Shown: in pieces, positions 1-64,000 of the stretch | Position numbering within the stretch: position 1 is the first letter of the stretch | How the letters are laid out: every line of letters begins with the position of its first letter | DNA from: Owenia fusiformis | Lineage: Eukaryota > Annelida > Polychaeta > Sabellida > Oweniidae | Assembly: GCA_903813345.2 (NCBI GenBank) | Contig: CAIIXF020000002.1 | Coordinates: forward strand, 33,684,109 to 33,748,108 | Length of the DNA stretch: 64,000 nt | Direction: 5' to 3' | The notes under the pieces: generated by a model | Told to the model about the DNA's origin: nothing | Seen by the model: the letters and a program-made list of their open reading frames with translations, nothing else | Database searches by the model: none | Program-made: the position numbers and the translations under genes

Positions 1-671
1 GATGATATACAACAGGGTAGGAGCTGGAGTAACCACATCAACATCATTTGATAACACAGTATATTTGATATTCTAAAATCAAAATAATATAACTATTACT
101 AAAAAAACAATTTTTAGGGATGAACTGATCGATTGTATGCACTCTGTTAAACTAGTTTCACTTGAAAACAGTAGCTCTGTGGAGTAGCAAATCCCACCAA
201 ACAAAATATATTTTATCAATTTAAAATACCTTGTCATCTTTGATGTTACATTATAGAAATATCCAGGAAATTAGAAGAAGTCTTGTCTCGTTTTGGTATT
301 TGCATTATCAAAATCATTTAGAAATAAGTGGCCATATTGAAAATCCCTCCTTTAGCAGAGGTCCTTTGCCCATAAGACAGAAGCCTCCAATATTTGAACC
401 AAATTCTGTAGATGGTATTTAAGTAACCACTTTGAAATTCAGTAACCCTCTTGAAACATTATCCTTGAGAAGCGCTCCTACAACACTAGGCCTCAGCACA
501 TAAAATTTTGACCAAATCTGTCAATCGGTATTTGAGTTATTGCAAAGATACACAAACAGATGAACAGAAGGATGGGTGGATTCTCTATATCCCTACAAAC
601 TTCATTCGGTGGGATAATTAACAAATACAAATTTTTGCAACAAAAATAACTAATATTTCTTAAATGAAATC
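1..671. other. AS3MT intron sequence, nothing recognised
   Basis: Lies in the intron after AS3MT exon 4. I found no exon matching the rest of the protein, so the next exon is beyond the left edge. AT-rich, with no clear terminal repeats. Confidence 0.6.
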
Positions 672-1340
672 TAGTGTTCTTACCTTGAGTACTCTATAAG
701 CCTCGGCTATAACTGCATGCTTGTCATTAATACTAGTGTTCTTACCTTGAGTACTCTATAAGCCTCAGCTATAACTGCATGCTTGTCATTAATACTAGTG
801 TTCTTACCTTGAGTACTCTATAAGCCTCAGCTATAACTGCATGCTTGTCATTAATACTAGTGTTCTTACCTTGAGTACTCTATAAGCCTCAGCTATAACT
901 GCATGCTTGTCATTAATTCTAGTGTTCTTACCTTGAGTACTCTATAAGCCTCAGCTATAACTGCATGCTTGTCATTAATTCTAGTGTTCTTACCTTGAGT
1001 ACTCTATAAGCCTCAGCTATAACTGCATGCTTGTCATTAATTCTAGTGTTCTTACCTTGAGTACTCTATAAGCCTCAGCTATAACTGCATGCTTGTCATT
1101 AATTCTAGTGTTCTTACCTAGAGTACTCTATAAGCCTCAGCTATAACTGCATGCTTGTCATTAATTCTAGTGTTCTTACCTAGAGTACTCTATAAGCCTC
1201 AGCTATAACTGCATGCTTGTCATTAATTCTAGTGTTCTTACCTTGAGTACTCTATAAGCCTCAGCTATAACTGCATGCTTGTCATTTATACTAGTGTTCT
1301 TACCTTGAGTACTCTGTAAGCCTCAGCTATAACTGCATGC
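672..1340 (-). repeat. Exon-edge minisatellite: AS3MT exon 4 end plus donor, 11 x 62 bp
   Basis: Eleven head-to-tail units of 62 bp. Read on the minus strand, each holds the last 14 or so codons of AS3MT exon 4 (DKHAVIAEAYRVLK), the splice donor AAG|GTAAG, and about 20 bp of intron. The unit nearest the gene start (1291-1340) is the true exon end. The other ten lie in the intron as decoys. Two units (near 1105 and 1167) read TAG instead of AAG before the donor. A 62 bp period is not a multiple of three, so reading through brings stops. Confidence 0.95.
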
Positions 1341-3489
1341 TTGTCTGGGGAGAGGTTAATAACACAGTTGGAGCTAAAAATACAACAATTCTCAAATACA
1401 GGTTTTACTGACTATTACAAGCACATGACCCCTGAACCAGATAAACAATTTCATGCTGACATACGGCATCATAAATTACAGTTCTCTTTGAGCCCCCCCT
1501 CCCTCATATCAGGACCGCTCTCAAAATTGTAAGCATTTACTGATATTTTTGAATTTTTTGAACTACAAACTTGCTTCCTTTCAATTGTTTAGAATTTCCC
1601 ACCTTCCTAAAACATGATAAATTATGACCATGATAATTAGTATACTGTTGCAAGTAATTGTCATCATTTGAAATCACAACTTCTAAAGGAGATTACATGC
1701 CAGTCTTGAAATTTATTCTCCTCTAAACTGTGTGTTAACTTAACCTGAGGCAAAATAACTTGCAATAAATAAATGTTAACAAATGTATTCTCTTCTCACA
1801 CTATGATGTCAAATGCATTGTCTACTTACACAATGATGTCAAATGCATTGTCTACTCACACAATGATGTCAAATGCATTGTCTACTCACACAATGATGTC
1901 AAATGCATTGTCTACTCACACAATCATGTCAAATACATTGTCTACTCACACAATCATGTCAAATGCATTGTCTACTCACACAATCATGTCAAATGCATTG
2001 TCTACTCACACAATGATGTCAAATGCATTGTCTACTTACACAATGATGTCAAATGCATTGTCTACTCACACAATCATGTCAAATGCATTGTCTACTTACA
2101 CAATCATGTCAAATGCATTGTCTACTCACACAATGATGTCAAATGCATTGTCTACTCACACAATCATGTCAAATGCATTGTCTACTCACACAATGATGTC
2201 AAATGCATTGTCTACTCACACAATGATGTCAAATGCATTGTCTACTCACACAATGATGTCAAATACATTGTCTACTCACACAATGATGTCAAATGCATTG
2301 TCTACTCACACAATGAGGTCAAATACATTGTCTACTCACACAATGATGTCAAATGCATTGTCTACTCACACAATGATGTCAAATGTGTTGTCCTTTAGTC
2401 CAGCTTCTCCAAGTTTTTCAATGTAGCCTTTTACAAACTCTACATTAGACTTAGCAAAGCCAAACTTTTCTCTGTGGTAATCTATGTATTTATTAGCCAC
2501 TTCCAGCTAGAAATCAGAATATAGGATAATACGTTGAGAGAATTATTGTAACAATATCTTAAATAATACTTTAAACTGCATTTTAATGAACACCACAATT
2601 TAGTCAAATCAGACTGTTGTGGGAGGGAAATTTCCAATTAAACTTTTAAATATAAAACAAGTTAAGAGAATTTTCAAGTTGTGGCTTATAATACTTGTAA
2701 CGGAATGAAGGACGTGATCACTGCTGGTGGTGGTAGAGAAAGCTTTGATAATTTATAGCATAAGCACACCGTACCTGTTCATCTGTCATGTCAATTCCAA
2801 CAACATGTCCATTCTTTCCTACAAGCTTGCTAAGAATGTAGCAGTCTCTCCCTGACCCTGAGCCCAGATCCAATATGGACATATCCTCTAAGGTTGTAGG
2901 TATACATAGACCACAACCATAGTATCTGGTGAATAAATATGAGGAAAATGTTCACATGTTATATAGAACAATCATACATACCCTGAGTTTCAGAGCTTTG
3001 TACACTAGGCTCTGAGTAAGAGAAATAAGCAAACACTCTTGAAGATCTATTTGACCTTGAAGGTAGCTGTTATGGCCTTTTGTGAGAATGTCAATGTGCA
3101 ATAAATGCCTGCATGCACTTTGGATAGCACAGAATTCAGTGAATGCTACTTTAATTGAGTAGCTGGATTACAATTGACCATATTCTTAGCTGGGGATTGT
3201 TCAAAGGGTTATCTCCAACTCTAAGAGTGTAGATGAATAGCTCTTTCAAGGATATAAAATGTTTATAATGTTATACTTGAGGTGACTTCAAAATATAAAA
3301 CAAAATGGAGATTTAAACTTACTTAATGACAACTTCGTCATGTACTTGGGCAATTGCTTTTCTGATATGCTTGGCGATCTTTGCAGAGCCCTCTATTGAA
3401 ACACAGGCATTTGTCTTTAAGTCATCCGTCTTTGATAGCACTTTTCCATAGTAATCCTTCACAGAATCTGTTACCAACTCCTCAGCCAT
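1304..3489 (-). CDS. AS3MT: Arsenite methyltransferase, exons 1-4 (3' part off the window)
   Basis: Methylates trivalent arsenic with S-adenosylmethionine in the cytosol. Coding exons on the minus strand: 3489-3323, 2925-2775, 2506-2370 and 1373-1304. All have GT-AG borders and phases that join without a break, giving about 175 residues. Visible landmarks: Cys29 in TNACV, Cys60 in YYGCGL, the SAM-binding loop ILDLGSGSGRDCY around residues 72-84, GIDMT near 101, and Cys155 in SNCVINL. These three cysteines match the human Cys32, Cys61 and Cys156 used for arsenic binding. The fourth cysteine and the C-terminal half (after EAYRVLK) must lie left of position 1. The start ATG at 3489 sits one base inside an exon whose acceptor is at 3491-3492, so a non-coding 5' exon is expected upstream. 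The 3' ends of exons 3 and 4 are each copied many times in tandem in the following intron. The family call is certain; exon borders are inferred from sequence only. Confidence 0.95.
1793..2392 (-). repeat. Exon-edge minisatellite: AS3MT exon 3 end plus donor, 20 x 30 bp
   Basis: Twenty units of exactly 30 bp. On the minus strand each unit encodes the end of exon 3 (AFDIIV) followed by its donor GT|GTGAGT. The true exon end is at 2370 and the 19 copies downstream are intronic. The period is ten codons, so frame is kept, but each unit has an in-frame TGA right after the donor; use of any later donor would stop translation. Three decoy units, near 1830, 2040 and 2100, read GTAAGT and look stronger than the genuine GTGAGT. 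The array also gives a 217-codon open frame on the plus strand, which is an artefact of the period. Confidence 0.95.
2507..2774. other. AS3MT intron 2
   Basis: Plain intron between exons 2 and 3 on the minus strand, with donor GTACGG at 2774 and acceptor TTTCTAG ending at 2507. No repeat seen. Confidence 0.85.
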
Positions 3490-4110
3490 GCTATAACAAA
3501 GAGAATGAAACCAAATAGTGAAAGTCAGGATTGTTTTGTGAAATAACAATTTATGTCAACATGTAAATATATTTCTCAATTTACAATCGGTGGCTTAACC
3601 TTAAGCACAAGAACATAGTATGGATGTTAGAGGGTAGTTGTGTCTTTCTAATGATGTCTGTCGGACATATTCTTTGAGGTACTACAGGCCTGTAGCCAGG
3701 AATTTTCTGAAAATGAATCCCTCTTGGCAAAAGCTGGCTTTAGGCCTGTACTAGAAATACATGTAGCTGTAAATAACCCAAGTTACCAAAGCCAACTGCC
3801 AAGATTACATAAGTAAATAAAGTAATTTAGATTACTGAGTACATATATCTTATATATGGTAAAATCCATACAATATTGTACTAAGGGGCAACATTTTCAT
3901 CTTACAAAATAGCACACTTCTATAAACTACAGGACCCTATTACATAAACAGTGGAAGGCCATACGCTGATGAGTTGGACAATTATTTGATCAAGATGATG
4001 AGAGATTTGACTAATATAACACCTGGGGCAGGAGCATTTTTTGTTCCCACTAATTGCTAAACCTCTTCACTTATCTGCAAAACTTTGGTCACAACACAGA
4101 TAAGTCTGTA

Positions 4111-4363
4111 TGAGAGCTGTTCAATAAATTTTGATCAAAATGGTCTCGTTTTGATGTCATCACCAGAAGTGGTGACATATTATTATACTCAACAACAACT
4201 TTATTTGTGGATGGTGATAAAATAACATTTTTCCATCGTAAATTATAAAAGCATACACTCTATCGATAAATAGCCTGTAATTCCTGATTTCACCTTGATT
4301 TTCTAGCAAACAAGAAAATGAGAGCACCTGTACACTTTATCGGTATTTATTGAACAACCTTTG
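4111..4363. mobile_element. Mariner-like non-autonomous element
   Basis: The ends are inverted: TGAGAGCTGTTCAATAAAT on the left, and on the right the complement of CAAAGGTTGTTCAATAAAT. Both sides are bordered by TA (4109-4110 and 4364-4365). The GGTTGTTCAATAAAT end is typical of Tc1/mariner elements. It is about 253 bp with no transposase. Inside it, at 4150-4215, lies a piece of the dispersed TGTCACCACCAGAAGTGG family. Confidence 0.65.
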
Positions 4364-5832
4364 TACTTATTGAAACTGCAAAATTTCATCAGAAATATGC
4401 AGTATAGTACTGTATTGATACAACTGATTTCTCTAGAAGTGGCAACAATAGGCTAAACTGCAAGTCATTCCCGTTGATCCTGGGTTGAGTCTTCAATTAA
4501 TAAAATTTTGAGACTCCTACATACCTTATTTTTTACATGAACCAACTTTTTCTCATGAATGTATAAAAGCCATAAATTATTGACTCACGGGATGTCATCG
4601 ACTTATTTGGTCAATGTGGCAGAGCAAGTCGTTTTTACAAGAAATTTCAAGATTTTCAAACAATTTATTTTTTTAACTGGAAATCTGCTTATTCCAAGAG
4701 AAAATGAACCAGTATATACAATGACAATGACAATCATCCTTCCGGAAGCGGAAGTCTTTTATGATCTTTGACTGTGAAAATTACTTGCTGCATGACCTTC
4801 TTCCTAATAAAATTGATTTTGGATTCTAGCCCCATTTGCATCTAAAGTTCTATTCAAAATTCTGCCTGATATTGACCATGTATTATACGTGTAAATGTCA
4901 AGAATTTGAAAGATAATGTAGAGTAAAATAACCACATGGTGCCTAGGTCTGAAAAAAACTTCAGCCACTAGCATAATAAGCCACGGATGTGACATGTCGT
5001 CGCATTCTAAGTCCCAGGTATTAAATATTTGTGAAACTTATGAAGTGTCAATTTAGAACATAGTGAAAATACTGCATCAAGTCAGAGAAGGTTATCCCGT
5101 GCCAGGACTACAGTGTACATGTACAATCCTGATATAGGCAGACGATCAGTCATATAAGCCTGAGAATTACACCCTAAATGATATAAGAAAAAAATAATCC
5201 ATACCTCAATCTTGCTATTCTTGCCAAATAATACTGGAAATGTAAGACCATTGCAAAAGGCTTAAATCATATTCAGAGCACCTTATTTTCGTGAATGGAC
5301 CAATCAGGATGCATGCGACACTCATGTACAACAGCCATAAAGATATGGAATGTGAATTTCACTTCCATTGCCTGGTGTATAATCAGCTTAGAGTAATTTA
5401 CTGTAGAACTGTCTGTGTTACACGATCACTAGGACATTACCCACAAACACTGGTGATCCGCTCGATTATGCTGGTTACTCGTAATTCGTCACTAAGTTAC
5501 ATAAACGGTTTCGGTTAAAAGTGCAGATCTTGTTTTTCGAAAAAACCGTTTCGATAACTTAAGTGAGGAATTAAATCGATGATTCTGTTGTCTTCTGAAC
5601 AATTTGTTCGCAAATATATACATTTTCTTAAACATATGATACTGACACACGTTTGTTTTAAAAATGTCGTGGGAATTCTGCCCACAACATGTGAAATAAG
5701 GAAAAATCGTACCTTCGATGTTCCGACATTTTGTTACCGAAACGAACCGCAAGGGTATTGGACATGGAAACTTACTTCATGTCACTTGTGTACATACTCT
5801 ACATTACTTCCTGCGAAAGCTACATTGTATTT

Positions 5833-6109
5833 AGTTCAACAAGTTAAACCTAGTCTGGGCCTTATTTCTTATCTGACATTTCTTGTGGCCCACCCTAGGT
5901 TTAACATCCGTGCCTATTCGGCCCTTGATGCAAAAAATTTTAATGATGGCCTATGACAGCGCATGGAATTCTATGCGCGTTTTATTAATAACTGATAGTG
6001 AGAATTTGCAACCAATGAAAGCATAGCACGGAAGTTAAACCCAACCACGGCAACAAGAACACTCAGATTATAAATGAAAGCCGTGGTATTGGGTTTAACT
6101 TGTTGAACT
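5833..6109. mobile_element. 277 bp inverted-repeat element with an 11 bp target duplication
   Basis: Ends are AGTTCAACAAGTTAAACC and its exact inverse. The direct repeat ACATTGTATTT flanks it at 5822-5832 and 6110-6120. An 11 bp duplication fits Mutator-like elements (usually 9-11 bp), but no transposase is present, so the superfamily is inferred. Confidence 0.8.
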
Positions 6110-6262
6110 ACATTGTATTTGGATTTTGATAAGTTTCAAAATCTAACATGGCTCTCGAAGTGAGCCTCTACACAGATTCTAGCAATGGCAACAATAGTAT
6201 TCTATAAACAAAGTTATTAGTAGCACACATGGTTATTTTATGGTGTTCTTTGTTCGCAACTC

Positions 6263-6330
6263 ACCTTATGATCGACAGAATATTACGAATCTCCTCGACT
6301 TTTCAACTTTTCTTAAACCGGAAGTGGCCC
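6263..6330 (-). promoter_or_regulatory. Candidate AS3MT leader exon donor
   Basis: On the minus strand, CATAAG|GTGAGT at 6265/6264 is a full-consensus splice donor about 2.8 kb upstream of the AS3MT start-codon exon, which needs an upstream leader because its acceptor stands one base before the ATG. The transcription start is not visible. Confidence 0.4.
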
Positions 6331-6462
6331 TATTACCTGTGGCGACATCTGTTAAAAGTAAAAGTTGAGAAATTTAAAAGAAAATCCACGTAGACGTTTT
6401 CGCTGATTAGGCAAACCAGAGATTCATATTCTCACATTTAAATCTACATAGACAACGATAAG
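6265..6462. promoter_or_regulatory. Probable divergent promoter of AS3MT and UGDH
   Basis: Between a minus-strand donor (6265) and a plus-strand donor ATAAG|GTATGT (6462) lie 198 bp with CCGGAAGTG at 6318-6326. That is the ETS/GABP core often found in TATA-less two-way promoters. Both genes need a non-coding leader exon, and this is the point between them where both donors occur back to back. This is inference; no start sites are visible. Confidence 0.4.
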
Positions 6463-9400
6463 GTATGTCCTGAATTTATTCTGTTACATGCTGGGATAAT
6501 TTTGACTACACAGACGGATAAATAGACTTTTGTGAAGTTGAGTCAGATTTGACAACCGAAGTCCAAGTGAAAAATAATTTTCGTCCGTGAGTTTGAGACT
6601 TCAGCTGGTATTCTCACAGTAAATATTCATAGATCAAATGTCGGTCCTGTCCTCTGATTTTACCATTTGACAGACACTCATAAATCCCTAATTCATCTCA
6701 CTTTTAGTGCTATCATATGATCTGATATTACTCTTCGTGACCACAGTCCAGAGAAATGGGTGTGGCTTAACTTCTTATAATGTCACTATATCGTGGCCTT
6801 CATCCAAAGATAAATCCATGCATGTTTTTTTACTGCTGTATACAGGTCATGTTGTAATCATAAAATTTGAAATCGCTAACTTAGAATTTACAGCCAGTTA
6901 TTAATGTCAGACAATTACGACATTTCGTCCAGTTTCTGAATATCGCCATTTTTCTTAGAGCCGTTTATTTTAATTTTAGACAAAATCCTGACAAAATCAT
7001 GCAATATCTCATCAAGGAGCTCGCAAGGAGCCTAGTCAGTCCCATTTTAATTCATGATTTATTTATCTGGCGATTTTTAAATATATTTAATAAATTTATA
7101 GCACGATGGCCAGCTTTGTTCAAATGGTTCACAGTGTTCCAGATGAAATTACTTCTAGCCAAGAATTACCTAGAGACTCGAGTAAGGTGTGGCACATCAT
7201 ATATGATGATACATTTAATGTAAATTTTCATAGGTAATAATGATCTTGATAAAAACAGTTTTGGCTCAGCCTTATTAACATTGATGCCCTTTCCTTCTTG
7301 TTGTTCTTGTTTCAAGCCCGTCCGAAGCCCGGAGTTGGGGTTGGGGGACCCACCACCTCCCCTTTTCAGAAGTTTTCTGGAAAATTGTATTGATGCAAAT
7401 ATGGCTCAGTTTTGCTCACAATGCACCAGAGAGGGTCTAAAATTTTTTCCAGGGGCCCAGTCCCCCTAGCTTGCGATGCATTGGCATAGGTTCCGGGTGA
7501 CTGGTAGCATAATAGAAGTGTCACGGTCCAAAAAAATTTCGATACGGTACAGAATGGTACACATGGTCGCTGGACATGGTACATTCGGGACGGGACAGAA
7601 CAATAGAGAAAAACGATGCAATGTCTGATGATGGCAGTTTCACTTTTCAAAATCATATTCAGATATAAAAAACGTCAATTAAAATCTAATATAATGCATC
7701 TGCCACGAATGTGTTCGGCATTTCACATAATCTGCATTTTGCCTGTTTACTCTCAATGTAACTTTTCTCAACTGAACTCATGTGCACTTTGTATCTGTGT
7801 TTTTGACCTCTATTGATTAGCCTTAATTTTCATAAGCCTATTTGAATTCATAAAAACATTGTCATTTACTATTCAAAACAACTTACATAATTTTATATCA
7901 CAATAGCATAACCCATCCAATCTCAATATTCACCCCTCCCCTGGTAAATCCTTTGGACGTCTGTGTTTGTCTCTGTTCTCTCACTTTTAATTTTCACTTA
8001 TTACTCACATGTTGTTTTACTCAGCCATTTTTTGTAATGAGCCGATCTATAATTACAGAGGGGTTAAGGGGTTTGCCAGTTTTATTTCAATGGCAAATTC
8101 AGCCAGTGTTTTAAAATGTTAGCAGTATTTTAATTTATTGGACCATAAATACAGAACTAAGTTAACATTATATTTCTTACTCTGAATTCACCTTAAATAA
8201 ATGCTGAAGTTTGAGTTCTATAGGTATCTGCAGAAAATGCCTAAAAATAAGATGGAAATATTTACTGAGTTTACTGAGGTAAGAAAATATTGCACTGCCA
8301 TCTCAGAACATTTCAGCTTTTGAAACATTTTAGAGGTGGCGTTATACAGATGAGCACAAACGTCATTGTTAAACTTGCTTGCTACATGTAATGCTAAAAC
8401 TGTATTATATTTACATTGTGCACTATTGCAAAGTCATTATGAAAATCAAAATACTCGTACAGTATTGTTTTATCAAATGAGACCACATTCATATTTTATG
8501 GAATGTTATCTTGTACTTGAGTGCAATGATATAAAACCTCTATTCATTCAGATATCAATTTCGCCCTGTCATCATGATCACCAAAATTCTCAAGATATCC
8601 AGTTATTCTCCGAGTCTATAAAGTTGCACATGTTTGATTTACTAAAGCTATCAATATTAATAAATATCTTAAAATGCATTGTCATTATATCATGATGAAG
8701 GAATGTATCTCTTCAATATAATATTAGTATACGTGCATCTATCCATAACTTTTACCTACAAGTACAGTTTTTTAAAACATTTTAGATGCTCTAACAGTGC
8801 TGGCTACTGATACGCTTCATCAGCAGTCTCACTCCTCCTGCTTTCAGATTGACAAGGAGTTACCCCAGAAATCCCTATTGCTCTCCACTCTCTCCTTCGA
8901 TTTTTACAACTGATTGTTGATTTTACAGTTTCAATGTTGACATCTCAAATCTAACCAAACTTTTAATGGCATTTATGGAGGTTTAGATTTGAAATGATTT
9001 AATCTCACAGTTGGTGGAATCAAACTTTAAGAAGTTGGAAAGTGTTCATATATTTATTTCATACAGGTCAAAATCAGATTTATTAAGTAAATTATTTGTT
9101 ATATAATTTTTTTCATTATACACCATTGTCATTAATCTTGGGTTGATTATTCATGGTACGTATTTTAAAGTGGAAATGAAAATATAAAACTTGGAAAGTG
9201 TTGAAAATGTTTATTTTAAATTTAAGTTGCTGAAATGTCTTCATTTATTAAAACTGAAAGAAGGTGACATGTACTTTTGAAAAACCATTGCCAAATGTCT
9301 AAATAAACTTAAAAACCTAAAGATTATCATGATAAAAGTCAAATAAAGTCAAAACTGTTGAACCTATTGTGACTTGATTCTCAGCACCATCTTTATGAGT

Positions 9401-10222
9401 ACAAGCAAATTAGATAAAAAGCTACTCTGACATCCTTGGCTCAAGTCTTGAGCTGCTATGAAGGCACTGCTTCGATAAATCAGAGTATATTGAACCTTTA
9501 AGAAAATACATGTATCACAAGAAATGTTACATGTTGTGAAGAAAAACTATTGCAAAATTGTGACGTTAATCTTTAGTTTTCTATAGCTTTTGCTGTTTCT
9601 TTAAATTGCTTTGATCTTTGTCATTTGAATCGGTTTATTCTAATAAAGGGTGTGGTTTGTGTTAAATCTTTTCGTCACACCATAAACTTATCAATAACCT
9701 ATATATTGACATTTGACTGTTTATTTAATATGTCATGACGTATGTTTCAATCATTACCAAAGGTTTGTTCAATAAGCACTTACCTAAAAAGGAAGTCACG
9801 CAAATCATCATAAAGAAATAAAAAGCTCACATAGTTCAAACAGGTATCATATTTGAATCAAGATATTTCTCTAAGACATTACATTTAGAGACTTAAACTG
9901 TACCAGAGGGATCAAATATTGGTAAGTAAACATAATATGATGAATTTTTATTTAAAGTGAAATCCTCCCCTTTAATAAACTAAAGTTGTAGTTATTCAAG
10001 TATGTTCAAGAGTGTGTTTTAACCTCATTATGTATTGTAAAGATTTACACAAATTAAAATTAGGCAGAATAATCCTTTACCGCACCCTTTCTCTCTTTAG
10101 TATGTAAGTGTTATTGAAATAGAGAGAGAGGGCTGAGTATTTACCCGTCACTTTAGACTAGCTACCTGGTAAGTTAAATCAATTGGTATATGAGATGACA
10201 TGCTTAGTTTTAAGAATGAGTA
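6463..10222. other. Long non-coding stretch upstream of UGDH
   Basis: AT-rich. A G/C-rich patch at 7310-7480 resembles transposon debris but has no clear ends. No exon with similarity to known proteins was seen. It may be the first intron of UGDH. Confidence 0.5.
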
Positions 10223-10224
10223 TA

Positions 10225-10417
10225 CAGTAAAACCTGTTTTAGTGAACACCTCTCTCTGGTGAATACCTCTCTCTACTGAATACCTCTCTCTAGTGGACAC
10301 CCCTCATCTGCACATACTTTATTGATCACTGTATAAATTACTCTCTCTGGAGTGAACACCTTCCAACACTGAACATTTTTCTTGGCAAAAAATGTTCAAT
10401 ATACACAGGTTATACTG
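10225..10417. mobile_element. MITE, TA-flanked, CAGTAAAACCTG ends
   Basis: The left end CAGTAAAACCTGT and the right end (inverse of CAGTATAACCTGT) are bordered by TA at 10223-10224 and 10418-10419. Length is 193 bp with no coding capacity. Inside are about four 17 bp units of the type TGAACACCTCTCTCTGG. The TA target and ends fit a Tc1/mariner MITE. Confidence 0.75.
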
Positions 10418-11782
10418 TAGATCAGCAAAAACTGCCAAGTGATACTGAGTTTGACATCTTTGTAAGTGAAACACTTTTCTCAGTGCCATCAGTTGATGTT
10501 AAATTAACCTCTGTCAGTAGAGTGGCTCGTACAAATAGAACTCCTAAACTCCTTCGGATGGTTATATTTTGGGTGCAAATTTTTCTTTTCACAGTGTTTC
10601 CCAAAGTTGGTCAAAATACTCTAAGAGGACAGATCCACTCTTATGCCCAGCATAACAACAGTTCTTCTCTTATGCCCGGCATAAGAATTGAACCTATTTT
10701 GCCCAAACATCATGTTTGCTGAAGTCCGAGTCAAAGTAGGATTCCAAGATCAAATGTTGAGGTGTTTCTTATTTTCATGTTTTTGCTTTTGAGTGGCTGT
10801 AACAGTTTTTAATATCTCAAGTGATATGTACCTATCCTATACCCCCCCCCCAGTATCCATAAGAATATTAGATTTTCGTTCAAGTAGGTGTAATTAAACA
10901 AGTTATTAAACTCCACCTTGATAGATTTGATTTTTCATATACAAAGCATTTTTGAGAAATTACTCATTTATCAACATGAATTATTCTTTTAAGTGCATGG
11001 AGAACATGTGCCAATGCTTTTTAGCTGCATTGTGAATGTAGGGGTTGGGACTATGCTCTTCACAATATTAGCAATGAATCATGGTTCTTGAGGGCCCTCA
11101 ACTCCCAAAAAATAATTAATTAAAATTTTATAGAATTAATTTCATTTATCTGGACAAATAACCATTGCGTTATATTCTAAACTCAGTCATTAACCTATGT
11201 TTTAACACCAATTGAACATTTTCCAAATTTTAAAATATGCTGCATACTGCAAAGCATACACTTTTAGGGTGCAGTGTGTCAGTGGTCAATCAGCTATTTA
11301 AAATAAATACTCATATTGTTTAACACAAGACTCTTGATATGTTAGCGTGATCCATAAACTTAACACACACATAATTATTAACTCAGTGTACATACCAGTA
11401 TGTAAAGCTGCAGTATTACCATTGGCCAGGAAGTATAAAGAAGCATGCGGAGATTGTCATAATCCATGTTTATTTAAAGATGCTACGATTGATCAACAAA
11501 TAAATACGCAGAAACAGACAGGATAATTGGATAATCAAATAAAACTTGTCAAAGCCTCATGGTATAAAATCACGCAGAAACTCATGAATTTGAAGTAAAT
11601 CTTATAAGGCTACATACAGTTGTATACTTTATATAAACAGTAGTGCCACATCAACACAAATATACAATACACATCAGCAGGTGAATTTAATTTTCCGAGT
11701 TATTGAACGGTATCAAACGGGAAAGAGGAACATAAATACGGACAATTTTACTATTTTATCAACTTGATAGATATTAGGCAAC

Positions 11783-11829
11783 ATGGGACCAAGAGGAGCT
11801 CAGGATATCAGTGGAAAACCAACTTTAAG
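11783..11829 (+). CDS. Candidate alternative first coding exon of UGDH
   Basis: ATG in a good context (GCAACATGG), 15 codons reading MGPRGAQDISGKPTL, then AG|GTGAAT. Joined to the acceptor at 15727-15728 the frame runs on (AG+T TAT TTT GAT ATG) straight into the usual UGDH start, adding 19 residues ahead of [19 protein letters not shown] box lies about 50 bp upstream. Only one splice signal plus frame agreement supports it, so chance is possible. Confidence 0.35.
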
Positions 11830-12402
11830 GTGAATAAAAATCATATTCATTACCCTCGATAAATTTCTCATTGTTAGCTAATTTCATTGAAAACATCAAC
11901 TAAAGGGAATGTAATCATCTTAAGATTAAGACATTGGTGTTGATCAGAATAGCGAAGTACAGTAGACATATGTGTTACAAAATAACAACGTATATTAATT
12001 ATGATGCAATGTTCATTTTTTTATATCGTAAATGTAAATTCACAGTCATAAAAGTCAGGGTAAGGTCTGAGTTATAGTTCAAGTTAAACTATCACACATG
12101 CTATTTATATTCATTGATTTAAAGGTATCTTGTTAGCATGTGGTAAAAGTTGGCTCAAAGTCATCTTCATGAATGCTTTCCTTTTACATGTAATTGATTG
12201 TTTTCTATATATTCAGCCAGGGATGATTAGTCCTGCATCTAGCCCCTGTGAATCCCTCTATCTAACCCCTAGCATAGGTATATTGTCTATATTGGGCATG
12301 AGACTAGATTACAAGGGGTGGAAATACAGAGGCTTAATGCATGTTTAAAGTATAAAAAAACATTACTTTATCAAGCAAGAGGCCATGTTTTAAAGATATT
12401 GT

Positions 12403-12535
12403 TATGTCACCTCCAGAAGTCGTGACATAGTGTTAAAGTCTTTTTTTGTGGATGTTGTTTTGGCGGTCAGTGTCTAACAAATGGCAGGTGGTGATGTTTT
12501 GCTTTGCATGTTAATGCCTTGTTTTGGTTTTTGTT
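12403..12535 (+). repeat. Dispersed repeat copy (TGTCACC...GTGGATG family)
   Basis: Starts with a short palindrome like TGTCACCTCCAGAAGTCGTGACA, broken here into two arms, then TTTTTTTGTGGATG, AACAAATGGCAGG and TTAATGCCTTGTTTTGG. The same blocks in the same order recur at 23601-23758, 24678-24790, 27270-27395 and on the other strand at 37575-37700 and 46320-46405. Confidence 0.75.
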
Positions 12536-13910
12536 ATCTTTTAGTCTTTGGTCCAATGTAGGATTTGCACAGTTGTGTTTGAAGTAAGACTATTTCACTG
12601 TTCATTCAATCATGTTTTGTCATTTTTAGAGAAATGAGGAATGTATTATTAAAACTAATGATCTTTAATGAACTTGCCAATCCTAATAGAAGCAAGAAGC
12701 AAGAGCCTATCATATCCAATAGTTTGGTTTTGCCACTTTTGTTTAAAATCTAGCCATTACCTAATAAAAATACAGATACCAAAATACCATTCACTGAAAT
12801 GTATCCTTTCATAAGTGCCTGACATTTATTTCATATTCTAACTCACATTAAAGGCCATGGTAGTTACCTTTGATCGTGCCAGTGTAAATTCTATTTTTCT
12901 CAATATCAGAGCCTTAATATTATTGTCATTGACCCTAGGGTACTGAAAACCTGACTTAAGTCAGAAATTGCAAGAATTTGACTTTTAGTCAAAAGTCAAG
13001 TTGATCCACTTAATGGGCATTTCAATTCCTTGTCCACACATTAATCCAGAACCTAAATATAACTACTGAAAATTTTGGTTTGAACAACAAATCACAACAA
13101 ATATAAGTACTATTCATGAGGGTTAATGGTGCAGAATAACTTATGGCTAGAACACAGTTCAATGGTTTTCAGCCATTTTACTCTTCAAACTGTTCAAAGT
13201 GCCATATTATGATATGATCATGTGTTTTGTTCAGAGATGAAGCTTTCCTTGAGAGATATGAAACAACTAAGTCTCGAAAAGTGTAAATTCAATCAGATTT
13301 TAAATTTTAATTTCCACTGAGATTTCAAATCAATGATTAATTATTAAAAGTTTGATGTATGCTATAAATTATATTTATATCTGCTTCAAATATACTCCTT
13401 GCCCTTTTGCAGATTAGCATTAACATAACCATCACTCATTATGTCACCAAAAATTAGTAAGAATTTCTGTGTGACCTATTGTTGTAAAACCGCAAGTGGT
13501 AAAATCAAAGTGTTTAACTCAATAAGTAATAATGATACAATGTTTTTTAGCTCTTTTTAAAAGGAGGTGATATTAATTCTTAACTGAATCTTGACCCCCT
13601 CCCCCTCCCTAGTTAAGTCATCGAAGACTGATATTTATGTTGAAATGTCAAAATCAGAATAAGTGGCTAATGTGAGATAAACAGTTTTGGATTATAAGTG
13701 TCTCCTTACTGCATCTTTAGCTCATATTTCCTATCAAATTCACGTTTTCTTGAATAAACCTTATGTTCAAATTGTTTAAACTTATTTGAAACCATATTCC
13801 AAATATTTATATTTATTATGTTATTGTTTTGATTATTAATGAGTAGATACAAAATCTCACTGCGCTGCAATGAGATAGAATAGACTTACATGAAACTATG
13901 GCGATGCCAA

Positions 13911-14027
13911 CACTGGACGATCTCGGGGGTGGGAGGCCAGAAAAAAGATTAGGCCCAAATTCTTTTTTGAGGCCCTATTAGTGGGCCTTTTGGCCCTTAC
14001 CCTTGTTGGTGTCCAGATCAGCCCCTG
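13911..14027. mobile_element. hAT-like element remnant, short copy
   Basis: Begins CACTGGACGATCTCGGGGG, contains GGCCAGAAAAAAGATTAGGC, and ends CTTGTTGGTGTCCAGATCAG with CCCCTG. Both ends and the interior match the longer copy at 55553-55970. No target duplication is visible here, so this copy is older or truncated. Confidence 0.6.
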
Positions 14028-14458
14028 TTATCTCTCCATGTTATAATTCTTCTGAAATAGTTGCAAACATGCAACATGTATAAATGTATATGTACATATA
14101 TTTTAGATAATGGGATACTGTTATACCAGTATATTCCTTCCTTCATAAAATTATTAAAATAGCTTTATGGTTCAAGTAGATTATTTGGAACCCGTGTATT
14201 TGTTTTTAATCATATTTAGAAAAACCCTTATCATTGGGTATGAATCTCATTTTACCCAGAAATGTTATAATAATTTTGCACATTTTATTTGTTAACTAAA
14301 TGTTGATTAATTTGATAATCTCAAACAGTTGCTAAAACAACTATTCGTTGATAGGAATTTTGTTAGAAACCAGTTCTTATCATATGTGAAGTAATTGAAA
14401 ACAGACATCCTATAGTACCTATACTTTACACATTACAGGTTTATGTGATATATTATAT

Positions 14459-14890
14459 ACTAAAAATGTTTAATTGATTTATATACTAAAAATGTTTAAT
14501 TGATTTATATACTACAAATGTTAATTGATTTATATACTACAAATGTTTAATTGATTTATATACTACAAATGTTTAATTGATTTATATACTAAAAATGTTT
14601 AATTGATTTATATACTACAAATGTTAATTGATTTATATACTACAAATGTTTAATTGATTTATATACTAAAAATGTTTAATTGATTTATATACTACAAATG
14701 TTAATTGATTTATATACTACAAATGTTTAATTGATTTATATAATACAAATGTTTAATTGATTTATATACTACAAATGTTTAATTGATTTATATAATACAA
14801 ATTTTTAATTGATTTATATACTACAAATGTTTAATTGATTTATATAATACACATGTTTAATTAATTTATATACTACAAATGTTTAATTGC
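14459..14890. repeat. AT-rich minisatellite, about 15 x 28 bp
   Basis: Head-to-tail copies of TTTATATACTACAAATG TTTAATTGA with small changes (AAA for CAA, one T lost). It lies about 850 bp before the UGDH start-codon exon and is not at an exon edge. Confidence 0.9.
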
Positions 14891-15728
14891 TTTTTTAACC
14901 ATTCAACCAGAAAGAACATCACTCAGTCTTGCATGTTACCTGAATAACCAATTTACAAAATAATGCAACTGAAATCTACTTCCATTTCATTTTAACTACA
15001 TTGTATTGATTCTGTGTATATTGTTAGGTTTAGCTTAGATTTTACACAATGATTGTGTCAAATGCGGTTATCTATACTTTAATCCAACACCATGTGCTGG
15101 TATGACAATTGCTAGAAATGTTTAAAACAAGCCAGTATGTTTTCATAAAGTTGTTTCAACCAGGAGTTACTAAAAAGGATAATTTACCCAGCTTTTTGTG
15201 AAAATTAGTACCTTATTAGGGGTTCGTTATGTTACATTATGAATTGAGGTAGGATTAATTTATATTAATGATTATTTGTTTTTAATGTGTTTTTTCTGAT
15301 TGATTGGATTGTTGAGAATATTTGCTTAAACAATTGTAGTTTTTATCATATGAAAGTGATATATAATATAACATGTAAAGTTGAATATGTGAGACATAGT
15401 ATCATTAATGTTCATATTTCAGAACTATTGTCAGTCTTAAAAACTGTAATTTCAATTTATACAACTGTTCTCATAAATATTTCATAAATGTACATTACAT
15501 TACATTCAATACATTGTATATATAATGACATAAAATATACTCAGCCTTCATTGTAATTGATAATGTTCTGCAAAAATAAAAATAAGAATAAATAAATAAG
15601 TAAAATTTAAAGATTAAATTGAAATTGTATGAACATTTTCAAAGCATCCTTAAATTTATCATCAACAGTATATCTTAGTATTTAGATGTTTTCATTTCCT
15701 AATGAATAAATTTTTTTTTTCATTTCAG
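14891..15728. other. Intron or leader ahead of the UGDH start exon
   Basis: AT-rich, ending in a long T run and TTTCATTTCAG at 15728, the acceptor of the start-codon exon. Nothing else recognised. Confidence 0.6.
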
Positions 15729-15738
15729 TTATTTTGAT

Positions 15739-18700
15739 ATGACACTCAAAAAGATCTGCTGTATTGGAGCTGGTTATGTCGGTGGACCAACATGTTGTGT
15801 TTTGGCGTCAAAATGTCCTGACATCACTGTGACAGTAGTTGACATCAGCGAGGCAAGAATCAAACAGTGGAACTCAGAGAAACTACCAATATTTGAGGTA
15901 TTGTAATAAGCTACACCATTCTTAATACAAATTCAATATCTCAGGCAGTGGCGTAGCGTGGGTATTTTATGAGTGTACGCCACGAGTGAGCGAAGCGAAC
16001 GAGCTTTGATGGTCGGGGGGGGGCCTTTTTCCCAAGAAAATTTGAAAAAATTAGATTGCATTTGAAGCGTTCTGGGGCATTTTAAAATACAAAATTCCGA
16101 CTACGAAAAAATAATATGGATTAATAAAATGTTAGGTCATTACTTCAGAATATTAAACGTGGGTCATTTCAATATCAAAAATTCACTTTTCTCAAAACTT
16201 TGAGAGTATGCTATGGCGTTTTATGCGTATATGACGCTACGCCACTGTCAGGAATATGTACAGTTAAATCTGTATATCTGAACACCTCTGTAGACTGGAA
16301 TCCAAACACCTGTCAATGTTAATACTTTTGTTTGGTCGCAATTTTGTTATTTCCTCTTAACTCACATATTAAGAGACTTTGAAAGGTGAACACCTGCTTA
16401 TCTGAACATTTTTGACTGGTTCCAGTGGTGTTCAGATGATACTGTATCATGTAATAAAAACTATGATTCACAAATTCAAGACTTAATGTTTTGAGGCATA
16501 TTTGAAAGAGAGAGTTTAATGGAGATACTCCCACAAAGCTTATCTATTAAAACAACATAAAATACATTAGATTAAAATATTGAGACATTTAAAGCCTTGG
16601 TTTATGAATTCCAATACAAGTTCTGAACAATGCTTTCATGGATTTAAAATATGGATAAAAAGATTCGATGTTTTGTCCCTTTAACATATGAGCCAGGCCA
16701 CAGGAGAACTTAGGGGTCTTATCACAGATTTTTCAATATTTTGATTTTTTGTTTATCTTAAAAAGCACTAAAAGACCTTTCAAATGAGCCATGACTTATG
16801 TCTTAACAATTTTTCCTTGCATATATAGACCCAAAATTCGGATTTTAATTTAGCACATTTTCCCCTTAATCTTGGGCACATTTTTGGCTCTAGCACAATT
16901 TTAATTTTTGTGATAAGACTGGTTTTCCTACGGCCAGGCTCATATATATTAGTTGGAATCTGGTAGTTGATTATAAATTTGTAAAAATGTATTATTTAGT
17001 GGCACAATTGCCTTTCATAGTGATACAATTGCCCTTCTTAGTGAGAGTGCCCCTTTAAGACTTCAAATGTCAATGTGTTGTAAATCACGTAACTATAGCA
17101 ATTGACTGTTTCATGTCCTTTGATATATTGATGACATTTCAAATGCCCTATAGAAGCTTTTTATGTATTACTTTGTATTAACACGATGCTGTTTAACTAT
17201 AATCCAAAGCCCATACCAGAATACAAATTACCTATTTGCATTACCCTCAGGCTTGTAAACACATAAGAAGACCTGTTTTACTTAACTTTGTTAAGTATCT
17301 TTGTGAACCTTACAGTAATTTGCGCAAAAATGTTTTACCTGTAATAATAATTTTTTGGGTCAGATAACATGGTTGATAAAGAAAAAGTCAAAATGAAAAA
17401 TAGTTTTGGTGAAGATACATTGTTGTATGTTGGCACATGTTGCTTTTAATTTTTGTCCCCTCTATAGCTCTGATGCTCCCTCTAATGCAGGATAAAAATG
17501 GTGAAATATCTCCTCTGATTCTAGCAATTTAGGGATGTCAAATTGAAAAACATTTAAATTGCACCAAAAATCATCAACATGTTTGTCCAAAAAAAAGTTC
17601 TGGGGGAGTCATTCCTGACCCCCCCCCCATTTCTAAGTTCTAAGTTGATCAACAATTTTTAAATCTAGTCTGTAGCAAGGTCATTTCCAGTTAAGAATAA
17701 ATTATAATTTTACACTCTGCATGCATCTGAATACACATATATTTTACAAGCATGTAATTCTGAACGGAGATGAAATAAATCATTGGATAAGTTTATTATA
17801 TTGTCTATAGCTTGATTAAAAGAAGATTTCTACTTAAATCGATAAAAGGATGTTTCTATTGTTTTAGTTAACGTTTTTTATTGATTATATTTGCTATTAA
17901 CATCATCTTTGTTGACAGTATTATAGTATTGTTATCCTATATGCAAGCTTTATTGCTTGTCCGTGTATAAGTGCTGAGGTTAGCAAATCTTGATAAAACT
18001 CTAAACTAAACAATCAGTGTTATGTCACTCGTTGAAGATTGGCAACATATTATTGACCAACTCCCAAAGATATTGGTTTTAATAGTTTGCAGTCACTGAC
18101 ACCACAACCTATCAAAAATGTGTGAATTGATCATTTGGCATTTTGATGTGTTATTAATCTATAACTTGAATTAGTTATGAATTGATTTTTCAAAATTTTA
18201 TAAAAGCTGAAGTCAAAAGAGCAGTGTTGTTTGTAATTTTAAGCTACATGTAAATGTTCAAATGGCTGTACTTCTACTTAATTTGGTGCTACTTATTTTG
18301 TTGGATTTGCTATTTTGAAAATTTGGCGGCTACTTAATTTGGCTGACTTGCAATATAACAATTACTAATGGTGCTTATTTTCTGGTACTAAAATTTCTTG
18401 GGAATTTGGCGGCTACTTATTTTTGGAGGACCATAACAATTTGACGTATCCACCAAATTAAGTGGAAGTGAAGGGTAATTCTATTAATATGCTCCAATAC
18501 ATGTATATTCAATTGGAAAACATTGAGTCTTTGGATTTAATCTGAAAAAGCAAAGAATTAATGTGTATCAAACCACTTGTTTATACCACTGGATGTCTCT
18601 ACGTGTATATCCAATTTAAAACTAGACTTGTCTCCAAAGGAAATGCCTCCAAAAATCCGATCCCTTTTCCTACATAGATTCAAATTTTAAGCAATTGTCA

Positions 18701-21700
18701 ATATATTTCAAATACAAGATTGCAATGACAAACACAAAAAGAATAATAAAAATCTCACAAGATCAAAACATGGCTTACCCCTGGATCAGAAATTACAACC
18801 AAATAAACCAGAATGCAAATTGTCTTGTTACCCCATATGTCGAAGTACCCCAAAGTGAAAAGATGGCATAAAAGTTCAAGCTATACCCTGACGCCTTGTC
18901 GTATGTTCTTTTTTGCAGCCTGAGTTAGATGATATAGTAAAGCAATGTAGAGGGAAGAATCTATTCTTTTCCACAGATGTGGACAAAGCAAATATGGCAT
19001 CAAGGTTCTAGCTATGCCCTAACACATTTTCCTATGTTCTTTTTGCAGCCTGGGTTAGACGATATAGTAAAGCAATGTAGAGGGAAGAATCTGTTCTTTT
19101 CCACAGATGTGGACAAAGCAAATATGGCATCAAGGTTCTAGCTATGCCCTAACACATTTTCCTATGTTCTTTTTGCAGCCTGGGTTAGACGATATAGTAA
19201 AGCAATATAGAGGGAAGAGTCTATTCTTTTCCACAGATGTAGACAAAGCAAATATGGCATCAAAGTTCTAGCTATACCTTAACACATTGTCCTATGTTCT
19301 TTTTGCAGCCTGGGTTAGATGATATAGTAAAGCAATATAGAGGGAAGAGTCTATTCTTTTCCACAGATGTAGACAAAGCAAATATGGCATCAAAGTTCTA
19401 GCTATACCTTAACACATTGTCCTATGTTCTTTTTGCAGCCTGGGTTAGATGATATAGTAAAGCAATATAGAGGGAAGAGTCTATTCTTTTCCACAGATGT
19501 GGACAAAGCAAATATGGCATCAAGGTTCTAGCTATGCCCTAACATATTTTCCTATGTTCTTTTTGCAGCCTGGGTTAGACGATATAGTAAAGCAATGTAG
19601 AGGGAAGAATCTGTTCTTTTCCACAGATGTGGACAAAGCAAATATGGCATCAAGGTTCTAGCTATGCCCTAACACATTGTCCTATGTTCTTTTTTCAGCC
19701 TGGGTTAGATGATATAGTAAAGCAATGTAGAGGGAAGAATCTGTTCTTTTCCACAGATGTGGACAAAGCCATCATAGAAGCTGAGCTAATCTTCATCTCT
19801 GTCAACACACCTACCAAAACATATGGCCTGGGAAAGGTAAGTTTAAAGGGATAGGGGATATAGTTATATGGCTTGGGAAAGATAAGTTTAAGGTGATATA
19901 ATTATATGGCCTGGGAAAGGTAAGTTTAAAGGGATAGGAGATTTAGTTATATGGCCTGGGAAAGGTAAGTTTAAGGGGATAAGGGATATAGTTATATGGC
20001 TTGGGAATGGTAAGTTTAAAGGGATAGGGGATATAGTTATATGGCTTGGGAATGGTAAGTTTAAAGGGATAGGGGATATAGTTATATGGCTTGGGAAAGA
20101 TAAGTTTAAAGGGATAGGAGATTTAGTTATATGGCCTGGGAAAGGTAAGTTTAAGGGGATAGGAGATATAGTTATATGGCCTGGGAAAGGTAAGTTTAAG
20201 GGGATAGGGGATATAGTTATATGGCCTGGGAAAGGTAAGTTTAAAGGGATAGGAGATTTAGTTATATGGCCTGGGAAAGGTAAGTTTAAGGGGATAGGGG
20301 ATATAGTTATATGGCTTGGGAATGGTAAGTTTCAAGGGATAGGGGATATAGTTATATGGCTTGGGAAAGATAAGTTTAAGGGGATTTTGGCTAACCCAAA
20401 GGTTTCTTTCTGTCCTATATTTAAAATTGTGCCAATGTATTGATTTGCAAACCCAAATGTGTCATTTTACCCTTTCAATAAACTCCTTTTCCTGTCTCTG
20501 AAAATGAATCTGATTAATCAGAACAACTTGCTTCCTGGTATGAAAATCCAGTCCTGTTTGTCTGTTTTAGTTTGAAACACTGGATAGATATTAAAGCAGC
20601 CATTTTGATTTTTGTTTGGGATTTTGTTCACCATGTTTGTTCCAATTTAAGGGATTTCATTAAAATCTAAATCATATATAGTATGAATTAATCAATCAAT
20701 ATTTCTCATTTAGATTCATATTCAGTTGTCATGGATGAAATCAATTTGACAAATTCAATTAGAAGTTGAAGTATGCATATCATGTCCACCTGTTAATTCA
20801 ATTCACTTGCTAAATACCATATGGTCTCTAGCATGTGTATGCTGGAAATATCAATTAGTTTTAATGAGATTAAAAAATCAATAGGCATCAATTAAAAGCA
20901 ATGTACTTAAAGCAGCATTGTATGGAATTAATGGTGCAATAAACCAATATGCTTTTGAATAAATACACAGCAATCGAAAAGCAATAAAAACCTTTTCATA
21001 TTTTTAGAAATAATCATGATATGATTCAATAATTCATAGGAGTTGTATAAGAACTGATAAATGATATTTCAGTAAATTGAGTATACAACCATGGGAAAGT
21101 GTTGGTTGATGGCTTGTTATTTGCTCTCATTGCGCCTAAATACCAGATGAACCAATGATATTTATTATTTACATGTAAAAGGAGGTGTCTAGATTTATAG
21201 GTTTCACTGAACTATTCAAAAGTTCAATGTAATGGCATTTAAGGTTGTCATTTTCCTTTCAATAATAACATAATCTGTAGTAAACATTTTCTAGTTCACC
21301 AATACACCATGAGTACTGTTCACTCATAGTTAAATTTACATTGGAAACTTCAGTGTAGTGCAGTACCTTATTGACATAAATGAATTGGTCAAAGCTTGAA
21401 ATATCATTCAAAGTGTCATACCTTTTTGACATACAGAATGCATGGTGGTATAGCATGGCGGTTACGTCAAGGCGATTTGCAAAATGTCGTAACCGTCATG
21501 CTATATCAGGGTGGAAAGAGGATTGTAAATGTGGTGTAGAGCTTAAATGAAGTTTGTTGTTGTTGTAGTCTTCCTTCATCTTTTATGACCACTCCCCTCT
21601 ACAAAATTCACCTCCACAAAACAAACTTTGAATATTTTAACAAAAGTGTACAAGAAGGATATCCTTATACATGTAGCTTTAAAATGTTTGACATAGCACA

Positions 21701-24700
21701 TATAATTCTTTGACACAAGGTTTGCAAGTGTGGCCAAGAGTTCTAAGATTGTTATTGTTGTTGTAGGGAAGAGCTGCTGACTTAAAACACCTAGAATCCT
21801 GTGCTAGAAGAATTGCAAATGTTGCCCAGAGTTCTAAGATTGTTATTGTTGTTGTAGGGAAGAGCTGCTGACTTAAAACACCTAGAATCCTGTGCTAGAA
21901 GAATTGCAAATGTGGCCAAGAGTTCTAAGATTGTTATTGTTGTTGTAGGGAAGAGCTGCTGACTTAAAACACCTAGAATCCTGTGCTAGAAGAATTGCAA
22001 ATGTGGCCAAGAGTTCTAAGATTGTTATTGTTGTTGTAGGGAAGAGCTGCTGACTTAAAACACCTAGAATCCTGTGCTAGAAGAATTGCAAATGTGGCCC
22101 AGAGTTCAAAGATCGTTGTTGAGAAAAGTACAGTACCAGTCAGAGCTGCAGAGAGCATCACAAACATTCTAAAAGCTAATGTCAAACCAAATGTCAAATA
22201 CCAGGTATGATATCTGCATATAAAATACATAGTGATAACGTCCCTAAATAGCACTAAATTGCACCCCTCCCCTTGATTAACCATAGCACTGGTGAATCAA
22301 GGTGAGAGATGCAGGGAAAGCGTTCGTGTTCGAGGGATTTTTATTTTATTTTGAGCCTTAAAGTGAGCCTAATATGACACTATATATTTTAAAAAACGTG
22401 TCTTTCTTGCCAAATTGGTCAAACATTTTAGATGGATAGAAAATGTGAATTTCCAGAACTGTCACTGAATACATCTAGTATAAAGCTATAAAGATAATTT
22501 TACTGGATCTCTAAGTAATAAAGCATAGGTTATTCTATTTTCAAAGAGAAGGAGAGAGTATATCAAAATTTCATATTGATCTTTTCTTGAGATATTTTAT
22601 TGTAAAATGAAATGCATGATTTTTATAAGCATTCAGTCATTTAGATGTCATGTCTAAGTTCACATTAGTTGCTATGTGTTTTAATAACCCAATTCTTTAT
22701 ATCCCTTTATTTTCAAAATTCTTTTTTAGGTTCTCTCAAATCCTGAGTTCCTCGCTGAAGGTACCGCGATAAAGGATTTATGTAACCCCGACCGTGTCCT
22801 GATTGGTGGAGAGAGATCGGCAGCGGGACAGGAAGCAATTGAGGCCTTATGTTGGGTTTATGAACATTGGGTCAGCAAAGAGAAAGTTATCACAATGAAC
22901 ACATGGTCATCAGAGTTATCAAAACTAGTATGTATTGGATTGGATTTTGGTCACTGCCATATTTTACACTTGAAGACAGAGCTAGAAATCTCTCATAGGA
23001 GGAGTCCAGATTTCTTTTATGTGCATCGGTACACAGTCATAGAAGTGCAAACCCTGGCCTATTATACAAATTGTTTTCATTCAAATTTAACTCATAAATA
23101 TTCATACTTAATTCACAAAACAATATAAAACATAAAAAGACTATTTATAAAATATAAACTATATAGCTCCTTTTTAGCTTGGTCAAATGTTTTTCTGAAA
23201 GGTTCAGTTGATTTATGCCTCAGTCACATTTGATCTACGGCAACCATACCACGACCCTAGATTCCCCAAAAATTCACAAGAAATATGCATAAAATAGGGA
23301 TAAGCACTTCGATGTAGATTTTTGTAGATTTTTGTGTAATTACGGCCCCTGTCGAGCAAATGTTAGTTAGGCTTAAGTGATTAACCTGCCTTGAAATACT
23401 GAATTGATATTTTTCAGGCTGCTAATGCTTTCCTTGCACAAAGAATCTCAAGTATAAATGCTATGTCAGCAGTGTGTGAAGCAACAGGGGCTGATGTTTC
23501 AGAGGTCAGCTATGCAGTGGGCTCAGACACTAGGATTGGACCAAAGTTTCTACAAGCTAGTGTTGGTAAGGTCCTTTATGCTCAATCTCTAATACCATTT
23601 TTATGTCACCACCAGAAGTGGTTAAATATCGTTATTATGCACCATCTATTGTTATAGTCTCCAACTTTTTTATGGACGGTGTTTGATGGTTGGCATTCAG
23701 TGGTTGGCATGTGTAACAAATGGCAGGTTGTGACATTTTGCATATTAATGCCTTGTTTAATTTGAATTGATATAAACATACAACTACATTTCTTGTTTCA
23801 AGATAAAATAAATCATCAACATGATAAATTTTCAACTTTACATGTTCAACTTTACAGTGTTCCACTTACACAAGTTTCACTGTGTTGTCATTGCCACAGT
23901 GTCTTTTGTGACTACTGTTTGTGTCATAATGTCAGTGACTGTGTCATTTGTTTCAATTTTTCAGTCAATTATTTTCTGTCAGTCTCATATTGAAAGTATT
24001 GATTGAAATGACCTGATCCGTAAAAGTGAAATAGCAAGTTGTGGTGACATTTTGCATGTTAAAGGCTTAAACATGATTTACTTGTTCAATTTTGTGACTC
24101 GTGTTTGAGTTTGGTGATGTCAGTGTCTAATCAACAGTTGTTATACACATTTTCAGGTTGTGATATTCAATCAATCCCATCTTAAAAGTATTAATTGAAT
24201 TGTTATATTTTTTAGGTTTTGGTGGAAGTTGTTTTCAGAAAGATGTGCTGAACTTAGTGTACCTTTGTGACTGTCTCAACTTACCAGAATGTGCAGCATA
24301 CTGGCAGCAGGTACTGTAGTGTAGTCTACCATACACTTCTCCCAATATTGGGATGGTAAAACAATATTTTCAAACATTACATGGGGCCTTTAATGATTCT
24401 ATTGTACTTCTCCCAATATTGGGATGGTTAAACAATATTTTCAAACTTTACATGGGACTTTTAATGATTCCATTACTTGGTGCAATAGTATTAGTCTATT
24501 CCATTTTGTTATTGCATTAATTGCTTGTTTTCAACAAATTCAAAAAGTGAATTTTATTTTGAGGAAGATAAAAGAGATAGGTTAGAGGTCATGTCAAATT
24601 AGAAATTTATTGCATATTTTTGTTGACTGAATATTATTCATTGATTGACTTGATCCCTAAAAGTGTCTGATATACTTTTTATGTCACAATCAAAAGTGGT

Positions 24701-26402
24701 GTCATTGCTATAGTCTCCAACTTTGTTGTGGACGATGTGTGTGTTACAAATGGCAGGTTGTCATGACATTTTGCATGTAAATGCCTTTTTATAGTTTATC
24801 CATGTCAAAAACTTCAAACTCTTTTATTTTTCAGGTGATTGACATGAATGAATACCAAAAACGCAGATTTGTCAACAGAATCATCGAGTGCCTGTTCAAT
24901 ACAGTGGCAGATAAAAAGATTGCAATGTTTGGATTTGCTTTCAAGAAAGACACTGGAGATACAAGGTGGGTTTTAACTTCTATAGTCTATTAGCATTCTG
25001 GAACATTCCCTGCATTTGCACCTACTGTATGATCTTCCATTTTGCAAGAACTTGTTTTTAGGATAAGTATGCTCAACGGCTGACACCATGAAAGGTCAAA
25101 TATGTGAAAGCAGACTTTTAATTGTAACCTCTCAGTAAACAAAGCTTTAGACGTATTTTGCCTGAAGGTATAAATGGTTAAACAAATATCCTACTGAGGC
25201 AGTGGGAACATTAGTCAATTTCTCACAATTTGATTAATTGCATGTGTTTTATGATGTAATTTATTATGTTTACCCTATTCCATTTGTATGTCATCACTCA
25301 TCACACGTGTTTACCCTATTCCATTTTGTATGTCATTACTATGTTTACCATTTCCCATTATGTCCTTCATCACAAGTTTACCATATTCCACTATGTCAGT
25401 TATTACATCTCTTTACCCTATTCCATGCTGTATGTCATTATATATGTTTTACAAATCACAGGGAGTCTGCCAGTATCTATTTGAGCAAGTACCTGATGGA
25501 TGAAGGAGCACAGCTGAGAATATATGACCCTAAAGTGGAGGATTCCCAAATCATGAGAGATTTAACTGCTCCTAACATATCAGAGAATCCAGAGAGAGGT
25601 GGGTGACTCATGAACATTAAAGTTCTCAACTATTTCTAAATGTAAAGTATCATAGCAACCAGTATTCTAATGTAAGGTGTCTTAACATATTGTTAAAGCC
25701 TTCATTTTTGTGACTGTCGTTTGGCATGGGTCGTTAACCGAGTTTTTGTACAAATTGTATCACCGCTGCAGTGGATTAACAGTTTGTCATATTTATAAAT
25801 ATTCTGATTTCTATGTTTCAGTTGATAAGCTAGTGAGTCTGTTCTCAGACCCTTATAGGGCAGCAGAAGGGGCTCATGCTGTGGTTGTGTGTACAGAGTG
25901 GGACGAATTCAAGGTAAGACATTTATAATCTTTTTAAATCAAATGATCGTCCTCTGGAAAGCTGACAGCCTCATACTATATGCTCCCTCATGAGTCCTCA
26001 AGAGCAGCAATTTGTGATATATGGTATTGTAATCTTTTTAAGATTTCAGATGTATTTCATTTTGTCTTTGGCAAGAGTTCAAAATCAGTATGCCTGTAGT
26101 ACATGTGCATGTACTTTTCATGTTGTAATACATGTATTTCCATCTTCGTACCACATTTCAAATACATGTATATTTCATTTTTTTTTGTAATATTGTATAA
26201 TAATTGTATAATATTTTATCATTCAAACTTTCAGACTCTTGACTACCAGAGGATATACAACAACATGTTGAAACCTGCCTCAATTTTTGACGGGAGAATG
26301 ATCCTCGACCACGAAGCTCTACATGATTTAGGATTCCACGTGGAAACAATTGGCAAAAAGATAACTCGGGGCAAAGTAACCAGGCAATTTCCATCAGTTT
26401 AA
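15739..26402 (+). CDS. UGDH: UDP-glucose 6-dehydrogenase, complete, ten coding exons
   Basis: Oxidises UDP-glucose twice with NAD to UDP-glucuronate, the precursor for glycosaminoglycans and glucuronidation, in the cytosol. Exons: 15739-15897, 19699-19836, 22040-22204, 22730-22927, 23418-23565, 24216-24310, 24835-24965, 25462-25598, 25822-25913, 26235-26402. All borders are GT-AG and phases agree; the product is 476 aa (human 494). Seen: NAD-binding GAGYVGGPT at residues 10-18, [12 protein letters not shown] in exon 2, EKSTVPV in exon 3, [12 protein letters not shown] in exon 4, [17 protein letters not shown] across exons 4-5, the catalytic cysteine in GFGGSC at 275, and [12 protein letters not shown] in exon 7. 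The tail after GKKI is shorter than in human. Exons 2 and 3 are bordered by tandem copies of their own edges. The start exon has an acceptor ten bases before the ATG, so a leader exon lies upstream. No doubt about the family. Confidence 0.97.
15946..16247. mobile_element. Inverted-repeat element with 5 bp target duplication TCAGG
   Basis: Left end CAGTGGCGTAGCGT, right end its inverse ACGCTACGCCACTG, flanked by TCAGG at 15941-15945 and 16248-16252. 302 bp, in UGDH intron 1, with no coding capacity. The superfamily is unclear: the 5 bp duplication is seen in few families and the ends look hAT-like. Confidence 0.8.
16261..16444. mobile_element. MITE, TA-flanked, ATCTGAACACC ends
   Basis: Starts CAGTTAAATCTG and TATCTGAACACC; ends GGTGTTCAGATGATACTG. 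TA on both sides (16259-16260, 16445-16446). 184 bp. It resembles the MITE at 10225-10417 in its ends and its GAACACCT boxes, and starts 8 bp after the preceding element's target duplication. Confidence 0.7.
16447..18268. other. UGDH intron 1, no recognised feature
   Basis: AT-rich intron with a C homopolymer near 17620. No exon or clear element. Confidence 0.6.
18269..18473. mobile_element. Small inverted-repeat element in UGDH intron 1
   Basis: The left arm ACTTCTACTTAATTTGGTG is matched by the inverse of CACTTCCACTTAATTTGGTGG on the right. The interior repeats ATTTGGCGGCTACTTA twice. About 205 bp; no target duplication was identified. Confidence 0.55.
18867..19776 (+). repeat. Exon-edge minisatellite: UGDH exon 2 start plus acceptor, 7 x 130 bp
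   Basis: Seven units of exactly 130 bp, each with about 52 bp of intron end, an AG acceptor and the first 78 bases of exon 2 (PGLDDIVKQ to TDVDKA). The acceptors give exon starts at 18919, 19049, 19179, 19309, 19439, 19569 and 19699. Only the last leads into the whole exon. The six decoys turn into intron-like sequence after DKA and meet TAG within seven codons. The true acceptor has TTTTTTCAG, while the decoys have TTTTTGCAG or TTTTTTGCAG, a possible basis for choice. Confidence 0.96.
19821..20390 (+). repeat. Exon-edge minisatellite: UGDH exon 2 end plus donor, 13 x 45 bp
   Basis: Thirteen units of about 45 bp holding the last codons of exon 2 (YGLGK) and its donor AAG|GTAAGT, then TTTAAAGGGATAGGGGATAT. 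The first is the real exon end at 19836. Some decoys keep AAAGGTAAG, others read AATGGTAAG or AAAGATAAG and have lost the GT. The period is 15 codons with an in-frame TAG in each, so later donors would stop translation. Confidence 0.95.
20391..21723. other. UGDH intron 2 body
   Basis: AT-rich intron. A hairpin with 18 bp arms (TATAGCATGGCGGTTACG and its near-perfect inverse) lies at 21449-21505. Nothing else recognised. Confidence 0.6.
21724..22130 (+). repeat. Exon-edge minisatellite: UGDH exon 3 start plus acceptor, 4 x 91 bp
   Basis: Four units of 91 bp, with exon starts at 21767, 21858, 21949 and 22040. Each has a GTTGTTGTAG acceptor followed by [19 protein letters not shown]. Only the last unit continues into the full exon. 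The intron part of the unit (AAGAGTTCTAAGATTGTTATTG) itself resembles the next coding stretch (QSSKIVV), so the acceptor side also derives from exon-like sequence. The 91 bp period shifts frame, and reading through one unit meets TGA. Confidence 0.95.
22205..23417. other. UGDH introns 3 and 4 around exon 4
   Basis: Ordinary AT-rich introns on both sides of exon 4 (22730-22927). No element was identified. Confidence 0.7.
23601..23758 (+). repeat. Dispersed repeat copy (TGTCACC...GTGGATG family)
   Basis: Among the fullest copies: TTATGTCACCACCAGAAGTG, then TTGTTATAGTCTCCAACTTT, TATGGACGGTGTTTGATGG, GTGTAACAAATGGCAGG and TTAATGCCTTGTTT. It lies in UGDH intron 5. No inverted ends or tail, so its class is open. 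Confidence 0.8.
24335..24480. repeat. Tandem duplication of 71 bp in UGDH intron 6
   Basis: Two copies of a unit beginning CTTCTCCCAATATTGGGATG and ending TTTAATGATTC, with a few mismatches. Confidence 0.85.
24678..24790 (+). repeat. Dispersed repeat copy (TGTCACC...GTGGATG family)
   Basis: Blocks TTATGTCACAATCAAAAGTG, TATAGTCTCCAACTTTG, GTTACAAATGGCAGGTTG and TTTTGCATGTAAATGCC in the same order as the other copies. It sits just before UGDH exon 7, in intron 6. Confidence 0.7.
25255..25455. repeat. Degenerate tandem repeat beside UGDH exon 8
   Basis: About four diverged copies of TTTACCCTATTCCATTTTG TATGTCATTA directly before the exon 8 acceptor at 25461. The exon itself is not copied. Several overlapping open frames here come only from the repeat. 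Confidence 0.7.
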
Positions 26403-27269
26403 GGAGTTCTGATTATCGTCGATATTGGGACCATTCATCTTTCAGTGGCAATAATGATATGATATGGAAAACAATACTTAAAAGATACTATAATATTAAG
26501 AGAGACTTCAATGTCAAATGTTGAGAGACTTTCAACAAGGGAGAAAATTTAATATTAGGAGGGAATTGAATGTCAAAACTGGACTCAAAACAGCAATAGA
26601 CTTCAAATTACCATGTTCACAATTTGCGCAATCAAGTATTGGAACAGCGGTTTTACAGAGAATACATATTTTATACATCGGGAATTTTTTGGATATGAAG
26701 GGAGAACTGAATATCAGACAGATGTTAATATTAAATATCATATTTTTTAAATGCAATCTTATATGGTGCAGAAGTGATTAAAGAATGAGTAAGTAAAATA
26801 TGAGTAATTTTGAAACAGTGGAAGTCAGCCAATGTGGGACAGAGCAAATAGACTGGCATATTTAGTGCAGTGGTAGAGGGGCATCTCATTCCCTGTCATG
26901 TAAATGATAACTTTGCACATGCACACAGTACGGTATTCCTAGCTAGCATTGTGAACACCATTGTTACGCCATCTTTACACTACTTTTTATTTAAAAGGAA
27001 TTGTAGCACAGATGGAATGTTGTATTCCCTCCATGGGGCCTCACTTTCTTATGGAGTCCCCTATATGTTGTGATAATTTAACAGTGTTCACTATTTGTGG
27101 TATTCATATCACAAAATGTGTCCATATCGTTGTGTTCACTTCATGTGGGTTCACTTCCAAGTACTACAGTCGCACTTAATGCTGTACATGTTATGCACAA
27201 AATATATTGTTTTACATGTATGTACATTCCTTTCCAATTTTGTCCATGAGTGAAGAGTACCAATATAGC
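26403..27269. other. UGDH 3' UTR and downstream flank
   Basis: Sequence after the TAA stop. No clear AATAAA close to the stop, so the transcript end cannot be placed. No other gene seen. Confidence 0.5.
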
Positions 27270-27395
27270 TTATTATGACACCACCAGAATGTGGTGACAT
27301 ATTGTTATTATCTCCAAATTTTTTGTGGATAGTATTTGACGGTTGGTGTTTGTCATGTGTAACAAATGGCATGTGTGATATAGGCATAAAATGCC
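27270..27395 (+). repeat. Dispersed repeat copy (TGTCACC...GTGGATG family)
   Basis: Blocks ACACCACCAGAATGTGGTGA, CATATTGTTATTATCTCC, TTTTTTGTGGATAG, TTGACGGTTGGTGTTTG and GTGTAACAAATGGCATG, in order. Confidence 0.75.
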
Positions 27396-27559
27396 TTATC
27401 CTTGATATAACTCAACTGAAACAGGGATCTGAGTCACGGTATTTAAAAATCTCAATTTAATGATACAAAAGCCAAAGAACAATGTATTTATTTGTATTTT
27501 ATATATGTCAATGTTCAGGTTTATAACTTTTAAGATTTTGATTACTGATCTCTCAAGGT

Positions 27560-27670
27560 GCTCTCAGGTGCTGTATCCTTTTGAAAATTACAAGTACATG
27601 TCATCCTTTTGAGAATTACAAGTACATGTCATCCTGTTGAAAATTACAAGTACATGCCATCATGTTGTAA
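27560..27670. repeat. Short tandem repeat, about 4 x 30 bp
   Basis: Units of CCTTTTGAAAATTACAAGTA CATGTCAT with small changes, downstream of UGDH. Confidence 0.8.
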
Positions 27671-27954
27671 ATCTGTTTCTACCCTGAAAAAGGGATAAGG
27701 TTTGTAAAAATTTGGACCAAAACAGGTAAATAGAGGATAAGCACTCTGTTAAATAACAAATGGGAAGATATCTGTATTGTTAGTGCTAGCAGAAATCAAA
27801 ATGAACAAGAAGCATGCAAACTTTTGCTGACAGTGTTTAAAGAAAACTTTATTTTTGTTAATTGTTTCTTTTTCTAAAGCTCTGACAACAATGCAAAATT
27901 ATTAAAAAATTAGGCATATATTTAATGCCTCTTAGCATGTCCACAATGGAAAAT

Positions 27955-28075
27955 GTAAACATAAAGTGTAAATCATGAATACCGCAAGTGTAAATTCATT
28001 AAACATAAAGTGTAAATCATGAATGCTGCAAGTGTAAATTCATTAAACATAAAGTGTAAATCATGACAATCTGAA
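27955..28075. repeat. Tandem repeat, about 2.2 x 54 bp
   Basis: Repeats of AACATAAAGTGTAAATCATG followed by AATGCTGCAAGTGTAAATTC ATTA. Confidence 0.8.
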
Positions 28076-28266
28076 TCAATGAGTAAATGTAAATGAATGG
28101 TCAACATTCCACATGTTTTATTGCATGAAACAATATGCCAACCTTATTGTTGGTCAGCTTTGTAATTTGTCAATATTGGATTATAGATGAGCTTTGAGTA
28201 AGATAACTCCTAGATAGATGTTCAAAATCTTCACTTTTTGCTAGATGTTCATGAACATGCACACTC

Positions 28267-28430
28267 TACGAGGGATGATCAATAAGTAATGGATATATAC
28301 TTCTTATCGACCAATGATTTTTCAATCATTCAATAATTTAGCAAATTGAATGATGTGAAAAAATCAAAGTGATTGGTTACTTAAAAGCATCTGTGTAAAT
28401 GACAACCATAACTTATTGATCGCCCCTCAT
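28267..28430. mobile_element. Mariner-like MITE, about 160 bp
   Basis: The left end CGAGGGATGATCAATAAGTA and the inverse of GAGGGGCGATCAATAAGTT on the right match a common Tc1/mariner terminal repeat. TA precedes the left end. No coding capacity. Confidence 0.7.
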
Positions 28431-28917
28431 CTTGTTGTGTATTAGAATGTATATAAGAGGAATTTTAGTAAAACGACATTGCAGTTGGTGTGCAAGTCTT
28501 ACATAATATGAATTAAATGTTTGCTTAATATGTATTTTGAATTAAAATAAGGATGTGTGCTCAAGACCCTGGACTATCTACTTTAACAACGGTGTTACAG
28601 AGCCAGGTCCAACCTCATGAAGCAAGACTATACAGCTTTAAGTCAGAAGAAGTATGACAAATTGTCAGAAATGTGTGATATAAAAATATGTGTTTTTGTT
28701 TGTACGCCTACGAGGATTTAGAGCAGATAATAGCTGATGGTACAGATTTATGTTTATATGTGTCATGTCTATATGTATGATTGTCTATGTTGCTACTATG
28801 TATGTAAAATGTTGTTCTTGGTTTAGACCCCAGGCATTATTCACTCCATTCTCACATGACAGGACATTAACTATTAACTTTTACACAGTAAAGTTTCATG
28901 TAGTTGTATCACAAGTA

Positions 28918-29205
28918 ATTGCCTTGTAAGGTATTGATTATTTGTATTAATTGCCTTATATGGTATTGATTGTTTGTATTAATTGCCTTATATGGCATTG
29001 GTTGTTTGTATTAGTTGCCTTATATGGTATTGATTGTTTGTATTAATTGCCTTATATGGCATTGATTGTTTGTATTAATTGCCTTATATGGCATTGGTTG
29101 TTTGTATTAATTGCCTTATACAGCATTGATTGTTTGTATTAATTGCCTTATATGGCATTGATTGTTTGTATTAGTAGCTATATGGTATTGATTGTTTGTT
29201 TTCCC
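28918..29205. repeat. Minisatellite, about 9 x 32 bp
   Basis: Units of TTGCCTTATATGGTATTGAT TGTTTGTATTAA with few mismatches, in the intergenic zone after UGDH. Confidence 0.9.
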
Positions 29206-29644
29206 ATACATGTACATGGTGATGCCTTCTTAAAGGGAGTATGGGTCCAAGGCCAACTCAAGGTCATGGTTAATGGACTATTTTTGTAATTGGTGGTGAA
29301 GGTCAATCATCTAAGGTCAAGGTCACTTTTGAGGTCATTGTCAAATAATGTGAATAGTGTATTATGAGTCTTTGTATCACATCTTTATACCTAATAAGGT
29401 TATCTAACTTCCCATTTAACATTGAAGGTCATTTAAAGGTCATTGTATAGGTCAGGTTCAGGTACTTGTTTAGGGACTTTGTGGTGTCCCTTGCAGGTTA
29501 ATGAAGGCAAGCTGTTCACTAATGCTTTGCTGCTAAACAAAGGGGGACCAGACTCTGCTAATGTTAATATTGTACACATACATGTATAGGGTATATTATT
29601 AGAGGATCAGTAACTGCAATTCTCACCCTTGATGATATACATTT

Positions 29645-29915
29645 ACTCATAGCTTTCATCCTCCCAAGCAGGAATCCAGAATCCGTACCTCCTTCTTCCC
29701 CCTGCTATAACCAATTTGGAAGCACCCAATTAAACTAAATCACGTGATCTAATTATATGCAATGACTTATACAGGATTTCTGTCGCAGTGTTGCGACAGC
29801 CAATCAGATTGCGAGTTCCTAATTGGGAAAATACTAACTACTTATCGCATGGGGTGAAAAGGAAGAATATTTTTCTGGATTCTGAAGCCCTGTGATCGGA
29901 GGATGATAGCTTTGG
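29645..29915. mobile_element. Inverted-repeat element, about 270 bp
   Basis: The left end ATAGCTTTCATCCTCC and the right end GGAGGATGATAGCTTT are inverted with small changes, and the homology extends inward (TCCAGAATCC on both arms). A short hairpin TGTCGCAGTGTTGCGACA lies inside. Class unknown; no coding capacity. Confidence 0.6.
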
Positions 29916-29919
29916 ACAC

Positions 29920-32385
29920 AAACTTTATGGGAAATTATAAAAGCTTAAAAAATTTAAAACTTAAGCAATGCTTCCAACTTTTTCAACTTTGAAAGGTGCC
30001 TAATTATTCTCTATGCAAACATTTTCTAAGCTTCAATAATAGAAAGTAAGGCTTATGTTATGTAAGATTACATATGATTATGAATTTAAAATAAACATTA
30101 AGAATATGAATTACAATTTTTAGCTCTTAAAGCTACTTTATAAACACATAGATGTTGAATGTACATAAGAGGGAAATATATATATTATATTAAGAAAACT
30201 TAACTGGCTTTGTGGTTTTGTTAAAATATACCTCTGGTGTTAAAAAAGTAGTTGCAACAGCTATTCTGAATATTAAAATTTGTATATGTCTGATTGAGCT
30301 TGACTGCTTTACAGAAGATTCTGAAATTGTTGACCCTCCTGCAAATCACCCATTTGCTTGTTACTGGTTAACAGTTTCACTATCAGGTTACTACTTAGAA
30401 AACAGCAAATCCCACCAAACATAACATACTTTTTTATGTCTTGTCATTTTGGAAATTACAGGTAAGAAACAACATGCAAAAATGAAAAATAAACAAACTC
30501 AGAATTCATTTGTAAAATATAAACAGTATACAACTTTTATTCAATATTTTAATAATATATATAATAACATCCTGAGACAAAAATATACAATCTTCAACCT
30601 TTGTGATAAACTATGCAAGATTTTCATATTTTCCAAAAAATCCAAATGGCATTAAATTGAACAATTGTTTAATTGAAATCTGAAGAAACTGCGACTTGCT
30701 GTGATTGGTCACCATTCTGGCGATCATTGCTCAATCTTCCTTTCTCATTTTCTTGTGTAAAACCATGACAACAGAGTAAATGTTTTGTTTACATTACAGT
30801 ACATTGACATTAATTATGCAAGTTAAATCTTATTTTTATAGAAAACATGAAAATCCATTTAAGCGCATCACAAGGGTATTTTTTCTTTTTTAAAATGTAG
30901 CATTCATAAAAATTATTTCCACGTTTTACAAAAGTACAATTAAATTGTATTCATTCAAACATGTAATGCACTCAACAAAATGTATCATGTTAAGTTTATT
31001 CCTACAAAACATCTAGATTCTCTGTTAAAATGTATTCCCCAACTCCCAAAAGTTCTCTTAAAGAACAACATTGCATAATAATATAATATCATACGAGTCT
31101 TGTTTTACTATACATTTTGTATATCAGAACACTAGACCTTTAAAAATGTTAAAAATGGCATTGGAAAAATTACAACTGGACAGAAAACTGGTAGAAACCT
31201 TTGTAATGAATAAGGATTTTCCACTCAAACTGAATTACCAAGACATTAACCATTTATACCTTGGAATCAAAGGCTTACTATAGTTGAAAATCAAACTGGT
31301 GAAAGATAGTGTCCAATTATCAACAATCGTTGGTAATTTTTAAATATTAAAGTGTCCAGAAATTAAGTGACATATAGCACTAAGTTTATACACTAGCGGA
31401 TCAGAAGAGTTGATTTTTTATATTGGTTTGTAAGCTTTGTCAATTTCAACGTTGTTTAGTTCAGTGCAATTTTGTTTCAATTGCTGGGGTAATATTACCA
31501 AAGTAAAACAATGATACTTTGAGAGTGTTTACCTGACAATTATCAGTTTATTGTTGACTGTTCACTGCCAGGTCAACAGTAAAGTCAATGTCACTTGATA
31601 ATGTTGATGTACATTAATACCCAGAATGATCACATAGGGCGCTATATCACATTGCCAATAGAATAATTGTTTTGTTACAGTTTATTATGAATATAACAGC
31701 TTGTAGGAACATACTGTAGCTGTGGGACCAGATTCTTTTCAACATGTTCAAAATGGTCCATTTCCTCCATGTATATACATGTACACTAAATAAATTGATA
31801 TTCAACATCTACAATGTATTGCTTATGGTCCTTTGCATCTTCAACAATGAAACTTATGTGGTCACACTACGTTTAATATCAAAACACAAACACTTTCAAC
31901 ATCTTTCTGGCTTAGCTTTTATGCTGGATGGGTGATTTTTTATAGTTGATCAATGCCTGGACGAGTATTTTCAGACACTTTAAAGTGAAAAACCACTTAA
32001 CTAAAATTTCATTATAATCACAGATGTCAAAAAAAATTAGACTTTATTTTTACCACAACGGTACCGTTGATAATTGAACCCCATCCCCAAGAAAGTAGTA
32101 TTGAACTGCGCTGCTAAACTGTTAAACCATGCCCCCCCTCCCCTCATCCCACTCTTTGCTTGTGCCTACTTCACATATAGCACCCCTACTGATTCCTTAA
32201 CTTTGTGGCCTTCTATTCTACCCCTTTATGCCTACATTTTAGTTAAGGACTGTTAAACTATAGACATCTTAATATATTAATTAAAGTTATATGTACCTAA
32301 ATACATTAATGACTGCATTCCGGATGCAATCATATATTAATGTAATAATATATTAAAATCCAGTTATACAAAGTTATTAAGTATA
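29920..32385. other. Intergenic DNA between convergent UGDH and WWC
   Basis: AT-rich, with scattered short open frames that look random. No RNA gene or conserved protein seen. Confidence 0.55.
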
Positions 32386-32765
32386 GACAAAATTAATACA
32401 TCTTGTAGAATAATGTACAGATATAGAATACATATTGTACAGATCTGTATAAAGTGTACAGATACTGAATAAATTCTGTACAGATATCATGTACAGATAG
32501 AAAGTATTCATTATGTACATGTATAATGTACAAATACATGATACATATTGTAAATGTATAATGTACAGATACACAATACACATTGTACATGTATTTAATG
32601 TACAAATGTATGTACATGAAAAATACTGTACATGTATAACATACAGATTCATAATACATTTTGTACATGTATACAATGTACTGATATATGAAACATATTG
32701 TACATTATACATATTGTACATGTGCATGATATACAAATACATGCTGTACATGAATATTACCAAAG
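32386..32765. repeat. Degenerate TGTACATGTAT-rich repeat block
   Basis: About 12 diverged units of roughly 30 bp around TGTACA(G/T)ATA...AATACAT. Overlapping open frames on both strands (rich in Tyr, Met, Cys) follow from the repeat and are not genes. Confidence 0.8.
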
Positions 32766-32769
32766 GTAA

Positions 32770-33946
32770 TTGAAACACATTCCAATATTCAAACCTAATT
32801 CAACACATTATAAATAATATTTTTCATACAAAAACACTTTTTAACAAAACTAGTTGCTAACTTCCAACATTCTGAAAACCATTATTGCTTTAATAATTCA
32901 CTAAGAAAACTATTTTATAAAACTAGAAAAATTCTCATCTGATGAAGAAACATTTCATTCTAATCTATGTACATAATTAAATTACATGTTCCATGAAACT
33001 ATATATTACTCTACTTTCAAACTAAAATCTTTTTTTAAATAAAGTTATCAAATATATTAGTACACAATAAACAATTACAGACTACAAAATATTAAAACAA
33101 CTTAAATTCAAATACATGTATGTTAACAAAAAAATGTATCTCTTTTTACATCATCTACTCAGAAACGATACTCAGATCGTATTTTTCATATCTTCTCGAT
33201 GTCTGATATATTTTTTTAGATTATTCTGCTATCTCACAGAAAGCAACTTTTCAGTTCCAGTAATTAGTGAAAATACTAGTATGTTCCTGTAGTGTGAAAC
33301 AGTCAGTTGGTACATGTTATAAACCAAGGTTGCAAGTCATATGCATTCAATGATATGTTCAATGTTCTATGCATTCAAATACATGTCTTCATGTCCCTAT
33401 TTCCTATTTCTAGCTCTTCCTAGATCTTGTGGTTATTGCAGTTACAAGATAATCCAAGTTTGTCTTCACAAATGTTGAACTCTTTCATCTTAAAGCTGCT
33501 TGTTACATGTTAAATTACAATGAATCCATGACATGACAAGTCTGGCCCACTGTGTGATATAATCCACACAACTCACCCCTGTGTGAATGATCTGCCTCAC
33601 AAGGCACTGTTGATTATTTTTAGCCTCCACTTCAAATAAATGTGATTCCAATAGAATCGCCCATCACAATTGCACCATATATTTCTGGTTTGGCAAGTCA
33701 CATTTCTGACATTTCGCTCTCCAGGCATAGCTTCAGATAATACTCCCTGCAGAAGCAACTTCTGTCCGTATTTGGAGGAGAATATGGTAGTTTAAGTCTC
33801 AAGAGCTGGTGCTACGAGAGAGCTAAGATAACTCCATTAATCTCAAGGCAATGATCTCATATCGTGATCATGAAATACCCAGATAGAGGGCACCACCTGC
33901 TAATCCCTCGAATAATCCATAAATAATGGACCACCAATCAAATCAC
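32770..33946. other. WWC 3' UTR and flank
   Basis: Follows the WWC stop on the minus strand. Several TTTATT strings could be poly(A) signals on the minus strand, but none is clearly favoured. Confidence 0.45.
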
Positions 33947-36900
33947 TCAGATCTTTTTACTGTCCTTTAGTGATGAGGAATTAGGACTCTTTGGTGACGT
34001 GTCAGGATCTCCAGTTTTATCCGCACTTTTTTGTTTCGGTTTTTTGACACGTTTTATTGTCGCCATCTTTACTTCTTCCTCCGAGTCTGACGAAAGCTCA
34101 CTCGGAATCACCGGTATACTCATGTTCACAGTTGTAAAGAAGGCCATCTTTTCTCTAGAAAAATAAAACAAACTTTTTTGAATAAAACAACTTGGTTGAC
34201 AGATTTTCATATATCATAATATCCTGATTATTTCATTACAACTACATGTATAAATCATGTTCTCTATTTCAAATTGCATTGTTTTTCAGTTACAGTATGT
34301 GTAATTAGCTTTTAACATCTGAATTTTTTATAAAACAAACAAACATATTTTGACAATGAACACTGATGGTTGTATTCTACTTATACTTCTTTTAACTATC
34401 CTATAAGGACACTATTTTGCAAGAGGGACATATCATTAGATGTCTCGTTTAAAAACATGCTCAAAATCATTCCTTCTGCAAGGTAACAAAATAGTAAAGT
34501 TGTATATGGTACAATTGATGATCAGGTGACCAGGTCACATGTTTTGATGACCAACTAGATCATTTACTCGTTATGTGTGCTCAAAACTTCATTAATAAAT
34601 ATCATTGAAACAAGCATGCTATTTTATTCAATTATTATGTTCTCAAAAATGCAATATCACAAGCATTCTCAAAAATGCAATATTACAAGCAATCTCAAAA
34701 ATGCAAAATCACAAACATTCTCAAAAATGCAATATTACAAGCATTCTCAAAAAAATGCAATGTAACAAGCATTCTCAAAAATGCAAAATCACAAACATTC
34801 TCAAAAATGCAATATTACAAGCAATCTCAAAAATGCAATGTAACAAGCATTCTCAAAAATGCAAAATCACAAACATTCTCAAAAATGCAATATAACAAGC
34901 ATTCTCAAAAATGCAATATTACAAGCATTCTCAAAATGCAACATTACAAGCATTCTCTAAAATGCAATATCACGAGCATTCTCAAAAAAAAACAATATCA
35001 CATGCATTCTCAAAAATGCAATATCACAAGTGCAACATAATACTGAATTTGGATTCAGAACAATGGTGGGTTATCAATACCATAATGCACCACAGTAAAG
35101 GAGTTCTTAGCAATATAATGAGGAACTGATCTCTTCAAACAAGAACCTTGAATATTAACAACTTAGATATTAACTATGATGGCATGGTCAATATGGTTTA
35201 ATAAATGGTCCACTTCATAAAGCATACCACATAGGGTGTCCCAGAATTATTTTAACATTTGGGATTCTGGGTCACCCTGTAACATTTAGTAATCTACGGA
35301 TGTTTGGAGGGGAAACATAAAATAATGCACAAAACAACTTAAAATAAATAATGCACATCGATTATTAAAATAATGCACATTTATTATTAAAATAATGCAT
35401 ATTTATTAACATAAAAAACACACAAAGCCCTAACAGTCCCATAGTGCATTTAACAAACTCAGGCATTATGGGATATCTCAACTCTTTTGTTGAACAACAT
35501 GCGGAACTAACATGATACTTAAAGAAATAACCAAATCATACCTCTGAGTTCTGAAGAGGGCAACAAAAGAAAATGCATTTAATCATTGCTCGGAAACAGA
35601 TTGGTGTTATACTGACAGAATTTTTTAATAATACTAATGAACTAGACCTTGTCCAATTTCAAATCTCAAAATAAATAACTAATTTTATGCAAGTTATCTT
35701 ATGATTATGTACATTTATTCATGTATCTATTTATTAAATGATCAAGACAAATTTCTTCCATTTGGGGTGAATCTTTTTAAAATGAGGCAACTTGATCCAC
35801 ATTGGGTGACTCACCTAAATGACATGACGTCTGGTTCACGTTTCTGATGTTTCCTTAGCTTATAGACTTCCTTAGTGACCTTTCTCAGCAAAGCTTCTGC
35901 CTTTCTTTCTTCTCTACTGAGATTACCAGAATCTTTGTTGAACTGAAAAAGGAAATATCACCACATAAGCTTGTGACAACCCAATTTAAAATATGATGTA
36001 TCATTTTTTAAGCTACACAGAATCAAGTTTAGTTGTACATCCAACCACCTCCGCACAGACTCATTCCCATAAGCACAGGAAGACGCAATATAGCACTTTT
36101 TTAAAGTGCAACTAAAATGATATTGAATCATTGGAATAATATGACCCATACTTAATTTTTCCAATGGTGTATACTGTTCAGAAGGATATTTACAGTTTAA
36201 AGTGATACTTATAAGAACAATGATGATCTTACCATTCTCCTAGCATCTGCCAGTAGCTTCTGCCATTCATCACTATCAGTGAACCAGGCAGGCAGTTCTT
36301 GGTCTCCATGCTGGGCCTCTTCTATGACTCTTTTCACTTCCTTCAGCTTGGCTATCTCTTCATGTAGGTAGGCAAGCTTTGTTTGTGAAGCCTGTAGGTC
36401 TAGCTCCAAGTCCATGGAGGTCTTCATGTTAGGACCACGTTCTACTACTGTTGGCTGTTGGTGCTTATTGTGGGGGGACGGCGACTACAATTCACATTTG
36501 TAAAATTGTTGAAACATATTAATTTTCTGAAAGTTGTCAAACTGCTAAACAGTTATGAGTATGTAAAATAGTCAATCTGAACATGGGCAGACCTCTCTCG
36601 AAAAACCAAATATTGAGGTTTTTTAAGGAGTTATAAAATGATCTTATTCCAAATTACATGAACTTGACATTTTATGAACTTGGCATTTTTATGAACTTAA
36701 CATATCATGAACTTGGCATTTGTAGCCTTAGTATTCAAAGCTACACTAAACCAAAAGGTATTATCATCAAAATGGTACAGGTATATGACAATAGTCTAAA
36801 GGTGGATCACCTACCTTCTTCCATCTCAAACTTCGCCTCTCGAATGAGTTTCTCTGGAAGGATCCACCACGTCTGAATGTTGGCACAGAACTATCACTGT

Positions 36901-39900
36901 CACTGCGGTTCAACTAAAACAACAATAAGATTCAATTAATTTCAATTAACATGGAATTATGAGGGATGACATCACATTCCGTTGATGACATCCTGTATAT
37001 TTCAAGCCTGCGATATCTTAAACTTATTTATTGGAATACACTTGCATTCAAACAAATTAATAAAACAGTAAATTTTCTTTACTGTAATGATTTTCTTACA
37101 TATTTTCAAAATCATTTTCTTTATTATAATTGAATGATTTTCTCCCCAATTTCCTTGATATTTTCAAAGTTGAAACTGAAATAATGCAATATGACATGTA
37201 CACCACATACCTTGCATATGTAATCACTGTTTTCCTGTTCTTTGCTTTTTACCATATCTTTGACACTTCTCAGACCCTTGTACTCCCCCTCTGTGTTAAC
37301 ACCCGCCTCACAGGTGGCAGTCTTCACTAGGGTATCACTGGGAGATCCATGCTGCGCCTCAAGTTCATCATAATCTGTGCCACGCTCAGTTGTGTCACTC
37401 TGGATGAAGTCATCTGTTGAAAGACCTGGTGTTTCGTCGTCAACGTCTTCTTCTTGGCTCTCACTAGAGATTTCTTCAGGCCCATTTTGATTGCCATGTT
37501 TTATCATATCTTCTGGCCCTATAAATGTAAAAGAAATTAAACTTGTCAAACATGATTTATAAAGTCAACAAGGACACAAATAAACAAGGCATTAACATGC
37601 AAAATGTCATCAACTGCCATTTGTTAGAGATGACGAACACCAACCACCGATCACCAATGCTTAAACACCATCGGCAAAAAAGAATATAACAATATGTTAC
37701 GAAAGGGTGCAATGAAATCATATCAAAATTCTTGAGAAGACAGGATGCTGAACATAAAAGATATGAATTCCAAGTACCTTGATTCCTGGTGAGAGTTGAA
37801 GTTTGTGATGATATGATCGTAGATTCATCACTACTCTCTTCCCTCATTGACAACACAGCTGCATGGGTACCTCTAATTGCCCCAGAATCAAGTGACGATG
37901 AGCGATGACGTTCTTTAGACAGAGGCCTCTCTTTAATGGAAGACTTACGTAATCTAGCAGATGTTCCTTCTAGAAGTTTCTTTACTTTTTTCTCATCTTC
38001 CTGCGTCTGAAACAAATGAGGGGGCATATCAAAGAAGTGTTTCAAGGGGACATCTCAAATAAATGTGGTAAGGAGCATCATAATTAATGTTTGAAAGTGG
38101 GATGATTCAAATAATTGTGTCTTGGGGAAATTCTCTAATAAAGGTGTCATTTTAAATAAATATCTAAAGGGAGGCTTTTGAAATAAATGTTTTACAGGAC
38201 TTTCTGAAAGAAGTAATTATAATCATAAATAAATATTTCCTATCGCAATATGATGATAGGGAAGGGTTTTCGGAAAAGATCGACCCCACCGACCACCGAC
38301 CGGTCGGTGTTTTCCACTGGTAGCCTCAAAACAGGGTTTGAAGAAAATGTGTAAAAGACCGACCATATAATGTAAAAGACCAAACATATTTGTAGCCTTA
38401 GAATATTAATAATTTGATTTTGAATGTCAATCGTTGGACTAGGCAACGTTTTTTACCGATTTTGTACCTTGCAACGAATGGCAAGCAAACAAATTGGTCA
38501 TGACCGTCTCCTCTCGATTAATTGCCCTGCCTTAGGTCCTAACCTATCATTAACCAACCTATCGTTTCTACGGGAATCTATCCTAATTTTTTACTGAAAT
38601 TTAACAATTTCGAAACAAAAATGATTTGTTATCGTCATAGCCTACTGAATACTGAACACGATATAATGTTAAATGCGTTCTCTTATTGGGATTAAAAGTG
38701 ACTTACCATTTCAGTACACCATTAGAAAGCTTTTTTTTGTCATATCAAATGTAGTTTTTACCAGTTGACGTTTAACAACTGAGAAATCAAACATAACGTT
38801 ACGACGTCAACATCGACGATATTTGTGTGTTTTTGTTATTGCGTTTCATCCCCTTTCATATGAATGAAGAATGAACTTAATGCAATGTTACGTGCGTTTT
38901 TTTCCAAAGTGACTAACCAGGATGAAATTGGTCTTCTAACAACTGAAACATCACTTAAAAATATGACATTACACACCACGACGATGTAACGTTTTCATCG
39001 TGATTTGAAATGATAATTATACGTTTTTAAATCACGACCTAGTAAAGGTACTATAGTCATTGGATTCCCAGTTTTAGTTTTACTTAATTTTGCATTTTTT
39101 CATCTTTATGTAAAAGACCGTCAGCCGACCACCGACCACATGTACCCAACTGTGGAGAGTGACTGGTCGGTGGTCGGCGGTCGGTGTTTTACGAAAACCC
39201 GATAGGGAATATTTCCAATAAATGATTCAAGGGGATATCTAAAAAGATTCATTACTTTAAAAAGATTCTTACCACAGACACATTTTCTGGCACATCTGGA
39301 GATGGTATTTTTGGCAGCTTAGTCTTTCTTGAAGGAGTCACATCAGCTTGCATAAACTTAAAGCTAAGCACATTGTACCATTTGATAGACACTGTCTTTG
39401 GATCAAAATCTGCAAGGCTGACTTGAACACAACCCTGGAAAATAAATGCATATGACTAGATCAACATAAACCGTTTTAAAACAAAAGTGACATCATTTGT
39501 ATAATGGACACTGGTTGACAGACATTATAACAAATTTACCAAACTTATGATATATTTATTTGGAAATATGAGTGTTCCATTTTTGGACCACTTTGTAGAT
39601 TAGATAGACATTGATATCATTAGCAAGAGATGTAGTATGAATCATTATTTCAGGTGTTTTGGCAACGTAATTTAACTTTTTTTATAATTTAGATTATTAC
39701 AGCAGGAAATTAAATTTGATATATCTATAACAAAATAAAATGTCACGGGATATAGAACAATGTGATTTAGTTCGGTTCCTGTCCTGATGTATATCAATCA
39801 GGGCAGGAGACAGAACAAAACTTACCAAGTGCTCCTCCTGGTTTAGATGATTACGGCACCATATATTGACTTGTAAAGTTTTAGAACACAATTTATTTTC

Positions 39901-42900
39901 CAATATTTGGAGTTTAAAAAGTTCATTCCATTTTGGCGAGTTCAGATTGCTTGATGGTTTTGTACATAAGGCTTGACTTAGTGGGCTAGGTAGAAGGCTA
40001 GTTTTTATCATCCTGAAAAAGAAAGTATGTTATATTTTATTTAAATATATAACTCACCATAATAACATGTACATCAAATTGGATCTGTTTTAATACAGTG
40101 AGAGCCTCCAAAATTTAATGGATTTAAAAGAATGATATCTTTCCTGCAAAAAGTTATACCGATTTAAGTTATAAAACCCATTAAGTTTAGATTTTCAAAA
40201 TAAAAAAACACTCACACCATGCCCCATTAAAGTGTTAGAATTACGAAACAAAAGTGCATGAGTATATATGGATCTTTATTTTTAATATACTTACACAAGG
40301 GATCGTTCTGGTATGGCCAGGGCAGCAAGATTCCTTGCCTGTTCAACTCCAATATGAAGCTGTCCTTCAACTCCCTCATATTTTAACTTAATTTGAATCT
40401 GGGCAGACTCTAGATCTTTTTCTGGGAGTCCATCTTCATCCATTCTGTAACATTAAACAATATAATTACTTCGGCTCCTGTCCTGATGTATGCCATCAGG
40501 GCAGGAGCTGCAGTATGTCAATAACTTTGAACAATATGATTTACTTAAGCTCCTGTCCTGATGTTATAGTTACAGTTATAGCATCATAACATGGGAGTAT
40601 CTTTAAAAATATTACAAATGGTTCAAAAATCCTTGTGAATATACTTTCTTGTGGAGACACTAATATTTTAAAAGGTATTGTGCCGATTTTTACCTTTTTA
40701 CACTGGCCTCAAAAACTCCACTATCCCCAGCAACACTCTCATCTGACACAGCTGCGGAAACACTCCGTGTATTCACTCCTGAGAGATTATTGCACACTCC
40801 CGAGCTTGACTCACTTATTGGGCTCAATGGTGGCTCTCCAGTCTCCGTGACAACAGCATGTTGACGATTGTTTATATTTTCTAAAATAGGGGTTGCACTA
40901 GAGTCTAAAGGTAAATGAGGTATTCTTTGTTTACTAGTGGGGCTATAGTTTGTATTTGTTTGGGGTGGGTTTTTATATACATTGGGTGATTGTTCATGAA
41001 TAGGTGGTGCCCCCTGTGGGTGCCCAGCTATCACTTGTTGTAAATGTTGTTCATAGGATGGGGGTGCCCCAATCCCAATATCATATTGCTGTGAAGAAAT
41101 TGGAAGACTTGTGGGTGTCGTCTGCTGAACTGCCTCAGGGGATTCTGGGATAGATCCAGTGGCTCCATCTATATTTATATCAGTTATTGCTAGGTTTTGA
41201 AATGAGTTGTTCAGTGACACTGTAGGTGACACTGCCTCTGGTATTGTACTAATACTGTTATGCCCTTTCATAATCTGGTTCACCCAGCTGTGAAGGTCAT
41301 GTAGATTATTGTTCTCATTGTTTGGGTATTGCGATGTGCCATAAATATCCGTGAGAGACAATGAGTTCAGAGATCCCTTACTACTGGCTGATAGTGATCC
41401 TAGGGATCCAAGAGATCCACGACTTGATCCCGATGATAAAGTACTTTGAGAGAGACTGAAATAAGAGAAAATATAGATAGAGATTGTCTGTAGATTTACT
41501 GAAACAAAATCATTTTCAGTAATTAATTGAATGAAAAAACTAAATTTAAGTAAAAATATACATAAAATCATATTCAATTTGGTGAGAGCATTCTCATGAT
41601 TTTTCCCCTAACTGGAATCAAAAACCTCATTTTCACAATCCTAACCAAAAATGGTCAAAATATGCCTCTTTTCATGATTTTTTCTCATTTTCAAGTGGGA
41701 GCAAATGAGTTTCCAAATGGGTACAATCACATATTAAATTAAAAATATCAGGATGGTGTAGCGCCTACATATTTCATTACTCTGAAGTTCACGTGACAAT
41801 TTCTTAGTACATGTACTACCTTCTGAGTTTGCTCTCAAGCCGTGCTGTTTCTTTAGTCGCTTCAATCAACTGTTCAATACACAATGTTCTCTCATCTTGA
41901 AGCTTAATACGCTCAGCAATCTGACGATTTGATATTTCCATTGCCTCTGCTAATTCTTTTTGCAATTGTCTTATTTGTTCATTTGTTTCTACAATTTCAG
42001 CTTCTGAGCGTCCTTTAGTTCGCACTATACTCCTTAGTTCTCGTAAAAGTTGTTCTTTTTCTTGTATGAGTAATAACCTGAAAACCATTATTTAATCAAC
42101 CCTTTTGTCCAAAACATCGATAAAAAGTCACGCCATACTCGTAAATGCAAGAATTTATACAAAATTAAATAATGGATTAAGTCAAACACTGTTACATATC
42201 ATTTTCAGAAAATTACATTGAATTGAAAACAGACAATGTTAAGATCATACAAAGATGGTTCCATTACGATTCCTGTATATTTATAGAATATCATTCTTTA
42301 TTTTACATTTTTCAAGGTTTCTTTATACCTATCCTTATCTGACTCAGTTTGACCAGGAACCATGTGATCCTCAACGCTAGATAAGTTACGCTGTATCGTA
42401 GTAATACGTTTCCTCGCCTCATCATATTGCAGCCTCATTCTGGCCATCTCGGCAAGACGTGCACCTGTGTTGTACTGAAACACATTAAAACTTAATCACT
42501 CGACTTGTGTCACTCACTCAATGTCAACTTTTATATGGATCACTTAGAAATAAAAAAATGATCAGAATATAGCCCCCCCAAAGGATTCTATTAAAAGAAT
42601 AATTCTGACATGAGAAAGCCCTTTCAATAGACAGACTTATTCTGTACTTATTCATTTTAAAATACTAATAAAACTTTGTAAATTTTTAATCGAGGCTGGG
42701 CAAAAAATGTACGTATATAAATGTTATTTTAATGTTTGTTACTGTATTAGTTAAGTTTGTTTTTTGTACTCAGTATACCCTATTAGGGGTGAATTGAGAA
42801 ATCAATAAATAAAAAAATACATACAACTTAATTCCTTTAATAAATCTTTGACTCTATTATATAACATACCTCTCCAGTAAGGTCAGTCTGTGACTCTGTG

Positions 42901-45900
42901 CTGATAATCTCATGTGGAATAGACAACAATGAAAGATCGGGTGAAGAACCCTCCGTCACCAACCTCAGAGGCATATCATCCTTCAGTTTTGCAAGGGATT
43001 GGATCAAATTCTGCTTCTCTCGCTCGCCAGAAGAGAGAGATTGTTGAATATTGCGAATCTCTTGCATTATTGCCTGTGCCTCCTGCAGGTTATAGCCACC
43101 AGGCTGTCCTGCCATCTTGCTGTCAATCCTGGAAAAAGCATGACTCTTTTACTTCGGCTCCTGCCCTGATGTAATCCAACGGGACAGGAGCCGAAGTAAA
43201 ATTATTCCAGGTAATCCAAGAAGTTGCATCACCTAAAATATTTTAACTTAAAACTAAAATATTTTTCATTATGAGTGATTTCTTGCATTTTGCACAATAG
43301 CAAAATTGTATCCTGAGGAGTTTGTTAATTTCCTGATGAGATCGCAGTCCCATTCCCCCTCCGTACTCTTCTAATTCCCCTGAATAGAGATGACCTGATA
43401 ATTGACATGCAAAAACTTAATTAAGACCTTCTTGTGTTGAAAACAGCAAGCAATTTATTACAGTGCAATAAAAATCAGAATATCAGTGTACTCTTGGGAC
43501 CACAAACAGAGGTTCATTATAGTTAAAATGCTGCAGGACTTTTAAACAATGTTCCATTATGAAGTGTTGCATTTATACAGGTGTACAACTGTACTTACTG
43601 AGTGAGTGTCTCCACTCCTCTCTCTTTGTAGGACATCTCAGTGCGGATCTGTTGTAATTCTCCCCGGAGACGAGCGATACGTTTCTTAGCCAGATGTACA
43701 TCTGCTTTTAGCAAGTCTGGGTCATACTTCGTACTTCCTACACTTGAGGTGGAGTTGACTGAAATCAGAATATCAATGATATCAGACAGGCATTAGCACC
43801 GTATAGTGTTATCACAAGGAAAACTGTAACAATAGTTACAGATGATAAACTTAGCATTTAGTAACACTACCTGTAAAAGTGTAACAATAGTTACAGATGA
43901 TAAAGTAGCACTACCTATAAAAGTGTAACAATAGTTACAGATGATAAGCTTAGCATTTAGTTACACTACCTGTAAAAGTGTAACAATAGTTACAGATGAT
44001 AAGCTTAGCAAAGTAACACTAACCTATAAAAGTGTAACAATAGTTACAGATGATAAGCTTAGCATTTAGTTACACTACCTGTAAAAGTGTAACAATAGTT
44101 ACAGATGATAAGCTTAGCATTTAGTAACACTACCTGTAAAAGTGTAACAATAGTTACAGATGATAAACTTAGCAAAGTAGCACTACCTATAAAAGTGTAA
44201 CAATAGTTACAGATGATAAGCTTAGCATTTAGTTACACTACCTGTAAAAGTGTAACAATAGTTACAGATGATAAGCTTAGCAAAGTAACACTACCTATAA
44301 AAGTGTAACAATAGTTACAGATGATAAGTTTAGCATTTAGTTACACTACCTGTAAAAGTGTAACAATAGTGATGACTTAGCTAATGGGGAACCCTGACGA
44401 AGAAAGCTGATCATGCAAAAATGGTGATATCTAAAAAATTATCGAAAATAAGTAGTGAATCTTATTTCAGAGAGGTCACCAGGTTCCACCACTCAGTATT
44501 GCCTCATAGAGAACAATGATTTGTAGGAAAGCAATATATCTTAAATATAACATGTAGTATTGTACTTACGACTGCTTGATGATGTTGTCTTCCAGCCACT
44601 GTGCACTAATGTCTCATTCAAATGCTGATACTCATCCTTGGCTAACTCCAATCTTTGTTGTTTAACTGAGTAGATATCTCTCTTAGTCTACAAAGTAATA
44701 ATAAATAGCTTTCAAAATATTCAAAGTTTTTAAAAATTGATTTAGATCCATTTTCCAATGTATGACTCTATTTAGTATCCATTCAACCAATTTTGAAATC
44801 AAGTGACTTTTGTCAGTTTTCCCTATGCCATAAATGGTATCTTGCCAACAAAAACCCCTATTGCCATCTATTATCAATCTATATAGCATGTCATCTATGG
44901 AAATATTGTAGATAATGGGCACTTTTGTGGCTAAACAATGTTTTAGGAAATAAACCTTTACAATTGGGGAGTATCATGTGTAAGGACATACTCCAGTATA
45001 CAAAAATGCCATTATGCAAAAGCAAACTAAAAATAAGTAATAACAATTCTTGCTTCCCACATAACATGAGCATCAAAACAAAATATATATCAAATGTGCT
45101 AATTATTATTAGAAGACATGAATGCTTGACAGTATTAACAAGTAGAAACTGTATTTTGTGATTACATGCCAAATTCAAGCCATATCCCAAGATGTGCCAT
45201 TTTAAGGCATATGAACATGTCATATATATTACATGAAGTTCCTTGGATTAAAATTAAAATATCCACATTCCTTTTATACTGTGTGCCTGTATGCCTTATT
45301 TTACACCTGTATGCTTTCTTTATCATTGCATTAACCCTCCTATGCTTATCTTATTTTAGTTCATACGTGTATTCTTATTTACTATTATATGCCTTATTCA
45401 CCATTGTATGCCTTAATTAACCCCCATATGCCTAATTCTACCCTTGTATGCCTTATTTACCCCAATATGCCTAAATTAACCCCTATATGCTTAATTTTAC
45501 TCTCGTATGTCTTATTTACCCCGTATGCCTTAATTAACCCCTATATGCCTAATTTTACCCTTGTATGCCTTATTTACCCCAGTTTGTCTTAATTGTCCCC
45601 TATATGCCTAATTTTACCCTTGTATGCCTTATTTACCCCAGTTTGCCTTACCTCCAGATCTTCGTGTGCTGTACTGAGATATTCCTTCAACATGTCCTGC
45701 TGTTTGGCCCTCCATTGCAACCTGGGGTCCTCCAACTGGTTCACCTCTGAAAATATATTATGACATTAATATTATAAAAACAAACACAGCATTTGACCAA
45801 AATGCCTTTTGTTTTGAGGATATTCAGAAATCAAAGATACAAGGACAGTATTCCCAATAAAAATGGTAAGATTCTCTGCCATTTTTTTCAGTTTTATCTC

Positions 45901-48900
45901 TGGACAAGTTTTATTAAAGTAACGTACCCCTGATCGGTGTCTTACTTTTTGCATATTAGTATCTAAATGATATCAAAATATTCTCCAGTCTTGATATGAT
46001 GTTTAGTTTAGACATATGGACTTACTGGTAGCATGGTTTGTGTAGTAGTATATGCCAAGTCTAGGGTCATACATCTCTTCCCAACCATAGGGCAATTCAT
46101 CCCCCTCACAGTCAGCAAATGTTTTTGGCTTGGTGTAACTGAAATCAAAGAATACATCATTTTAGTACAGTACTTCTGCATGTTAATTGCCTATTTCATC
46201 AAATGTCATGGCTCTGTTTTTAGATGTTGTACAAGGGTCTGGAATATATTTGTTGGTTAATAATGTGAATATTGCTTGCAATTTTGTCACCTGGCCTCAT
46301 TACAGGTTCTACAGACTTATCACATCAAACCCTGAACAATGACCGCTGAACGCCATCCACAAAATGGTTGGAGACTATAACAATATGTCACCGCTTGTGG
46401 TGGTAATGTAAAAATATGTCACAGCTAGTGGTGGTAACGTATAAATATATCACCGCTTGTGGTGGTAACACATAAATATGTCACCGCTTGTGGTGGTAAC
46501 ATAAAAATATGTCACCACTTGTGGTGGTAACATATAAATATGTCACCGCTTGTGGTGGTAACATATAAATATGTCACCGTTTGTGGTGGTAACATATAAA
46601 TATGTCACCGCTTGTGGTGGTAACATATAAATATGTCACCGCTTGTGGTGGTAACATAAATATGTCACCGCTTGTGGTGGTAACATATAAATATGTCACC
46701 GCTTGTGGTGGTAACATATAAATATGTCACCGCTTGTGGTGGTAACATAAATATGTCACCGCTTGGGGTGGTAACATAAATATGTCACCGCTTGTGTTGG
46801 TAACATATAAATATGTCACCGCTTGTTGTAGTTACATAAAAATCAGGATTCATTTGTTTAGTAAGCATTCCTATTGTTACCCTTTTCAATTGACGAGATG
46901 CTTAATCTTAATTTACGTCATTAAAAATTACATCTACTTATGTGGTTTTAAATTTTAATTTAAAAAAATATTAATTCTAGGTAGGGGAGATAGGCCATAG
47001 ACCTTAGGCCCCATGTTGTAAAATCACAAAAAGTGAAATATATTTTCTTGTATTTAACAGATATTTTTCTTTTACTGGACATACCGTATTCTCTGTAATT
47101 AGCGCCCAGGGCGTTTAGAAAATTGAAAATACATTATTTAGACCATTCTAATAAGTGCCCATGTATGAAAGAAATCAGAAATCCCGAGGAATTTCATGTA
47201 TGGCAATTTTTCTTAACAAGAATGCATTTTCTTCAACATATTTTTATAATAATATGACAAGTGCTGTTATTGGAGAGAATACGGTAAAGATCGCTTAGAC
47301 AATATTGACAGTGGTTGAAGACCCGTCTATGTCTAATTTATTTCCGGCACGCCCACTTTGTCATTATCGCCGATTACCTTCAATATTTCCACTAGAGACT
47401 GCTGGATATCGATCTAAAGTTATACATTATTTCTAATTTGATGAGAGATCATCATTATTCGTGCAAAAGTCGTGTAAAAGTCGAGAAACATTAAAAAGAA
47501 ACCAGAAAGTTCACGACCTTGACATGCGCAGAACATCTGCGTAGTAGCTTTTGAAATTTCTGAATGCCGATAAAGAACAATTCCTTCATTCATTATGGAC
47601 TATTTGGAGACAATATTAGCATGCATGGTATGGTGCGGGAAGCACCCATCGATAGATATGTATCGAGAGGATGCATAGAATTACAAAACGCGTCATGTTT
47701 ACAGCAGTTTTAGGGTAAGTACTCTATTATCGCCCGCTCCTGGATTTTGAGAAATATTTTTTTCCTGATATATTCTTCAATTCTTGTTGATTCCTCGATG
47801 TTTCTTGAACTTTGTGAAGCGGGGTGGGCGCTTATTAGAGAGTGGGCGGTAATTACAGAGAATACGGTATTTTAATTTGTGTAACAACAGATACATAAGG
47901 GTAATATGAGAAGTTAACCACTAAAACATCAATATTCAAATTTAAGGGAACTTTGTAGTAATACCCTGCCATGTTATTTCCCCTGAATTAGCCACCTGGT
48001 GGTGAAACTAGAAACTACCTACTCGCATCTGAGAAATTGTTTTGATTTTGCTTCTTCAAAATAAAAATTCTTAGCTCCTCAAATGGGAGATAATCCTTTG
48101 TTAAATCCTCTCTTACCCCGAGTCAAATTAGATTGACAAAAATCAAGCTGGCTTATCAGAAACATTACAGTCATAAAATTGTAAGTCTTTGAAAAAACAT
48201 GGGATTTAATTCATATACAAACTGCAATGAAAGGCTGTGACAGCTACATTTTGGACTATTTAGATCTAATCAGCACCATTAAACTGTATGTTGGTTTACC
48301 TGATTTATTAGAGTGTAGTAGTTACAACTTGACTATAGGACATAGCAGGCCTGTATCCAGCTTTTGCCATGGGGAGGGGTTAGGTTTTTAAAAAATTACA
48401 AGAGGCTTCAAATTTGACAATTTTGGCTCGTTGCAAAGTGCTTAAAATGGTGTAGACTGCATGATTTTTGGAGAATTTTTTACCCCCCCCCCCCTCCCGC
48501 TACAGACCTGACGTCCTGACATAGGGCAATATTGTGTTACGTTATCATATTATCCATATCAACATGTCTGCGCAGTGGCCTATGATCATAAACCTAACAT
48601 AACAACCTCAATCATTCACACGTACAGTACTAGTAAGGGGGTCATTCTATTTAAGATTATGCACATTGTTTTGATAAGTTATCACTCAAAGACTTAGAAC
48701 TTCAAGAAGTCTGCATACCATACTGTAAACTGTAATATTAGGGGGATTGGCTTTGATTACTACCATTCTGACTATAATAACTTTGAACTTTAAAATACCA
48801 TTGAATATGGCATGCATAATGTATTAAAAGGGCTATTAATTTATTAAAAGGTGTCTCTTTTTAAAATGTTGATTTGTTTGATTGGCATTTGTCAGTGGTT

Positions 48901-51900
48901 CAAAATTGTGAATTTCACTTAAGGGTACCCCGACAATACTTGAGGTTAACAAAACAAACCAGAATAAGTATTTAAAATAAGTTTTGTGGTATTATTTAAA
49001 TAACTTAACATCCTAATAAATTCCTAATAAATGTGGGTTTATAAAAATATGTACAGTGGTTCTTTTCTCAGTACTCGGTTGAACTTCATTGTAACTTCAC
49101 ACAACATATTATGAATTAAATGTTTCAAATATTTCACTAATTAATCACACCAAAACTCAAAAAATCTATTTGTTAATGACTATTACAAAAACATTAACTA
49201 CCTACAGCGTATATTCCACCATTTAATTTGCTTCATTATCGTGTTTATTTACTTTCTTTATTTTGACAAATTCATGAATGAACTGAGATTTGTTAATACT
49301 ACTTCCCCACATTGACAGGTTGACAGAGCTGAACAATGGGGAACAACCTGCCTTCCTGAATTCAATAGGAAGTACAAATACCAACATTTCTGTTTAAACA
49401 TTCTATTGACAACTATGTCTTTGACCTGAAAGTGTAACATTCAGGGTGAAGCTTGATTCAATGTCTAAAAGAATGTAAACTATTTGGATTAACATTGAAT
49501 CACAAAAATGAACAAGAGAACTTCCTTAATCCAAATTGAAGCTAATGCTTTGTGAAACGTCTAATTCCAAAAAACTGAGAGTAAATACTAAGTTCAATAG
49601 AAAACTGATTGTCCTAAAATGAGATTTCATTAAGATTTCTATGCTAAAATTAGGCCAGAAAATTTAGAGGGGGTGGAATCATTAAATGGGACAGCCTGTC
49701 CTGTGGTCACACTGAGCATGTTATCTTCTCTTATTAATGCATTTCTACCAATAACAGTACATGTTAGCCATTCATCCCTACATCATTCCACCCCTTATGT
49801 AAAATAAACAGTACAAAAGGATTGATACTTTCAAAAAATTAATTAGTTATACATTTGTCTGTGCTAAGCTAGTAGCGACTCTGAAAAATGTAGAATTGGT
49901 GAAAAATAAACATAAAGTCAGTAAGAGAAATGAACAAAACTTGCAAAACTCAAAATTATTGAAAGATTTTGTAATCCCAAGGTCGTAGCATATATTTGTA
50001 GTATTGCGGGGACAAGCATCAATCTTTTATTTATCTATCCTGGCTGAAGTGAAAGTTGAATGGGATTGAACTGGCAAGGAATTTATGCTGGCCTTGTAAT
50101 GATTAGGGACCCTTTCACCAGTTTCAATCCAGTCTTGTTTGAATGTATATTAATCAAAAACAAATTTTTATTTCAGTTTTTAATCCTTCCTATTCATGTC
50201 CTCTTCTCTTTAATAAAATATACCAATTGTCTCTGTCAATTAAATATAAAATTCGCAAAAAGTTATGACCATTCAAATAAAAACAATATATTAAAAACTA
50301 TTTCTTAATTGCAAGCTAAATGTCAACTTATCCCGAATAATGAAAAAGCAAAAATATATAAGCTGTAATACATTCAATGATTTAGATGGTGCTTTGAACT
50401 TTTTTAAATTGGTTGATCATCAGAATATTTTTTGCGATTTTTAGTATATTTTTCATTTTTATAATTTATTTGAAATTGGAAGGAAAATGGTTTCCAGGTG
50501 CAAATGATTTTCAGAGAGCTGCAATTGCAAGCCTATTTTCAAAGCACGCCATCTTTTTTCTTTTATGTGAGAACAACCAAGCCCAGACACCTGTTTTAGA
50601 AAGCCTTGTATGAGTAAAATATTTGTGGCTTGCTTTATTGATCGCAATGAATGGATTTCACCATTTCTCTTAAATCAATATTAATTTATAAGGTCTTAAC
50701 AATAGGACCTGTTTATGTTGATTTGTTTATCAAATATTGCTTTTTGTGTTTTCTCAAAGAAGCAAGTGCCTTTTGTAGTCATAAATACATGGCACTCAAT
50801 ATTCTTGGATACCCCTATTAAAAAGACCATTATAAACAGAGCTATTGCCATTGTCAAGGGGTGTGAATTTTATTAAAATTAAAGGGACAATATCACGATG
50901 GTAATATTGCTAATCTAGTACTATGTATTTGAATAAATAAAATAGTTATTATCAAGGCTTTTGAAATGCTCCCTCCACAAGAAGGAAGGAATGTTCCCAA
51001 GGCCTGGGGGGAATAGCATCACTCTAATATACAGATATTGTTGGCTAATAAAGCCCAATTACAGGATTCCATCCCATCATGTTTTGATTTTGCATGCAGT
51101 TCGTACACATTGTGATAAATATCATCAAACTGTGTTTGCTCATTTTTTAGGGATAGTATTTTGAATTCATTTTAAAAGCTTTGTGATTAGGGAGCTCAGA
51201 AAAAAATGTCTGAATTTTGTCAAGCTTGTATAAAGTTTAAACTGAGCTATATTTCAAAAGCACATCTGAGCACTTTTTGGGCTCATATGCAGGACTAAAT
51301 ACACAAAAATAACTAATGTTGTGAGTATGATGCACCACTAACATGACTAATAGACTCTGATACAAGCCTTCAATTTGCTCAACTAGAACTTTATTACCCT
51401 TTTAAAAGAATAAGGTGCCTTTTAATCAAGAGTATACAGGGTAAGAGGTGAGGATTGAGCCCTTAAAATTGTTGATTGTACATGGTATTTGATAATAAAG
51501 AGGCTGCCACAAATACTTGCCAACCATCCAACCAAATTATGTTTATTTATCATAATCGGTGACAGAAAAATATTTGTATAAAATAGAAACATAAATATTT
51601 CCTCAAGATGTCTCCCATTCAAATCTAGTATTTACTATATCCTAAAAATAGATTTGTTTGGATGGCAGATGCCAAAACAATATTCAAATGTCAAATGCAT
51701 CTATTTATAATGCAGAAATTATATACAATTAGCATCTTAGAGCATAACATGTACTTTGAACTATTTATATGCAGCCAACTCTAGTAAATTGACCCTCTGT
51801 TGCCTTATATCAGCCCTCTGTTGCCCCCCTCCCATATACTCATCAATTCCCTCGGGTAATTTATCTGCAGGTGGGGTGTATGAGAAGGGGCATCATAGGA

Positions 51901-54900
51901 ACTTTAAGCAAGACTTTTATATACAGTGTGTGAAAGGTTTGCATGTCAATGGAGGGGGAGGGGGTTACAGAAGTGCACAAGGGCTTGATACAAAACTACA
52001 ATAACCCAGATAACAGTTTAACCACCAGGTGTATAATTTGGGTCAGATAATATGGCAGATATACTGGTAGTAGAATGTTCCTTAAATTTGAATATTCATC
52101 AGTTTTAGTGTATTAATTTTATATTACCCTTATGTTGATAGTTATACAAAAAAATATGTCCAGTAAAACTAAATATTATCTGTCCAATACAAGAAGAGAT
52201 ATTTCACTTTTTGTGATTTTATAACACGGGGTCTATGGATATTATCCACCTAAAAGTCACATTTTCAATGAAAATTAAATTTTGAAAGTTAACAAATGTA
52301 ACTTTACATGTAGATTTCAGATATGATATCAGTTTGACTGAATTTGGAACATTTGATAATGTAAATAGAAAAAAACAGAACTGTTTCCAAGGGATTATGG
52401 TTTTAATTTTATTTGAAATACTTTCACCATCTGCTGGGGGAGACATCTTAGGGTCAAATATGCCAACTATGCCACAAGTAAATAAAGTCTTTGTTTGGTG
52501 ACCATGGGGTCTGTCAGGTGGTCAAGGGGCTTTTGTACATGAGACAAAGACAATTTCTGGGCATCTTGACCTCTCTTTCTAATTGTTCTGACCTGACATT
52601 CCTTGCTTTGTTAATAAATCTAGGGGTTCCACCTGCCTTTAAACCAAAACACTGTGTTCATAAAAAATCCTGTTTTGTTTAAAACTAAGAAAATAATTGA
52701 GTGTATGAATCCAGCTATGAATTGAGATCAGATCGATCAACATATTTCAACCTATAAATTCAAATGCCTTGGAGGCTGAGTTCAATTTTAGATCAAATGG
52801 ACAAAAATATATTTGATCACTATGAATTTTACGAAAGCAATCTGCTGCTGATTTAAGAAGTTATGAATTATTGCTGTGCAGCAAACAAAATAATATCACG
52901 CATGGTTAAGGGGCCGGGTCAATATTTCAATGTCTATCAAAAATGCAATTAATTAAATGTTAGGGGGAAGGAGACAAAATGGACATTGGATTTTAGTTTC
53001 CCAGGGTTTCGTCTTCTGCAATTTCTGGTTTGACAGGCATGGTATAATCATTTAATATATTAAACAGATATGTATAACGAGAATTTGAAATGTGTTGTTT
53101 ATAGCAGTAACAGATATTGTTTACTGCTGGGTTGCATGCGTCACAAATCAACATTTTGACTTTTGTTGAAGGGGAGGGGGGGGGGTAAGTCCTAACTAAA
53201 CTAAATATTACATTTTTTGACGGACATTGAAAAGTTGACCTGGCTCCTGAAAGATGCCGTATCTAAAAGGGGAATTCAAGTCACACAAATCTCACATGTC
53301 ACATGACTTGAATGACATGACATGACTTCAAGGAAGCCAATCAGATTTAGAGCGGGTTTTTAACATATTTTCAAATTTCTGACCATCCAGTTAATAATTC
53401 CATAATAAGTCAATCATGAATTTGACACCATTAACATAGCAGTCAGTATCTGACAGTTCTTATGTACTTAGAAATAATTCCCAAAGGTGAGGCAATGGAC
53501 ATTTTGAACTATTGGCCTATCTAAAGATTGAAGTATATCTCTGCAATTTGAGACAGCCACAACAATTTTGGCTTTACATTTTGCAATGTAACGTAACGTT
53601 GGCTCCCAAGACCAGGATGTAGAGATGGGACTGGATCTATATAAGAGTGATGTAGAATAATGTTAGAATAGGGGAGTGGTCCTCATTATCGCACAGTCAT
53701 AATTATTGCATGATTGCCCAAAGTAGCTAAAATATGCACCTACTCAATACCACTACTTCCGGTCTTAATGATTTATCCATACATGTTCAAATATTAACAA
53801 ACATCTCTTCATTTTTATTTACTTCCAGTACTGTCACAATAAGAATCCGCAACGCAATATCCTAGATGTGAGTAGAAATAATCTTGATTTACATCATTAA
53901 AAATTCACAATTCACAATCTACATGTAAAATTACATCCAGAAATGTGGTTTTGAAAAGAGTTTATCTACTTTGGAAATTTAATTTTCTTTGAAAATGTGA
54001 CTTCTAGGTCGGGGAGATTCCCCATAGACCCCATGTTGTAAAACCACAAAAAGTGAAATATCTTTTCTTGTGTTGGGCAGATAATATTTTCGTTTATTCC
54101 ATAGTTAGCATGACATTCATAGACAATGTGAAAATAAAAATGGTATTTTTGTAATCAGTGGTAAAATATGATATTTTTGACAAATTTTCACTTAACCATA
54201 GCATACGGTTTCATAGCCATTACATAATACCATGAAATGACAATCCAAACACAACTGTACGATAATTAGGACGACTTTTGCGATAACTAGGAGGAACACA
54301 TATGTGAGTCTAAGGGGTCTTAGTGTTAGTTTTAGAGATCGAAAAAAGACTTTGATTTTAGAAGAAAGGTTGATCTTTTGTGTCATACCCTCAAAGTAAG
54401 TTGATAATTTCAATTGTCAGTAGTTTCCCCTAAGTACCCGTGCAATGATAGGACCATTACAGGCCAGGGGACTGTGATGAGTCTTGGCATCTCATTTTCT
54501 AATAACAACAACGGAAAGATCGAATGCAGAATCTACCTCTGAATTGGTGACGTTAATCATATCTAAGATCTCTGATGAAACAGATATATGATCGGGAATA
54601 TGGGAGTTCATCAGAAAAGGAAAATACCTAACAAGACCAACCAATCAATGACATGTGCAATGTGCCAAAATATTGATCAAAATTTTCGAACATTTCATAT
54701 TTCCTGGTTTACAAGCATTTTCTAGCATTACAAAACAACGTATATTTGGCCTCTAAAGAAAGCTGACGATGCAGCCGATATAAATGATATAAATTGAATT
54801 CGATTTGGAAACATATATGGCCTGTATAGTGCCTCAAACTTTTCAAAATTTTCGAAAAAATGAAAATTTCACTCACGCATCTCTTGGGTCAATCCATGAT

Positions 54901-55004
54901 GTTTCCTTCGTTACGTGGTTGATGTAGAATACTTTGCCATCAAAATCTGTTGCCACTTCAAAAGTCTCGGGTAAAGGCAGTTCGTTGTTACCTTTTAGCG
55001 GCAT
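33947..55004 (-). CDS. WWC1: KIBRA/WWC protein, complete, 18 coding exons
   Basis: Hippo-pathway scaffold at cell junctions that links to LATS, PTPN14 and aPKC in known animals. Exons: 55004-54877, 46138-46026, 45746-45652, 44687-44570, 43758-43599, 43128-42870, 42474-42329, 42077-41820, 41455-40694, 40444-40295, 40012-39826, 39434-39273, 38006-37778, 37518-37211, 36913-36815, 36484-36233, 35942-35815, 34154-33947. Phases agree throughout; 1,253 aa (human KIBRA 1,113). Domains: WW1 about 9-42, WW2 57-89, coiled coils about 100-205 and 300-426, a Ser-rich stretch ending in [20 protein letters not shown] near 660-677, C2 about 680-846, acidic linker 900-1010, the aPKC-type segment [13 protein letters not shown] near 1046-1058, and coiled coil 1079-1142. 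Phe15 replaces the first WW1 Trp and Leu85 the second WW2 Trp. The tail ends in DSKKI, not the ADDV of human KIBRA. It is the single-copy invertebrate WWC type, so the symbol is by family. Confidence 0.96.
34640..35035. repeat. Minisatellite in the last WWC intron, about 15 x 26 bp
   Basis: Units of CATTCTCAAAAATGCAATAT (C/T)ACAAG. It lies between exons 17 and 18 and is not at an exon edge. The open frames across it ([11 protein letters not shown] repeats) are by-products. Confidence 0.9.
35330..35410. repeat. Short tandem repeat, AAATAATGCACATTTATTATT
   Basis: Three to four units around AATAATGCACATTTATTA in the last WWC intron. Confidence 0.7.
37575..37700 (-). repeat. Dispersed repeat copy on the minus strand
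   Basis: On the minus strand: GTTATATTC, TTTTTTGCCGATGGTG, TTAAGCATTGGTGATCGG, AACAAATGGCAG and GCATGTTAATGCCTTGTTT. Same block order as the UGDH intron copies. In the WWC intron after exon 13. Confidence 0.7.
38264..39200. mobile_element. 937 bp Mutator-like (probable) element with 9 bp target duplication
   Basis: The ends GGGTTTTCGGAAAAGATCGA and TACGAAAACCC are inverted, and the homology continues inward as ACCGACCACCGACC against GGTCGGTGGTCGG. GATAGGGAA flanks it exactly at 38255-38263 and 39201-39209. A 9 bp duplication fits Mutator-like elements. No transposase is seen, so it is non-autonomous. It lies in the WWC intron between exons 12 and 13. The exact duplication suggests a fairly recent insertion. 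Confidence 0.85.
39766..39820. mobile_element. Hairpin mini-element (TTCGGYTCCTG), copy 1
   Basis: TTCGGTTCCTGTCCTGAT, a short loop, then ATCAGGGCAGGAGACAGAAC: a fold-back of about 50 bp. It lies just inside the WWC intron downstream of exon 11 and includes the donor side. Related copies at 40468, 40542 and 43147. Confidence 0.75.
40468..40514. mobile_element. Hairpin mini-element, copy 2
   Basis: ACTTCGGCTCCTGTCCTGAT, loop GTATGC, CATCAGGGCAGGAGCTGCAG: a near-perfect fold-back 24 bp upstream of exon 10 on the gene's strand. Confidence 0.8.
40542..40575. mobile_element. Hairpin mini-element, half copy
   Basis: TACTTAAGCTCCTGTCCTGA alone, without the matching second arm. Confidence 0.6.
42840..42869 (-). 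other. WWC exon 6 donor and intron start
   Basis: Exon 6 ends in GAG|GTATGT at 42870/42869. An open frame continues 10 codons into the intron ([10 protein letters not shown]) before a stop. This is intron, not protein. Confidence 0.6.
43147..43202. mobile_element. Hairpin mini-element, best-preserved copy
   Basis: Arms TTTACTTCGGCTCCTGCCCT and its inverse with one mismatch, around an inner part of about 12 bp. It starts 20 bp upstream of the WWC exon 6 acceptor, so it may affect branch-point use. Confidence 0.85.
43845..44380. repeat. Minisatellite in WWC intron 4, about 12 units of two lengths
   Basis: Units share AAAAGTGTAACAATAGTTAC and AGATGATAAGCTTAGCA, alternating between long (about 54 bp, with TTTAGTTACACTACCTGT) and short (about 45 bp, with AAGTAACACTACCTAT) forms. 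It is a higher-order pattern, inside the intron only. Confidence 0.9.
45285..45651 (-). repeat. Minisatellite starting exactly at the WWC exon 3 donor
   Basis: Units of about 30-60 bp on the minus strand: GGTAAATAAGGCATACAAGG, GTAAAATTAGGCATATAGGG, GTTAATTAAGGCATAC. The first unit begins with the donor itself, GAG|GTAAGGCAAACTGGGG, and a later unit has TTAAGACAAACTGGGG in its place. Only intron is repeated, but many GGTAAAT strings resemble donors. Confidence 0.85.
46320..46405 (-). repeat. Dispersed repeat copy that borders a minisatellite
   Basis: On the minus strand: TGACATATTGTTATAGTCTC, CAACCATTTTGTGGATGGCG, TTCAGCGGTCATTG. It is one end of the TGTCACC...GTGGATG family. Confidence 0.75.
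46370..46845. repeat. Minisatellite, about 16 x 29 bp, grown from a dispersed repeat
   Basis: Units of AATATGTCACCGCTTGTGG TGGTAACAT. The unit is the palindromic end of the neighbouring dispersed repeat (TGTCACC...GGTGACA). It lies in WWC intron 1, about 230 bp upstream of exon 2. Confidence 0.92.
46890..48010. repeat. Dispersed repeat (copy 1) split by a mariner-type element
   Basis: Left part 46890-47093 (CCATGTTGTAAAATCACAAA, AAGTGAAATAT, TTTTACTGGACATA) and right part 47868-48010 (ACATAAGGGTAATAT, AATATTCAAATTTAAGG, CACCTGGTGGT) are joined without a break in the copy at 52013-52330. It therefore held a continuous repeat before the insertion. Confidence 0.85.
47094..47867. mobile_element. 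774 bp TA-flanked element, CCGTATTCTCTGTAATTA ends
   Basis: Perfect 18 bp inverted ends CCGTATTCTCTGTAATTA, continuing as (G/C)CGCCCA. TA on each side (47092-47093, 47868-47869). A further copy of the end (GAGAATACGG) lies inside at 47275-47284, so it may be compound. No transposase. Type Tc1/mariner by ends and target. Confidence 0.85.
48346..48510. mobile_element. Possible small inverted-repeat element
   Basis: CAGGCCTGTATCCAG at the left; the inverse of CAGGTCTGTAGCGGG at the right. A C homopolymer precedes the right end. No target duplication seen. Confidence 0.45.
48511..52012. other. WWC intron 1, nothing recognised
   Basis: AT-rich intron DNA with no open frame similar to a known protein and no repeat with clear ends. 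Confidence 0.6.
52013..52330 (-). repeat. Dispersed repeat, copy 2 (uninterrupted)
   Basis: On the minus strand: GTGTTATAAAATCACAAAAA, GTGAAATATCTCTTCTTG, TTTTACTGGACATATTTTTT, ACATAAGGGTAATAT, AATATTCAAATTTAAGG, CACCTGGTGG. It is the empty-site counterpart of copy 1. Confidence 0.85.
52331..53839. other. WWC intron 1, nothing recognised
   Basis: AT-rich, with a G homopolymer near 53170. No gene seen. Confidence 0.6.
53840..54110 (+). repeat. Dispersed repeat, copy 3 (left part only)
   Basis: GATTTACATCATTAAAAATT, CTTCTAGGTCGGGGAGATTC, CCATGTTGTAAAACCACAAA, AAGTGAAATATCTTTTC. It stops at the TTTATT region and lacks the right part. Confidence 0.8.
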
Positions 55005-55552
55005 ATTTACCCGAGAAATAACAAAAAATGTCACTAAATTTCAACACAAACTCTACGACTCCATTTTGGTTCACTCTACTACCTGATCAGCATATTTTGA
55101 TGACGTCATGTAAATTTCATGAAAATCTTGATGCTCAAAAATATCAATATTGTTACAACAACAGTTGTGCAGATTTGAATTTAAATTCTCTGCAAAACAA
55201 TTTGATAAAATCCGCTAAAAGAAATCTATAATCAAACGATCTTTTTAAAAAAAACATATAGAAATTTTAAGGATAATGATTATTGAATAATTTCGAGCAA
55301 GGGTATATTCCTGTACTGGGCAACAAGTAAGCCAATCACCTTACTTCACATTTGTGAAGGGGGAGAATGGAATGTGTGTATTTACATGACAAAACATTCC
55401 AATCATAAAATGGCTGTTCAGTATAGTCGACTTACTCCCTTTTATTTTAACATTCCACATAGAACTGCCATGCCACCTTTAAATAAGCAACGGAATTATA
55501 ATAGTAAATAGCCTATTAGGCTACCGAATGTGGGCCACATGTAGGCCTAAAC
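55005..55552. other. WWC 5' leader and upstream flank
   Basis: Sequence upstream of the WWC ATG at 55004. The leader and promoter should be here. No TATA box or CpG-rich island is obvious. Confidence 0.45.
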
Positions 55553-55970
55553 CACTGGCGAATCTGGGGGGGGGGGGGGGGCAGAAAAAAAATTGGGCCC
55601 AAAAATGTTGAGCCAAAGAAGGCCTTGAGGCTCCAAAAAGTGGGCCTTTTCTGGTCATAAATGGGCCTCTTAAGGCCTTATTTTTAATTTTAAGCTAAAT
55701 TTGGAAGAAAATTGGCCTCAAAATTTCAAAATTTGGGCCCACTTTTTGGTTTTAGGGCACACAGATGGCAGAATTTTTCTAAGAAAATACATCCTAATTC
55801 CTAAGAAAAATTCTGCTATCTGTGTTTTAGGACAGATGGCAGAATTTTTCTAAGAAAATACATCCTAATTCCTAAGAAAAATTCTGCTATCTGTGTTTTA
55901 GGGGCCCAATTTTTTTTTTCTCAGACCAGAAGTTTGGCCCCACCCTTGTTGGTTCCCTGATCCGCCCCTG
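55553..55970. mobile_element. hAT-like element, 418 bp, with 5 bp flanking repeat TAAAC
   Basis: Left end CACTGGCGAATCTGGGGGG, right end GATCCGCCCCTG (inverse CAGGGGCGGATC, a frequent hAT-type end). TAAAC lies at 55548-55552 and 55971-55975. Purine-rich GGGCCCAAA blocks recur inside. A duplicated hairpin sits at 55761-55896. hAT elements normally make 8 bp duplications, so the class is not firm. Confidence 0.6.
55761..55896. repeat. Two tandem copies of a 71 bp hairpin
   Basis: ACAGATGGCAGAATTTTTCT, short loop, then AGAAAAATTCTGCTATCTGT, and the whole repeated 71 bp later. The two copies are almost identical. Confidence 0.85.
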
Positions 55971-56150
55971 TAAACGTTACCTTAGTTAGACTCTAGCCCC
56001 CCCCCCTAAGTTAGGCCCCACAAATTGCGGCCTTCAAATAAAGGTCAAACCTCAAAATTGGCGTAGGTAAATATCCGCAGAATATGCTGTCGCGTTCTAC
56101 TTCAGAGTGAGACCAAAGCTTGGGCGGTGTAAATTGAAATTAATCATATA

Positions 56151-58855
56151 CAGGGCGTATCAAAAAAAACGCAACAAGTAGTTTTCTCGTAAAATCACAA
56201 AACTTGTGATGACTACATCAATCTCATTTAATGTACCATAAAGCCATGTCTCTCCTCTTTGCAATGATATGTCATTCATTCACATGTGGTAATGGTTGGG
56301 TGAGAAATCTTCCATTTGCACAGTGGGTCAAAATCGGCTCTGCGACAAGTTTTAGATATTGAAAAAATCAGTACAAGGGCTAAGTGCCAATGGAAGTTCC
56401 CTGACTTGAATTGTTCTGACTTTTTCTTTTGGAGCTATCTCAGAAGCATCTGTGCTCACAATTCCTCCACCAGATATTGCAAAACCTCTAGAAAGATTTG
56501 CCCATGGGCTACTTTTCTTTGCTTTAACCCACACATGATTCAGGGCTGAACCGTGCATGACGTGGGCAAATGAGCGCATCTAGATCTTTGTGTGCAAGGA
56601 AGTGGTGGCAATTTTGAGGGGTAGGCTTATAGGATGTATTCTTGCAAGAGTATGAGTATGAACACTTTACTGTCTATGCCACACCTGTCACACCTTCTTC
56701 CAATAGCCCCTATGCCCCTTGTATTGTATTGTATATTTATTGCCTCATTTATATGAGAGAATACATTTTAGTATACATATGGTTTACATATAAAATATAA
56801 AATACAAGGATAAGATTAAATTATGTGATAAAAAGTTGTTGTTTTGGAAAACATAAAAATAAAGTGATAGAGAAATTATGTGTCAAGCAGAGCCAACAGG
56901 TTGGCTCTGTGATTGTACATTTTGTGTACACATGATGATACAATTATTAACGTCTCACATGAAACATCTGAGAGACCTAAAACTTTCTTCATAATAACAC
57001 CCATACTGTCACCACGACAGCCAAGGGCTTCAAATATGTTATGCCTATATGGTTCATACATAGGGCATCTTAATATAAAATGTTCAATTGTTTCAGTTTC
57101 ACAGAGGTTACACAATATACATCGTTTTGAACCATTGAAGTTGTTCGTATTTAATACATGGGCGTTACATATCAATTGCATCATAGTTTTACACTGGCTT
57201 TGACATTTAGGATATTTCTGACAAATCAACCACCATATGCAAGGTTTTAAGTCTGTGACATAGTCACGTAGGTATAAAAGTTTGCCATAACATGAGCATT
57301 GCAAGAAAAATTGCTTGACTTCGTCGGATCTTACAGCATTGACAATTTGCAGTCTCCATGACCTCTTCGACGGAAGATATCCAGAGCCCAGCGCATTTTT
57401 AACCAGATTTTCAATTCCTAGCATTTTGGTCTTAAGGAAAATGCGCCGGATAGGAGAGAAAATATCGGCATGGTTGTCATAAGTGACATGAAACATCTTT
57501 ACTAACCGCGTTATAGTTATATCCCTGTAAATATTATTAAACCTAAGTAAACTCCAGAGATACATCATCTGCAACACTGTAATATAGCCGTCTATTGACA
57601 ACCATCCCAACGGCATCGTTGCACTAGGATTGGCTGAGGTTTTGGGGAAAAATTGGATACGTTTGCCAATCTCCCTATGAGTCAATTCAAGCTTTTCAAC
57701 ATCTGACGCTTGGTAATTTATAACTGGTGCCCCAAACAACATGGTTGGAATAGAAAAGGCCCAGTACAGTTTTGATGCTGTTAAGGGTGACAAACCACCT
57801 GTTTTGTGCCCCAGTCCCAAAAGTGAGCAGAATTTTCGCTTACCACTAGTGCAGCGATCATTAACATATTGCGAGATATCATTTTTACTAGATATTGGAA
57901 TACCAACATGAACAGTGAAATTGACCTTTGGAATTCTCGTGTCACCTATCTTGAGAACGACATGACCTTTAACACTTGAATCAGTGACCATATCATTAAA
58001 TGTCAGAAAGTTACATTTCGCTGGATGGATTTCATGTCGCCATCTTCTACTATGTTCAAAGGCAGTGTTTAACATAAGTTGCATATCCTTTTGATTTGTG
58101 GCAATAATGGTCATGTCATCCGCATAAGAAGGACATACACAATTTACATCATCAATGTGGCCACCTATATTCATTTCACATAGATCCTGAATAAGGTCAG
58201 CCATGTACAACTGATAAAATAGCATAGATAGGACACCCCCTTGGTGGACGCCCTGCATGACATTAAAAGGTTTAGAAAGTGTATTTGAACTTCCTACACG
58301 AACGGCACATTCATATTTATGGTAATTATCATAAAGCATACGCCACAGTTTGCCACGGATACCAAGTTTATGTAGTTTGACCATCAATCCATCTAACCAA
58401 ACGGTGTCAAATGCTTTTCTAATATCTAATGTGGCTGACTTTTGCAATGTTTTAAACTTGGGTCCGAGCTGAATTTTGCCCCACTTTGCAAAATTAATGA
58501 TTATTCGGCCATAGATGACTCCCTGTGAATGAATGATATTCCATTGCAAAGAGGAGTAATTTGGCTTTTGGTACATTGAATTAAAAGGATGCAGTCAGCA
58601 TTGGTTTTATGTTTTCGTCCAATATTGCATCGGGCTCAGTACACTGACTTTTGCAATGTTTATAACTTGGCCCGAAGCTAATTTTGGCAAATGGAATGAT
58701 TACTCGCCCAACTATGACCAAATATCAATGAATGATATATCATTGTAAAGAGGACACATTGCTTTATGGTGCATTGAATGAAATCAATACTGTTATCACT
58801 GGTTTTGTGCTTTTCCAAGATAACAATCTGTTGCGTTTTTTTTTGATACGCACTG
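56151..58855 (+). mobile_element. Mariner-like transposon remnant carrying a nested LINE
   Basis: Ends CAGGGCGTATCAAAAAAAA and the inverse of CAGTGCGTATCAAAAAAAA, each followed by CGCAACA, with TA at 56149-56150 and 58856-58857. Homology of the arms runs about 170 bp (TTTAATGTACCATAAAG, TCCTCTTTGCAATGATAT). The right arm carries a second copy of this block at 58435-58580. On the plus strand, FPDLNCSDFFFWSYLRS (about 56397-56450) and, in another frame, HLDLCVQGSGGNFEG (about 56577-56621) match the C-terminal end of mariner transposases (PDL.PCDFFLWGYLK and C...GGHFE). The catalytic part is missing. A LINE fills 56718-58434. Confidence 0.8.
56718..58434 (-). mobile_element. 5'-truncated LINE with reverse transcriptase
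   Basis: A 566-codon open frame (58576-56876) whose last 518 or so codons are LINE. It begins at reverse transcriptase motif A (DIRKAFDTVW, residues 51-60), followed by QGVHQGGVLS (108-117), YADD (151-154), and a C-terminal zinc knuckle CILCNLCETETIEHF...RC near residue 490. The endonuclease and first part of the polymerase are absent, as in ordinary 5' truncation. The first 48 codons come from the host transposon arm. The 3' UTR has AATAAA and a TACAATACAATACAA tail at about 56720-56740. The intact frame suggests recent insertion. Jockey, I or CR1 group; not resolved. Confidence 0.9.
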
Positions 58856-59110
58856 TATTTTGATCCTTTAATCGCTCAGAACGCGCCAAGTAAGCCTAAA
58901 AAAATCATTTTTTAGATAAATCATATATTTTGGTCCTAGAATCGCCCAGAACGCGCCAAATAAGCCTAAAGATTCGATTTTTTGAAATCATATATTTTGA
59001 TCCTCGAATCGTTCAGAACGCTCAGCCCAAGAATCTTATTTTATCGCTCTCTACGTGTCAAATAAACATTTAGATTTTTAAAATTAATACGTAAATCATA
59101 TATTTTGAAC
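58856..59110. repeat. Tandem repeat, about 4 diverged units of 65 bp
   Basis: Units of ATATTTTGATCCTCGAATCG, (T/C)(C/T)CAGAACGCGCCAAATAA, GCCTAAA. A further single unit (GAATCGCTCAGAACGCTC) lies at about 59505, so the palindrome-rich stretch between them may have been inserted in the array. Confidence 0.75.
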
Positions 59111-59114
59111 CTCA

Positions 59115-59500
59115 CAGGGAGATATGCCGAGAACTAAAAAAGTAAGTTACTCATGACCATGGGATATTAGCGCGCGCTCATTGAGTACTCATTTCAGTAA
59201 ATATTAGTGCTAAATAAGCACTTATGACATGACTACCGATTTGTTGCATGTTTTAGTACTAAGTGAGTACTCATATGATGAGTGATAAAATAGCAGTAAT
59301 TCCATTTTTAGCGCTAAATTGGTACTCATATCATGAGTGATAAAATAGTACTAATAAAATTGATTTTTCAGCACTAGATGAGTAAGCTACTCATATCATG
59401 AATTAGTACTAAATTAGCACTCGTGGCACGAGTGCTCATGAGCGCGCTTTTGCCAGAGTGCTAATTTAGTATTAATTTTTACTAATTGAGTAATCGGCAC
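59115..59500. repeat. Cluster of short palindromes around AGTACT and ATGAG
   Basis: Dense self-inverse words: GAGTACTCAT (several), TTTAGTACTAA, ATCATGAGTGAT, TAGTGCTAA, GCACTCGTGGCACGAGTGC, and ATTAGCGCGCGCTCATTGAG near the left against ATGAGCGCGCTTTTGCC near the right. It could be the inside of a fold-back element. Confidence 0.6.
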
Positions 59501-61511
59501 GATAGAATCGCTCAGAACGCTCTCAAATCAGCCCAAAACTCCTAAATTTTCCGGAGGAGCATGCCCTCTGGCGATGTCCCTCACTAGCTATTATTTTACA
59601 GGCCATGATAATTTTGCTCGAATTTTGTTCCGTCAAATTTTAATTTTCTTCTGCGTAAGCGCGGCAATTTTTGGGTCCCCTCCCTTGTTTTCGTGGCCAC
59701 CCCTGGTGTCTTGTATGATTATATATATAATTTTGCAGTTATATAGTGCCAAGGGTTCTTAGTAATAATATAATGTAACAAGTCCTTCAACTTGGATTAT
59801 ATTTGATCTAAAAGGGGAGTTCAATTGGTCCGCCACCGTAATTAATGATATATTTTAGTTTTAGTCGCCTTACTGGATATTGCAGTATCAGTGAAATGTT
59901 AGCTATGTTTTTTCAACGTGTCTTAATTGCCAGCTTTAGTTTAGCAATTTTCTAGATGGGGTGCCTTCATACAATCTCCTGGAGACCTTTCTATACCCTA
60001 TACTCACTGGGGTTTGCATCAGGGCCATTAGCTTGGCGATCATCAGGCCGTATCAGTTCAGGAACATTTTGCAAATTATGCTTATTTCTCATGGCACACC
60101 ACATGTTTAAGTGAGACGCTGGTGACATATTTTATTCAAGTAAAAGTATATAATTTATGATCCATGGCTAGATAACAACCTCAAGTTTCATTTGGTAAGC
60201 ATATTATAATTTTATATCAAAAACTAAAAAAAGTTATAGCGTTTTGAAAAAAAGTGGCGTTTTTTGGCCCACCCAGGACATTAGATTTATTTGTATTTTG
60301 ATTTAAGATTCTGTGTTATGTACTTTTTATTTTTATTTGCTTGAATCCCGAATTTGATTCATTCGCCTGAAATTTTAGCATTTTACATATTAGAAATAGT
60401 TGGTAGTTGTGTGCCGTTTTGCCCCACCATGGGCTATAGGGCTTTCAGAGAATTGTGTGCTACTCTCTACATTATCAACATGGGAACGTCAAGTGAGCAG
60501 TGTCATGCTTCATTTTGTTGTTCCTCATCTCAAAATCAGAAAATGATAACTGGGCACCGGTATGAGCATTGAAATTCTGTAGGGAGTTTCAGTAACAGAA
60601 ACTTAACGAGTGAAAACTCAAAAATTAAAAAATTAATGCCCCTTTATGATGAGCCCACACAGAGACCTCTCTGGCCCACACTGTCTAATGTGACAGCTAG
60701 GGGCCGTGGGGCAAGACGGACCACCAGGTTTATTGTTTTAAAGTATATATCGCCTGATATTGTTCTGACATGGGATCATCATGGTACCGACCTCACTCGC
60801 CGTTCATTTTGTTTCATTCAGCTGCCATATTCAATCGGCGGCACTTTCCCCCAAAAGTGGCCCTTTTGCCCCACTTCTGTATGACCTACAGTTCAAAGAA
60901 GGTTTCTGATAGAACGGCCCTTCTTGCCTCACGAGGGCCCTTCTTGCCAATGACCACACAAAATCATTTTTTCAAAAGTGAGGGGCATATTAGCAATCAA
61001 AAATTTATTTCAAAATCAAAACCATTGTTTCTCAGAGAATCAATGTTCATTGTTTCAATAAACATGGGCTCAGCGGACAGAAACCCTAGCAAAATATCTT
61101 TACAAGCTGTTAAAAATGACTGCTCTTATGGTGTCCGTCTTGCCCCGCTGTCCCCTATGTACTTAAGCAATCGTGGGTTTACGTGAAATAAACCCGGGGC
61201 CCTCCATTAACAAGTACGTGGTAGCGTGGCTAGGGCCGGAATATTGTGTAACTTAAACTTGGGCTTGCTGGTCTTTAATTTTCTAGATTGCTCATAAAGG
61301 GGGTTAATATGCAGCTGTAATATGATACCGGAAGGTGCTGCCACCTTTAAATGAAAAAATGAACTAACAATGGGAGGATGATTGCAATAGAAAATTATAT
61401 AAATGGAAGCTTCAAGACAACTTGCACCTAAGTATTCTCAACAGATAAACTCAAATAAAAGGTTTACTTTAATTTTCATTGGGGGGGGGGTGGTACATTT
61501 TGATAACCCCC
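59501..61511. other. Non-coding region, no gene recognised
   Basis: Open frames of 62-138 codons occur at 60354-61186 but share no feature with known proteins and overlap one another. GCCCCAC and TGCCC strings recur between 60250 and 61150, which suggests old repeat DNA. Confidence 0.5.
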
Positions 61512-62245
61512 CTATCACACCAAACTAGTTCTTACCCGTTCTTGCCAGTCCTACGAAAACGTCGTAACACGGGCTCAATCTGGCTGTGGTCGGGAAATAT
61601 GTCTAAAATAATTAGCTACTTCGTTCATAAACAGTCGTCCATCTCATTCGCAGTTCGTTCAGGTCGTACCAAGTCGGTGTACAGCGTCGTATAACGCGTC
61701 CCTTTTATTATATTATTAGTCTAGAAGGTCATCATGACCTGATTACAGAACGGTATGGTCGCCATCGAATTTTGAATCGATTCAAAATTCTAAATCACGT
61801 ACAGTCCCCGTCCGGGAAAGTCCATGAAGTTCGTAAACAGACCGTAGAACGTTGTAGCTACGTTCATTCCGTTCGCACACAGTTTTAAACCAGTTTTGAA
61901 GAACGCAGTGGCAACTTGCTTGATGTGATAGTTATACTTTTGCTAACTCGTTGATAAATACGTTCTTAATCAGTTTTAACCCGTTTGCAATAAGTTCTAC
62001 CTCGTTCTCAATACGTCCTCAGACAGTTCAACTCGTTGTAAAAACGTCCCTAGTAGGATTGAAGTACGACGGTTCCGTTCGTAGTACGTCCAGCTCGTCG
62101 TTAGTAGGTTGTCACTCGTTCTAATTGTAGAACGTGACGACCAAGAGGGCTCAAGCGGTTCTAATTACGTCCAGTCCGTTCGTACACAGTTTAAGCCCAT
62201 TTTCGAGAAGACGAGAACGTAGTGAGATCTAGTTTGGTGTGATAG
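61512..62245. mobile_element. 734 bp CpG-rich element with perfect 17 bp inverted ends
   Basis: CTATCACACCAAACTAG at 61512-61528 and its exact inverse at 62229-62245. The interior is unlike its surroundings: rich in CG and full of GTTCGTA, ACGTC, TCGTTC and CGTTCT words. No open frame of note and no clear target duplication. Confidence 0.75.
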
Positions 62246-63041
62246 TAGGGTAAATGAACCAAAATTTCCTTTCTTTCAACTATAGTATTGAGAGGTCTCA
62301 GAAAATGTTGTGTAGACTATTTTGTTTCAACAAGGTTTGGAAAGATCTTTTGTTTCATTCTTAAGAATTGGAAGAAAAGAACAAAAAACACTGATTGCAC
62401 TTAAAAACAAAAATTGCACACAAAAACAATAATATAAAATACATATAAATAATTTAGCATTAAATTGTTGTCAATCAGTGACCATTACACAAAGGACAGA
62501 ATATTTTCAATAATTGGTTTGAGAGAAAAACAATTCGAATTCAGTTCGCCATATCGATACCAATCCTTTATATTTACCATGGGCTTTCAACTGAACTAGA
62601 TAACTGGTTTATCCGGATTTTACAAATAAATTTTTAAATAAGAGCTGCATAGCGAGCCTTAACAAAAGGCTCGTTAATTAGCTCTAATTAGCGAGAAATT
62701 ATGAAGTAGTATAATTCGATGAATACAAAAATATCGAAATCGACAATTACCACCCGCCATCTTTGATGAGAAGGTTACGGTCGTTACCTTCACTTGATGC
62801 GGACCAGTGACTATTGGGCGAGACCAGATGTCAACTTTACGATCGATAATATCCCTCGATATAAATAAATGTACATTATTACCACCTTGCTGGGCAAGTT
62901 CTATGGGTTTTAGTGCTAGTTTAGAAGGCGTTCATTTTACTATATCGACCTGAAACTAGATATCGTTCAGTGTGTACGATTTTCTTACTGTTTCAGTCCT
63001 GGTCATTAACGGTGGTAATAATACCAATCCGTCATTTCTGC
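62246..63041. other. Non-coding, nothing firm
   Basis: Contains a small inverted pair GCGAGCCTTAACAAAAGGCTCG near 62652. No gene seen. Confidence 0.5.
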
Positions 63042-63093
63042 GGGCAATATAGTGAAATATTGGACCTCGGCCCAATATTTCACTATATTGCCC
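63042..63093. repeat. Perfect hairpin, 22 bp arms
   Basis: Arm GGGCAATATAGTGAAATATT GG at 63042-63063, 8 bp loop, and its exact inverse at 63072-63093. Weaker pairing continues outward (TCATTTC/GAAATGA). Confidence 0.9.
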
Positions 63094-63277
63094 TTCGAAA
63101 TGACGTTATTGTACTTGACTTGAAAAATCAATTTTCCCAATGTAATCAATGTCCATATCCCCTTGGAAAAACAATTTTCCTCCCTCAAGTAAACGCACAG
63201 TGGGGCAATGAGCGAGAAAGCCCAGTAGTAGCCTAAGACTATATTATTTGGTCAATTTTTAATAACCCCTCGATGTA

Positions 63278-64000
63278 ATGTTATGTAACTAGTTTAAAGA
63301 GTTTATGTATCAGTGTCTGTTAACTAGTTTAATATGTGCAAACTAGAGCGCCATCTGGTGGCTGAATAAACACGTTTTAATGTCAACACTTGTCTTAGTT
63401 TTATATGGTGTCTAGAGTGGAATTAAGACCAACATGGAACATTTAAAGCCTCCAGGAGAGATGCTATTTGAAGGTAATGTTTCAGAGAACTACAAGAACT
63501 GGTTGACAAGGTTCAAGCTGTATTCTCTCGCCAGTGGACTATCTGAAAAAAGTGAAGAAATTCAGTGTGCCGCTTTTCTCCATTTGTGTGGTGATGATGC
63601 AATCAAAATATTTGAAACTTTTACTATCAGTGAGCATGATAGAAACAAGATTGAACCATTGGAGAAAAAGTTCCAAGAATACTGTGTTGTGTAAACTTGA
63701 TACCGGTGCAGATGTAAACATGATTTCATATTCAACTCTGTCAAAGATTTTAGAGAATCCAGAGATAACGGGTCCTAGAATTAAAGTTAAGGCATATGGG
63801 GGAGGTAAACTTAAGACAATGGGTCAAATCAGGCTTGACTGTAGTTACAAGTGTAGAAATTTTATACAGACGTTTCAAGTTGTTGATCGCCCAGCCCCTA
63901 CATTGTTGAGTGCCAATGCATGTGTTGAGATGAATATGGTAAAGCGTGTTGATACCCTCATTACAGCAGATTCAGTTAAGTGTCCCTCTGGTGAAACACT
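63278..64000 (+). mobile_element. Left end of a Ty3/Gypsy-like LTR retrotransposon, runs off the window
   Basis: A gag-like segment lies at 63434-63694 and is followed by a retropepsin-like segment with the LDTGAD motif from about 63697 to the window end. The stretch before them (about 63278-63410), which has AATAAA near 63365, may be the end of a left LTR. The copy looks broken, with at least one break in the visible part; its age cannot be judged because the second LTR is outside the window. Family assignment rests on the protease motif and gene order and could also fit a related LTR clade. Confidence 0.7.

Follow-up and report, generated by a model that had tools for sequence, protein, structure and literature searches.

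Five tandem arrays spanning exon edges in the neighbouring AS3MT and UGDH genes

Genes of the window

Three genes were modelled in the window, the whole 64-kb stretch of DNA analysed here: AS3MT, UGDH, and a WWC/KIBRA-like gene. Exon borders were placed by hand from reading of the sequence, and the joined products were then checked. The resulting set comprises 59 borders (29 donors and 30 acceptors) and omits 5' UTR exons, the first WWC exon or exons, and the AS3MT exons that lie beyond the window.

The UGDH product contains three UDPG_MGDP_dh Pfam domains, and its residues 3-469 align to the solved UGDH chain 3tdk_A (E 1.3e-230), in an alignment that is gapless at the exon 1/2 and exon 2/3 junctions when the exons are joined at their innermost sites. 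AS3MT is represented by four coding exons on the minus strand, which encode 175 residues, with the remainder of the gene beyond the window; residues 38-175 align without gaps to the arsenite methyltransferase 8xt7_A. A preliminary description of this DNA had named the two genes and placed their exon edges correctly; the joined exons of both give conserved frames that align to solved proteins. The third gene, also on the minus strand, is assigned as WWC/KIBRA-like from Pfam matches to WWC1, WW, and C2. Coordinates of the exons and arrays discussed below are collected in Table 1.

Table 1. Gene features and exon-edge arrays of the window
Feature	Position	Strand	Remarks
AS3MT coding exon 4	1304..1373	-	3' end formed by the functional 62-bp copy
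AS3MT coding exon 3	2370..2506	-	joined-product alignment
AS3MT coding exons 1 + 2	3323-3491 (ATG at 3489) + 2775-2925	-	within 2775..3491
UGDH gene body	15729..26402	+	10 coding exons, complete frame, 476 aa from ATG at 15739
UGDH exon 2, 138 nt	19699..19836	+	flanked by an acceptor array and a donor array
UGDH exon 3	22040..22204	+	joined-product alignment
Donor-site array, 62 bp x 10.9	670..1345	-	AS3MT coding exon 4 end (1304); 10 decoy donors further along the transcript
Donor-site array, 30 bp x 20.4	1780..2392	-	AS3MT coding exon 3 end (2370); 19 decoy donors
Acceptor-site array, 130 bp x 7.0	18859..19769	+	UGDH exon 2 start (19699); used acceptor preceded by 6 decoys
Donor-site array, 45 bp x 12.7	19821..20385	+	UGDH exon 2 end (19836); 12 decoys, 9 with GT and 3 with AT
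Acceptor-site array, 91 bp x 4.4	21722..22121	+	UGDH exon 3 start (22040); 3 decoy acceptors
Candidate sixth exon-edge array, 20/59 bp	45388..45650	-	start lies 1 nt from a donor in the WWC (KIBRA-like) gene, that of exon 45652-45746

Tandem arrays at exon edges and elsewhere

Tandem repeats that span exon/intron borders have been termed "mirages" in amphioxus, where they are described in Adh3, in the globins BflGb6 and BflGb9, and at other loci (PMC3087553). The preliminary description had placed five arrays at exon edges in AS3MT and UGDH. Tandem Repeats Finder (TRF), run on the 64-kb window, recovered all five where they had been placed, with 90-98% matches, and in each of the five a coding border falls inside the array. 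Their units are unrelated in both length and sequence, which bears out the earlier view that they are independent of one another. All five are thus real, and the class that suits them best is that of the mirages, a rare kind of repeat, here at an unusual density. The known borders of AS3MT coding exons 1 and 2 have no array (the 5' end of exon 1 lies outside the model).

The arrays share a simple geometry. In all five, the exon's own copy of the unit is the one that adjoins the exon body, and this exon-linked copy is the first in the transcript in the donor arrays (n = 3) and the last in the acceptor arrays (n = 2). Exon sequence contributes as little as about 16 of 45 nt to the unit (UGDH exon 2 donor array) and as much as about 82 of 91 nt (UGDH exon 3 array), and across the five arrays there is no preferred unit breakpoint relative to the splice site. 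So wide a spread is what random breakpoints would give.

The array at 45388-45650 is a possible, degenerate sixth exon-edge array, many units of which contain a weak donor-like site (GG/GTAAA, where the slash marks the putative junction). As a sixth mirage, the WWC donor at 45652 is left as a candidate on three counts. Its best match to the array lies on the intron side, with the 12 exon bases alone scoring only 8; its full score was reached by 17 of 2000 shuffles; and another WWC donor scores nearly as well against the same array (20 versus 21). An intronic 55-bp array at 43820-44370 was set aside as an exon-border array, as the nearest border, a WWC exon acceptor, is 61 bp away and exon sequence is absent by reading. 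Its units, TGTTACACTTTTACAG/GTAGTG, place an acceptor-like and a donor-like site back to back, with six AG sites scoring 8 or more and the donor-like CAG/GTAGTG scoring 7.6, an arrangement that we take to be reminiscent of recursive splice sites.

Several other repeats and elements were noted in the window. Degenerate TTTACCCTATTCCATTTTGTATGTCATTA repeats, seen by reading at 25265-25460, lie directly upstream of the UGDH exon 8 acceptor; they are intronic only and absent from the TRF list. A perfect 71-bp tandem duplication (55761-55902; two copies, 100% matches in TRF) falls in none of the three modelled genes. A short, partly palindromic element, CTCCTGCCCTGAT ... ATCAGGACAGGAGCCGAAGTAA, occurs by reading in three introns of the WWC-like gene (approximately 43140-43205, 40465-40560, and 39770-39815), once just before an exon acceptor; it looks like a small inverted-repeat transposon. 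A 31-bp array with a hairpin-forming motif (46382-46843; z -4.41 as DNA) resembles, again by reading, a dispersed element with ACCACCAGAAGTGGTGACATA, pieces of which occur near 4160, 23605, 24685, and 27280. On the minus strand, a 572-codon open frame at 56879-58594 with a reverse transcriptase domain (RVT_1, E 1.2e-22) is probably a non-LTR retrotransposon, and the LDTGAD motif in an open frame at 63507-63998 presumably belongs to a retroelement protease. An Rfam scan at the gathering threshold and a tRNA scan gave no matches in the window.

Splice sites and variants within the arrays

The extra copies in the five arrays amount to 50 decoys, 47 of which retain GT or AG; the "rows of decoy splice sites" of the preliminary description are thus an apt phrase. 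The three decoys that have lost GT, with AT instead, all belong to the UGDH exon 2 donor array. When scored with small donor and acceptor matrices trained only on this window's other sites (25 donors and 28 acceptors), 35 of the 50 decoys equal or exceed the used site, and 3 exceed it. The donor used by AS3MT exon 3 is weak (2.4, GTGAGT), and three decoys in its array are stronger (4.23, GTAAGT). Only in the UGDH exon 2 acceptor array does the used site score above every decoy (11.55 versus 9.53 or less); there, the used acceptor has T in place of G at -4. By this small matrix, then, site strength provides no explanation in four of the five arrays, and position must decide.

Extension of an exon to any of its decoys leads to an early stop codon in or next to the array (50/50), so that decoy use would give no normal protein. 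Because intron sequence often holds stops, these decoy stops are weak evidence of anything special. The arrays are also poor in sites of the opposite kind. In the donor arrays, the best acceptor-like score is 3.4, compared with a median of 8.6 and a minimum of 2.3 for real acceptors, and in the acceptor arrays, the best donor-like score is 4.6, compared with a median of 8.2 and a minimum of 0.7 for real donors. Without good partner sites inside them, the arrays would not easily form extra exons of their own, and this inability may be why they are tolerated.

Variants among the copies bear on how the arrays have changed. Divergence from the used copy is greatest in the outermost copy in three of the five (AS3MT exons 4 and 3 and the UGDH exon 2 acceptor). 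At the UGDH exon 2 donor, decoy 1 has a 7-nt deletion and diverges further than the outermost copy does, and at UGDH exon 3 all three decoys are equally divergent. Three of the five arrays have a variant that is private to the used copy, and some show variants shared between neighbouring copies. Read from the sequences, these patterns point to copies being turned over locally, with less exchange towards the array edges, although not in every array. Missense changes occur in the exon parts of four of the six decoys at the UGDH exon 2 acceptor, as would be predicted for copies that do not code.

The UGDH exon 3 array is peculiar in that its unit is nearly all exon. Of the 46 nt that precede the used acceptor, the first 37 match the interior of exon 3 at 33 of 37 positions, so that exon-derived sequence occupies the place where this acceptor would presumably have its branch point and pyrimidine tract. 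This array may be a step towards a new intron.

Hairpin-driven instability was considered as a common cause and rejected. In plus-strand DNA folding of eight stretches, those from the five border arrays gave z values of -0.24 to 1.16. The three stretches from other arrays folded unusually well (46410-46530, z -4.41), somewhat well (34700-34820, z -1.83), and badly (14480-14610, z 3.09).

Origin of the arrays and relation to known repeats

How far the coincidence of arrays with exon borders exceeds chance depends on the test. After TRF rows with fewer than 3 copies had been dropped and overlapping rows merged by hand, 42 rows were reduced to 16 arrays, 9 of them in the three gene bodies. In a simulation in which each array was collapsed to one unit and the units were dropped at random in those gene bodies, 1.19 border-spanning arrays were expected, compared with 5 of 9 observed (P 0.0017 with seeds inside exons rejected; P 0.0007 without this rejection). 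Placement of seeds over the whole window gave an expectation of 0.56 of 16 arrays (P about 7e-5). A second test measured, at borders and at 3000 control positions, the frequency with which the local surround recurs nearby. With a 24-base surround, at least two nearby copies were found at 5 of 59 borders and 81 of 3000 controls (P 0.02), and at least one at 5 of 59 borders and 193 of 3000 controls, which is no excess (P 0.33). A 30-base surround gave 79 of 3000 controls for at least two copies (P 0.02) and 143 of 3000, again no excess, for at least one (P 0.15). The window was picked for a striking feature, and the P values therefore overstate the surprise. We grade an excess at borders as possible to likely; its size is moderate, it was identified post hoc, and it varies with the test. 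The idea that the other borders hold old, degenerate mirages was rejected, as a nearby copy was found at none of the remaining 54 of the 59 borders at either of two thresholds.

We consider it likely that these mirage minisatellites arose by chance duplications that happened to span a border, followed by array growth, and that they are tolerated through exon definition. On this account, a short tandem duplication would have fallen across an exon/intron border on five separate occasions and then expanded by slippage or unequal exchange to 4-20 copies. Good splice sites of a single kind are present in each unit, and just one copy adjoins the exon body and the partner site at its far end; under exon definition, the innermost acceptor and donor would therefore be paired and the rest of the array removed as intron. 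We infer the use of the innermost sites from protein conservation, and the mutational route and exon definition as the reason are likewise proposals from the sequence. Two observations sit less easily with this account: the donor used by AS3MT exon 3 is weaker than three of its decoys, and the partner-site scores inside arrays, though low, exceed those of the weakest real sites. Tolerance alone, moreover, leaves the border excess unexplained, as overlap is above the random-seeding prediction in two tests (P 0.0017 and 0.02).

That excess speaks for a rival in which mutation is coupled to splice sites or to transcription, perhaps through R-loops or RNA-templated repair from splicing intermediates, and would preferentially duplicate exon edges in this genome. 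The recurrence of the same kind of repeat in several amphioxus genes (PMC3087553, PMC3902484) also speaks for such a process. We nevertheless judge it unlikely. The position test with at least one copy gives no excess at either surround length, both the window and the feature were chosen post hoc, the varied exon share of the units indicates no fixed distance from the splice site, donors and acceptors are both affected, and none of the 33 modelled WWC borders has a nearby copy. The preliminary description had offered a choice between a local mechanism linked to splicing or transcription and an unusual tolerance. The latter fits better; the need for the former is less well supported, as the excess is moderate at best (P 0.0017 to 0.33, post hoc). 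Random tandem duplication together with tolerance by splicing is enough, and a splice-linked mutator is not demonstrated.

The arrays might instead be functional, with clustered sites regulating expression through poison splicing, U1 recruitment, or alternative isoforms like those of IFI6, whose repeat units are reported to serve as alternative donors (PMC4526556). Retention of the dinucleotide in 47 of the 50 decoys, and a stop after all 50, are what regulated unproductive splicing needs. However, arrays that are young and homogenised should have their dinucleotides intact in any case, GT is gone from three of the UGDH exon 2 decoys, and stops are common in introns; we think a functional role quite improbable. 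Mis-assembly, in which one or two real copies were inflated, has a precedent in an amphioxus globin mirage that was apparently misassembled in the draft genome (PMC3087553). It seems very unlikely here, because the copies differ by ordered variants and blocks, the five arrays are unrelated, and the class of mirages is known to be real.

With a GC content of 34.3%, compared with about 41% in amphioxus, the window may extend the range of mirages beyond amphioxus. The two mirage reports considered here concern cephalochordate hosts, the lancelets (PMC3087553, PMC3902484). The amphioxus mirages have units of 10-160 bp at 5' or 3' edges, with AG or GT in many but not all copies; RT-PCR suggested normal splicing, and mirages were proposed as a source of new introns (PMC3087553). 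Further examples are given in PGBD5 and, as cited there, TnC (PMC3902484), and both length polymorphism and somatic instability have been reported for the Adh3 mirage. The arrays here resemble these in that the unit spans the border, at either edge, and the splice dinucleotide is kept in many but not all copies. They differ in that five arrays, with up to 20 copies, lie in two adjacent genes and in that both edges of one 138-nt exon are amplified. It is this density that sets them apart.

Other relatives are less close. In tandem-duplication intron gain, the donor in one copy pairs with the acceptor in the next; the present arrays are similarly tandem duplications involving splice signals inside a gene, but each offers only one good kind of site. 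In human IFI6 (6-16), a minisatellite at an exon end is reported to supply multiple splice donors, and downstream repeat units are used as donors, giving coding isoforms (PMC4526556, citing Turri 1995). The donor arrays here are likewise tandem repeats with multiple donor sites at an exon end; in contrast, a stop is predicted for all 41 decoys of the three (10 + 19 + 12). Human segmental duplications contain internal tandem repeats where exons meet introns; these change the structure of genes and can create new introns or alternative splicing (PMC2812944). The location of these minisatellites is shared with the present arrays, but here the predicted coding sequence is unchanged. Passages from a study of intron motifs in C. 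elegans and from one of metallothionein in an earthworm describe no exon-border arrays.

A broader reading would make exon edges genome-wide hot spots of minisatellite birth, with many genes bearing rows of decoys of equal strength and a spliceosome that chooses by position alone. We regard this as rather unlikely; were it true, exon definition and intron birth could both be studied in this genome as in a natural laboratory. More immediately, the arrays touch on the old question of how the spliceosome picks among several equally good sites. UGDH exon 2, with 6 decoy acceptors upstream and 12 decoy donor copies downstream (9 with GT), is a locus at which the question can be put: a rule of "first transcribed, first used" would predict the outermost acceptor, whereas exon definition would predict that the innermost site is taken on either side. 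The arrays are of most use as a natural test of positional splice-site choice at equal strength.
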